A DNA stretch of 45,035 bases from the NCBI GenBank assembly GCA_020029475.1, contig JAIBJG010000004.1, positions 1 through 45,035 on the forward strand. The letters run 5' to 3'. Made by a program: the position numbers and the translations under genes. Below are positions 1 through 45,035 of the stretch, piece by piece (within the stretch, counting starts at the first letter, position 1; every line of letters begins with the position of its first letter). The notes under the pieces are model-generated. The model did not search any database and had not been told where the DNA came from. It worked only from the letters and a program-made list of their open reading frames with translations. This DNA comes from Methanobacteriota archaeon. GTDB taxonomy: Archaea > Thermoplasmatota > Thermoplasmata > RBG-16-68-12.

Positions 1-1
1 G

Positions 2-718
2 CCGCAGATGCGGGAGATCGGATACAAGATCCAGAGCCTGTACATCGAGAGTGCGTTGGGAGGACACGGCGAGATGAGCGCGGAGGAAGCCCTCCGGGTG
101 TCCCTGCGCCTCGGGGAAAGCGCGATCGTCCTCGGCGAGGTGCGGGGCCAGGAGGCTCGGACCCTGTACGAGGCGATGCGGGCGGGGACGGCGGGGAGCG
201 CCGTCCTCGGCACGATCCACGGGAACTCCTCGCGTGCCGTGTACGAGAGGATCGTCCACGACCTCCAGATCCCGCCGATGTCCTTCGCCGCCACGGACAT
301 CGTCGTGATCGCGGGGCTCGCCCGCCCCGGAGGCACCCAGCGGTTCAACCGGCGCGTGACGGAGGTCACGGAGGTCGCGAAGTCCCGAGGGCCGGGCGAG
401 TTCGAAGCGCTCCTCGCCTATCGACCCGAGATCGACTCCCTCGAGGCGACGGATGTCTTCAGGGGTTCGTCGGAGCGGATTCGCGCGATTGCGCTCTCGT
501 GGGGGCTCTCGTACGCGGACGCGCTGCAGAACATCGAGACCCGCGCCGCGATCCGCGCTGCGCTCGTGGACGCCGCAGTCCGACGCCGACGACCTGAGAT
601 TCTCGCGGCGACCTGGGTCGCTCGGTCGAACGCGAAGTACTGGTCCCTCGTTGAGGAGGGATTCCAAGGGAGCGAGGTTCTCGACGAATGGTCCGCGTGG
701 TTCGCACGGGCGGTCTAG
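2..718 (+). CDS. Type II/IV secretion ATPase (archaeal GspE/ArlI-like), C-terminal part, 5' truncated by window edge
   Basis: The frame is open to the left edge, so only the last ~238 residues are present. What remains is the C-terminal ATPase core of the PilT/GspE/VirB11 superfamily: a Walker B-type stretch (SAIVLGEVRGQEA), the following AMRAGTAGS element and the His-box region (VLGTIHGNSSRAVYERI). These hexameric motors power type IV pilus or archaellum assembly at the cytoplasmic face. The next gene starts at the base after this stop codon and encodes the matching membrane platform protein, so the two are one operon. No pilin gene is visible, so pilus, archaellum or adhesion role cannot be told apart. 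Family call is firm; the exact role is inferred. Confidence 0.88.
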   Translation, partial: PQMREIGYKIQSLYIESALGGHGEMSAEEALRVSLRLGESAIVLGEVRGQEARTLYEAMRAGTAGSAVLGTIHGNSSRAVYERIVHDLQIPPMSFAATDIVVIAGLARPGGTQRFNRRVTEVTEVAKSRGPGEFEALLAYRPEIDSLEATDVFRGSSERIRAIALSWGLSYADALQNIETRAAIRAALVDAAVRRRRPEILAATWVARSNAKYWSLVEEGFQGSEVLDEWSAWFARAV

Positions 719-2680
719 ATGCGCGGGAGAGATCTCTTCGAGAGGGCGTGTGCGTTCGCGATCCGGATCTGGCCCGTCGATGCGAAGCGGGTCCAGGACC
801 GTCGTCGCCTGGTCCTGGAGCGGGTCCGTTCTCAGGAGATCGAGCTCCAGGGGCTCGAACAGAGCGTGCAGTTCGAATCCCTTGACGGTCGGAGGCGCGA
901 GGTTCTGGCCCGCCGTCTCGAACGCCTCCGGCGGCAACGGGACCGGGGCCGCGCCGTCCTGGAGCAGCCAGCGTTCTATCAGGCCCTCGAATACACGGGA
1001 CTCGATGTGACGCTCGACGGGGTCCTCCGACTGGGCGGAGTCGCCGCATTGGCGGGCCTCGTGATCTCGGCCATCGCCCTCCTCGCGGGCATCGTGACCG
1101 CCCGTTCCGTCCCCATCGTCACCGCCCTCGCTCTGGCCACCGCCGTCGGTCCGATCGGCGCGTACGTGTTCGTCGCGTCATATCCCGAGGCACTCGCCCG
1201 CCGGATGCGCGTGGCCTCCCTCGGCGCTGCCCCGGAGGCGGTGAACTACATGGCGATGTCGATGCGGGTCGTCCCCGCCCTGGACCGCGCGGTCCAGTTC
1301 GCCGCCGACCATGTTGAGGAGCCCCTCGCATCCCGCCTTCGGAAGGTCGTGTGGAGCGTTCATCTCCGAAGTCCTGCGGGGCTCGAGGCAGCCTTCCTAC
1401 GGTTCGCGGCGGAGTGGGGGGAGTGGCAGGAGGACGTGAAACGCGCCCTCTTCGCCCTTGGAAGCGCGTCCGTCGAGCGGACGGAGGCAGGGCTGGATCG
1501 GACCCTTGAGAAGGCACGCCAGATCGCCTTCGAGGGGACGAAGGCGCGGATCATGGAGTATGCCGCGAGCCTCCGATCTCCCACGACCGTTCTATTCGCC
1601 CTGGGGGTGATGCTCCCTGTCATCATCGGCGCGATGCTGCCCCTCATGTCCCTCGGGGGGCTCACGCCGTCGATCGGTGGAGGCTCCCGCCCGGCCCCCG
1701 GGACGGACCTGACCGTCCCCGCAATCCTGGCAATGGACGTCCTCTTTCCTGTCGGCGCATTCGCGTACGCGTACCGGATCCTCGGGGCCCGACCCGGGAC
1801 GGGGAGCTCCATCGACATCGACCCACCGGTCTCCCGACGGTATTTCATTGTGGCGATGAGCCTCGGGCTCGCCGCGATTCTTGCGTTCGCGTTCGCGACG
1901 GGGCCGCTCGCGATATTCATCGGGCTATGGCTCGTCGTCGCCGCGGCGCTTGCGTACCTGGTGCCGGGACTCCGGGCCTTGGAACGGAGGCGCCGGACGA
2001 TTGCGAAGCTCGAAGCGGAGTTCCCGGATGCCCTGTTCATCCTCGGAAGCCGAATCGCGGAGGGGGTCCCCGCGGAGAGGGCGCTCCAGATGACGGCCGA
2101 CGCGACGCGAGGCTCGGAGGTCTCTGCGTTGCTCGGTCGGATCCTCCGGGCCCTGCAGACCTCGCGGGAGGGGCTCGAGGAGGTCCTGTTCTCAAGAGAG
2201 GGTGTCCTGCGCGATGTGTCCTCCCGGGCGATCCACGCGGCGTTCCGGATGGTCGTCGAGGTATCCCGGAAGGACCCCGCCACCGCGGGGAAGACGATCG
2301 TCGAGACCTCCGCGTACCTGCGGGACCTGCGGCAGATGGACCGGGAGATCCACCGGGACCTGAGTTCGGTGGTCGACGCGATGCAGACCACGGGCGCGTT
2401 CTTCGCCCCGATCGTCCTCGGGGTGACGTGCGCCCTGTACGGGCTCCTCACCCGCGCGTTCTCCCGGATCGTCGTCCTCGGGTTGTCCCCCGCGACGTTC
2501 CTCGGGGTCGTCGGCGTGTACTTGATCCTGGCGGTCGCGGTCATCACGTACTTCCGTGTCGGAATCGCACATGGACGGGACCCCACGGAAGTCCGGACCC
2601 AGCTGACGAGGACCTGGCCCGTCTCGATGGCGGTGTTCACCGCCGCCTTCGTGGTCTCCGGAGCGGCCCTGGGAGGCTAG
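719..2680 (+). CDS. Tandem type II secretion F-domain membrane protein (TadB/TadC or ArlJ-like platform)
   Basis: This 653-residue protein begins directly at the base after the ATPase stop. The N-terminus (about residues 1-90) is charged and likely coiled; hydrophobic segments follow at about 100-160. Two T2SSF-type helical domains are visible: about 165-300 (around APEAVNYMAMSMRVVPALDRA) and about 430-560 (FPDALFILGSRIAEGVPAERA), each followed by membrane helices. Archaeal platform proteins typically fuse two such units, unlike the separate bacterial TadB and TadC. It should form the inner-membrane scaffold driven by the upstream ATPase. The gene ends 69 bp before a convergent gene, so the operon finishes here. 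Confidence 0.85.
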   Translation: MRGRDLFERACAFAIRIWPVDAKRVQDRRRLVLERVRSQEIELQGLEQSVQFESLDGRRREVLARRLERLRRQRDRGRAVLEQPAFYQALEYTGLDVTLDGVLRLGGVAALAGLVISAIALLAGIVTARSVPIVTALALATAVGPIGAYVFVASYPEALARRMRVASLGAAPEAVNYMAMSMRVVPALDRAVQFAADHVEEPLASRLRKVVWSVHLRSPAGLEAAFLRFAAEWGEWQEDVKRALFALGSASVERTEAGLDRTLEKARQIAFEGTKARIMEYAASLRSPTTVLFALGVMLPVIIGAMLPLMSLGGLTPSIGGGSRPAPGTDLTVPAILAMDVLFPVGAFAYAYRILGARPGTGSSIDIDPPVSRRYFIVAMSLGLAAILAFAFATGPLAIFIGLWLVVAAALAYLVPGLRALERRRRTIAKLEAEFPDALFILGSRIAEGVPAERALQMTADATRGSEVSALLGRILRALQTSREGLEEVLFSREGVLRDVSSRAIHAAFRMVVEVSRKDPATAGKTIVETSAYLRDLRQMDREIHRDLSSVVDAMQTTGAFFAPIVLGVTCALYGLLTRAFSRIVVLGLSPATFLGVVGVYLILAVAVITYFRVGIAHGRDPTEVRTQLTRTWPVSMAVFTAAFVVSGAALGG

Positions 2681-2749
2681 GGGTCACAGCACTCGAGGCC
2701 GCGGAGAATGATCTCCTGCTCGAGCGTCATCGCGGCAGCTCCCGTGGGC

Positions 2750-3859
2750 TCAGAGGACGGTCGGGGAGAGGACCTCGTCCAGGGTCGCGAACGCCTTGTC
2801 CGAGAACGTCGCCGCGGACTCCCACGTGTCCAGCTTCCCACCATCGATGGATTCGAAGTCCCGCACCGCCATCCGCATCTCGGACCGCAGCCCCTCGGAG
2901 GGCGGGCCCTTCAGGACCGCGACGAGGGTCACGTGGGGGCCGTGCTCGAACACGATGTAGTAGTCCCCGTGGCGCATCTGTCGGAGGGCCCCGGACTCGG
3001 ACTTCAACCCCTTCGTCAGCACGCCGTCCACCGCCGCCGCGAGATCCCCGAGGGAGGCCGCGTCGAGCTCCTTCCCTCCCGAGAGGACGATCTGCGCAAT
3101 CGGGTGGCCCGAGTTGTGGTACAGGACCGCCATCGTGGGTCGCGCGGGGGTCACGAGGAGCCTCCGCAGGGCCGTCCGGAATCGCTGCGGGTCGAGCCGT
3201 TTTACGGCGATGAGGAGGGGGATTCCGAGGATCAGGGGGTACGCGGAGGCGGCGGGAATCCCGGGCCCTTGCGTGAGGTTCCCGTAGATGTTCGTCACGA
3301 CCCAGACGACGAGCCCCATCGCGAAGACCCACAGCACCGCCCGGAGACGCTTCCGCGACGACTCGCTCGCGAACGTCGAGTGCCGCAGGCTCCATGCCAG
3401 GTAGTACAGGGTCCCGAAGCCGAGCGCCCCGATGGATACCTGGTACACCGCGAACCAGATCGGGTCCCGCTCGACCCACGGCACCCCGTCCTCGTAGTGG
3501 ACCGCGCGGACGGCCACCGTCCAGATGATTGCGAGGACCGCGGCCACCAAGAGGGCCGGGAGGAGATCCACTCTCCCCCGGGGCCGCGCGAGCCACCGTC
3601 CGAAATACAGGAAACCGAGGGAGGCGAGGACGAGGGCGGTCATCTGGGCCTGCACCGCAAGGAGCGCAATCGCCTCGGGGGAGTGGAAGAACACCCAGTC
3701 CGAGAGGCCCCACAGCCCGATGAGGAGGGCTGCCGCGGCGAACGCCTTCTCCGGGGCGGTCCGGAGTCCCCGGAGCCACGGGACGAGGGCGACGAGGAAC
3801 CACACGATCGCGGTGCCGAGGGAGAGGTTCAGGAACACGGTGTCGAGGATTCCCGCCAT
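2750..3859 (-). CDS. Seven-TM receptor-like membrane protein with C-terminal soluble sensor/roadblock-like domain
   Basis: A 369-residue protein with an ATG start. Roughly residues 1-220 hold about seven hydrophobic helices, in the style of the 7TM N-terminal regions of archaeal histidine kinases and transducers. The C-terminal ~125 residues, from about RPTMAVLYHNSGHPIAQIV, are soluble and alternate strands and helices, ending near a pattern (YYIVFEHGPHVTLVAVLKG) reminiscent of roadblock/longin folds. No kinase or methyltransferase motifs are present, so signal output would have to be by protein contact. The gene is convergent with the pilus platform gene. The 7TM part is clear; the fold of the C-terminal domain is inference. 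No convincing TATA box was seen upstream. Confidence 0.7.
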   Translation of the reverse strand: MAGILDTVFLNLSLGTAIVWFLVALVPWLRGLRTAPEKAFAAAALLIGLWGLSDWVFFHSPEAIALLAVQAQMTALVLASLGFLYFGRWLARPRGRVDLLPALLVAAVLAIIWTVAVRAVHYEDGVPWVERDPIWFAVYQVSIGALGFGTLYYLAWSLRHSTFASESSRKRLRAVLWVFAMGLVVWVVTNIYGNLTQGPGIPAASAYPLILGIPLLIAVKRLDPQRFRTALRRLLVTPARPTMAVLYHNSGHPIAQIVLSGGKELDAASLGDLAAAVDGVLTKGLKSESGALRQMRHGDYYIVFEHGPHVTLVAVLKGPPSEGLRSEMRMAVRDFESIDGGKLDTWESAATFSDKAFATLDEVLSPTVL

Positions 3860-4101
3860 TCACCTCACCGGGTCCCGGCGTCCCGGAGCGGTCTCGAAGC
3901 CCGGCCGGACGGCAGTCGCCGTTGGCGATTCGGAACTCTTCTCGCTCCACTCACTGGATCTCCCTATTCAGTGCTACGTACTCAAGCGCGGCGGTATTTG
4001 CTCTCGTCCGTCCCAAAGCGTTGGTACGTGCTCGCCCCTATTCCCCCGAGAGTGGACATGTCCACCGCGCGCTCTTGGCGGGCTGCGAGAGGGCGGGTTT
4101 C

Positions 4102-4476
4102 ATGTGGAACATGGGGCGAAACTGGCTCTGGGCGGCACTCTTGGTGTGTCTCTTGGGTGTGGGACTGACGGGCGTTGCCTTGGCTGAGGAAACGCCCGAT
4201 CACCTAGAACCGAAACAGGTTACGGGCGTCTGTGAATCGACGACGGCAACCGTTTCCTGGGCGGCAGTGAACGACGCTCACCTGACGGGGTACGATGTCT
4301 ACAGGAAGACGTCCAGCCAGTCCACGTATGTCCGGGTGAACAGTGTGCCAATCACGGTGACCGAGTTCGTCGTCACGGGGCTCACGTCCGGCACCACGTA
4401 CAACTTCGGCGTCGTGGCTGTGTACAATGACGGACACGGTTCCGCGATGTCCGTGACGACATGCACGACCGGCTAG
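4102..4476 (+). CDS. Small secreted fibronectin type III domain protein
   Basis: Starting at the ATG at 4102 gives 124 residues. The N-terminus is a signal peptide (NWLWAALLVCLLGVGLTG followed by small residues), and the remainder is one FnIII domain with the typical pattern: TVSWAAV, a YDVYRK strand, and LTSGTTYNFGVVAVYN. The frame is open upstream to 3922, but that extension is charged, not export-like, and would bury the signal peptide. A second ATG at 4111 is a possible alternative start. The protein is probably surface-exposed and lacks a C-terminal anchor. Its stop overlaps by 4 bp the stop of the convergent STAND regulator gene. Confidence 0.72.
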   Translation: MWNMGRNWLWAALLVCLLGVGLTGVALAEETPDHLEPKQVTGVCESTTATVSWAAVNDAHLTGYDVYRKTSSQSTYVRVNSVPITVTEFVVTGLTSGTTYNFGVVAVYNDGHGSAMSVTTCTTG

Positions 4477-7073
4477 GCGAGGGCACCCAGCTCGCCCTCG
4501 AGATCGGCTTCCAGCTGGTTCAGGTTCGCCCGTCGTGCCTCAGCGAGTGCATTAGTTAGGTGGAGCTTGGCCTCATCGTTGCGGCCTGCCCTCAAGCAGG
4601 CCTTACCCAGTTGAAGCAGGGCTCGCGCTCGCAGAGCGGGCTCAGTCGTCCGGCCGAGTAGTGAGAGCGCGCGTTGGGCGTGTCTGTCCCCTTCAGCCAT
4701 CTGTCCAGACGACCACTCTGCTGAGGCCAGCCAGCCCGCGCAGCGCGCCGCGGCGTCATACTGTTCGAGCATCTCGAAAAGCTCGAGGGCCTCGGCGAAC
4801 AAAGGGACCGCGGTCGGCATCGCCCCTTCCTGTTTCCTGAGGTTCGCCATGTTGTACAAGGTAACCGCCAGAACACCCGCCGCACCTGTCATCCTCGCTT
4901 CCGTAGCCGAGCGGCTCAGATATCTCTCAGCGTCGTCCTGCTTTCCGAGCTCCAGGAAGTTCCCCCCGAGTCCCGCGCACACTTTCGCGATGTCCAATCG
5001 ATGTCCGCCGCGTTCCAGCAGCTGAAGCCCCTCCTCCTCCAGGGCGATCGCACGTTCGAAGTTGTGTTGAAGCGATTGTATTCTCCCCAGTCCATAGGTG
5101 CAGAGCCCCTCGAATCGACGGTCACCAACGTCGAACGCGACCGCGCGGCCCCGTTCGAAGGCGTCCTGAGCCTCACCGAACTTCCCACCATCCTCATTGA
5201 TTCCCCCAATCCAGTACTGGGCCTCCGCGACCCTTCGCAGAACTCCGAGTCGCTCCATCCGGTCCCTGGCATCGACGAGAAGGGATAGGGCACGTGGGGA
5301 ATGTCGCTGAGCTTCGGCCTTCCCGTGGCCGAGGCGGGCGTCCGCGGAGATCCTTGGATCGCGAGAGGGTTCGCACTCCTCGTATGCACTCACCGCTTCG
5401 GACCATCGGCCAAGTGCAAACATCGCATGCCCTCGGAGGATCCGAAGTCTCGGTTGGATCCCTCCTTTGGGCCCGACCCGTGATTGACGATCGAGTCCGC
5501 TGAGGAAGGACCTCGCCAGGCCAGCATCAATGATTTCATCCCCCCGGTCCATCGCCAGATTCGCAGCGAAACGAAACGCGCGTCCATCCAGGTAGTGCTC
5601 GAGCGCACGAACCGCGTCCTCAGGTCGGTCGCTCTCCGAGAGCATGTCACCAGCACGCGCGTGGAGGCGATTCAGGCGTTCCGGGCGGAGGGTTGTCAGG
5701 ACTGCCGCACGGATCAGCTCGTGGGCGTCAACTCTCCCGCCCTCAACCTCACGCAGGAGACACCGCCGGATTAGCGATCGGACGCCAGGGCCCAGTGCCG
5801 TTCTCGGGACGGGCGCGCCGAACACGCAAGCGAACGCGAGAGCATCTCGGGCCGCGGGGTCGAGGCGGTCGAGCGCCTCCTCGGCTAGCCACTCCACCGA
5901 AGTTCTTCGGACCCCTTCGAGGGGGAGGCGGCCACCGGCCGCGAGTTCCAAGGATAGGGGGTGACCTCCGCAGAACTCCAGGATCGCCCTGCGTTTTCCC
6001 GGGGCAATGTTGAAGGCATTCATCATCGCATCCGCGTCCGTAGAGGCGAGATCGTCGACCTCGAGTTCCTCGATGGATCCCCGGGCGAGTTGTTCGGACG
6101 AGATGAAAGGAACCCGCTCCCGGGAAAGCAATAGCACTTTCACCGCGCATGCCGGTGCCGCCACTCTCAGGATCTCATTCACCAAGGAGCCGAGCCCGGG
6201 GCTAGCTACGTGAGCGTCGTCGAACACGAGGACGGCCGACACCTTTGCGAGGTCGCCTACGAGTAGGGCGCGCGAGAGGTCCTGACCCCCCTCGGGAGGA
6301 CGTTGAAGATGGTCCGAGAGAGCGGGGAGTCCTACTGCCCGGAGGAAGTTCCCCAAGTCTCGGAGGACGTCGTCCGGCGTCGTCTCGGGGCGCAGGGCGC
6401 GCCAGAGCACATGAGTCCTGCCATGGAGGCCGGCGACCCAGCGGGACACGAGGGCCGTCTTTCCGATTCCAGGAAGCCCGACGACGAGCAACCCGCGGGA
6501 CCGTGAATCCGCGTGGAAGTCATCGAGATGCTTCAGTTCGGCGGCTCTCCCACAAAAGTGTGCCGGTGGGGTGGTCGCGGTGACGTCGTACAACTTTCCT
6601 CCCTTGAGCCGGGATTGATGTTCGAGGACCCGCGAAAGGTCGATCCGACCGCGCGCGACGTGCGGTAGGAGATCGGACAGCCTCGGACGGCGCGGGAGCA
6701 GAGAAGGGACCTCGAACAGCTTGCGGCTCGTCTCCCGTCCATCGAGGTCGACCACGACGACGCGGATTTCCTCGACCTCCCGCCGCAGGGTTTTCGACCT
6801 CCGGAGGCCCTCCTCCGTGAGGAAGTACGCGAGGCGGCGGCGGGGCTCGCCCCGGACGTGGACCTTCGCCGTCTTCACGAGCCCTCGCGCCCCCATCCGC
6901 GACATTGCCCGGGAGACGTGGGGTCTTGGCGCGCCGACGACCTCCGCGACCCGCGCCTGGGTCACGTCCTGGGCCCGCGGGTCCCCCTCGAGCACGTCCG
7001 CGCGGTCGAGGAGGTACAGGAGACACCGGTCCGGGAGCCTGAGGTCGGGACCCACGAGAGTGGACAATTCCAC
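4473..7073 (-). CDS. wHTH-STAND NTPase-TPR regulator (MalT/NACHT-like architecture)
   Basis: About 866 residues. The N-terminal ~110 residues form a winged-helix domain (DVTQARVAEVVGAPRPHVSRA is the recognition region). A STAND/AAA-like NTPase core follows with Walker A GLPGIGKTAL and Walker B AVLVFDDAH, and the C-terminal half is a series of TPR-like helical repeats. STAND proteins are held as inactive monomers and oligomerise on binding a ligand or partner to the repeats; here the wHTH suggests transcriptional output. The start is uncertain: GTG at 7073 is used here; the frame opens with TTG at 7100, and GTG at 7055 lies about 25 nt from a TATA-like stretch at 7080-7086. The gene is divergent from the 7112 gene. 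Confidence 0.8.
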   Translation of the reverse strand: MELSTLVGPDLRLPDRCLLYLLDRADVLEGDPRAQDVTQARVAEVVGAPRPHVSRAMSRMGARGLVKTAKVHVRGEPRRRLAYFLTEEGLRRSKTLRREVEEIRVVVVDLDGRETSRKLFEVPSLLPRRPRLSDLLPHVARGRIDLSRVLEHQSRLKGGKLYDVTATTPPAHFCGRAAELKHLDDFHADSRSRGLLVVGLPGIGKTALVSRWVAGLHGRTHVLWRALRPETTPDDVLRDLGNFLRAVGLPALSDHLQRPPEGGQDLSRALLVGDLAKVSAVLVFDDAHVASPGLGSLVNEILRVAAPACAVKVLLLSRERVPFISSEQLARGSIEELEVDDLASTDADAMMNAFNIAPGKRRAILEFCGGHPLSLELAAGGRLPLEGVRRTSVEWLAEEALDRLDPAARDALAFACVFGAPVPRTALGPGVRSLIRRCLLREVEGGRVDAHELIRAAVLTTLRPERLNRLHARAGDMLSESDRPEDAVRALEHYLDGRAFRFAANLAMDRGDEIIDAGLARSFLSGLDRQSRVGPKGGIQPRLRILRGHAMFALGRWSEAVSAYEECEPSRDPRISADARLGHGKAEAQRHSPRALSLLVDARDRMERLGVLRRVAEAQYWIGGINEDGGKFGEAQDAFERGRAVAFDVGDRRFEGLCTYGLGRIQSLQHNFERAIALEEEGLQLLERGGHRLDIAKVCAGLGGNFLELGKQDDAERYLSRSATEARMTGAAGVLAVTLYNMANLRKQEGAMPTAVPLFAEALELFEMLEQYDAAARCAGWLASAEWSSGQMAEGDRHAQRALSLLGRTTEPALRARALLQLGKACLRAGRNDEAKLHLTNALAEARRANLNQLEADLEGELGALA

Positions 7074-7079
7074 CGGGCC

Positions 7080-7086
7080 CTTAAAT
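7080..7086. promoter_or_regulatory. Shared TATA-like element between divergent genes
   Basis: CTTAAAT lies about 26 nt before the ATG at 7112, the spacing expected for a leaderless archaeal transcript. Read on the other strand it is ATTTAAG and could serve the STAND regulator gene if translation starts at the GTG at 7055. Confidence 0.45.
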
Positions 7087-7111
7087 CCCACCGGGCCCAA
7101 GAGGACAACCT

Positions 7112-7474
7112 ATGAAGTCGCCTCGTGTGGAGGTCCCCGCCGGAGGCCCCCGCCTCGAAAACGGATGGCGGGAGGCGATCCAGGCCTCTTGCGCCCTGCT
7201 CCGGCGGGAGGGATTCAACGTCTCCTGGGCCCGCGGGGTCCGGGGGAACGGGAAGCTCGCCGGGCACGAGCTCCTCGCGGAGAACGGCGGCCGCATCGTC
7301 CGGGTGCTCGTCCTCCTCGATCGCGAGATGGACTCGGCGTCGGCGCAGAAGCGGATCCGCGCCGCGTACCGGGCGGGGGAGACCCGCGTGTTCGTCCCGT
7401 GGCCGCTCCGGTGGCGGATGCTCTCGAACATCGCCCGCTGGGGCCTCCAGGGCGTGTCCGTCGGTGGGGTCTGA
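7112..7474 (+). CDS. Uncharacterised 120-residue protein
   Basis: ATG start preceded by a TATA-like element at the right distance for leaderless initiation. The protein is basic, with an alternating alpha/beta core (RIVRVLVLLDREMDSASAQKR and ETRVFVPWPLRWRML). I do not recognise the family; small archaeal nuclease-like folds have similar texture, but no catalytic motif can be pointed to. It lies just upstream of, and in the same direction as, the FmdE-like gene with a 55 bp gap. Coding is likely given the fit of frame, start and promoter. Confidence 0.6.
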   Translation: MKSPRVEVPAGGPRLENGWREAIQASCALLRREGFNVSWARGVRGNGKLAGHELLAENGGRIVRVLVLLDREMDSASAQKRIRAAYRAGETRVFVPWPLRWRMLSNIARWGLQGVSVGGV

Positions 7475-7529
7475 ACCCCGTCCCGATGGCGACGTCAAGG
7501 ATTTACGGGCCCGCGCCCTTTCGACCGGC

Positions 7530-7934
7530 ATGGACGTCCCGCCCGAGCTGGAAGCCCTCCGGACGTTTCACGGCCACCTCGGCGTCTATGTGACGATCGG
7601 CCTCCGGATGGGGGCAATCGGCCGAGCGCGGCTCGGCGCCTACAAGGGGCTGTCCGCGACCGTGCGGTCCCGCCCCGAGCCCCCGATGCTGTGCGTCGTC
7701 GACGGTGTGCAGTTCTCGAGCGGGTGCACGATGGGGAAGGGGAACATCCGCGTCGAGCCGGCGGAGGACCCGGACGTCACCTTCACGAAAGCTGGGAGGA
7801 CGCTCCGGATCGCCCTCCGGCCGGGATGGCGGGAGCGGATCGACCGGGAGATGTCGAAGGAGCGGGAGCTGGAACAGTCGCTGTTCTACTTCCGCGCCCC
7901 CGAATCGGAGCTGTTCGACGTCACGGACGGGTAG
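7530..7934 (+). CDS. FmdE-family protein (formylmethanofuran dehydrogenase subunit E-like)
   Basis: A 134-residue protein with the FmdE N-terminal domain signature: FHGHLGVYVTIGLRMG near the start, then LCVVDGVQFSSGCTMGKGN. The His/Cys residues in these motifs are characteristic of the family. FmdE proteins are found with tungsten/molybdenum formylmethanofuran dehydrogenase, but many members occur outside methanogens with unknown function. No other fmd/fwd gene is present in the window and no C-terminal zinc ribbon follows, so this is a short stand-alone version. A longer frame begins at 7125 but overlaps the previous gene; the ATG at 7530 lies about 30 nt from a GGATTTACG element near 7497. 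Confidence 0.82.
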   Translation: MDVPPELEALRTFHGHLGVYVTIGLRMGAIGRARLGAYKGLSATVRSRPEPPMLCVVDGVQFSSGCTMGKGNIRVEPAEDPDVTFTKAGRTLRIALRPGWRERIDREMSKERELEQSLFYFRAPESELFDVTDG

Positions 7935-7937
7935 CCG

Positions 7938-10900
7938 TCACTGCCCGGGCACGTCCCAGTTCGTCGCCAAGGAGACGACGATCCAGTATCCGCGTCCGGG
8001 CAGGAGGGGGTCCCCCGCCACCATCGTCCGGGTCTGGCCAGGGACGGCCGTGGGGTCGAACGTGAGGACCGCGCTCGCGCCCGTCGCCGTCATCACCTGC
8101 CCCGCGGTCATCGAGCCGAAGCTCGGGAACGGGACGAGGTTCCATCCGGCGCAGAGTTGGATTCGGGTAATCGTGAGGAGGACCCCCGCGACGCTGAATC
8201 GGTCCGCGGCGGCGAGGTCGACGTAGACCCCCTGGCGGTGCGTGACCGTCCTCAGCCCGTTCTGGCCGGGGGGCCGTGCGCTGGAGTAGGTGCTCCAGGC
8301 CGCCGTGCACCCGTCGTAGGTCCACGCGCCCCGGAGGGGCGTCGGAGCGAGGAGGGTCTGCAGGACGACCGTGAGGGTCGAGTCCGCCTGGAGGACGGGC
8401 ACGGAGATCAGGGAGACGCCCGCCGGGAGGTCGACGCTGAACTTCCCCGCGCGGCTCCCGCTGTCCGCCGTGTTCCCGCCGCCGTCGACGGTCCGGATCC
8501 GGTAGAAGTAGGTCAGGGAAGGCGCCTGGTCCCCCGCGCCGACATCCGTGAACGAGTACGTCGCGCTCCCGGTCCCGGGAATGTCCGGCCCGACCTGCGT
8601 GTACGTCCCCGTGAGGGTCGTGGACCGCATCACGCGGTACGCGGAGGTCCCGCCAATCAGGCCTTCGTCGGGGGCCCGGTCCCAGGTGACCCGGACGTCG
8701 TTGAACGTCCCGCCGGAGAGGGACGCCGCGCTCGGCCCCGTCGAGGAGGGCGGCAGCGTGTCCGTCCCCGCGGTCGATGCGACCAGCGTGCACCGGCTCT
8801 CGTGGGGCCCCCAGTTCCCGTTCACGTCCTGGGCGTGGACCCAGAAGCACGTGTTCCCGACGGGCCACGGGGCGGTCCCCGTCCAGACGACGTTCTCGGC
8901 GACCGTGTTGAACGTGCCGTCGGAGGCGGACATCGCGGTCCCGGTCCCGTCCGCCCCGGGGGCGGGGCCCGCGAACAGCTCCGCGCCCGCGATCGCGCTG
9001 TTCCCCCGGTTCGTGTCGTCCGCGGTCCCGCGGAACGTCACGGTGCTCCCGGTGACGATCGCGTTCGGGACGATGGAGACGCTCCCGGGCCAGATCAGGG
9101 GCCCGAGGAGGTCCCCGCCCGCCCGGTTGATCGAGAAGTCCGCGTCGGACGCGTCGGAGCCCGCGAGGAAGGGGGGCATACCCGCGACGCCGTCGTCCTG
9201 CGCGACGACACGCACTCGATACTTCCCCCCGTTCGGGAGCGCGGACACGGTCCAGAGGTACGAGGTGTCCGTCGCGAGCGGGTCCGGGAGGATCCGGATC
9301 CAGCCCTGGCCGGAGTTGTCGCTGTAGTACAGGGTCTGGGCGCCGATGTTCGTGCCGCCGAAGGCCTGCCGGGTCCACGTGATCAGCTGCGTGTTCGTCG
9401 TGATCACCTCGCCCCCGTTCGGGGAGCGGACCCGCACGGCGGGATGGTCCCGCCCGACGAGCCAGATGATCGTCCGGTTCAGGATGTCCGTCCGGGCCGG
9501 GTTCGAGACGACCCCGGAGACGAAGTTGATCCCGGTGAACTCGAAGTAGAAGACGACCGCCTTCGAGGGAGTGCCGCCCCACACGCCCACACCCGTGGTC
9601 CCGTTGTTCGCGATGGACAGGAACTTCGTCGCGTCGTTATCGGGGGTCGAGACCCCACCGGCGTCCCGCCACACGTACGTGAGGGTCGCGCCTGCCTGGA
9701 CGCACGTCCCGCCCGCCGTCCCGCACAGGTTCCGGACCTCGTCCCCGTAGCCGCCCGCCCGGTGTCCCACGTACGGGAGGCCAGCGGTGTACGTGCCGCT
9801 GATCGGGTCCCCCGCGAGGCCGACGTTCGAGGTCCAGGTCTGCGGGTCCACGAGCCAGTTCGACTTCAGGACGGAACGGAACCACGCGCACCGCGCGGCG
9901 GAGTAGTACGGGTTGCTCGTCGTGGAACAGAGGGACCAGGCGATGTCCTGGGACGTGAGGAAGAGACGGCCCCCGCCGTCGAGGTAGTTCCGGACGAGGA
10001 TCCGCTGGGCGTCCGAGATCTGCGGGTACTGCTCGAGCCCGGACTGCCAGACGACGACCTTGAACTTCTGGAGCTCCGTGAGGGGCGGGTCCCCGCTCAC
10101 CGCGACGTGCCACTCGTTGTATGTCCACGCGCTGTTCAGGAGCGCGTCCCGGTACATCGGCACCCGGTCCGAGGGGAAGGTGCCGTCCGCCAGGACGAGG
10201 AGGACCTCCCCCTGGGCCGTCGTGCGGAACGTGTAGTGGTTCCCGCCGTTCGTGTCTCGGGTCCGGTGCCCCGTGCCGTCCGTGCTCTCCACGTCGTAGT
10301 AGTACAGGGTGTCCGTGCTCAGGCCGACGAGGGGGAGCGCGTGGGCCGTGACCCGGCCGCTGTCGAACGCGGTGCTCGTGAGGGAGACCGGGGTCGTGCC
10401 GAAGTACGCCTTCGAGTCCGAGGGTTCGTTCGTCGTCCACTTCAGGGTCGCGCCCGCGTTCGTGATCTCCTCCGCCCGGACGTTCGAGATCGCGGGGGCG
10501 GAGGCGTCCACGGAGGCGCCCGCGATCGCATCGTGCGCGGGGTTCGCGTCCGAGTACACCGCCTCGAGGGTCCCGCCCTCGACGACCTGGATCCGCCCGT
10601 CCGCGACAGGGTCGCCGAGGGCGGTGAGGATCACGCCCCGCCACACGCCGGAGCTCGGCGCGGTCTCCGTGAGGGTGACGGGCTCCGGCGTCGTCTCGAG
10701 GGTGCTCCGCACGTTCGCGAGGACGGAGGCGGCGTTCGTGTCGTGGACCTCGATCCGGATCGTGTCGTTCTCGCTGTACAGGGTCTTGTCGAGCCGGACG
10801 TCCCCGAACCCGAGGTCGACGTCCGCGACGGCGACGAGGGCGAACTTCTGCGGGCCCGCGGGGACGTTCGCCGCCTCAACCCGGAGGGTCCAGGTCCCGA

Positions 10901-13226
10901 CCGCGGGGGAGTTCACGATCACGCCCTCGATCGGGTTCCGGGTGTCGAAGCTCCCGCTGTTCGGGAGGGACTCCCCGACGGAGAACACGGAGAACACGTT
11001 CCCCTTGTACACGCTCCCGTTCGGGGCGGTGACCTGGAGGTTCATGTTGTTCACGAGGGCCGGGTTCGAGTTCGGGAACGCGGGGTAGTCGCTGTACGCC
11101 ATGAGGATGCGGAGCGGGGCCGCGTTCGAGTTCACACGGATCTTGTAGTCGATCGCCTGGCCCGTGATCAGGCCCGAGGTATGGTCGACGACCCACAGCT
11201 TCCTCGGTCCCTCCGTGGCGGGGTTCACGTACAGGGCGTCGTCGAGGACGAGCCGCCCCCAGCCCTGCGCGTCGTTCGGGTACCGGTTCTCCGAGGCCGG
11301 GTTCGAGCCCGCGCCCGTGATCTTCCGGGAGCCCGCCGCGAGGATCGCCTTCACGAGGGCCGCGCTCGGGTTCAACGTGTTCCCGGGGACCGGCAGGCCC
11401 GTCGGGTAGTAGCCCTGCTCGAAGTACTGCCGGACGAGGGCCGCCATCCCCGCGGCGAGGGGCGTCGCGTGGCTCGTCCCCCCGAAGCCCGTCGTCGCAC
11501 CGGGGTTCAGGTTGTCCGTGGGGTTCCCGCTCGAGCTCGCGGTGATCCCCGTGAAGAACGTCAGGGTGTCCGGCTTCAGCCGTCCGTCCGCGGTGGGTCC
11601 CCGGCTGCTCTGGCCGTTCACCGCGTTCTCGCCGGGGTACTCGTTCGCCCCGCCGATCGTGATCGTGGACTTCGACGTGCCCGGGCTCCCGACCGTGAAC
11701 AGGTTCGCGCCCCCGTTCCCCGCCGCGAAGAAGATCGCCATGTCCGGGTGGTTCCAGACGAAGCGGTCCACCATCATCGCCTGGAGGTCGTACCCGTTGT
11801 CGGGGCCGCCCCAGCTGTTCGTGTGGATCCTGGACCCGCTCGCGTTCGCGGGGCCGAAGAGGTCGTCGTAGCTGTCCGGGATGTACGAGAGGACGTCCCC
11901 GTCCGCGCCCCCGCACTGGGTCGACGGCCCGACGGTCCCGATGTCCTGGATGATGATCTTCGCCCCGATCGCCATCCCGTCCTGCGCGCTCGTCCCGATC
12001 GGCGGGTCGTCGGAGCCGCCCGCGTTCCCGGAGGTCGACGTGCCGTGCCCGGACGGACAGCCGCCCGCGTTCACGCTGTCCTTGCGGGCCTCCGCGTCCC
12101 CGCCCGTCCACGGGTCGATCCCGCGGTACGGGCTCATCGGCATGTACCGGACGATCTTGCGTCGCGTGAGGTCCGTCGTGTTGTAGATCGAGAGGGGCCC
12201 GATCGTCCCCGTGGGATCCCCGCCCTGCCCCTTCTGGATCTGCGTCGGGGACTCCCGGAAGAAGTTGTTGTCGAAGTCGATCCCCGTGTCCGCGACGGTG
12301 ACGATCTGCCCGGCGCCCGTGATCCCGTTCGCCCAGAGGCGCCGCGCGTTGACGTCCGACGGCGGCGTGATCCCCGTCTGGAGGAGGGCCTGCGCGCTGT
12401 AGTCGAGGATCCGCATCTCCCGCCACGGCTCCACGTACATCACCCGCGGGATCCGCGCGATCGCGGGGAGGAGGGCCGCGTCGATGCGGGCCCGCACGAC
12501 GCCGATCTCCCCGACCTTGAAGACGGTCAGGATCCCGGGGTCCCGGGAGTCCCAGCGCACCTCGGGGACGCCCCGGTTCGCGAGGAGGGCGACGACGTCG
12601 CCGGAGTCCGCCGCGTCTACGGTGAGGACCTGCACGGTCACAGTCCCCGTGGCGGCGGCGAGCTCGGACTGGAGCTTGTACGCGGGATGGTACGGGCCGA
12701 CCCAGTCCACGTACCGGAGGGAGCGCGCCGCCTCGCGTGCGGCTCCGTCCATGGAGACGAGGAAGCCGTACGTGGGGACGGACTGGAGGATGCGGACGCC
12801 TCGCGACTGGAGGTCTTGGAGCCACGCGGGCTTCGCGGGGCCGATGAAGTGGATCAGGTACAAGGCGGGCGCCTGGGTCATGGAGGCGGTGAGCTCGGGG
12901 CTCACCGCCGGCGCCCCGGTGCGGGTGTCGATCTGGACCGATTGGAGGCTGATCCATCGCCCCTCGTCCTGGGACTCCACCGCGATGCCGCGGGCTTCGA
13001 GGGAGGCGATCGAATCCCGGTTCGCCCTCACGAGGACGAACGAGTCGTACGCCTCGACGACCTGGACGCCCGGAGCGATCGCGGCGATCTGCGCGAGGGG
13101 GGCGTGAACGAGGACGGACGTCGGAATCCCGGCGGGCGCCGTGGGGGCGAGCGCGAGGAGGGAGGGGAATCCGGACATCAACACGAACGCAAGGGCTAGC
13201 ACTCCGACAAGTCGAACGGGCTTCAA
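7938..13226 (-). CDS. Giant secreted subtilisin-like serine protease with FnIII-type and other surface domains
   Basis: 1762 residues with an N-terminal signal peptide (VRLVGVLALAFVLMSGF). The S8 catalytic set is intact: Asp313 (VADTGID), His394 (SGHGTSTSG), oxyanion Asn504 (AAGNGG) and Ser585 (GGTSHATP). Residues ~35-290 look like a prodomain. After the protease domain come jelly-roll/P-domain-like and FnIII-like modules, and the end carries a GWNLVPFPS-type motif found in prokaryotic surface proteins. No C-terminal TM or cell-wall anchor is seen. It would degrade extracellular protein, feeding a peptide importer such as the one at 34075-43625. Start is TTG, with GGGAGG just upstream; a TATA-like CTTTTTAAT (minus strand) sits at 13305-13313. 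Confidence 0.93.
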   Translation of the reverse strand: MKPVRLVGVLALAFVLMSGFPSLLALAPTAPAGIPTSVLVHAPLAQIAAIAPGVQVVEAYDSFVLVRANRDSIASLEARGIAVESQDEGRWISLQSVQIDTRTGAPAVSPELTASMTQAPALYLIHFIGPAKPAWLQDLQSRGVRILQSVPTYGFLVSMDGAAREAARSLRYVDWVGPYHPAYKLQSELAAATGTVTVQVLTVDAADSGDVVALLANRGVPEVRWDSRDPGILTVFKVGEIGVVRARIDAALLPAIARIPRVMYVEPWREMRILDYSAQALLQTGITPPSDVNARRLWANGITGAGQIVTVADTGIDFDNNFFRESPTQIQKGQGGDPTGTIGPLSIYNTTDLTRRKIVRYMPMSPYRGIDPWTGGDAEARKDSVNAGGCPSGHGTSTSGNAGGSDDPPIGTSAQDGMAIGAKIIIQDIGTVGPSTQCGGADGDVLSYIPDSYDDLFGPANASGSRIHTNSWGGPDNGYDLQAMMVDRFVWNHPDMAIFFAAGNGGANLFTVGSPGTSKSTITIGGANEYPGENAVNGQSSRGPTADGRLKPDTLTFFTGITASSSGNPTDNLNPGATTGFGGTSHATPLAAGMAALVRQYFEQGYYPTGLPVPGNTLNPSAALVKAILAAGSRKITGAGSNPASENRYPNDAQGWGRLVLDDALYVNPATEGPRKLWVVDHTSGLITGQAIDYKIRVNSNAAPLRILMAYSDYPAFPNSNPALVNNMNLQVTAPNGSVYKGNVFSVFSVGESLPNSGSFDTRNPIEGVIVNSPAVGTWTLRVEAANVPAGPQKFALVAVADVDLGFGDVRLDKTLYSENDTIRIEVHDTNAASVLANVRSTLETTPEPVTLTETAPSSGVWRGVILTALGDPVADGRIQVVEGGTLEAVYSDANPAHDAIAGASVDASAPAISNVRAEEITNAGATLKWTTNEPSDSKAYFGTTPVSLTSTAFDSGRVTAHALPLVGLSTDTLYYYDVESTDGTGHRTRDTNGGNHYTFRTTAQGEVLLVLADGTFPSDRVPMYRDALLNSAWTYNEWHVAVSGDPPLTELQKFKVVVWQSGLEQYPQISDAQRILVRNYLDGGGRLFLTSQDIAWSLCSTTSNPYYSAARCAWFRSVLKSNWLVDPQTWTSNVGLAGDPISGTYTAGLPYVGHRAGGYGDEVRNLCGTAGGTCVQAGATLTYVWRDAGGVSTPDNDATKFLSIANNGTTGVGVWGGTPSKAVVFYFEFTGINFVSGVVSNPARTDILNRTIIWLVGRDHPAVRVRSPNGGEVITTNTQLITWTRQAFGGTNIGAQTLYYSDNSGQGWIRILPDPLATDTSYLWTVSALPNGGKYRVRVVAQDDGVAGMPPFLAGSDASDADFSINRAGGDLLGPLIWPGSVSIVPNAIVTGSTVTFRGTADDTNRGNSAIAGAELFAGPAPGADGTGTAMSASDGTFNTVAENVVWTGTAPWPVGNTCFWVHAQDVNGNWGPHESRCTLVASTAGTDTLPPSSTGPSAASLSGGTFNDVRVTWDRAPDEGLIGGTSAYRVMRSTTLTGTYTQVGPDIPGTGSATYSFTDVGAGDQAPSLTYFYRIRTVDGGGNTADSGSRAGKFSVDLPAGVSLISVPVLQADSTLTVVLQTLLAPTPLRGAWTYDGCTAAWSTYSSARPPGQNGLRTVTHRQGVYVDLAAADRFSVAGVLLTITRIQLCAGWNLVPFPSFGSMTAGQVMTATGASAVLTFDPTAVPGQTRTMVAGDPLLPGRGYWIVVSLATNWDVPGQ

Positions 13227-13392
13227 CCTCCCACCTTCCTCATCCGTCCTGGATAGAATCGAAACTGGCGGGCGACAGAACGTGTGCCGAGTAGGGGTGC
13301 CGCCATTAAAAAGGTTCCCCCGGAGATTGAAAATTCGAGGGCTGTACCAGAGTACGCGGACCTCGACCGAGATGCCGCGATGGGACGCAATG

Positions 13393-14103
13393 TCACTCCG
13401 CGATGACGCGGGTCGCCTGAAGGAATCCGTTCTCGAACATCAGCGTGTAGTAGTTCGGGCTGTGCGCGGAGCCCCGCATCTTCACGCACCGGATCCGCCG
13501 CTGGATGTTCGCGTCGTCGACCCGCTCCATCTTCACATGGATGATGCCGTCCGCGAGGAACTCCTCGCCGTGCGCCCCGAACTCGTCGTTCTTCGTCCTC
13601 ATCTCCGAGACCAGCAGGGTCGTCGCCTTCAGATCCCGGAGCCACTCGAAGAGCTGGAACATCTGCTCCCGTGGGCGGTCGAACCGCGCGAGGGTCAGGA
13701 GGACCGTGAGGGAGTCGATCACGAGGAGCTCGTAGTTCAGGGATTTCTTCAGGTTGTGGGCGTACATCTTGAAGATCTCGAGCCACGTTGATTCCGCCAT
13801 CCCCTCGAGGTTCTTGCGGATCATCGCGAGGTCCACGATGCTGACCTTGTCCTCGACCGCCTTCGGGTCCATCCCCATCGTCCGGAGGTGGGCGGCGAAG
13901 CTCTCGCGGCTCTGCTCGAGGGTGATGTACGCCCCCGTCCGGCCCTCCTTCACCGCACCGCTGTGGAGGACGTTCCACGCGACCGTGGACTTCATCGTGC
14001 CCGCCTCGCCCGCGAGGAGGACGATGTGGCCGGGCGGTATGCCGCCGCTGAGCTTCTCGTCGAACCCCTGAACGTAGGTTCGAATCCTGCCGCTGGACCC
14101 CAT
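13393..14103 (-). CDS. KaiC/RadA-like RecA-superfamily ATPase
   Basis: 236 residues from the ATG at 14103. The opening (YVQGFDEKLSGGIPPGHIVLL) and Walker A (GEAGTMKST, about residues 32-40) are typical of single-domain KaiC-like ATPases common in archaea, as is AYITLEQSRESF. The Walker B strand is YELLVIDSLTVLL. Such proteins often act in signalling or in regulation of motility, but the substrate is unknown. The frame is open upstream to 14490, but that extension is low-complexity Arg/Ser sequence; a TATA-like TTTATCTC (minus strand) at 14134-14141, about 30 nt from the ATG, supports the short form. No kinase tail (paired serines) is evident. Confidence 0.85.
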   Translation of the reverse strand: MGSSGRIRTYVQGFDEKLSGGIPPGHIVLLAGEAGTMKSTVAWNVLHSGAVKEGRTGAYITLEQSRESFAAHLRTMGMDPKAVEDKVSIVDLAMIRKNLEGMAESTWLEIFKMYAHNLKKSLNYELLVIDSLTVLLTLARFDRPREQMFQLFEWLRDLKATTLLVSEMRTKNDEFGAHGEEFLADGIIHVKMERVDDANIQRRIRCVKMRGSAHSPNYYTLMFENGFLQATRVIAE

Positions 14104-14133
14104 ATCGGCGGCCCGCTCATCCGGGAGATTCGG

Positions 14134-14141
14134 AGATAAAC
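14134..14141 (-). promoter_or_regulatory. TATA-like box for KaiC-like gene
   Basis: GTTTATCT on the minus strand, about 30 nt upstream of the ATG at 14103. The remaining 14104-14383 interval is A/T-richer than its surroundings and shows no gene; it also carries the promoter of the divergent gene. Confidence 0.5.
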
Positions 14142-14333
14142 GTTCCCCGCCGATTATCGTCCGTGGTAGCCTCGGGAGCGGATCGCCGCCCGCAAAACGC
14201 CGGGGAACCGCTCCGCTCGACAGGGACAGAAAAAGAGAAAGGGGGAGTAATCGGGAGCGCTCGACCGCGAGAACGGCCGCGACGTTATCTAAATTTTTGA
14301 ACTCGGTCTGTGAGCGATACGTCCGGTGGAAAG

Positions 14334-14341
14334 GCTTATTT
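14334..14341 (+). promoter_or_regulatory. TATA-like box for the 14384 gene
   Basis: GCTTATTT, with the chosen TTG start 43 nt downstream. It argues against the longest reading of that frame (from 14297), whose start would lie upstream of the promoter. Confidence 0.45.
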
Positions 14342-14383
14342 GTTATCCGTTCTGTTACCGGCCGCTGGGGCGGAGCCTCTCCC

Positions 14384-14968
14384 TTGTTCGTTCCAGAGCG
14401 GAATCTGAAGGACCTCGTCGTCTCCTCCGTGCGGGCGAAGGAGCGCTCGATCAGCGCCCTCGCGAAGGACCTCACCCTCGTCGGGTACAAGTTCCATCGG
14501 CTCTTCCTCGCGGGTTACCTGAAGGCCCTCGCGGACCTCGGGGTCCTCCGGGAGAAGGAGATCCCGCCCGCGAAGGTGTACACCGCCTCGACGTACCGGG
14601 GGAAGACCCTGTACGAGTGCGTCGGGGAGAAGGTGCGGGCCTCGGAGACGGACCCGAAGGCGCAGGCCCGCCTCGCGGCGTCCGTCCTCGGTCGCATGTT
14701 CCGTAGGCCCGTCTTCCTGCGGGAGCTCAGGGAGTGCGGGTTCGAGAGCGTCTCGGACCTCCCCACGGCCTCGAAGGAGGAGCGGGAGGACGCCCGCCGC
14801 GGCCTCGCGAAGCTCCACCTCCAAATCCCGACGAACGAGCCTGCGTACTCCGTCGAGGACCGGAGGAACGACGTGCGGGACCTGATCATCACGGACCTCC
14901 TCGTGGAGAAGTTCGACATGGCCCCCCTCGTCCTCGAGACCCGCCAGATGAAGCTCGCGGACCGGTGA
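14384..14968 (+). CDS. Uncharacterised protein with N-terminal winged-helix-like region
   Basis: About 194 residues from a TTG at 14384 (MFVPERNLKDLVVSS onward). Residues ~10-60 read like a winged helix: ERSISALAKDLTLVGYKFHRL, then LKALADLGVLREKE. The rest is helical and charged, ending in a conserved-looking DLIITDLLVEKFDMAPLVLE segment. I do not recognise a named family. The frame is open back to 14297, but a TATA-like box at 14334-14341 lies inside that extension. A perfect hairpin follows the stop codon directly. Confidence 0.65.
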   Translation: MFVPERNLKDLVVSSVRAKERSISALAKDLTLVGYKFHRLFLAGYLKALADLGVLREKEIPPAKVYTASTYRGKTLYECVGEKVRASETDPKAQARLAASVLGRMFRRPVFLRELRECGFESVSDLPTASKEEREDARRGLAKLHLQIPTNEPAYSVEDRRNDVRDLIITDLLVEKFDMAPLVLETRQMKLADR

Positions 14969-14986
14969 CCCCGGCGCACGCCGGGG
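14969..14986 (+). terminator. Perfect 8-bp GC hairpin after stop codon
   Basis: CCCCGGCG-CA-CGCCGGGG begins one base after the TGA of the upstream gene. There is no long T-run, so it may be an mRNA 3'-end stabiliser rather than a strict terminator. Confidence 0.4.
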
Positions 14987-15028
14987 GCAACGCTTTGGGG
15001 GCGCCCGCCATCCGTCATCGGGATTGAC

Positions 15029-15334
15029 ATGATCGCACGACTGTGGCGGGGCGCGACCGCGGCGGAGAGGGGGAACGAGTATCACCGGTACCTGCGAGAG
15101 ACCGGGCTGAAGGAGTACCGTTCCACTCCCGGGAACCGGGGCGGCTACGTCCTCCGCCGCACGCGGGAAGGGCGTGCGGAGTTCCTCCTCGTCACCTTCT
15201 GGGATTCCTGGGAGGCGATCCGCCGCTTCGCGGGCGACGACGTGGAGAAGGCGGTGTATTATGCGAAGGACCGTGAGCTCCTCCTGTCCCTGGAGCCTAC
15301 GGTCGACCACTACGAGGTCCTCGAGGGCCCGTAG
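15029..15334 (+). CDS. ABM-fold (antibiotic biosynthesis monooxygenase-like) small protein
   Basis: 101 residues starting at ATG. The pattern MIARLWRG, then YHRYLRETGLKEYRSTPGN, GYVLRR, EFLLVTFWDSWEAIRRFAG and YYAKDRELLLSLEPTVDHYEV matches the dimeric alpha/beta-barrel ABM/EthD-like superfamily at full length. Members include cofactor-free monooxygenases and many proteins of unknown role, so the reaction is not predictable. No clear TATA box precedes it; it may be co-transcribed from the upstream gene through the GC hairpin. Its stop lies about 10 bp from the 3' end of the convergent SRP RNA gene. Confidence 0.82.
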   Translation: MIARLWRGATAAERGNEYHRYLRETGLKEYRSTPGNRGGYVLRRTREGRAEFLLVTFWDSWEAIRRFAGDDVEKAVYYAKDRELLLSLEPTVDHYEVLEGP

Positions 15335-15344
15335 GGACCCGCGA

Positions 15345-15657
15345 GGAGCTAGGCCACCAGGGTGGACGCCCCGCCCGATCGCTGGGGTACCTGGAGGCCT
15401 CCTCGGCCCCGCACCCCCGCGAGCGTTGGTCGTCCGCGGTGAGGCTGCTCACTTCCGTGCCTGACCCGGTCCCCGCGACTGAGGAACGGAGCACCGCTCT
15501 CCAGCTGCGCTCCGTACCGCCTCCAGCCCCGCGGGACAGGACCTCAACGTCAGCCTCCAGACCAGCGCCGGACGGGGACGCCGCCCCTGGCTGTCACCAC
15601 CCCTAAGGACCGTTCGGGATTTACAAGGGGAGGCCCGACCCCCCGGTCTAGCCTAGC
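15345..15657 (-). ncRNA. ffs: Archaeal signal recognition particle 7S RNA
   Basis: Read on the minus strand, this ~310 nt interval has the hallmarks of archaeal SRP RNA. The 5' end GCTAGGC (complement of 15651-15657) pairs perfectly with the 3' end GCCTAGC (complement of 15348-15354), forming helix 1. The Alu-domain TGTAA follows shortly after the 5' end, beside a GGGG/CCCC helix. The helix 8 signature GTCAGG...CGGAAG...GAGCAGC, which binds SRP54, is complementary to about 15445-15472. Length matches the family. No protein frame explains the stretch, and a TATA-like box sits about 23-30 nt upstream. Ends are approximate to a few bases. Confidence 0.92.
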
Positions 15658-15679
15658 GCCGTTCCCAACCCGAAGAGTC

Positions 15680-15687
15680 TATTTAAT
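15680..15687 (-). promoter_or_regulatory. TATA box of the SRP RNA gene
   Basis: ATTAAATA on the minus strand, preceded by an AAGG BRE-like stretch and centred about 26 nt upstream of the SRP RNA 5' end. Confidence 0.7.
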
Positions 15688-15708
15688 CCTTGGCGGGCGG
15701 GAACCGGA

Positions 15709-16044
15709 TCACGGCTTCGGGGGTGGCGGGGCCTCTGGGCGGGGCGGGAGCCCTTCCCGCCCCGCCTTCCTCTTGCGATACCAACGTCCCCACGCCCGAC
15801 GTCGTGTCCGGGAGGATCGCGCCCTGCCCACGGTGGAGATCCCGAGGATCACTGCGACGAAGACGAGTCCCGCGGTGCAGAGCGACCGCCACAGGTCCCA
15901 CGAGAATTCCGCGGGCCAGCGGGAGAACGGGCCAGACGGAGTCGGGGACGTGACGAAGAAGTTCACCGCGAACGCAATCAGGAGGGCCCCGAGGATCAGG
16001 GGCGCCCAGACGCCGAGGAACGTCCGGACCCTCCCGCTGGTCAT
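15709..16044 (-). CDS. Small two-TM membrane protein
   Basis: 111 residues with two hydrophobic helices (VWAPLILGALLIAFAVNFFV and LCTAGLVFVAVILGISTV) and a basic, proline-rich C-terminal tail likely in the cytoplasm. The family is not recognised. Its start overlaps the NAC gene stop by 4 bp, so the two genes are translationally coupled; a role near nascent-chain handling or membrane targeting is possible, but that is only inference from context (NAC upstream, SRP RNA downstream). Confidence 0.72.
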   Translation of the reverse strand: MTSGRVRTFLGVWAPLILGALLIAFAVNFFVTSPTPSGPFSRWPAEFSWDLWRSLCTAGLVFVAVILGISTVGRARSSRTRRRAWGRWYRKRKAGREGLPPRPEAPPPPKP

Positions 16045-16421
16045 CGGGACATCAGCCGGATGATCGCCTCGGCGGGCTCCCCGTTCGCCTCCTCGAGCGC
16101 CTTCCGGGCGACGGCCTTCGAGACCCCCGCCTTCTCCGCGACGAGGTCCACATCCTCGTCGGAGATCGAGACCTTCTCCGAGGGCGGGGCGCCCGCGGTC
16201 TTCCGGTTCATCACGATCGGCTCCCCGACGATCTGCCAGGTCTTCTGGCCCTGGACCGTCATCGCGCTCACCTCGACGGACTTGAACACGTACTCCTTCG
16301 TCGGAGTCCGGATCACGACCTCCTCGACATCGGGGATCTCCTCCGTCTCGATGCCGAGGCGCTTCATCGCCGCCTTCATCTGGCGGGGGTTCATCCGCCC
16401 GCCGGGGATGCCCGGGATCAT
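16041..16421 (-). CDS. nac: Nascent polypeptide-associated complex protein (archaeal NAC)
   Basis: 126 residues, ATG start. An N-terminal MNPRQMKAAMKRLGI leads into a NAC domain (EEVVIRTPTKEYVFKSVEVSAM, WQIVGEP), and the C-terminal ~45 residues form a UBA domain (DVDLVAEKAGVSKAVARKALEE ... AIIRLMS). This is the standard archaeal NAC-alpha architecture; it forms a homodimer that binds ribosomes and emerging polypeptides. Full length. A TATA-like CTAAAGAA lies about 33 nt upstream (minus strand, near 16455). It is clustered with the SRP RNA gene, a sensible grouping of nascent-chain factors. Confidence 0.93.
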   Translation of the reverse strand: MIPGIPGGRMNPRQMKAAMKRLGIETEEIPDVEEVVIRTPTKEYVFKSVEVSAMTVQGQKTWQIVGEPIVMNRKTAGAPPSEKVSISDEDVDLVAEKAGVSKAVARKALEEANGEPAEAIIRLMSR

Positions 16422-16470
16422 CGACTCACCGACCGCTCCATGGAGGGGCGATTCTTTAGGCTTTGCGACG

Positions 16471-16500
16471 ATGACCGTGCCGACGTCGGCTTGCGGTCAT
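16471..16500. repeat. 30-bp near-perfect palindrome upstream of the NAC gene
   Basis: ATGACCG-T-GCCGAC meets GTCGGC-TTG-CGGTCAT with no central loop: arms of 6 and 7 bp match perfectly around a small mismatch. It lies just upstream of the NAC promoter. A zero-loop palindrome suits a dimeric DNA-binding protein better than a terminator. Confidence 0.5.
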
Positions 16501-16760
16501 CCTTAGGGGCGATCATGTTGCCCTCTCTGGCGCGTGAGGTAGGGGGTCAGGCTTGGGACGGGACTTGACGGATGCGGGACTAGAGCTCTTAGTCCCTTGG
16601 TCTTTCCGCCGTCGTCCTGGAAAGTTGCGTCGGCGAATCGAGGGACTGCCGAGGGCCTCCGGAGCCAAGTGGGAGCATGGGATTCCCGCCAAGAACGGGG
16701 AGGTGTTACGCCTTGTCTTCGAAACCGTGAAACTCCGACTGGGAGCAGGGCGTAAGCCTT
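16501..16760. other. Intergenic stretch of atypical composition
   Basis: Less G/C at wobble positions than its surroundings. A frame from 16553 to 16801 (82 codons, TTG start) exists but looks non-coding: very basic, no recognisable domain, and it overlaps the next frame. No RNA gene is recognised. It may be decayed coding sequence. Confidence 0.35.
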
Positions 16761-17108
16761 GTGTCAGATTGTGGACTCTTCATCGACGACAAATTTCATA
16801 GGAAAGGGGCCACGATAATCTACGACCCCCAGAATCCTGAATGCACTCTGGCTTGCCTGACAAGGGAGGGAATGCTGTGGGTGTGGAGTGTGTGGGATTA
16901 TCGGCCACAGGGTGTCCGGGCCGTTCTGTCGCAGCGCATGTACTCCGGGATGCTTGTCGAAGAGCTGCCGACGGGTTTCCGATATAGGTGCAACGAAGGC
17001 AGAGACGATGATGACTACGACGACCTGATTTTCCGCATTGAACGGATCGATTTCTATCGACCGAGTCAGAAGAGACCCCCAACACGGACCGACAGACAGC
17101 TCGGTTGA
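16761..17108 (+). CDS. Possible small acidic protein of unknown function
   Basis: 115 codons from a GTG start. The translation has plausible globular texture (TREGMLWVWSVWDYRPQGVR; a run of Asp in EGRDDDDYDD), and codon use is visibly more A/T-rich than in neighbouring genes, suggesting foreign or relict origin. No homologous family is recognised, no ribosome binding site or TATA box is clear, and an in-frame TGA lies just upstream. It could be the surviving end of a longer gene broken by a frameshift with the 16553 frame. Confidence 0.35.
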   Translation: MSDCGLFIDDKFHRKGATIIYDPQNPECTLACLTREGMLWVWSVWDYRPQGVRAVLSQRMYSGMLVEELPTGFRYRCNEGRDDDDYDDLIFRIERIDFYRPSQKRPPTRTDRQLG

Positions 17109-17330
17109 GAAAGCCGGACGGCAGGTATTCCGTTAGTGATGCCCTGAACGCAATCTAGTCCCTCGTCCGGTGCGCGGGGTCGAACCGGCGTACGAAAGGA
17201 GTTCGGGCCTTGCCACAGACTGACCTTCGGCGCGAAGGCGGTCGTGCTGGGGCCGAGCCCTGCCGCTTCGGCGGCCCATGCGGTGGGAGATTGGTGGTCC
17301 CCTCGACCTGGCCACCAAGCTCCCCATCGC
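17109..17330. other. Intergenic region with two hairpins and a tRNA-tail-like fragment
   Basis: CCTTC-GGCGC-GAAGG at 17224-17238 and GCCGC-TTCG-GCGGC (a stable UUCG tetraloop hairpin) at 17262-17275 stand close together. On the minus strand, about 17160-17190 reads GGTTCGACCCCGCG then an acceptor-like tail, resembling the T-loop and 3' end of a tRNA without the rest. No protein gene is visible. Confidence 0.4.
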
Positions 17331-17333
17331 ACG

Positions 17334-17341
17334 TTTAAATA
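17334..17341 (+). promoter_or_regulatory. TATA box of the ABCE1 gene
   Basis: TTTAAATA ends 25 nt before the ATG at 17367, indicating a leaderless transcript. Confidence 0.65.
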
Positions 17342-17366
17342 GCCCGCCTCCAATCCAAAAGCCTCC

Positions 17367-20270
17367 ATGCGGATTGCTGTCGTCTTCAAGGATCGTTGTC
17401 AGCCGAAGCGCTGCAACCTCGAGTGCATCACGTTCTGCCCGCCGCAGCGAACGGGCACCGAAGTGATCTGGCTCGACAAAGAGACGGGGAAGGCGGCGAT
17501 CAGCGAAGAGACGTGCATTTCGTGCGGGATATGCTTGCCGGCAGGCGTCCCGATTTCGACGTCCCGCGGAACCGTGCCGATGGAGGAGATTCGGTTGGGC
17601 GACGAGGTCCTCACACACCGGGGACGGTATCGAAGTGTCACACACCGGTATGTTCGGGATTATTCCGGCGCGATCTATTCCATTCGATGCACCGGGCATG
17701 CCGATCCTCTGGAAGTCACCGCGGAACACCCTGTCCTCGCGGTCATCAGACCATCGTACAAAGCGGGAAAGCGACTCCGGAAGGGGGTTGGTCAGCTCCG
17801 TTGGGTCCACCCAGGGGACCTGAAGGTCGGCGACTATCTCGCGAAACCGAAAATCCGTGAGGAGTCGACCGCTCGGCGCTGGGAGGTGCCGATCCCTGTC
17901 GTCGTCAAAGGGGGGCGATGGCCGATTCTCAGCGAGCAGGTCGTATCCCTGCCGATTACCTCGGACCTTGCCCGGCTCGTGGGCTACTTCCTCGCGGAAG
18001 GCTCTGCGAGCGATCGATCGTTTGTCTTCGCGTTCCACGAGAGGGAGCGGGCCTACCTCGACGACGTCCACGCCCTCGTCAAGGACTTCTTCCACCTGGA
18101 GGGGCGGGAGTTTCAGGCGAGCGCGCACGGACGCAACATCCGCTATGACTCGAAGGTCGCTGCCTCGGTCCTGTCCTCGCTCGGAGTTGGTTCCGACCGG
18201 AAGCGAGTCCCATCCGCTTTCTTGAGTGCCCCGAGGGAGATTCGAGAGGAGCTCATCAAGGGTTTCTGGCGGGGGGATGGGCACTGGGAGCGCGCGAAGA
18301 ACTATTACCAGATCAGCACGACCTCGCCCCATCTCGCGTACCAGGCACAGGAGATCCTCGCAAGCTTGGGTATTGTGGCGGGGATGACTAGCACGAGACC
18401 CGAGGGGAAGAGACGGGCGTACTCGCTATTGATTACCGGCGACTCCGTGGAGCCGATGGCACGGCTGCTCGGCCTCGCATTCGAGGAGAAGCGAAATCGA
18501 ATCGCGAGCCACTACGTCCAAGATGAGGAGTTCGTATACTCCCCGATTCGCTCGATTGACGTCAAGCGCCACGCGTTGACGACGGTCTACAACCTGGAAG
18601 TCGAGGAGGACCAGACGTTCGTCGCGGCCGGAAGCCTGACTCATAATTGCGTGCGGAAGTGCCCATTCGACGCAATCCGGATAATCGGACTCCCGGAGCC
18701 CCTCAAAGAGGATCTCGTCCACCAGTACAGCAAGAACGGATTCCGACTGTTCCGACTCCCAGTCCCGAAGGCGGGCGAGGTCGTCGGTCTCCTCGGGCCG
18801 AACGGGATTGGAAAGACCACCGTCCTCTCGATCCTGAGCGGGGAGTTGTGCCCGAACCTCGGCCACTATCGACGAACGCGGGCGACGCGGGAATACTGGG
18901 ACGAGGTGCTGGAGAAGTACAAGGGCACGGAGCTCCACGATTACCTCGAGCCCCTCGTCGCGAAGGAGGTGCGGACAGCCCTCAAGCCGCAGTACGTGGA
19001 CAAGCTCCCGAAGGTCGCCAAGGGGACGGTGCGCGATCTCCTCAAGAAAGTGGACGACCAGGGCCGCCTCGACGAACTCGCCGCGAAACTCACTCTCGAG
19101 TCCGTCCTCCACCGGGACATCGGCCACCTCAGCGGCGGGGAGCTCCAGCGTACCGCGATCGCCGCGACGATGCTGAAGGACGCGGACGTGTACTTCTTCG
19201 ACGAGCCCTCCTCGTACCTCGACATCTACCAGCGGCTCGAGGTCGCGAAGGTGATCCAGAGCCTCTCGAAGGAGAAGCGGGTGATCGTCGTGGAGCACGA
19301 CCTCGCGGTCCTCGACTTCCTCGCGGACACCGTCTACCTCCTGTACGGGTCCGAGGGCGCGTACGGTGTCGTCGCGCAGCCCCGGCCCGTCCGGACCGCG
19401 ATCAACGTGTACCTCGGCGGGTACCTGAAAGAGGAGAACATCCGGTTCCGGGACCGCGAGGTGACGTTCGACGTCCGCCCGCCCCGGAAGGACTGGAGGG
19501 CGGAGACCCTCGTCCGGTTCGAGCGGCTCGAGAAATCCTTCGACGACTTCTCCCTCACCGTGGAGGGCGGGTCCCTCCGGAAGGGCGAGGTCGTCGGGGT
19601 CGTAGGACCGAACGCGACCGGGAAGACCACGTTCGTGAAGATGCTCGCGGGCGAGGAGACGCCGACCGCCGGTTCCATCGAGGGGAAGTGGGTCGTCTCG
19701 TACAAGCCTCAATACATCGAGCCCACGTTCGAGGGCACCGTTCGCGAGCTCTTCGCATCGACGGTGGGGAACCGCGCGGAGAGCGGGTGGTTCGAGACGG
19801 AGATCGCCCAACCCCTCCAGATCCGCGGGACGATGGACCGGCCCGTGAAGGAGCTGAGCGGGGGCGAGCTCCAGCGCGTCGCGGTGGGCCTCGCCCTGAG
19901 CCGGGAAGCGGACATCTATCTGATCGACGAGCCGTCCGCGTACCTCGACTCGAACCAGCGGATGGCGGCGGCGAAGACGATCCGGCGGGTGATGGAGAAC
20001 CAGGGGAAGACGGGGCTGATCGTGGACCACGACGTGTACTTCATCGACATGGTCGCGGACTCGATCATGGTCTTCAGCGGGGAGCCTGGAATCCGCGGGC
20101 ACGGAGAGGGCCCGTACCCGATGCGGGAGGGGATGAACCGGTTCCTGAAGCTCGTCGAGATCACGTTCCGCCGGGACCCGGACACGAACCGGCCCCGGAT
20201 CAACAAGCTCGAGTCCCGATTGGACCGGGAGCAGAAGTCCGCGGGCGAGTACTACTACGCGCTAGCCTGA
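17367..20270 (+). CDS. rli1: ABCE1/Rli1 ribosome recycling ATPase, interrupted by an in-frame intein
   Basis: 967 codons encode a 595-residue ABCE1 plus a 372-residue intein. The N-terminal Fe-S domain has the first cluster motif (CQPKRCNLECITFCPPQRTG) and the second (CISCGI, then CVRKCP after splicing). NBD1 has GPNGIGKTT, LSGGELQRT and YFFDEPSSYLD; NBD2 has GPNATGKTT, LSGGELQRV and YLIDEPSAYLD. ABCE1 splits terminated or stalled 70S-type ribosomes into subunits and is essential in all archaea studied. Extein length is normal for the family. The gene is convergent with DedA and their stops overlap by 9 bp. The protein is non-functional until the intein is removed. Confidence 0.97.
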   Translation: MRIAVVFKDRCQPKRCNLECITFCPPQRTGTEVIWLDKETGKAAISEETCISCGICLPAGVPISTSRGTVPMEEIRLGDEVLTHRGRYRSVTHRYVRDYSGAIYSIRCTGHADPLEVTAEHPVLAVIRPSYKAGKRLRKGVGQLRWVHPGDLKVGDYLAKPKIREESTARRWEVPIPVVVKGGRWPILSEQVVSLPITSDLARLVGYFLAEGSASDRSFVFAFHERERAYLDDVHALVKDFFHLEGREFQASAHGRNIRYDSKVAASVLSSLGVGSDRKRVPSAFLSAPREIREELIKGFWRGDGHWERAKNYYQISTTSPHLAYQAQEILASLGIVAGMTSTRPEGKRRAYSLLITGDSVEPMARLLGLAFEEKRNRIASHYVQDEEFVYSPIRSIDVKRHALTTVYNLEVEEDQTFVAAGSLTHNCVRKCPFDAIRIIGLPEPLKEDLVHQYSKNGFRLFRLPVPKAGEVVGLLGPNGIGKTTVLSILSGELCPNLGHYRRTRATREYWDEVLEKYKGTELHDYLEPLVAKEVRTALKPQYVDKLPKVAKGTVRDLLKKVDDQGRLDELAAKLTLESVLHRDIGHLSGGELQRTAIAATMLKDADVYFFDEPSSYLDIYQRLEVAKVIQSLSKEKRVIVVEHDLAVLDFLADTVYLLYGSEGAYGVVAQPRPVRTAINVYLGGYLKEENIRFRDREVTFDVRPPRKDWRAETLVRFERLEKSFDDFSLTVEGGSLRKGEVVGVVGPNATGKTTFVKMLAGEETPTAGSIEGKWVVSYKPQYIEPTFEGTVRELFASTVGNRAESGWFETEIAQPLQIRGTMDRPVKELSGGELQRVAVGLALSREADIYLIDEPSAYLDSNQRMAAAKTIRRVMENQGKTGLIVDHDVYFIDMVADSIMVFSGEPGIRGHGEGPYPMREGMNRFLKLVEITFRRDPDTNRPRINKLESRLDREQKSAGEYYYALA
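17532..18647 (+). other. Intein with LAGLIDADG homing endonuclease inside ABCE1
   Basis: Residues 56-427 of the precursor. Block A is CLPAGVPISTSRG; block B is PLEVTAEHPVLAV with the TxxH signature; blocks F and G are YNLEVEEDQTFVAAG and LTHN followed by Cys. First Cys, penultimate His, terminal Asn and Cys+1 are all present, so splicing should be active. Between them lies a DOD endonuclease with both acidic motifs (LVGYFLAEG and LIKGFWRGDG), so it may still be able to home. Removing it joins CISCGI to CVRKCP, restoring the CxxCxxCxxxCP cluster motif. Codon use looks less G/C-rich than in the NBD region, consistent with acquisition by transfer. Confidence 0.95.
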
Positions 20271-20897
20271 GCGGGACGCCGCGCGACGCTTCGCCCGCCA
20301 CTTCCTCCAGTAGACGTACCCACCGATCCCTCCAACCAGGGCCAGGACGACGTACAAGTCGATGTTCTCCGTCGCCCCCGCGACCTCGGTCCACCGTTCC
20401 ACGAGGAAGTAGCCGGACACGACGAGGACCGTGTTCCAGATCGCGGCTCCGATCGTGGAGAAGATCGCGAAGTCCCGGAGGCGCATCCGCCCGATCCCCG
20501 CGGGGAACGAGATGATCGACCGGACCCCAGGGACCGCGTGGCCGAGCAGGACGCCGGCGGGACCGTACTTCTTGAACCAGGATTCGGCCCATTCAAGGTC
20601 CTCGACCCCGAGGCCGACGTACTTCCCCCATCGCGTGATCAGGGGACGCCCGAGCCGCATTCCGATCAGGTACGCGACGACGTTCCCGATCGCAGCGCCC
20701 GCGGTGCCGACGGCGATCACCGCCACGAGGTTCAGGTCCCCGCGCGCGGCGAGGTATCCCGCGAAGGGCATGATGAACTCGGACGGGATCGGCGTGAGGA
20801 TCCCCTCCACGATCATCAGGAGGAAGATTCCCGCGTACCCGATCGCCGCGACGAACCCCGTGATCCACCCTGTGAGCCCGAGGAAGAGGGAGGGCAC
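20262..20897 (-). CDS. DedA/VTT-domain membrane protein
   Basis: 211 residues from the GTG at 20897. It has the DedA-family core: an N-terminal re-entrant/TM region (YAGIFLLMIVEGILTPIPSEFIMPFAGYLAA), then VAYLIGMRLGRPLITRWGKYVG and the FKKYGPAGVLLGHAVPGVRSIISFPAG motif with conserved Gly/Arg/Pro. The family includes polyprenyl- and phospho-lipid flippases. A longer frame to 21479 runs antisense through pyrC and is rejected. The start lies 26 bp past the pyrC stop, so it may be co-transcribed, though CCTTAATC near 20928 offers its own TATA-like box. Confidence 0.88.
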   Translation of the reverse strand: MPSLFLGLTGWITGFVAAIGYAGIFLLMIVEGILTPIPSEFIMPFAGYLAARGDLNLVAVIAVGTAGAAIGNVVAYLIGMRLGRPLITRWGKYVGLGVEDLEWAESWFKKYGPAGVLLGHAVPGVRSIISFPAGIGRMRLRDFAIFSTIGAAIWNTVLVVSGYFLVERWTEVAGATENIDLYVVLALVGGIGGYVYWRKWRAKRRAASRSG

Positions 20898-20923
20898 TGC
20901 CGCCGGACCCGGAGGCGCGCAGA

Positions 20924-22177
20924 TTAAGGTTTCTTTCGGGTTATCATCCGCCCGACCCGCTCCGCGACAAGCTCTCCCTCCTGGGAGACGAGCTCTCCGC
21001 GGACGAAGGTTGCGGTCGGGAACGTGCCCTCCGCCCCATCGAACGGGGTCCACTCGCATTTGTACCGGCACCGGGCCGCGGTGACGGGTTGGATCTTCCG
21101 GGGGTCCACGACGACGAGGTCCGCGTCGCGGCCGACCTCGATCGCCCCCTTGTTCACCCCGAGAAGTTTCGCAGGGTTCCCGGAGAACATCGACACGAAC
21201 CGCTCGAGCGGGAGGACCTGCCTGCGCACGTACCGAATCATCAACGGAAGGATCGTCGCGACGCCGGGCATCCCCGCGGGAGCGTCTTCGAAGCGCACGG
21301 ACTTCTCCTCGACGGTGTGCGGCGCGTGATCGCTCGCGAACATCTCCACCCGCCCGTCGAGGACCGCCTGGAAGAGGTCCGTCCGCTCCTGCGGGGATCG
21401 CAGGGGCGGGTTCACCTTCCCCCTCGGCCCGAGCTTGGCGGTGGCGTCGAGGAGCAGGTGGTGCGGGGTCACTTCGCACGTGGCGCCCTCCGGTTTCGCC
21501 TGCAGGGCTTCCTGCGTCGTCACATGCGCGATATGGAGTGGCGCCGAGCCGCGGTGCTTCCCGAGCTCCGCGATTGCGGAGGCTTCCGCGCGCGGGCTCC
21601 GGACCCGATGATGCTCCTCGAGGGATGTCGCGACGCCTTTTCCGAAGAGCCGCGGGTCCTCGCAGTGGGCGCTCATGTACGTGCCCGCCCCGGCCACGGC
21701 GGCGAGGATTCCTCCCGCCAACTCGAACGTGGGGATCACGGGAGCGTTCGTCGTCTCCGCGAGGTACACCTTGAAGGCGGTCGCCTCCCGTAGGGACTCA
21801 ACATCTCTCCCCGACGTCGGGCTCGCATAGAGCCCGAAGTCCACGTGGGCCGAGCGGGACGCGATCCGCAGTTTCTGGCGGAGCGCGTCCGGGGTCGACA
21901 CCGGCGGGTTCGTGTTCGGCATGTCCACGACGGTCGTCACGCCTCCCGCCGCGGCGCTCTCCGTCCCGGAGGCGAAATCCTCCTTGTGCGTCATCCCGGG
22001 CTCCCGGAAGTGGACGTGGACGTCGATCCCGCCCGGGAGGATCAGCGCGTCCCCGTACCGGTACGCGGGGTCGCCGCGGAGCTGCTTCTTGATCGCGACG
22101 ATCGTCCCGTCCTCGATGCCGATCGCGCGGGGTTCGATCCGCCCGTCGATGTACGCCCGGCCCTCAACGACGAGCAT
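20924..22177 (-). CDS. pyrC: Dihydroorotase
   Basis: 417 residues, ATG start, full length. The amidohydrolase metal motif HVHFREPG is at about residues 53-60, the bridging lysine is probably in FKVYLAETT, and HIAHVTT and SDHAPHT supply the remaining metal and catalytic residues. It cyclises N-carbamoyl-aspartate to dihydroorotate in pyrimidine biosynthesis. This is the longer, class I-like type. It overlaps the upstream AMMECR1 gene by 14 bp, so the two are co-transcribed; no other pyr gene is nearby. Confidence 0.95.
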   Translation of the reverse strand: MLVVEGRAYIDGRIEPRAIGIEDGTIVAIKKQLRGDPAYRYGDALILPGGIDVHVHFREPGMTHKEDFASGTESAAAGGVTTVVDMPNTNPPVSTPDALRQKLRIASRSAHVDFGLYASPTSGRDVESLREATAFKVYLAETTNAPVIPTFELAGGILAAVAGAGTYMSAHCEDPRLFGKGVATSLEEHHRVRSPRAEASAIAELGKHRGSAPLHIAHVTTQEALQAKPEGATCEVTPHHLLLDATAKLGPRGKVNPPLRSPQERTDLFQAVLDGRVEMFASDHAPHTVEEKSVRFEDAPAGMPGVATILPLMIRYVRRQVLPLERFVSMFSGNPAKLLGVNKGAIEVGRDADLVVVDPRKIQPVTAARCRYKCEWTPFDGAEGTFPTATFVRGELVSQEGELVAERVGRMITRKKP

Positions 22178-22781
22178 TCTCGGTCCTCAAGTCCCGCCGC
22201 GCGACGACCCCCCGGGGCTCCGCCTCCGAGAAGATCTCGGCCTGGAACGTGTAGATCCGGGTCGCGTCGTCGAGCCACGCGTCCGGGAGGAGGCCCGCCT
22301 TCATGCACGCCTCGGAGAGGAACTCCTCGGGCCCCCAGCCCCACTCCGTCGGAACCTGGGGCAGGAGGAGGCCGCGGGCCGGGCCTTGAGCGACGATGAG
22401 CCCGTCCCGGCCGACGGAGATCGCCTTCGCGTACTCCTTCGGCCGCTTCACCTCGACGAGCTCGGGGCGGGTGAGGAGGGAGACCTCGACGACGACGCGC
22501 CCCACCTCGTCCTCCGGGAGGGGCGCGAACCGCGGGTCCTCGCACGCTCCCTCCGCCGCTTTCACGAGGGCCTTGATCAGGGGGAAGAACGGGGACGGGT
22601 AACCGATGCAGCCCCGGAGGTGCCCCTCGGGGTGCGTGTTCAGGGTGACGAACGCCCCCGCCTTCTCGTTGAACCGCTTCGGCACCTCCATCGTCGGGAG
22701 CGGGCGCCGCCGGACGTGGCTGTCGACGGCCTGCCGCGCGATCTTCACCGCGAGCCGGCCCTCCGCGTCCGTGTACGCCAT
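22164..22781 (-). CDS. AMMECR1 domain protein
   Basis: 205 residues, ATG start. Diagnostic motifs are FVTLNTHPEGHLRGCIGYPSP (the conserved LRGCIG) and the C-terminal LLLPQVPTEWGWGPEEFLSEACMKAG region. This is the usual archaeal length. The biochemical role of AMMECR1 is not established; in archaea it is widespread and often sits with radical SAM (AmrS) and MEMO (AmrB) genes, neither of which is here. A TATA-like TTTAAGAA about 23 nt upstream predicts a leaderless transcript running into pyrC and perhaps DedA. Confidence 0.94.
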   Translation of the reverse strand: MAYTDAEGRLAVKIARQAVDSHVRRRPLPTMEVPKRFNEKAGAFVTLNTHPEGHLRGCIGYPSPFFPLIKALVKAAEGACEDPRFAPLPEDEVGRVVVEVSLLTRPELVEVKRPKEYAKAISVGRDGLIVAQGPARGLLLPQVPTEWGWGPEEFLSEACMKAGLLPDAWLDDATRIYTFQAEIFSEAEPRGVVARRDLRTENARR

Positions 22782-22803
22782 CGCGTACCGAACCCGGCGG
22801 ACT

Positions 22804-22811
22804 TTCTTAAA
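22804..22811 (-). promoter_or_regulatory. TATA box of the AMMECR1-pyrC operon
   Basis: TTTAAGAA on the minus strand, 22 nt before the ATG at 22781. Confidence 0.6.
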
Positions 22812-22879
22812 CGTTCCCGGAGGCGGGACGGGAGCCGGGCGAGTGGCGGTTCTTTTCCATTATCGGGTGATGACAGCTG

Positions 22880-22990
22880 CTCTCAAGGACTCCACTCCGC
22901 TCGGCTCCTCCCGTGCGCCCGCTCCTCTTTGGAGCAGGTCGTAGAGGGGACTCACCACATCATCGCGGAGGGCACCGGGCTGGACCGTAC
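22880..22990 (-). ncRNA. Candidate omega/re-RNA at the TnpB 3' end
   Basis: TnpB elements usually encode their guide RNA across the tnpB 3' end and right end. Here the corresponding stretch includes a perfect hairpin, GCTCC-AAAGA-GGAGC (minus strand, 22921-22935), followed by G/A-rich sequence. Position and hairpin fit; the boundaries and the guide segment cannot be fixed by eye. Confidence 0.3.
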
Positions 22991-24109
22991 AGCCCTTGCC
23001 AAGGCCTCATTCGAGGCCAAGGCGGATTTCAGGATGTTCAGGCCTGCGTTGATCTGGCGATCCATCTCCCAGTCGCACATCAGGCACACGAACACCTTGC
23101 CCACCCTATCTCGGCGCCGGGCGCCACACACTGGGCAGGTCTTCGACGTCCACGCTGGATTGACTTTGATGATGGGCACGCCCGCGAGGGCGGCCTTGTA
23201 CTCGATCTGACGATGAATCTCCCGTCGTGGCCAGGAGGAGAGGCGGCGATTCAGCCGCCGCGAACGCCCTCCCGCGCCGTGTAGGGTGAGATTTTCGAGG
23301 ACGATGGCGGCCCGACGATCCTTCGCCGAGGCTACGAGTGATTTCGTGACCCGATGCAGACGCTGGCGAACCCGATTCCGTTCCCGCCGCCCCTCGCGTT
23401 CAAGGAGTCGTCGCGCGACCCCCCGATCCTGAGCCTTCTTCCGGGCGAGACACCGCCGCCGTCGGAAGTGGGTCGCTTGCACCTGTCGGACGCGGCCTAG
23501 GGGGATGGTGATGAGGCGTGCCTCTCTCCCGGAAGCGATGAGACCGTCGAGGGAGTCCTCATTCGTGTCCAATGCGATCGCAGAAGCGGGCTCGCAGGCC
23601 TTCGGCGATTCCTTCCTTAGCACGAGGATGATCTTCCCTGGCACGACCGTCAGGGACCCAAGGCCCCACGAAGGGTCGCTCAAGAACGACCGGTGCCAGT
23701 CGGAGAGGGGCAGATGCAGTTGCACGGCCTCCGTGCCGCGGATCGGGATCCGGAGGCGGCCTGTTTCCCGATCGACCCAGTACGACTGGTTCTCCGCCTT
23801 CAGGAGGAGTCGACGGAGGTACGGGACGTTCGTTTCCTTCCCCCGCCGGGCTCGTCTCCGGTAGGCCTTCAGCACGGCCAACGCGATCTCGAACGCGCTC
23901 GGGATGTACTTCTTGTGCACATCGTGCTCGGCCGACAGCCCGGCGTACGCCGCCTTCGAGAGCCGGAAGCGGGAGCGAATGTCCCCGCGGAGAGCGATGC
24001 GGATGGACTTGTTTACGATGAGCCGGAACTCGCCCAGCAGACCGAGGAGTGGTGCGGGCATGCGCTCGACGGGGAACGCGAGGCTGCGGACGACATGCAT
24101 GGTGCCCAT
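22952..24109 (-). CDS. tnpB: TnpB, RNA-guided DNA endonuclease of IS200/IS605 family
   Basis: 385 residues, ATG start. The split RuvC residues are present: Asp181 (SAIALDTNEDS), Glu272 (AIVLENLTL) and Asp350 (WEMDRQINAGLNI). The zinc finger is C325-C328...C342-C345 (TCPVCGARR, FVCLMCDW). The N-terminal RNA-binding/WED-like region is complete, so the protein looks active. TnpB is the ancestor of Cas12 and cuts DNA next to a short TAM under guidance of an element-encoded RNA. No frameshift is seen; isolation from TnpA means mobility would need help in trans. Confidence 0.92.
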   Translation of the reverse strand: MGTMHVVRSLAFPVERMPAPLLGLLGEFRLIVNKSIRIALRGDIRSRFRLSKAAYAGLSAEHDVHKKYIPSAFEIALAVLKAYRRRARRGKETNVPYLRRLLLKAENQSYWVDRETGRLRIPIRGTEAVQLHLPLSDWHRSFLSDPSWGLGSLTVVPGKIILVLRKESPKACEPASAIALDTNEDSLDGLIASGREARLITIPLGRVRQVQATHFRRRRCLARKKAQDRGVARRLLEREGRRERNRVRQRLHRVTKSLVASAKDRRAAIVLENLTLHGAGGRSRRLNRRLSSWPRREIHRQIEYKAALAGVPIIKVNPAWTSKTCPVCGARRRDRVGKVFVCLMCDWEMDRQINAGLNILKSALASNEALARAVRSSPVPSAMMW

Positions 24110-24226
24110 CTAGGTTGTCTTGAGCGGCATCCGGGGTAAAGGTTCGATCGAGGGTACAGCGAAAGTGCCAATCCACCGGTCCGCGAGTGGCAAACCTTTT
24201 ATCGCGTGGTCCCGCTCCCACCGGAG

Positions 24227-24760
24227 ATGCGTGCGCGCGTGCCCGTCATGGAGGTGATGTCGAAGACCCCGATGACGGCATCCCCGGACGAGACCGTGGA
24301 CCGCGCCGCGGCGACGATGCGGACGAAGGACATCGGGAGCCTGATCGTCGTCGAGAACGGGCGGCCCACGGGGATCGTGACGGAGCGGGACATCGTCACG
24401 AAGGTCGTCGCGGCGAACAAGGTCCCGAGCTCCGTGAAGGTCCGGGACATCATGTCCTCCCCCGTCGTCGCGGTGGGGCCGAGGGAGGAGGTCGTGCAAG
24501 CGGCGCGGCTGATGTCGGAGCGGAAGATCCGGCGGCTCGCGGTCGTCGACAACGGGAACCTCGTCGGGGTCGTCACGGAGAACGACATCGTCCGGATCTG
24601 GCCGGACCTGATCGAGATCACGAGGGAGTACGCGCGTCTCGGGCTCGACGAGGACGTGCGCGGGATCGAGGGCCACTGCGAGGCGTGCGGCATCTACTCG
24701 ACGAACCTCGTCCTGGACCGCCGGCTCCTCCTGTGTCCGGAGTGCCGCGTCACGCCCTGA
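24227..24760 (+). CDS. Tandem CBS domain protein with C-terminal zinc ribbon
   Basis: About 177 residues from the ATG at 24227. Two CBS motifs are clear: VMSKTPMTASPDETVDRAA...GSLIVVENGRPTGIVTERDI and DIMSSPVVAVGPREEVVQA...RRLAVVDNGNLVGVVTENDI. The tail holds a zinc ribbon, CEACGIYS...LLLCPEC. CBS pairs bind adenine nucleotides and act as energy sensors; the ribbon suggests nucleic acid or protein contact. A TATA-like CTTTTATC around 24197 sits ~25 nt upstream of the chosen ATG; the GTG at 24206 is within the promoter and so unlikely as a start. Confidence 0.88.
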   Translation: MRARVPVMEVMSKTPMTASPDETVDRAAATMRTKDIGSLIVVENGRPTGIVTERDIVTKVVAANKVPSSVKVRDIMSSPVVAVGPREEVVQAARLMSERKIRRLAVVDNGNLVGVVTENDIVRIWPDLIEITREYARLGLDEDVRGIEGHCEACGIYSTNLVLDRRLLLCPECRVTP

Positions 24761-24818
24761 GAAGTCGGCAATAATTATCCCGACAGGCTTATAGTCCCCC
24801 CTCCGGTTCCAAGGACCA

Positions 24819-25223
24819 GTGGCTCGTTTCGTGAAGATTTCTCAGGGCGAGTTCACCTCCGTCCGGAAACTGTACGAGAGCGTGATGTCGTACGCGTGCC
24901 ACGGCCTGTTCGTCCGCGAGGGCTCTGTCCTCGCGGATGAGATCGTCCGCGAGGTCGAGGAGGGGGAGGACCTCCTCCCGACGGCCCGGAAGATCCTGAT
25001 CGCGAGGGGCTGGGTCGAGGACGTCACGTTCACGGATCGAGGGGCCCGCGTCCGGGGGTCCGTGGAGTCGTCCCCGGGCAACGAGGCGGAGACGTGCCAC
25101 CGGCTGCGGGGCATCCTGTCCCGCCTCATGGAGATTGCGACGAAGGAACGCTCCCGTCTTTCCGAAGTCGAGTGCGTGAGCACGGGAGCGAGGGAGTGCG
25201 TGTTCGCCCAGGAGGAGACCTGA
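24819..25223 (+). CDS. V4R-domain-like protein
   Basis: 134 residues from a GTG, with a TATA-like GCTTATAG about 25 nt upstream. The C-terminal half resembles V4R (4-vinyl reductase-like) ligand-binding domains, ending in the typical VECVSTGARECVFAQ with two Cys. V4R domains bind small hydrophobic molecules or metals and often act as sensor modules. Its stop overlaps the start of the roadblock gene (ATGA), so the two are translationally coupled and may form a sensor-transducer pair. Confidence 0.72.
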   Translation: MARFVKISQGEFTSVRKLYESVMSYACHGLFVREGSVLADEIVREVEEGEDLLPTARKILIARGWVEDVTFTDRGARVRGSVESSPGNEAETCHRLRGILSRLMEIATKERSRLSEVECVSTGARECVFAQEET

Positions 25224-25576
25224 TGCCCTTGGAGAGGATGCTTCGACAACTCCGCGAAACCTGCGGCTCGCAGGCCGCTGCGGTCGTGAGCCGGGATGGC
25301 CTCGTGATTGCCGGAGACATGCCGGAAAGCATCTCCCGGGAGACGTTCGCGATCATGTGCGCGACGATCCTCGGGGCGGGGATGACCGCGGCAACGGAGC
25401 TCCGCGTCTCCTCGCCGAGCCACATCGTCCTCGCGACGAAGGAGACCCGCATCCACATCTTCGAGGCGGGCCCCCGCGCGCTGATCGTCCTCGTCGCGCC
25501 CCCGAGCCGCGACGATGCGGAGATCCGGAACGCCCTGAAACCGATCCTCGAGGAGATCCGCCGGGAGATCGGCTAG
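25223..25576 (+). CDS. Roadblock/LC7 domain protein
   Basis: 117 residues from the ATG that overlaps the upstream stop. The fold pattern is typical of single-domain roadblock/MglB-like proteins: LRETCGSQAAAVVSRDGLVIAGDMPE at the start, ATILGAGMTAATEL in the helix, and IFEAGPRALIVLVAPPS in the last strands. Such proteins dimerise and regulate small GTPases or sense membranes. No MglA-type GTPase lies in the window. Pairing with the V4R protein suggests a small signalling module, possibly feeding the membrane regulator that follows. Confidence 0.85.
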   Translation: MPLERMLRQLRETCGSQAAAVVSRDGLVIAGDMPESISRETFAIMCATILGAGMTAATELRVSSPSHIVLATKETRIHIFEAGPRALIVLVAPPSRDDAEIRNALKPILEEIRREIG

Positions 25577-25679
25577 GGTCGTGTCAAACTCTGGCAAACC
25601 GCTAAATAACACACAACCGGGTCTACCAAACGACCTAAATACGCAGGGGTCGCTTCCGGATACGAAGGACGGACATCGG

Positions 25680-26669
25680 ATGAGGGCCGAACGGCTCGCA
25701 CTACTCGGGGTACTGACGCTGGCGCTCGTCGCCATCGCCGCCTCTTCCGTCGCGCGCGCAACCGACCCGCCCGGGATGGACGGGGGGATGGACCCGCAGG
25801 TCGTCCTCCTCGCGGACATCCGGTCCGACTTCAACGTGATGGAGGCGGGCTCGACCCTCCCGATGCGGGTGATCGTCGTCGACCAGCACGGCGTCCCCGT
25901 ACCCGGCGCCCGGGTGGAGGTATCCGCCGCGGGCGCGACCCTGAGCCCCGCCGCCGGGGTCACGGACTCGGACGGGGTCTTCCGGTTCCGCCTCACGGCG
26001 GGGGCGACGTCCGTGACGCGGGCGACCTCCGTCGTCGCAACGGTCACGATGGCGGGAGCCGCGACGGGCTCGGACCGGTACGACCTCACGATCGCGAGGG
26101 CGGCGCCGACGGTGCAGATCCTCCCGCAGCGGGAGGCGGTCTCCGTGGGCCTCGGTGCGATCCTCGCCGCCGCGTTCCTGAGCACGGAGATCGGCCGGTA
26201 CGGCGCGTTCAAGGCGATCATCTTCCCGCTGTACTCCCGGCTGAAGAAGGAGGAGGTGCTCGACCACTTCGTCCGGGGCCAGATCTACGGGTACATCGTG
26301 TCCCACCCCGGGGAACACTACAACTCGATGCGGCAGGACCTGAAGGTCACGAACGGGACGCTGTCCCACCACCTCCGGACCCTGGAGATGATGGGGTTCA
26401 TCAAGTCGTACCGGGAGGGCGTGTTCAAGCGCTTCTACCCGATCGAGGTCTCCGTCCCGCAGGACCGGGGCGTGAAGCTGAGCGACCTCCAGATCCAGAT
26501 CCTGGAGATGGTCCGGAGCGGCTCCGGGCCGACCCAGGGGGACATCGCGGGGCGCCTCGACGTGACCCAGCAGACCGTCTCGTACAACATCCGCACCCTC
26601 AGCCGGGAGGGCGCGATCCGCATGGAGAAGGACGGCCGGAACACCCGGTACTATCCGCCTGCGGCGTGA
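25680..26669 (+). CDS. Membrane-anchored transcription regulator: signal peptide, Ig-like domain, TM, two winged helices
   Basis: 329 residues from the ATG at 25680. Residues 1-27 are a signal peptide (LALLGVLTLALVAIAASSVARA); about 38-140 form an Ig/Big_1-like extracellular domain (VVDQHGVPVPGARVEVSAAG...DSDGVFRFRLTA); about 153-185 are membrane-spanning; two winged helices follow inside the cell, ~195-255 (DLKVTNGTLSHHLRTLEMMGFIKSY) and ~265-327 (DIAGRLDVTQQTVSYNIRTLSREG). This is a one-protein surface sensor and DNA-binding regulator. The frame is open to a GTG at 25581, but TATA-like elements near 25605 and 25636 lie in that extension. It directly precedes the AAA+ unit in the same direction and is a candidate regulator of it. 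Confidence 0.85.
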   Translation: MRAERLALLGVLTLALVAIAASSVARATDPPGMDGGMDPQVVLLADIRSDFNVMEAGSTLPMRVIVVDQHGVPVPGARVEVSAAGATLSPAAGVTDSDGVFRFRLTAGATSVTRATSVVATVTMAGAATGSDRYDLTIARAAPTVQILPQREAVSVGLGAILAAAFLSTEIGRYGAFKAIIFPLYSRLKKEEVLDHFVRGQIYGYIVSHPGEHYNSMRQDLKVTNGTLSHHLRTLEMMGFIKSYREGVFKRFYPIEVSVPQDRGVKLSDLQIQILEMVRSGSGPTQGDIAGRLDVTQQTVSYNIRTLSREGAIRMEKDGRNTRYYPPAA

Positions 26670-26737
26670 CGTCCCGGAGTGCGGTCGGGTCACGCTTTAT
26701 GCCATATCGCGGCTATTGGCTCCGGGAGGAGTCGTCC

Positions 26738-27991
26738 GTGGGCACCCGGCTGCGCATATCCGCAGGGCTCGCCGTTGTCGTCGCGGCGGTGGTCCTGCTC
26801 TCCCTTCCGGGCGGGGTCGCGGCGACCCGCACGATCACGTACCCGTTCATCGCGGGGTCGTACGTGATCCCGATGGACGGGCAGCAGACGGACCTGCTTC
26901 ACGCGTTCGGTCTCGTGCACGCGATCCTCCGCGCGGGGGTGCCCGTGTATCGGGTCCTGAGCCCGCCCGCGGTCCTCCTGAAGGTGGACCCCCTCGCCCC
27001 GAGGGTCGCCTTCGATGGCGGGCCGTTCCTCGTGTGGGGCACGTACTCCGCGGAGTTCGCCGCCGCCGCGGCGGGGTTCCCCGGCGTCACGTACCTCCGG
27101 CTCGCGGAGCTCGAGGTCCTCGACCGCGTGCTCCCGATCAAGAAGCCGACGGGCGTCCTGATCCTGAGGGGCGGGTTCGACTGGGGGCACACCGGGGTCC
27201 TCCTCGACCAGCTCGGGATCCCGTACGACCTGATGACCCAGGCGGAGTTCGCCGCGGACCCCGGGGCCATCTTCCGCTACGCCCTCGTCGTCGACGACTG
27301 CAACGGGTGGAGCGGCCGGTACCCGGGGGACGCGATCGCGGACGCGTTCCGGATCTTCGTCGCGGGCGGCGGGCACGCGATCTTCACGGACATCGCGCTG
27401 AAGGACATGGAGGTCCTCTTCCCCGGCCACCTCTCCCTGTTCACGAGCCACCGAGGCACGTACAACGCGACGGTCCACACGTTCGGGGACGCGCCGTCCC
27501 AGTACTTCGGGCCAGATCAAATATCCGTGTACACGGAGATCGACGGGGTCGTCATGGGCCCCCCCGTCGCGGAGGGCGTGAACGTCCTCCTCGACCTTCC
27601 GAACTATCCGTACGGCTACCAGGTCGCGTACCGGATCCTCGCCGCGGACTTCGCGGTCGGGAACGGGACCGTGGAGGGGTTCGCGTACCACCCCTTCGAG
27701 CAGACGGGGGCGGGCCACACGTTCTCGTCCGTCCTGTACGGGAACACGTTCGTCAGCGCGGTCCCCTTCCTGCCGCCCGCCCCGCCCCCGGAGCCGATCG
27801 CCCTCGGCCTCCCGACCCCGCCCCCCGCGCCCCCGGTGCCGCCCCCGCCGCCTCCGCCCCCGAGCCTCCCCGTCGTGAACCTCGCGTACGCGGGGTACCT
27901 GTTCTCCGGGTTCACGGGCCTCGGGCTCGCGGACATCCTGCGGAACCGCCTGAAGCTCCGGACTCGGGAGAAGATTGCCGTGAGGACCTAG
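26738..27991 (+). CDS. Exported protein with proline-rich linker and C-terminal membrane anchor
   Basis: 417 residues from the GTG at 26738, which follows a GGGAGGAG ribosome binding site; the ORF extension to 26666 runs through a TATA-like CTTTAT near 26695. The signal peptide is RISAGLAVVVAAVVLLSLPGG. The main domain (~30-345) has alternating alpha/beta texture (TGVLILRGGFDWGHTGVLLDQ; ALVVDDCNG) somewhat like glutamine-amidotransferase folds, but no catalytic triad can be assigned. A long Pro-rich stretch (~350-385) leads to a hydrophobic segment and a basic tail. First gene of the four-gene AAA+ unit; family not recognised. Confidence 0.75.
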   Translation: MGTRLRISAGLAVVVAAVVLLSLPGGVAATRTITYPFIAGSYVIPMDGQQTDLLHAFGLVHAILRAGVPVYRVLSPPAVLLKVDPLAPRVAFDGGPFLVWGTYSAEFAAAAAGFPGVTYLRLAELEVLDRVLPIKKPTGVLILRGGFDWGHTGVLLDQLGIPYDLMTQAEFAADPGAIFRYALVVDDCNGWSGRYPGDAIADAFRIFVAGGGHAIFTDIALKDMEVLFPGHLSLFTSHRGTYNATVHTFGDAPSQYFGPDQISVYTEIDGVVMGPPVAEGVNVLLDLPNYPYGYQVAYRILAADFAVGNGTVEGFAYHPFEQTGAGHTFSSVLYGNTFVSAVPFLPPAPPPEPIALGLPTPPPAPPVPPPPPPPPSLPVVNLAYAGYLFSGFTGLGLADILRNRLKLRTREKIAVRT

Positions 27992-27992
27992 A

Positions 27993-28877
27993 ATGCGACC
28001 CCGGTTCGTCCTCGCCGCGCTTGTCCTCCTCCTCTCCGTCGCGGGGGCCTCGATCGCCCCGCCATCGAGGGCGGCGTGGCCGTCCCCCGTGTTCGAGGAC
28101 AATCTCGCGGTGGAGTGGAGCCCGCTCCGGATCATGGACCAGGACCGGGTCACGCTCGTGATCCGCACGATCCCCGCGAACACGTTCATCAAGGGCGCGA
28201 CCGTGTACGTCTCGATCACGGACCCCGACAACGTCACGCTGGGCCCGTTCCCGAACCCGATGGTCCTCGGGAACCCGCCCTCGCAGGCGACGTTCGGCGT
28301 GCGGGCGTACCCGAACGGGACGACCGTGAGCTTCTACTTCGTCGCCTGGGACTTCGAGAACGATGTCGTGACGAGCCAGGCCCACTCATACCGCGTGGAG
28401 GGGACGCCCGCGTTCGGATGGCGGCACTCCGGGTTCGAGGAGAACGTCGAGGTGACGTGGTTCCCACCGCTCCCGCAGCCCCACGACGAGGTCACCGTCT
28501 CCATTCGCAGCCGGGAGCCGGCAGTCCGGATCGGCGGGGCGAACCTCCTGATCCGGTACATCTACCAGTCCGACCCGCCGAAGGCGGGCGGGTTCGTGAT
28601 GCAGTACGTGAACACGACCCACCTCGCCGCCACGATCCCGGGGTTCCCGCCCGCCACCCAGGTCGTGTTCTGGATCGTCGCGTGGGACAAGGACGTGAAC
28701 ACGATCTCGTCCCCGTACTACGGGTACAACCTCTCCGTGGACAAGTACACGAAGCACGAGAACCTGCCGTTCCCTCCCGTCGAGACGTACGTCGGGATGG
28801 GGATCGGCCTCGGGGTCCTCGTGCCCGTCGCCGTGTACTTCGTGGACCTGCGCCGGAAACGGAGGTCCTCGGGATGA
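27993..28877 (+). CDS. Exported, C-terminally anchored protein with two Ig-like repeats
   Basis: 294 residues; ATG two bases after the previous stop. The signal peptide is FVLAALVLLLSVAGASIAPP. Two similar beta-rich repeats follow: FEDNLAVEWSPL...ANTFIKGATVYVSITDP and FEENVEVTWFPPL...AVRIGGANLLIRYIY, each ending with a VVFWIVAWD or VSFYFVAWD strand. One TM helix (GMGIGLGVLVPVAVYFV) and a basic stop-transfer tail end the protein. The stop overlaps the ATG of the AAA+ gene. It likely forms an external complex with the preceding protein; the specific role is unknown. Confidence 0.78.
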   Translation: MRPRFVLAALVLLLSVAGASIAPPSRAAWPSPVFEDNLAVEWSPLRIMDQDRVTLVIRTIPANTFIKGATVYVSITDPDNVTLGPFPNPMVLGNPPSQATFGVRAYPNGTTVSFYFVAWDFENDVVTSQAHSYRVEGTPAFGWRHSGFEENVEVTWFPPLPQPHDEVTVSIRSREPAVRIGGANLLIRYIYQSDPPKAGGFVMQYVNTTHLAATIPGFPPATQVVFWIVAWDKDVNTISSPYYGYNLSVDKYTKHENLPFPPVETYVGMGIGLGVLVPVAVYFVDLRRKRRSSG

Positions 28878-31579
28878 CCGCACTCGACACCGCGGTCCGC
28901 CCGGGCCGCCGGCGCCGCATCGCGGGGACGATCGTGGATCGTGTGCGGGCCTTGAAGCTCCCGGACCTCCAGGCCCTGTGGGTGAGGGAGCGGGCCCGCC
29001 CCGTCCTCGTGAAGGGCGCCGCGTTCTTCGGGCTCGCCTCGACGGGGTTCGCGTGGATCCCGTTCTACCCGTGGTGGGCGCTCCTGTTCCTCGCGTTCGT
29101 CGTCGGGGCCCTCGCCGTCCGGTTCCCGCTCCTCTCCCTGATCGCCCTCGGGGTCCTCGTGTCCGCCTCCGCGGCGGCGCAGATGGCGGAGTTCGGGCTC
29201 TTCTTCCTCGGCTTCACCCTCGCGGTCTCCCTCGTCTCCCTATTCGACTGGCGGTTCGGGTACCTCGTGTTCGGTTCCGTGTTCCTCTCCCTCCTCGGCG
29301 CGCCGTTCCTGCCGCCGCTGCTCGCCGCGGTCCTGTTCTCCCGGTTCCTCGCGGTCGCCTCCATGGCGGCGTCCGCGACGTTCCTCTCGTTCCTCGTCAC
29401 GTGCGGGAACCTGAACGTGGCGGGGTTCTTCGTCGGCCCGCCCCACGTCACGAGCTTCATGGTCATCGGGACCGCCGCGAAGCCGGACTGGACCCCGGGG
29501 GACCTCGGCGGGGCCCTCTTGAGGATCGGGCTCGCGAACCCGGACGTGATGTCCACGCTCCTCTCGACGAACTACGGGGCGTCCCTCGTCCCCTTCCTCG
29601 AGGTCGTCCTCTGGTGCGGGATCGTGTTCCTCGTCGCGGAGCTCGCCCGCCGGAAGGACTCCCTGGAGAACTGGCTGATGGCCGCGTTCGTCGCGACCGC
29701 CGCCCTCGCGGTGGGGTACGTGCTCTCGAGCCTCGCCCTCGGGGTGCCGATCCCCCTCGAGTCCGCGCCCCTCCTCGTGGGGGCCTTCGGCCTGATCGCG
29801 GGGACGATCGCGGCGGGGTACCTCGGGAAGGACGCGTTCCGGGAGTACTTCATGGGCCAGACCGCGACGACGGTGGGCCGGCGGCTCGCGGACCTCCCGG
29901 AGGCCCGGTCGACGAAGTTCTCCCTCGTCGGCGGGCTCGCGGACGTGAAGGCGGACCTGAAGGAGTCCATCGTCGTCCCGCTGAAGAAGCCGGAGGTCGC
30001 GGCCCGGTACGGGATCGCCCCGCCCCGCGGGATCCTCCTCTTCGGCCCGCCGGGGTGCGGGAAGACCTTGCTGATGTCCGCCCTCGCGGGGGAGCTGAAT
30101 ATCGAGATGTTCACGGTGAAGTGCTCGGACGTGATGTCGAAGTGGTACGGGGAGAGCGAGCAGCGGATCGAGCAGCTGTTCCGGACCGCGAAGGAGCGCC
30201 GCCCCGCAATCATCTTCTTCGACGACATCGACGCGATCGCGAAGTCCCGGGACCTGTACGCGGGGGACGACGTCACCCCGAGGCTGCTGGGGATGATCCT
30301 CTCCGAGATCGACGGCCTCGACAAGTCCCCCGGGCTGATCATGGTCGGGACGACGAACAAGCCCGAGCTCCTCGACTCCGCGATCCTCCGGCCGGGGCGC
30401 TTCGACAAGATCATCTACGTGCCGCCGCCGTCCCGTGCGGAGCGGGTGGAGATCCTCAGGGTCCACCTCGCGGGCCGGCCCGTCTCCGACGCCATCGACC
30501 TCGAGGGAATCGCGGAGCGCACGGAGCGGTTCTCCGGCGCGGACCTCGCGAACCTCGTGAAGGAGGCCGCGGTCGTCGCGATGCGCAGGTCCCTGTCCTC
30601 GCAGCGGGAGGAGTCGATCACGCCGAGGGAGTTCGAGGACGTGCTCCCGAAGATGAAGCCGAGCATCACCCTCGCGCAGGCGGAGGAATACGAGCGGCTG
30701 CGCCTGATGTACGAGCGGAAGATGCACCGGATCGAGCGGGAGGAGGAGGGGGTCGGATGGGCCGACGTCCGGGGCCTCGAGGAGGTGAAGGCGTCCCTGC
30801 GGGCGTACATGGACCTCGTGTTCACGAAGCGGGGGGCGATGGCGGACTTCCGCGTGAAGGCGTCCAAGGGGATCCTCCTGTTCGGTCCCCCGGGATGCGG
30901 GAAGACGTATCTGATGCGGGCCGCAGCGAACGAGCTCGGGATCCCGATCCAGACGATCGAGGGGCCGTCCCTCCTCTCCACGGGCGGGGACGGAGGGGCC
31001 GCGATCAAGGAGATCTTCTACCTGGCCCGCGAGAACGCGCCCTCCGTCGTGCTCTTCGACGACATCGACCTCGTCGCGTCCGCGCAGGACCGGAGCCCCG
31101 AGGCGCGGAACCTCCTCTCCCTGTTCCTCGCGCAGCTAGACTCCGTCGGGGAGTCCGAGCGGGTCCTCGTCGTCGCGACGACGAACCGGCCCCACGTCCT
31201 CGAGGCGTCCCTCCTCCGGCCGGGGCGGTTCGACAAGATGTTCTACGTCCCGCCCCCGGACGCGGGGGCCCGCCTCGCCCTCGCGGAGTCCGCCCTGAAG
31301 GGGGTGCCTGCCGCGGGGGTGGGCCGGGACCTCCTCGTCCGGCTCTGTCGGGAGGCGGAGGGGTTCTCGAGCGCGGACGTGATCTCGGCCGTGGAGGAGG
31401 CGAAGCTGATCGCGATCCGGGAGGGGACGCGGGAGGTCCGCCCCGTCCACCTCGAGGCGGGGTTCGCCCGGCTCCGGCCCTCCGTGACCGTGGAGTCCCT
31501 CGGGTGGTCCCGGGAATTCATCCGGGCCCACAACATCCGGCTGTCGGCGGAGCGCCCGAAGGAGGAGGGCCCGACATGA
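28874..31579 (+). CDS. Polytopic membrane protein with two C-terminal AAA+ domains (Cdc48-like, noncanonical Walker B)
   Basis: 901 residues. About residues 45-330 contain roughly eight or nine TM helices. Two classical AAA+ domains follow. D1: Walker A GPPGCGKT (391-398), pore loop KWYGES (about 423), Walker B IIFFDDID (Asp450-Asp451), sensor GTTNKP and LRPGRFDK. D2: Walker A GPPGCGKT (671-678), Walker B VVLFDDID (729-730), ATTNRP and LRPGRFDK; its pore loop region (STGGDGG) lacks an aromatic. The usual Walker B Glu is Asp in both rings. No protease domain is present, so it is probably an unfoldase or remodeller acting on membrane or exported substrates, unlike FtsH. Coupled by ATGA overlaps to genes on both sides. 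Confidence 0.88.
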   Translation: MTALDTAVRPGRRRRIAGTIVDRVRALKLPDLQALWVRERARPVLVKGAAFFGLASTGFAWIPFYPWWALLFLAFVVGALAVRFPLLSLIALGVLVSASAAAQMAEFGLFFLGFTLAVSLVSLFDWRFGYLVFGSVFLSLLGAPFLPPLLAAVLFSRFLAVASMAASATFLSFLVTCGNLNVAGFFVGPPHVTSFMVIGTAAKPDWTPGDLGGALLRIGLANPDVMSTLLSTNYGASLVPFLEVVLWCGIVFLVAELARRKDSLENWLMAAFVATAALAVGYVLSSLALGVPIPLESAPLLVGAFGLIAGTIAAGYLGKDAFREYFMGQTATTVGRRLADLPEARSTKFSLVGGLADVKADLKESIVVPLKKPEVAARYGIAPPRGILLFGPPGCGKTLLMSALAGELNIEMFTVKCSDVMSKWYGESEQRIEQLFRTAKERRPAIIFFDDIDAIAKSRDLYAGDDVTPRLLGMILSEIDGLDKSPGLIMVGTTNKPELLDSAILRPGRFDKIIYVPPPSRAERVEILRVHLAGRPVSDAIDLEGIAERTERFSGADLANLVKEAAVVAMRRSLSSQREESITPREFEDVLPKMKPSITLAQAEEYERLRLMYERKMHRIEREEEGVGWADVRGLEEVKASLRAYMDLVFTKRGAMADFRVKASKGILLFGPPGCGKTYLMRAAANELGIPIQTIEGPSLLSTGGDGGAAIKEIFYLARENAPSVVLFDDIDLVASAQDRSPEARNLLSLFLAQLDSVGESERVLVVATTNRPHVLEASLLRPGRFDKMFYVPPPDAGARLALAESALKGVPAAGVGRDLLVRLCREAEGFSSADVISAVEEAKLIAIREGTREVRPVHLEAGFARLRPSVTVESLGWSREFIRAHNIRLSAERPKEEGPT

Positions 31580-31872
31580 ACCTCTTCGAGGCCGCCCTGC
31601 TCGCGGTCGTGTCCGTGATCGCGGTCGTCGCGGTGATCGCGCTCCGGTTCCCCCGGGGGCGCGCGGAGTGGCCCCTCGACGCCCGTCAGTCCGCGTGGCT
31701 CCTGGTGAGCGGGCTCACCGCGGTAATCGTGTTCGTCCTCCTGTACGTCGCGACGCGGGACGTCCGCTGGCCGGATGCGGTTACCGTGACGTTCGGGGCG
31801 GTGTCCCTACTCCTTGCGCTCCTCGCCGGGGTCGCGCTGTTCCTGCCGCAGGGCCTTCGCGCGCGACCGTGA
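31576..31872 (+). CDS. Small three-TM membrane protein
   Basis: 98 residues; the ATG overlaps the AAA+ stop. Three hydrophobic helices (AALLAVVSVIAVVAVIAL, LLVSGLTAVIVFVLLYVA, FGAVSLLLALLAGVALFL) fill the protein. Tight coupling suggests a subunit or regulator of the AAA+ ATPase. The last 66 bp overlap the 3' end of the convergent beta-helix gene. Family not recognised. Confidence 0.72.
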   Translation: MNLFEAALLAVVSVIAVVAVIALRFPRGRAEWPLDARQSAWLLVSGLTAVIVFVLLYVATRDVRWPDAVTVTFGAVSLLLALLAGVALFLPQGLRARP

Positions 31873-33807
31873 CCGCCACAGGACCGCGAGGAGGCCCACG
31901 GCGAGGATCACGAGGGAGGCCGCCCAGACCGGCGTGAGGTCCACCCGCCGCGGTGCGTGCTCCACGTCGAAGGCGAAGAGGTGCGTCGTGGACAGGCGGT
32001 TCCCCGTGAGGTCCGTCGCGGTGTCCCGCACCGTGACGAAGCACGTCTCCCCGTACGCCGCGTCGAGGATCGCGAAGCTCACGGAGCGACCGTCCGCGCT
32101 CCATTCGAAGGCGCCGATCGTGTGGCCGACGACCCCGATCGCGGCCTCCGTGGCGGTGCGGTTCATCGGCTCCGAGAAGACGATCGTGACCCGCGCCCCG
32201 AGCCGGACCCCGACGGAGTCCCTCGCGGGGATTGTGTCCTCGACGCTGGGCCTCGTCGTGTCCGTCTGGAGAAAGGTCTCCGTGTGGGTCCTGGACATGT
32301 CGACGACCCGCGGGGTCCCGCGGAACTCGTATCCGGGGCGGCCGATGAAGACCTCCACCTGGGAGGGGGTGAGGAGGGGCGGCCCCTGGGTGGCCTGGAC
32401 CCGGCTGAGGACGCCGTGGGTCGCGGGGATCCACAGGCTGGACCCGAGGGCGTCGGTCGTCCGGCGGGCGATCTCCGCGCCGTCCTGGGTCACCCGCACG
32501 TTGACGTCGGGGATCGGAGCCCCCGAGTCCGTCGTCGCCCGCACGTGGAGGAAGTTCTTGATCGTCACGGAGGACCGCTCGTCCGTGATGTTCACGGCGT
32601 CGATCCGGAACAGCGTGTTCAGGGAGACGACCTGGGATACGCTCGTCAGGAGGAACTGGCTGCTCGAATTCGTGAGCGTGGAGTTCACGACGGTCGCGGT
32701 GCTGTTCGCGGCGAAGACGAGTCCGTGGTTGTTCCGGAGGCGGGCCCCGGAGACGGTCACGTTCACGCAGTCGTACAGCGTGAGGAGGCCCTGCTCCGTT
32801 GCGTTCCCCGAGAAGCCCCGGAGGCGCCCGGAGTCAAGGTCCGCGGCGTCGATCGTGATGTCCCGGGCCCGGTAGCGGTACAGGGCCTCCATGGGGATCC
32901 CGTTCACGAGGTTCCCGCTGGACAGGGGGAGGGTCCCCCGGGAGTTGTACGGGATTTCGACGCCGACCGCGTTGTTCCGGACGATGTTGTCCCGCAAGGT
33001 GACCGCGGAATCGGACAGGAGGACTCCCGTGCCGCCGTAGTTCGGGATGCCGTTCCCCTCGATCACGTTGCCCTCGACGATCGGGGCGGAGCTCAGGACG
33101 AGGAGCCCGACCCATCCGTTCCGGATCGTGTTGTTCGAGATCCGGGGCTGGCCTCCGAGGTACACGTAGATTCCGAAGTAGTTGTCCGTGAGGTTGTTGT
33201 TTCGGATCACGGGGCTCGCGTCCTGGGTGATGATTCCCGTCCGCTCGTTGAACACCTGGGTCGCGATGTTGTTGTTCTCGATCACCGGCTCCGCGCCCGG
33301 CCCGAGGACCTGGATCGCGCGCAGCCCGCTCTCGAGGATCGAGTTGTTCGCGATCCGCGGGGACGACTGACGGATGTCCAGGGTCGTCGATCCCCAGGAG
33401 AACTCGGCCCACTCGACGACAGATCCGACGGACCGCTGGAACTGGATCGAGACCCAGTCGTTTCGATCCGGGAACGGGTCGTTCGACGTGAACACGATGT
33501 GGGAGTCGAATCGTCCGACCGCGAGGATCGTCCCGAGGACGACGATCGAATGGGAGGCGGGAGGGGCGGTGTCGAACCGGACCGTGACCCCGGGGTCCAC
33601 GGTCAGGGTCACCCCAACGGGGACGATCACGTCCCCCGTGACGATGTACGGGCTCCCGGGCACCGTCCACGTCGTGTTGCCGCTCAGGGCGCCGGAGACG
33701 AACGTCGGTCCTGCACCCGCCGTATGCACGAACGGCGTGGGGATCGAGAGGACCAGCACGAGGGCGAGGAGAAGGACCGCGAGGACAGGGTTCCCGCCGC
33801 GTCGCAC
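31807..33807 (-). CDS. Exported right-handed beta-helix (NosD/PbH1-like) surface protein with C-terminal anchor
   Basis: 666 residues from a GTG. Signal peptide: PVLAVLLLALVLVLSIPTP. About residues 45-400 hold repeated PbH1/NosD-type rungs (PRIANNSIL, PVIENNNIA, PVIRNNNLTDNYFGIYV, PRISNNTIRNGWVGLLV, PIVEGNVIEGNG). Then come a CarboxypepD_reg-like segment (~425-470) and a Big_5-like domain (SVGVRLGARVTIVFSEPMN). One TM helix (VWAASLVILAVGLLAVLW) and a basic tail end it. Such proteins bind or modify carbohydrate, or form surface coats. A TATATAT box about 23 nt upstream predicts a leaderless transcript. Confidence 0.9.
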   Translation of the reverse strand: MRRGGNPVLAVLLLALVLVLSIPTPFVHTAGAGPTFVSGALSGNTTWTVPGSPYIVTGDVIVPVGVTLTVDPGVTVRFDTAPPASHSIVVLGTILAVGRFDSHIVFTSNDPFPDRNDWVSIQFQRSVGSVVEWAEFSWGSTTLDIRQSSPRIANNSILESGLRAIQVLGPGAEPVIENNNIATQVFNERTGIITQDASPVIRNNNLTDNYFGIYVYLGGQPRISNNTIRNGWVGLLVLSSAPIVEGNVIEGNGIPNYGGTGVLLSDSAVTLRDNIVRNNAVGVEIPYNSRGTLPLSSGNLVNGIPMEALYRYRARDITIDAADLDSGRLRGFSGNATEQGLLTLYDCVNVTVSGARLRNNHGLVFAANSTATVVNSTLTNSSSQFLLTSVSQVVSLNTLFRIDAVNITDERSSVTIKNFLHVRATTDSGAPIPDVNVRVTQDGAEIARRTTDALGSSLWIPATHGVLSRVQATQGPPLLTPSQVEVFIGRPGYEFRGTPRVVDMSRTHTETFLQTDTTRPSVEDTIPARDSVGVRLGARVTIVFSEPMNRTATEAAIGVVGHTIGAFEWSADGRSVSFAILDAAYGETCFVTVRDTATDLTGNRLSTTHLFAFDVEHAPRRVDLTPVWAASLVILAVGLLAVLWRSRSRAKALRQEQRDPGEERKE

Positions 33808-33829
33808 GACGCTTGTAGCGCCCGCGCCG

Positions 33830-33836
33830 TATATAT
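33830..33836 (-). promoter_or_regulatory. TATA box of the beta-helix gene
   Basis: ATATATA (minus strand), ending 23 nt before the GTG at 33807. Confidence 0.6.
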
Positions 33837-33932
33837 CGAGTCTAGTACAGCGATGGTAGGCAGCCTCGTGTCGGAGTAGGTCCGTCCAGCCGGCGCGAAT
33901 CCGAGGAGGGGGGTCCCGGGGGCACCCATACC

Positions 33933-33973
33933 CTTTTATATCTCACAGTCCCCAGTACAAATCTCCTTTTATA
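33933..33973 (+). promoter_or_regulatory. Two consecutive TATA-like boxes upstream of the transporter operon
   Basis: CTTTTATA at 33933-33940 and CCTTTTATA at 33965-33973 repeat the same core 33 bp apart. Either would leave a 5' leader of roughly 75-110 nt before the ATG at 34075, unlike the leaderless neighbours. The leader contains a 13-nt palindrome, GCGTCCAGGACGC, at 34020-34032, and a GAGGAGG ribosome binding site. Confidence 0.5.
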
Positions 33974-34074
33974 ACGTCGCCTCGCATCACGGGTGTACTT
34001 GGGCGGACACGGGACGTGTGCGTCCAGGACGCGCCGCAGGCGTTTTTTCGAGGCGTGAGAGAGGAGGAAATCCG

Positions 34075-36975
34075 ATGAGGAAGCCAATCCGAGTGGCAAT
34101 TGTGATGGCGGCCGTAGGCCTCGTCGCGATCATGCTGGCAGCGCCGTTCTACGCGGCAACGGCCAGCGCGATCAACGAGACCCGCGCGGGAGAGGTCATC
34201 TACACCGTCGGCGGGCAGGACCAGATGAAGACGCGAAACTGGCTGCCCGCGATCGCGAACGACGTGTGGACGTCCGACGTCCTCGGCCGCGTTTACGACA
34301 CTGTGGGCCAGACGCACCCGGTGACGGACGAGTTGGTTCCGTACATCATCAAGGGTGTGGATGTAGACGGAAACTCGAACTTCGAGAGGACCGAGAAGGC
34401 CAAGTTCCTGAAGGGAGTGTGCCAGCCGGCGCCGTGCGATGCCGCCACGGACACGGCATGGCGGCGGACGGTGTGGGCGTACTACGACTTCAACGGCGTG
34501 TTCTTCCACGACGGCCGCCAGGCGACGATCGGGGACGTGATGTTCAACTACGTCATGCAGTCCCTGAACCCGCGGTTCAACACGGACATGCGGATCCTCT
34601 GGGACGACCCGAACGCCGCGACGTTCCCGGCAAGCCGCCACATCAACATCTTCGTGGCCTGGTGCGGCCCGGTGGGCGCGCAGTGGGAGGGCGCGAGTGG
34701 ACTTCCCGGCGACAACACCCTCCGGTGCGCGCTCCGGTTCCAGCTCCAGGATGACTTCGCCCTGTTCTACCGGTCCACGCTCGCAGGGCTCACCCTGTTC
34801 CCGCGCCACCTCTTCGAGGGGACCGGGGACCGCGCGGGCCGGCACCCCACGACGACGGCGTGCCCGGACCCGAACTGGGGACTCACAATCTACCCGGAGA
34901 CGGACTCGAACTTCGGCCAGGGCATCCCGACGGACTCGACGACATACCGGCCGTTCAACTACCCCTGCGCAGAGGCGTGGCAGATGGTGGACGCGGACGT
35001 CATCGGGACGGGACCGTTCAAGTTCGGCACCTGGTCCTTCGGTGCGTTCGCCCGGGTCGACAAGAACCCGAACTTCTTCTACGGGGTCAACCCGAGCAAC
35101 CCGTCGATCGTGTACGACTCGGCCTTGCCGTTGTACATGCACCAGCCGTTCATCGACGCGATCCTGTTCAAGATCTACCGGACGACGCAGCTCGGCGTGC
35201 TCGCGCTCCAGTCGGGGGAGATCGACTTCTACCACTGGAACGTCCCGCCGGAGTTCGTCCCGGACTTATTGAACGATCCGAACATCCGGGTATGGGCGAA
35301 CGCGGAGCCCGGGTTCTTCTACCTCGCGTACAACATGCGGCGCCAGCCGTTCGGGTACAGCCCGAGCTACCCGCCGACCCCGGCAACGGACCGCTCCAGC
35401 GACCTGGGCCTTCCGTTCCGCCAGGCGTTCGCGCACCTGATCGACAAGGCGACGATCGTGCGGACCCTGCTCCAGAACTACGGCGTGATCGCAGACGGAA
35501 CCGTGAGCCCGGCGAACACGTTCTGGTACAACGGGACGCTGCCGAAGTACGCGTACGACCCGGCCCAGGCCGCCCTGATCCTCGACAACGAGGGCTGGAT
35601 GGACACGGACGGCGACGGATGGCGGGAGTTCCCGAGACTCGGGGACAGCCAGTTCGAGATCCTCACCCCGCAGGCGGACTACGACCCGATCCGGGCCTCC
35701 GCGGGCGCGATGATCGCCTCCGCGGCGCGGTCCATCGGGGTGAACGTGATTTCGAAGCCGACGGCGTTCGGTGCGATCGTTGCGGCGATCAACGCGCACG
35801 ACTTCGATATGTTCATCCTCGGGTGGCGGATCAGCGGGACGGACCCCGACTACCTGTTCAGCTTCTTCCACAGCTCGAACGCGGCGGCTGGACAGAACTA
35901 CCAGGGGTTCTACGACTCGCGGTTCGACTCCGTGGTTTCGTCCAGCCGGAAGGAGCTCGATGAGAGCAAGCGCCAAGGCCTGATCAAGGAGGCCCAGGGC
36001 ATCCTCGCGCAGCGCCTCCCGTACGACGTCTTGTACTACCGGACGCAGATCGAGGCCGAGCGGCAGGACCGGTTCGTGAACTACTCCGTGTCCTCGGGCA
36101 CGATCTGGAACTACTGGTCGATTCAAAGCATCCGGCGACCCACGACGAGCTTCATCCGTGCGGTCGTCTCGGCCCCCTCCGCGATCGTGGAGGGAGGCCA
36201 GAGCCTCGTGTCGACCACGGTTCGGGATCAGGATGGCCTCGCGGTCTCGGGCGCCACCGTGATTTTCGCGGTGAACGCCGGGAGCGGGACGTTCACGGGC
36301 GGGAGTTGCAACACGAGCACGTGTTCGATTTCGGGCCAGACGACTTCCTCCGGAACGTTCTCGGCGTCGTACAACGCCCCGGCGACGGTCCCGAGCGGGA
36401 ACCCCGATGTCACGATCATGGTGACCGCGGTGTCCCCGGACCCGGATGTGCCCCAGGAGCAGCGGACGCGCATCGTGACGATCTACGCGACGGGCGTCCA
36501 GTTCCTGTCGCTTACGCCATTGCTGACCACGGGTGACCTCGTCACGGTGGGCGAGAGCCTCGTGTTCGGCGTGGACGTGAGGGACCAGGACGGGCTCCCG
36601 GCGGACACGGCTACGGTGAGCCTCACGGTGTCGCCGACGGATGCGACGGTGAGCCCGGTCTCCGGCTCGGCCTCGACGATGCGCTCGGGCATCGCGTTCC
36701 AGGCGCCCGCCGACATCGCGGCGAGCCCGGCGACGTTCCGCGTGACCGCGACGGCGAACATGGCAGGGCACTCCCCAGGCATATCGCAGATCGACTTCAC
36801 GGTCGTGAAGGTGACCTCGACGTTCACGTGCCCGGACGGCACCGTCGTGCCGGCGGGACAGCCGTGCCCAAGGGGCCCGAATGTCCCCGCGCTCGACGTA
36901 CTGCCGGTCCTCGCCGCGATCGGCGTGGCCGCGGTCGTCTACGGAATTGTCCGGAACCGCAAGAAGGGGGCATAA
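34075..36975 (+). CDS. ABC transporter substrate-binding protein (SBP family 5), with Ig-like repeats and C-terminal TM anchor
   Basis: 966 residues from the ATG at 34075, behind GAGGAGG. Signal peptide: AIVMAAVGLVAIMLAAPFYA. Residues ~35-690 are an SBP_bac_5 peptide-binding protein: WTSDVLGRVYDTV, GVFFHDGRQATIGDVMFNYV, FRQAFAHLIDKATIVRTLLQNYG, FFHSSNAAAGQNYQGFYDSRFD. After it, two Ig/Big_1-like modules (VRDQDGLAVSGATVIFAV and VRDQDGLPADTATVSLTV) span ~695-905. A final TM helix (VLPVLAAIGVAAVVYGIV) and basic tail anchor the protein from its C-terminus. Typical family members are 500-600 residues, so this is much enlarged. It captures oligopeptides or similar solutes for the permeases that follow. 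Confidence 0.93.
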   Translation: MRKPIRVAIVMAAVGLVAIMLAAPFYAATASAINETRAGEVIYTVGGQDQMKTRNWLPAIANDVWTSDVLGRVYDTVGQTHPVTDELVPYIIKGVDVDGNSNFERTEKAKFLKGVCQPAPCDAATDTAWRRTVWAYYDFNGVFFHDGRQATIGDVMFNYVMQSLNPRFNTDMRILWDDPNAATFPASRHINIFVAWCGPVGAQWEGASGLPGDNTLRCALRFQLQDDFALFYRSTLAGLTLFPRHLFEGTGDRAGRHPTTTACPDPNWGLTIYPETDSNFGQGIPTDSTTYRPFNYPCAEAWQMVDADVIGTGPFKFGTWSFGAFARVDKNPNFFYGVNPSNPSIVYDSALPLYMHQPFIDAILFKIYRTTQLGVLALQSGEIDFYHWNVPPEFVPDLLNDPNIRVWANAEPGFFYLAYNMRRQPFGYSPSYPPTPATDRSSDLGLPFRQAFAHLIDKATIVRTLLQNYGVIADGTVSPANTFWYNGTLPKYAYDPAQAALILDNEGWMDTDGDGWREFPRLGDSQFEILTPQADYDPIRASAGAMIASAARSIGVNVISKPTAFGAIVAAINAHDFDMFILGWRISGTDPDYLFSFFHSSNAAAGQNYQGFYDSRFDSVVSSSRKELDESKRQGLIKEAQGILAQRLPYDVLYYRTQIEAERQDRFVNYSVSSGTIWNYWSIQSIRRPTTSFIRAVVSAPSAIVEGGQSLVSTTVRDQDGLAVSGATVIFAVNAGSGTFTGGSCNTSTCSISGQTTSSGTFSASYNAPATVPSGNPDVTIMVTAVSPDPDVPQEQRTRIVTIYATGVQFLSLTPLLTTGDLVTVGESLVFGVDVRDQDGLPADTATVSLTVSPTDATVSPVSGSASTMRSGIAFQAPADIAASPATFRVTATANMAGHSPGISQIDFTVVKVTSTFTCPDGTVVPAGQPCPRGPNVPALDVLPVLAAIGVAAVVYGIVRNRKKGA

Positions 36976-36983
36976 GCCCCCTT
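36964..36983 (+). terminator. Hairpin spanning the SBP stop codon, followed by pyrimidines
   Basis: AAGGGGGC, loop ATAA, GCCCCCTT: a perfect 8-bp stem whose loop holds part of the TAA stop, followed by CCCCTTTCCTTTATT. It looks like a partial terminator that would let the binding protein be made in excess over the permeases. Confidence 0.5.
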
Positions 36984-36991
36984 CCCCTTTC

Positions 36992-36999
36992 CTTTATTA
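36992..36999 (+). promoter_or_regulatory. Internal TATA-like box before the permease genes
   Basis: CTTTATTA, just after the hairpin and about 52 nt before the ATG at 37052; could restart transcription of the membrane components. Confidence 0.35.
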
Positions 37000-37051
37000 C
37001 GCTTGACGTGCGGTTAAGGGGACAGCGGTTCGGGTCCCGAGGCGGGGAGCG

Positions 37052-38695
37052 ATGCGGCTCAGGACGTACCTAATCCGGCGAGCGATTCACACAGTGATCA
37101 CGTTACTCGTCGTGCTCGTCCTGCTGTTCCTGATTTTCCGTTTGATGCCGGGGGATCCCTCGCGCTTCTTCATCGCGCCCGGGCAGCCCCCGCAGGTACG
37201 CGAGGAGATCTGCGTCTCCTTCGGTCTGTGCAAATGGGTGAGCGCCCCCGGGCACGGGTATGAAGGCCAGATTCAAGCGGGCGCCTACGGCCCGTACAAC
37301 ACGACGGTGTTCGTGAACGGCACCGGGGGGAATCGGGCGACGTACAACTTCGTGTACAACCGCCTTCCCACGGAGCTGGAGCAGAGGAGCTTCCCCGTCG
37401 TAATCAAGGACGTGACCCTGAGCAGTACGAGCAGTACGGCGCCGCGACCCACCCTTCCGGACGCCCGCCCCGGGGACTCCGTTACGATTCGCGCGCAGGT
37501 CGTAGGGTCCGCGATTGTCCCCACGCTCCAGGTCCTCCTGCCGGACGCGAACTGGACCGCCCCGACAACGAACATCGACGCGAACTCGTACGTCCACTGG
37601 GTCGTTGATGCAGCCACGGAGGGCAGGTATTGGGGGAACGTGTACGCGGCGAACTCCAACGGGAGCGTAAACCTCACCCTCGGGTTCGTTGCGTCGAACC
37701 CGCCGAGCGGCCTCGACCTCGTCGAGGACAAGTTCTACGGGCGCGTGCCGACGTTCCCGCCGGACAAGGCGATCATCAGCGTGAACGTGACCTCCCAGGG
37801 AGCCCCGATTTTCAATGTGACTGCGAACGTGGAGTCCCAGGGGGGACGGTTCGTCCAGCCGGACATCCACCTCCGCCACCCGCAGGTGAGCGAGCGGAGG
37901 TCCCTCGCGGAACAGTTCGTGATTTACTTCCTGAGCATGCTCTCCGGGAACTTCGGGACCTCGTTCTACACACGTCGTCCCGTGATCGACGAGATCTCGG
38001 TGCGGATCGGCCCGACCTTACTCCTCTTCGGGTCCTCCGTGATCATCTCGTACATCTTGGGGATCTTCCTCGGGGCGATCCTCGCATGGCGGCGCGGGAC
38101 GAAGATGGAGCTCTCCGCGATCGTGGTCTCCCTGTTCTTCTACTCGATGCCCGTCTTCTGGTTCGGGCTCGTGCTCCTCTGGTTCTTCGCCTTCGAGCGG
38201 CGGTGGTTCCCTCTCGGGGGAATCGGAGGCTTCGACCCGAACACGGGCGCAGCCCTTACGGGGATCTCCCTCGTCGGAGACATCCTGTGGCACATGGCTC
38301 TGCCCCTCGGGAATCTCGTGATCCTCGGGCTCGCGGGCCACGTCCTCCTGATGCGGAACAGTATGCTCGAGGTGATGGGGGAGGACTACATCCTCACGGC
38401 GAAGGCGAAGGGGCTCAGCGAGCGGCGGGTGATGTACCGCCACGCCGCCCGGAACGCGCTCCTCCCGGTCGTGACGGCGCTGGCGATCTCGATCGGCGGG
38501 GTGATCAGCGGCGGTGTCCTCACGGAGACGATCTTCTCGTGGCCGGGAATGGGGTACTTCCTCGTGACGTCGACCCTCCAGCAGGACTATCCGTCCGTGC
38601 AGGCTGCGTTTTTCATCCTCGCGGTGATCACGATCCTGGCGAACACGGTCGCCGACGTCCTGTACGCGTACCTGGACCCCCGCGTGAGGCTGTGA
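37052..38695 (+). CDS. Oligopeptide ABC transporter permease, OppB/DppB type, with large external insert
   Basis: 547 residues against about 310-340 for the family. TM1 (~13-32, HTVITLLVVLVLLFLIF) and the LMPGDP motif are normal. About residues 55-275 are an extra, beta-rich, Asn-rich domain on the outside (TVFVNGTGG, GDSVTIRAQVVG). The family sequence resumes at AEQFVIYFLSMLSGNFGTSFYTRRPV and contains the cytoplasmic EAA loop (VMGEDYILTAKAKGLSERRVMYRHAARNALLPV). Forms the channel with the next gene product. The external domain probably docks the binding protein or shields the pore entry. Confidence 0.93.
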   Translation: MRLRTYLIRRAIHTVITLLVVLVLLFLIFRLMPGDPSRFFIAPGQPPQVREEICVSFGLCKWVSAPGHGYEGQIQAGAYGPYNTTVFVNGTGGNRATYNFVYNRLPTELEQRSFPVVIKDVTLSSTSSTAPRPTLPDARPGDSVTIRAQVVGSAIVPTLQVLLPDANWTAPTTNIDANSYVHWVVDAATEGRYWGNVYAANSNGSVNLTLGFVASNPPSGLDLVEDKFYGRVPTFPPDKAIISVNVTSQGAPIFNVTANVESQGGRFVQPDIHLRHPQVSERRSLAEQFVIYFLSMLSGNFGTSFYTRRPVIDEISVRIGPTLLLFGSSVIISYILGIFLGAILAWRRGTKMELSAIVVSLFFYSMPVFWFGLVLLWFFAFERRWFPLGGIGGFDPNTGAALTGISLVGDILWHMALPLGNLVILGLAGHVLLMRNSMLEVMGEDYILTAKAKGLSERRVMYRHAARNALLPVVTALAISIGGVISGGVLTETIFSWPGMGYFLVTSTLQQDYPSVQAAFFILAVITILANTVADVLYAYLDPRVRL

Positions 38696-38696
38696 G

Positions 38697-41138
38697 ATGG
38701 TATCGAGCCGGAGGATCCAGGACAAGTACAACAGCTGGAAGAAACTCTTCCTCCAGAACTGGACCCTCTTCAAGGCGAGCCGGATCGGGGTCGTCGGCCT
38801 CGCGATCATGATCGCGTTCCTGCTCATCGCCCTCCTGGTCCCGCTGATGGGCCTGCGGGACCCCTTGTACTGGCTCGCCCCGGAGTCCGACACGATCTCG
38901 GTGCAGCGATGGTGGTCGCAGGAGGTGCGGCCGGGGTCCACGTTTTATGGCCTGAACGGGAGCGTCGACCACGCGATCGCGTTCCGCCTCTCGCCGAGCG
39001 CGTTCGAACCGCGAGCGGATCGAATCTACGTGCCGGAGGATCGACACCTGTTTGCACTTCGGACCTCGGATGCCGACTGGGCGTGGAAGGACTCGGGCGG
39101 GGACGCGGCATGCACATTCACGCCTGATCGCACGGGCGTCTATCTTGTCGCAGACGGCGTGATCTCCGTCGACCCTGTGATTGTCAACTACGGATCCCAC
39201 AGGGATCCCGTGACCGCGATGCCTCTGCTAATGTTCGGGACACGGGCCGGCACCGTCTACGTGGTGACAGACGACATTTCGAACGCGAGCTGTCCGACGC
39301 CCATGATGATCAATCTAGGGTCGCCGATCACCGGGCTGGCGGCCCTCACCCACGACCAGAGCGCGGGGCCCCTCATCGATCGGGACGGGTTCGTGGTCGG
39401 CACGGAGGATGGCCGGCTCTTCGGGTTCACCGTGAACGGTACGAGCGGCCCGTTCTACAGGGAACTGTGGAACACGCTGTTGGATCCCGGGAACCCCTCC
39501 CCCATCCACATTGCGGGGGCGGTCATACGCACAACCAGCGGCTCCCCGGTCTCTTCGCCGGCGTACTATCAATCGATCGCGAACTCAACGGACCGAGCCG
39601 GGGAGGCAGTCTACGTTGGGGACAGCAAGGGGGTCCTGTACTCGGTCTGGACATCCAACGGGACGCTCCGTTGGCCCGCCCGCCAACTGATTTTCGGCGG
39701 CACGACATGGACGGGGGCCCCGGTCGTGTCCCCCGCCGCGGAGCTCACCGCGACCCTCCCCACGCTCGTGTACGCGACCGTCCAGGACCGGGAATCGAGC
39801 GCGAACGTCACGAAGGTGTACGTCCTGAAGGCCGAGACGGGCCAACCGTTGCAGAGCTGGGACTCAACCGGCGACGGGGGCCTCCCGATCGCATTCCGGG
39901 GCGTCGAGAGGGGGATCCCGAACACCCCCGCGGTCGTCGGGACGAGCATCTTCATCACGACGAGCACGGGGTGGCTGTATAACGTCATCCGAGACCCGAT
40001 TTTCGGGGCGGACGATGTCCTCAAGGTGCCCCCCGGGAGCGTCCAGTGGGCGTACCAGGACCTCAGCTTCCAGCAGGACGCGACCCATCACACGTCGTTC
40101 ACGGCCCCGCCGTACATCTTCGAGAACCTGAAGCTCGTCGTCGCGGTCGCGAGCTACAACAACGGCACCGCGAGTCCCGCAGACGACATCGGCATCATGT
40201 ACGTGTTCGGGGAGGCGACGGGCTCCCTCACGTGGAAGAAGACGTTCCCGTACGGGATCAACTCGATGCCGGTCGCCTGGAGGGACCCGACCCACGTCCG
40301 GGAGGCGGTCTGGTTCGGCACGTACCGCGGCGACGTGTACTCGTACAGCACCTCCGGTCAGTACCTCGCGCCCCTCCCCCCGAGCTGGGCGCACACGTGC
40401 GTTCCCTCTTCGGACCCCCGATATGACCCGAATTGCATCCCGGGTCGGTATGCGAGCGGCAACTACTACGTCCTCGGTACGGACGCCCGCGGGCGGGACA
40501 TCTTCAGCCAGCTGATCTGGGGGAGCCGGGTCGCCCTCCTCGTCGGGTTCGCATCGGCCTTCTTCACGATTTCGATCGGCGTGATCATCGGGCTCGTCGC
40601 GGGATACCTCGGGGGCCGCGTCGAGTCGATCCTGATGCGATTCACGGACGTGATCCTCGTGATTCCCGGCCTCCCGCTCGTCATCATCCTCGCCGCCGTC
40701 CTCGGGGCGGGGATCGGGAACATCATCCTCGTGATCGCGATCGTCGGCTGGCCCGGCGTCGCCCGGGTGATCCGGGCGGAGGTCCTCTCCCTGAAGGAGA
40801 GGCCGTTCATCGACTCCGCGCGGGTCACGGGCGCGAGCAACGTGCGGATCATGTTCCGGCACGTCGCGCCGAACGTCGCACCCCTCGCGTTCCTGTATAT
40901 GACGTTCGCGGTGAGCGGGGCGATCCTCACGGAGGCGGCCCTGAGCTTCATCGGCCTCGGGGACGTCAGCACGATCAGCTGGGGGATCATGCTCCAGGAC
41001 GTCTCCCAGTCGAAGGCGCTGGAGGCGTGGTGGTGGCTGGGGCCGCCCGGGATCGCGATCACCCTGATATCCCTCGCCTTCTTCCTCGTGGGGCGGGCGT
41101 TCGATGAGATCGTGAACCCGAGGCTGAGGAAGAGATGA
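38697..41138 (+). CDS. Oligopeptide ABC transporter permease, OppC/DppC type, with inserted extracellular beta-propeller
   Basis: 813 residues against about 290-380 for the family. The N-terminal OppC segment and TM1 (~31-51) are followed at ~60-585 by an external domain of 7-8 blade-like repeats of PQQ/WD40 style: RIYVPEDRHLFALRT, FVVGTEDGRLFGFTV, VYVGDSKGVLYSVWTSNGTL, IFITTSTGWLYNV, MYVFGEATGSLTWKKTF, VWFGTYRGDVYSYSTSG. The permease resumes at YVLGTDARGRDIFSQLIWGSR and has the EAA loop (SLKERPFIDSARVTGASNVRIMFRHVAPNV). No frameshift: propeller and permease are one frame. Its stop overlaps the ATPase start (ATGA). Confidence 0.93.
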   Translation: MVSSRRIQDKYNSWKKLFLQNWTLFKASRIGVVGLAIMIAFLLIALLVPLMGLRDPLYWLAPESDTISVQRWWSQEVRPGSTFYGLNGSVDHAIAFRLSPSAFEPRADRIYVPEDRHLFALRTSDADWAWKDSGGDAACTFTPDRTGVYLVADGVISVDPVIVNYGSHRDPVTAMPLLMFGTRAGTVYVVTDDISNASCPTPMMINLGSPITGLAALTHDQSAGPLIDRDGFVVGTEDGRLFGFTVNGTSGPFYRELWNTLLDPGNPSPIHIAGAVIRTTSGSPVSSPAYYQSIANSTDRAGEAVYVGDSKGVLYSVWTSNGTLRWPARQLIFGGTTWTGAPVVSPAAELTATLPTLVYATVQDRESSANVTKVYVLKAETGQPLQSWDSTGDGGLPIAFRGVERGIPNTPAVVGTSIFITTSTGWLYNVIRDPIFGADDVLKVPPGSVQWAYQDLSFQQDATHHTSFTAPPYIFENLKLVVAVASYNNGTASPADDIGIMYVFGEATGSLTWKKTFPYGINSMPVAWRDPTHVREAVWFGTYRGDVYSYSTSGQYLAPLPPSWAHTCVPSSDPRYDPNCIPGRYASGNYYVLGTDARGRDIFSQLIWGSRVALLVGFASAFFTISIGVIIGLVAGYLGGRVESILMRFTDVILVIPGLPLVIILAAVLGAGIGNIILVIAIVGWPGVARVIRAEVLSLKERPFIDSARVTGASNVRIMFRHVAPNVAPLAFLYMTFAVSGAILTEAALSFIGLGDVSTISWGIMLQDVSQSKALEAWWWLGPPGIAITLISLAFFLVGRAFDEIVNPRLRKR

Positions 41139-42430
41139 GCGCAGGGGACGGCGGGCCGCTGCTCGCGGTGAAGGACCTCCGGGTGTACTTCCGGATCATG
41201 AAGGGGACCGTGAAGGCGGTCGACGGCGTCTCTTTCAACCTGAAGCGCGGGGAGACGATGGGACTCGTCGGGGAGAGCGGGTGCGGGAAGACGACCACCG
41301 CGTTCGCGATCACCCGCCTCCTCCCGAACAACGGGGACATCGTGGGCGGGCAGATCCGGTTCAACGACATGCTCGTCGGCCGCGCCCACCTCGCCCCGGA
41401 GATCGGGGAGTCCCTGAAGCGGCCGACGTGGGCGCAGGAAATGCAGACGATCCTCGCCGGACACGAGGCGGAGCTCGCGGCCTTCGCCCAGGGCACCCGG
41501 GTGATCGAAGCGGAGGAGGCGATCCAGCACGAGACGGAGCTGCTCCAGATGCTCAGAGCGATGCTCCCGCCGGGAGCGATCCCGACCCCCGAGCTCAAGG
41601 ACGCCCTCCAGGCAATCGTGGACAAGGAGATGAAGGGCTTCTCCGCGTCCCTCCGCCGTCGGCGGATCGAGAAGGACATCGAGAGGCGGATCAACACGAT
41701 CCGGTGGTCCCAGATCTCGATGATCTTCCAGAGCGCGATGAACGCCTTCAACCCCGTGTACCGGGTCGGCGACCAGATCGCGGAGGCCCTCCTCACGCAC
41801 TACCCGGACATGACGAAGGAGCAGGCCCGCGACCGGGTCCTCCAGCTGTTCGACCTCGTCGGGATCGACCGGAGCCGGGTCGACGGCTACCCGCACGAGT
41901 TCAGCGGCGGGATGCGGCAGCGCTCGATGATCGCGATGGCCCTCTCGTGCAACCCCCAGCTCCTGATCGCGGACGAGCCGACGACGGCCCTCGACGTGAT
42001 CATGCAGGACCGGATCCTCGCCGAGATCCGGGACCTCCAGCGGAGCCTGAACATCGCGATGATCATCATCACCCACGACATCTCCGTCGTCGCGGAGGTC
42101 GCGGAGAAGATCGGGATCATGTACGGGGGGAAGCTCTTCGAGTACGGGAACATCCGGGAGGTGTTCGAGCGGCCCGCGAACCCGTACACGATCGGCCTGA
42201 TGTCCGCGTTCCCGAGCATCAAGGGGGACCGGAGGCGCCTCCGCGCGATCCCGGGGAGCCCGCCGGACCTCAGCGACCCGCCCCCGGGATGCCGGTTCCA
42301 CCCGCGATGCCGGTTCGCCCAGGAGATCTGCCGGGAGAAGGACCCGCCGATGGCGGAAGTCGCCCCGGGCCACTATTCCCTGTGCCACTTCGCGAAGGAG
42401 TTATACGAGGGCACGCTGAAGGAGAGCTGA
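41135..42430 (+). CDS. Oligopeptide ABC transporter ATPase, OppD/DppD type, with helical insert
   Basis: 431 residues. Walker A GESGCGKT (46-53), Q-loop IFQS (Gln199), signature FSGGMRQR (256-263), Walker B LLIADEP, H-loop IITHD. The C-terminal region has the four cysteines (386, 392, 399, 417: GCRFHPRC...EIC...SLCHF) that bind a [4Fe-4S] cluster in characterised Dpp/Opp ATPases. Walker A and Q-loop are ~145 residues apart instead of ~45-50, because of a helical, Glu/Arg-rich insert at ~85-185 (AQEMQTILAGHEAELAAF; RRRRIEKDIERRINTIR). It pairs with the following ATPase to power import. Confidence 0.94.
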   Translation: MSAGDGGPLLAVKDLRVYFRIMKGTVKAVDGVSFNLKRGETMGLVGESGCGKTTTAFAITRLLPNNGDIVGGQIRFNDMLVGRAHLAPEIGESLKRPTWAQEMQTILAGHEAELAAFAQGTRVIEAEEAIQHETELLQMLRAMLPPGAIPTPELKDALQAIVDKEMKGFSASLRRRRIEKDIERRINTIRWSQISMIFQSAMNAFNPVYRVGDQIAEALLTHYPDMTKEQARDRVLQLFDLVGIDRSRVDGYPHEFSGGMRQRSMIAMALSCNPQLLIADEPTTALDVIMQDRILAEIRDLQRSLNIAMIIITHDISVVAEVAEKIGIMYGGKLFEYGNIREVFERPANPYTIGLMSAFPSIKGDRRRLRAIPGSPPDLSDPPPGCRFHPRCRFAQEICREKDPPMAEVAPGHYSLCHFAKELYEGTLKES

Positions 42431-42431
42431 G

Positions 42432-43625
42432 ATGGCGGTCGCGGAGAGCATGGTCCCAGAAGCGGCGACGGGGGACGTCGTCTATCGCGTCGACAACCTC
42501 GTGAAGCTGTTCCCGATCAAGGCCGGGTTCCTCGGGTCCCTGTTCGGGCCCGAGCAGTACGTCCACGCGGTGGACGGCGTGAGCTTCGACATCCGGGAGG
42601 GGGAGATTCTCGGGGTCGTCGGGGAGAGCGGGTGCGGGAAGACGACGACGGGCCGGCTCCTCGTCCGCCTGGAGACTCCGACGTCCGGGCACCTCCTGTT
42701 CCGCGGGGTCGACATCGCCTCGTTGCGGGGCGAGGAGCTGAAGGAGTTCCGGCGGAAGGTCCAGATGATCTTCCAGGACCCGTACGAGTCCCTGAACCCC
42801 CGGTTCACCGTGTTCGCGACGGTCTCCGAGCCCCTGCTCGTGCACGGGGTCGGGGAGACGTACGACGAGCGGGAGGAGATGGTCTCGCGGGCCCTCGAGA
42901 GCGCGGAGCTGAAGCCCGCGGAAGAGTACATGTACCGGTACCCCCACGAGCTCAGCGGAGGGCAGCGGCAGCGGGTCGCGATCGCTCGGGCCCTCGCCCT
43001 GCGGCCGGAGTTCGTCGTCGCGGACGAACCCGTGTCGATGCTCGATGTCTCGATCCGCGCGGGGATCATGAACCTGATGCTGAACCTGCGGCAGCAGTAC
43101 GAGATCCCGTTCATGTTCATCTCCCACGACGTCTCCGTGACCCGGTACATGTCCCACCGGATTGCGGTGATGTACCTCGGGAACATCGTGGAGCTCGCGA
43201 GCGCGGAGGAGGTGATCAAGAACCCGATGCACCCGTACACGGAGGCCCTCCTGAGCGCGGTGCCCGTGCCGGACCCGAAGGCGAAGCACGGGCGGGTGGA
43301 GATTCACGGGGAGCTCCCGAGCCCGATCAACGTGCCGAGCGGGTGCACGTTTCACCCGAGGTGCCTGTACCGGCGGGAGATCTGCAAGGAGGTGCGCCCC
43401 GTCCTCCGGGAGATCACCCCGGGGCACTTCGTCCAGTGCCACTTTGCGGGGGAGATCAAGACCCGGAAGCCGGACGACATCCCGATCGAGGAGGGGACGT
43501 GCGAGGTGTGCCACGAGTACGTGACCCCGGCGATGCCCTCGAAGACCTGCAACTGCCCCCGGATCTACCACGAGGAGCATGCGGCCCAGCTCGGCTCCTG
43601 CCCGATCTGCAAGAAGCGGTTCTGA
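42432..43625 (+). CDS. Oligopeptide ABC transporter ATPase, OppF/DppF type, with C-terminal RING-like zinc finger
   Basis: 397 residues. Walker A GESGCGKT (64-71), Q-loop MIFQDP, signature LSGGQRQR (174-181), Walker B VVADEP, H-loop FISHD, and the C-terminal cluster cysteines (GCTFHPRC...EIC...VQCHF). The last ~45 residues are extra: Cys357, Cys360, Cys373, Cys375, His380, His383, Cys390, Cys393 (CEVC, CNC, YHEEH, SCPIC) give the order of ligands of a RING/treble-clef finger binding two zincs. Family members end near residue 345. The finger lies on the cytoplasmic side, so may recruit a partner to the transporter. Confidence 0.94.
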   Translation: MAVAESMVPEAATGDVVYRVDNLVKLFPIKAGFLGSLFGPEQYVHAVDGVSFDIREGEILGVVGESGCGKTTTGRLLVRLETPTSGHLLFRGVDIASLRGEELKEFRRKVQMIFQDPYESLNPRFTVFATVSEPLLVHGVGETYDEREEMVSRALESAELKPAEEYMYRYPHELSGGQRQRVAIARALALRPEFVVADEPVSMLDVSIRAGIMNLMLNLRQQYEIPFMFISHDVSVTRYMSHRIAVMYLGNIVELASAEEVIKNPMHPYTEALLSAVPVPDPKAKHGRVEIHGELPSPINVPSGCTFHPRCLYRREICKEVRPVLREITPGHFVQCHFAGEIKTRKPDDIPIEEGTCEVCHEYVTPAMPSKTCNCPRIYHEEHAAQLGSCPICKKRF

Positions 43626-43637
43626 GGGGGGAGCGTC

Positions 43638-44192
43638 CTGAACCGGATCGCCTGGGTCATCGCGGCCGGCTACGTTGCCCTGGCCGTGATCTCCGGCGGG
43701 ATGTACGCGGCGTCGTCCGCGAAGTTCGTCGACTACTCCGACGCGCTCCTCCGGTTCCCCCCGCCCCGCCTCGAGACCGCGACGTTCACGCGAAACCCGG
43801 GAGGGTGGAACATCACCCTCCGTTGGACGTTCGACAACCCCGGCCGGTTGCCGATGAGGCTCGTGAGCTTCCAGTTCGAGTTCTGGGTCGACAACCGATC
43901 GGATTCCAGGGAGCCGCTCGACGGAGCGAAGCTCGGCACGGAGTACACGAGGATCCTCTCCTTCTATCTCGACCGCTACACGGGCCCCGTCGTCCCCGCG
44001 GGAGGGTCCAAGTCCCTGGACTGGTGGGTGGACGAGACGGACCCCGGGAACGCCGGGAAGATCACGTCCGCCATGGACCCCACGGACGGGAGCGTGTACA
44101 TCGTCGTCGCGGACGGGGTCCTCGTCTTCTACGTCGCGGAGATCAACGAACGCCACCAGGGGTTCATGCCCCCGCTGTACCGGAGGACCTAG
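43638..44192 (+). CDS. Membrane-anchored exported protein, possibly starting at CTG
   Basis: From the GTG at 43686 the product is 168 residues; extending to the CTG at 43638 adds NRIAWVIAAGYVALAVISGG, which completes a good N-terminal signal anchor. GGGGGGAG lies about 6 nt before that CTG, and no ATG, GTG or TTG exists in frame between the upstream stop and 43686. The external part is a beta-sandwich-like domain (GWNITLRWTFDNPGRLPMRLVSFQFEFWVDN), similar in feel to LEA14/WHy-type or Ig-like domains. Last-but-one gene of the transporter operon; function unknown, perhaps an accessory subunit. Confidence 0.68.
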   Translation: MNRIAWVIAAGYVALAVISGGMYAASSAKFVDYSDALLRFPPPRLETATFTRNPGGWNITLRWTFDNPGRLPMRLVSFQFEFWVDNRSDSREPLDGAKLGTEYTRILSFYLDRYTGPVVPAGGSKSLDWWVDETDPGNAGKITSAMDPTDGSVYIVVADGVLVFYVAEINERHQGFMPPLYRRT

Positions 44193-44196
44193 CGCG

Positions 44197-44712
44197 ATGG
44201 GGCTCCGGGAGAAGTTGCAGTCCACGGGACTGTTCCTTCTATGGTCCGTCCTGTGCGGGGTGATCGTCGCCGCATTCTTCGTGAGCGCGTTCTTCGCGGA
44301 CTTCGGCCCCATCCAGGTCGGGGACCCCGGGACCGTGATTCTGTTCATGCCCCTGTTCGCGGCGTTCATCCTCGGGCTCCTCCTCGTGGACTTCGAGCTC
44401 GTCCACACGGTCCTCGCCGCGCTCCTCGCGACGGGGGTCGCAATCGGGCTCGTCCTCGGGTTCATGTTCGGCCCCGCGATCGTGGGGGTTGAGGTGGGGC
44501 CCCCGCCGTACCAGGGGGCGTTCTCCGCGATCCTCCTGTTCCCGCTGATCCTCCTGGGGACGGTCGTCGGCCGGGCGATCGGGGAGCGGATCCTGCCGCC
44601 CCAGGCGATCCTGGACCGGCAGAAGGCCCTGATGGCGGAGACCCGGGAGTGGCACGAGCAGCTCGCGAGGGTGGAACGCCCCGTGCCCCCCGGCCAGGAC
44701 CGGAAGCCCTAG
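44197..44712 (+). CDS. Four-TM membrane protein of unknown function
   Basis: 171 residues, ATG 4 nt after the previous stop. Four hydrophobic helices: GLFLLWSVLCGVIVAAFFVSAFF, VILFMPLFAAFILGLLLV, VLAALLATGVAIGLVLGFMF, AILLFPLILLGTVVGRAIG; the C-terminal ~45 residues are charged and cytoplasmic. It closes the transporter operon. Its TAG ends at the base before the 3' end of the convergent tRNA-Val gene. Family not recognised. Confidence 0.75.
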   Translation: MGLREKLQSTGLFLLWSVLCGVIVAAFFVSAFFADFGPIQVGDPGTVILFMPLFAAFILGLLLVDFELVHTVLAALLATGVAIGLVLGFMFGPAIVGVEVGPPPYQGAFSAILLFPLILLGTVVGRAIGERILPPQAILDRQKALMAETREWHEQLARVERPVPPGQDRKP

Positions 44713-44785
44713 TGGGCCGGGACGGAATCGAACCGTCGACCCCGATCTTGTAAAGATCGGATCATAGCCGCTAGACCACCGGCCC
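44713..44785 (-). tRNA. trnV: tRNA-Val (anticodon UAC)
   Basis: The 73-nt cloverleaf is complete on the minus strand: acceptor GGGCCGG pairs fully with CCGGCCC; D arm GTCTAGCGGCTATGAT; anticodon stem CGATC/GATCG around loop TTTACAA, giving anticodon TAC; five-base variable loop; T arm GACGG-TTCGATT-CCGTC; discriminator A. CCA is not encoded, and there is no intron. Confidence 0.96.
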
Positions 44786-44808
44786 GCGGCCCGCAAGCGG
44801 ATGGGCCC

Positions 44809-44816
44809 GCTTAAAG
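44809..44816 (-). promoter_or_regulatory. TATA box of tRNA-Val
   Basis: CTTTAAGC on the minus strand, 23-31 nt upstream of the tRNA 5' end. Confidence 0.6.
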
Positions 44817-44825
44817 ATGCGCGGA

Positions 44826-45035
44826 CTACTGGCGGTAGTCGTCCCGCCGGAAGCCCGCGTCCGTCCGGAGGTCCCGGAGCTTCCCGAGGTGCGTGCCGTC
44901 GAGGAGGTGGATGTCCGCCTCGTCCACCTTGAGGAGGGCGGGGTCGAACAGGGGTCCGAGGAAGTTCACGCGGAGGTCGTTCACCGGGGTGCCTCCGCAC
45001 AGCTCGTTCAGGGCGGGGACGACGATCGCCTCGTT
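44826..45035 (-). CDS. C-terminal end of an unrecognised protein, truncated by window edge
   Basis: The minus-strand frame is open from the right edge to a TAG at 44826-44828, giving 69 residues. The sequence has coding character (GGTPVNDLRVNFLGPLFDPA; KVDEADIHLLDGTHLGKLRD), and its wobble positions are G/C-rich like other genes here. No family is recognised from this tail alone. The same region precedes the tRNA-Val gene on the minus strand; the tRNA TATA-like box lies just past this stop. Confidence 0.6.
   Translation of the reverse strand, partial: NEAIVVPALNELCGGTPVNDLRVNFLGPLFDPALLKVDEADIHLLDGTHLGKLRDLRTDAGFRRDDYRQ

Follow-up and report, generated by a model that had tools for sequence, protein, structure and literature searches.

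How cytosolic ATP can act on proteins outside the cell is the question posed by four adjacent genes that span positions 26738-31872 of the window, by which the whole 45,035-nucleotide stretch of DNA analysed here is meant. This window corresponds to an entire contig from an archaeal genome bin of 1.94 Mb and high GC content. The genes encode two exported proteins (P1 and P2), an ATPase that combines a transmembrane (TM) domain with two AAA domains (D1 and D2), and a small membrane protein (P4). To our knowledge, no archaeal membrane-embedded AAA motor dedicated to the cell surface has been described. The comparisons of genes and neighbourhoods presented below support the reading of these four genes as a conserved unit that faces the cell surface.

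Gene content of the locus

As listed in Table 1, the four reading frames follow one another with spacings of +1, -4 and -4 bp, that is, a 1-bp gap and then two 4-bp overlaps. The tight packing noted in the preliminary description was confirmed together with its spacing and domain content, and the gene order is the same in dozens of genomes, far more than chance would give. Both exported proteins were also found to be anchored at the C-terminus, as had been claimed; the TM segment of P2 is clear, and the anchor of P1 is weakly hydrophobic (mean KD 1.24 over 19 aa). An alternative start of P1, the in-frame ATG at 26699, would give a product of 430 aa and is plausible because a similar N-terminus is present in a congener. 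P1, P2 and P4 have no Pfam or NCBIfam family above cut-off, and profile searches found no Pfam or PDB relative of the TM domain of the ATPase. Comparison of the P1, P2 and TM-domain profiles with the PDB gave nothing significant.

Table 1. Positions of the four genes and of the ATPase domains in the window
Feature	Position	Strand	Description
P1	26738-27991	+	417 aa; exported, signal peptide
P2	27993-28877	+	294 aa; exported tandem Ig-like protein
TM-AAA-AAA ATPase	28874-31579	+	901 aa; Cdc48-clade, without protease
~8-TM domain of ATPase	28988-29896	+	Residues 39-341; signature PFYPxW ... YQ ... W-x2-G ... VGxR
AAA D1	29903-30706	+	Walker A FGPPGCGKT; pore loop SKWYGESE; two SRH Arg-finger residues
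AAA D2	30755-31579	+	Pore loop LLSTGGDGG, without aromatic
P4	31576-31872	+	98 aa; 3-TM, conserved FPRG..W motif

Directly upstream of P1 lies a membrane one-component regulator (25680-26669, + strand) with an extracellular Big_1 Ig-like domain, one TM segment, and HTH_HVO_0163-type and MarR-like winged helices. The regulator is kept in this position in the genus (loci L046 and L047) and was not seen beside the unit in Methanomassiliicoccales-like genomes; it could be a sensor of the same surface state, or a client. At the other end, a convergent gene (31807-33807, - strand) overlaps P4 by 66 bp and encodes a NosD/beta-helix and Big_5 surface protein with a C-terminal TM segment. A NosD and Big_5 protein also adjoins the unit at locus L077, and a NosD protein is found near it at L078. 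The window further contains a TnpB-like protein (22952-24109, - strand; Cas12f1-like TNB domain, E 2.6e-19) and a downstream operon-like run (34018-43625, + strand) with an SBP_bac_5 solute-binding protein, two multi-TM proteins and two probable ATPases, which by eye would be a peptide ABC importer.

Membrane domain and AAA rings of the ATPase

Two PF00004 domains with lids were detected in the ATPase, and a peptidase domain is absent according to Pfam, which agrees with the earlier statement that no protease domain is present. Hydropathy gives the TM domain 7 segments in the window and 8 in the majority of its homologues; because P2-fused homologues exist, the number has to be even. The AlphaFold model of this domain, computed from five sequences, had a pLDDT of 40 and was not used for fold search.

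The Walker A motif and the pore loop of D1 are kept in 35/35 full-length sequences, the pore loop S[KR]WYGESE being invariant, and the arginines of the second region of homology are retained. Walker B of D1 reads DE or DD among these sequences. The window copy carries DD instead of DE, so that the rate of hydrolysis by its D1 is uncertain. An aromatic pore loop is found in the D2 of none of the 35 sequences, the Walker A residues of D2 are lost in several lineages, and the whole domain is absent in most members from other classes. The two AAA rings of the preliminary description are both present in the window, but across homologues they are not equal, one being conserved and the other degenerate or missing. 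From this pattern of conservation across homologues, D1 is taken to be the conserved motor that does the work, and D2 an accessory that is degenerating or can be dispensed with.

For both AAA domains, the closest PDB matches are of the Cdc48 type (VAT, VCP, AFG2). All D1 domains form one clade in the tree and all D2 domains another, with some very long D2 branches, and both clades are separate from the Cdc48-like and PAN-like domains of the window's own genome, these paralogues being represented by homology-guided ORFs. Cdc48-type rings are best known as soluble segregases. The present family suggests that such rings have been independently built into a membrane.

Distribution and layouts of the unit

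With the TM domain as query against whole genomes, the TM-AAA gene was found in 60 of the 400 genomes of the class, counting each genome as one without phylogenetic correction, as in all genome counts given here; the phylum has it in further classes as well. For about fifty genomes the neighbourhood was read, with gene boundaries in the relatives taken from a simple codon-usage caller. P2 is next to or fused with the ATPase in all 47 evaluable loci (33 adjacent, 14 fused), and a small TM gene lies downstream of the ATPase in 42 of 46. The P1 profile matched 15 of the 400 class genomes, every one of which has the TM-AAA gene (chance probability about 8e-14, ignoring relatedness). P4 was detected at E<1e-5 in 20 of 230 genomes, all with the ATPase, and a 21st match is marginal. 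Strong matches to P2 are likewise confined to ATPase-bearing genomes, and the weak ones elsewhere are probably ordinary Ig-like domains. The check proposed with the preliminary description, whether the same partners co-occur with the TM-AAA protein, thus had a positive outcome (P2 in 47/47 loci, P1 hits in 15/15, P4 hits in 20/21). The opposite outcome, an architecture scattered without these partners, was looked for and not seen within Thermoplasmatota, on the strength of the exclusivity of P1 and P4 and the confinement of strong P2 matches.

The unit occurs in layouts that differ in gene content. Layout i, P1-P2-AAA-P4, is that of the window's genus and of several other families, two of which are represented by named Methanomassiliicoccales bins. 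Layout ii, found in the large family f15, f26 and f12, combines a pair of large P2-like proteins with an ATPase whose N-terminus is longer and a small protein with 1-4 TM segments. In layout iii, the ATPase carries P2 as an N-terminal fusion, an exported VWA protein comes before it and P4 lies downstream; most of these loci with enough flank also have an exported protein of 1300-2200 residues upstream. Those giant upstream proteins of fused lineages that were tested consist of Big_7/Big_13 Ig repeats. Layouts ii and iii are both present in two f12 genomes. No giant surface protein is adjacent to the unit in the window, and the nearest candidate is the convergent NosD/Big_5 gene.

The system is missing from all 19 sister-genus genomes examined, and it is therefore not essential in that genus. 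By short exact peptides, the closest named relatives are the soil 'Euryarchaeota archaeon' bins EA_19 and EA_22, followed by Methanomassiliicoccales bins, which makes Thermoplasmata the probable class. Among named genomes beyond Thermoplasmatota, the same insensitive approach gave one bacterial match of 22 residues, which looks spurious. A signal peptidase beside P1 in Methanomassiliicoccales-like genomes was also considered as a candidate; its VVVESGSM box is plausible by eye and its Pfam support is weak, and it was not used.

Exchangeable heads and conserved tails

P1 contains an alpha/beta domain of ThuA/class-I-GATase-like fold at residues ~140-228, a resemblance that rests on the part for which the AlphaFold model is reliable, the remainder being poorly modelled. 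An invariant poly-Pro stretch (residues ~365-375) is followed by a C-terminus (residues ~383-417) that comprises a weak TM segment and a basic cytoplasmic tail. In the fused lineages, the slot of P1 is filled by an exported VWA protein with a MIDAS-like DxSxS in most members; secreted VWA is not found in the window, where P1 fills the slot. Profile comparison between P1 and the VWA proteins was alignable in the C-terminal 35 columns only, which comprise the anchor and tail (98.9%, E 2e-17), and the VWA-protein anchors aligned with that of P1 score 0.8-1.6. The P1 slot is exchangeable at the level of sequence: the anchor and tail are shared, whereas the head is either ThuA/GATase-like or VWA. 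The assignment of P1 as a DUF4350/GldG-like protein was unsupported (hhalign probability 0.9%, no DUF4350 match). A P1-type domain (residues 717-1018) was also observed in an exported protein of 1529 aa encoded far from the ATPase (L104:5114-9703, + strand, genome G050).

P2 consists of an Ig-like pair (residues 26-246), a C-terminal TM segment from about residue 266 and a short basic tail. A conserved R-[IV]-T-[LV] tail closes most copies of the two P2-like proteins of layout ii. When the KRITL-type tail was searched as a DNA pattern in 10 genomes, 9 matches were obtained, all in loci of the unit and none elsewhere, and the reversed control gave 0. Because the tail is always in these loci, it is considered a subunit feature; a role of KRITL as a sorting tag of general use, recognised by the machine, was discarded, as in the 10 genomes it is carried only by the system's own subunits. 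The cytoplasmic side is thus the conserved one and the outside is variable, as would be expected were the tail read by the ring or by the TM domain. In the two-P2 layout, the small TM proteins (L080, L053-L055, L060, L082) end in VG-GA(G). These ends resemble the QKVxVGA tail of the VWA proteins and may be that tail motif, transferred to a different subunit.

Proposed machine and alternative explanations

The partnership of the four products is well supported, and a pulling mechanism is what we infer for it. We give an even chance to a single membrane complex, in which the motor grips the tails of dedicated surface subunits and remodels or extracts surface complexes. That P2 and the ATPase are fused in 14 loci fixes the topology and argues for physical association; the ring would lie on the cytosolic face, with P2 and the head outside. 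To judge from conservation, D1 may engage the cytoplasmic tails of P1 or of the VWA protein, or those of the two P2-like proteins that end in KRITL, and ATP hydrolysis would pull on the tail or anchor, whereupon the surface complex would be remodelled, released or extracted. P2 and the head would bind a client outside the cell, for which the large Ig-repeat surface proteins whose genes adjoin the unit in many relatives are the probable candidates. D2 would act as a scaffold or regulator, and an extracted protein, if any, would pass to a separate proteasome. Docking or assembly is an alternative role for the tails.

Mere co-transcription, with P1, P2 and P4 acting apart from the ATPase, would agree with the presence of a P1-type domain inside the unrelated 1529-aa exported protein of L104; however, the 14 fused loci, the exclusive co-occurrence of P1 and P4, and the constant order across classes make this explanation very improbable. 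The unit might also be a general membrane-protein quality-control dislocase, a functional FtsH/Msp1 stand-in that draws membrane proteins into the cytosol once they are damaged and feeds them to the proteasome, with P1, P2 and P4 as general adaptors. A membrane-embedded AAA protein with an invariant threading pore loop would suit such a role, the genome has its own Cdc48- and PAN-like proteins, and both FtsH and Msp1 are precedents for pulling membrane proteins (PMC13039401, PMC7018516). Nevertheless, a general dislocase is considered improbable, as the system is patchy, missing from 19/19 sister-genus genomes and from most of the class, unlike housekeeping quality control, and its partners are dedicated and bear elaborate extracellular domains (VWA, Ig, ThuA-like).

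Alternatively, the unit might be a machine of the MoxR/VWA type for surface assembly or secretion, corresponding in Thermoplasmatota to the predicted arCOG01314 system; its ring would transmit a conformational change via the tail of the VWA or ThuA-like protein and mature or export the giant Ig-repeat protein, with no extraction or unfolding. That system has parts of the same kind: an extracellular head, flavodoxin/Rossmann-like or VWA, on one anchor, together with Ig-like membrane proteins, an AAA ATPase and giant Ig-repeat proteins (PMC5898192). Most fused loci in which the flank is long enough have the giant surface gene immediately upstream. The motor, however, belongs to the Cdc48 clade with a threading-type pore loop and not to MoxR, P1 is not detectably DUF4350, and in this class DUF4350 is found independently of the present system, with which it can coexist; a machine of this type is therefore judged possible but unlikely. 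The unit may represent an undescribed class of envelope machine, proposed here tentatively and with less than even confidence, in which a membrane-integral Cdc48-clade motor works on a shared anchor and tail with swapped heads and couples cytosolic ATP to large surface proteins. Ready predictions of interactions follow from a unit that spans the phylum and has a naturally occurring fusion, two exclusive partners and a head that can be exchanged.

Comparison with known systems

The claim that the ATPase is distinct from FtsH, Lon and soluble Cdc48 is supported by the lack of a protease and by scores far below the curated cut-offs. It reaches 375 bits against the FtsH_fam model (cut-off 600) and 432 bits against the CDC48 model (cut-off 803), and it is also far below the curated cut-off for PAN. 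No description of the unit was found in the open-access literature, in line with the earlier failure to match it to a named system. Like FtsH, the ATPase is a membrane-embedded AAA protein with a cytosolic ring and, in the fused relatives, an extracytoplasmic domain near the N-terminus; it differs in having no M41 protease but a second AAA domain or nothing in that place, ~8 TM segments against 2, and an Ig-like ectodomain. With Cdc48/VCP/VAT it shares AAA domains of the Cdc48 clade, as given by the best PDB matches of D1 and D2, whereas the N-domain is lacking and a TM domain is present instead, D1 is the motor and D2 degenerate, and the clades are separate. Msp1/ATAD1 is likewise a membrane-anchored AAA protein, but with a single N-terminal TM segment and a single AAA domain, compared with ~8 TM segments and two AAA domains in the window, and Msp1 is not known to have dedicated surface partners. 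Its anchored AAA ring extracts membrane proteins with small cytosolic parts (PMC7018516).

Pairs of a MoxR ring and a VWA protein (NorQ/NorD, RavA/ViaA, CbbQ/CbbO) also combine an AAA ring with a VWA protein. In NorQD, the ring acts on its membrane target through the VWA protein, which reaches the pore (PMC9976466). The VWA protein of these pairs contacts the ring directly from the same side, whereas that of the present unit is exported and could reach the ring only via its anchor and tail. The closest likeness in composition is to the predicted archaeal secretion system of arCOG01314 (DUF4350), MoxR AAA+, vWA and Ig-like proteins (Makarova, Galperin and Koonin 2015, PMC5898192, section 3.2, Table 2). 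Both bring together, in one neighbourhood, an exported head with a single C-terminal anchor, an AAA+ ATPase, S-layer-like Ig proteins and membrane proteins of the Ig-like type; an extracellular VWA domain joins them in that system and, here, in the fused lineages. With this related prediction in print, the general idea of archaeal surface machines built from AAA, VWA and Ig parts has been put forward before. arCOG01314 is listed as absent from Thermoplasmata (PMC5898192); Pfam DUF4350 was found here in some Thermoplasmata and not in the genome of the window. The motor of that system is of the MoxR/GvpN family, whereas the present one is a membrane-integral tandem AAA protein of the Cdc48 clade (PF00004) that brings its own ~8-TM domain and has an Ig pair either fused or next to it. 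The unit is thus not FtsH, soluble Cdc48 or the MoxR/vWA/DUF4350 system, although it is like the last in composition. As these genes are found together across an entire archaeal phylum, two of them as a fusion in some lineages, they appear to form a genuine machine, so far undescribed, that acts on cell-surface proteins from within.
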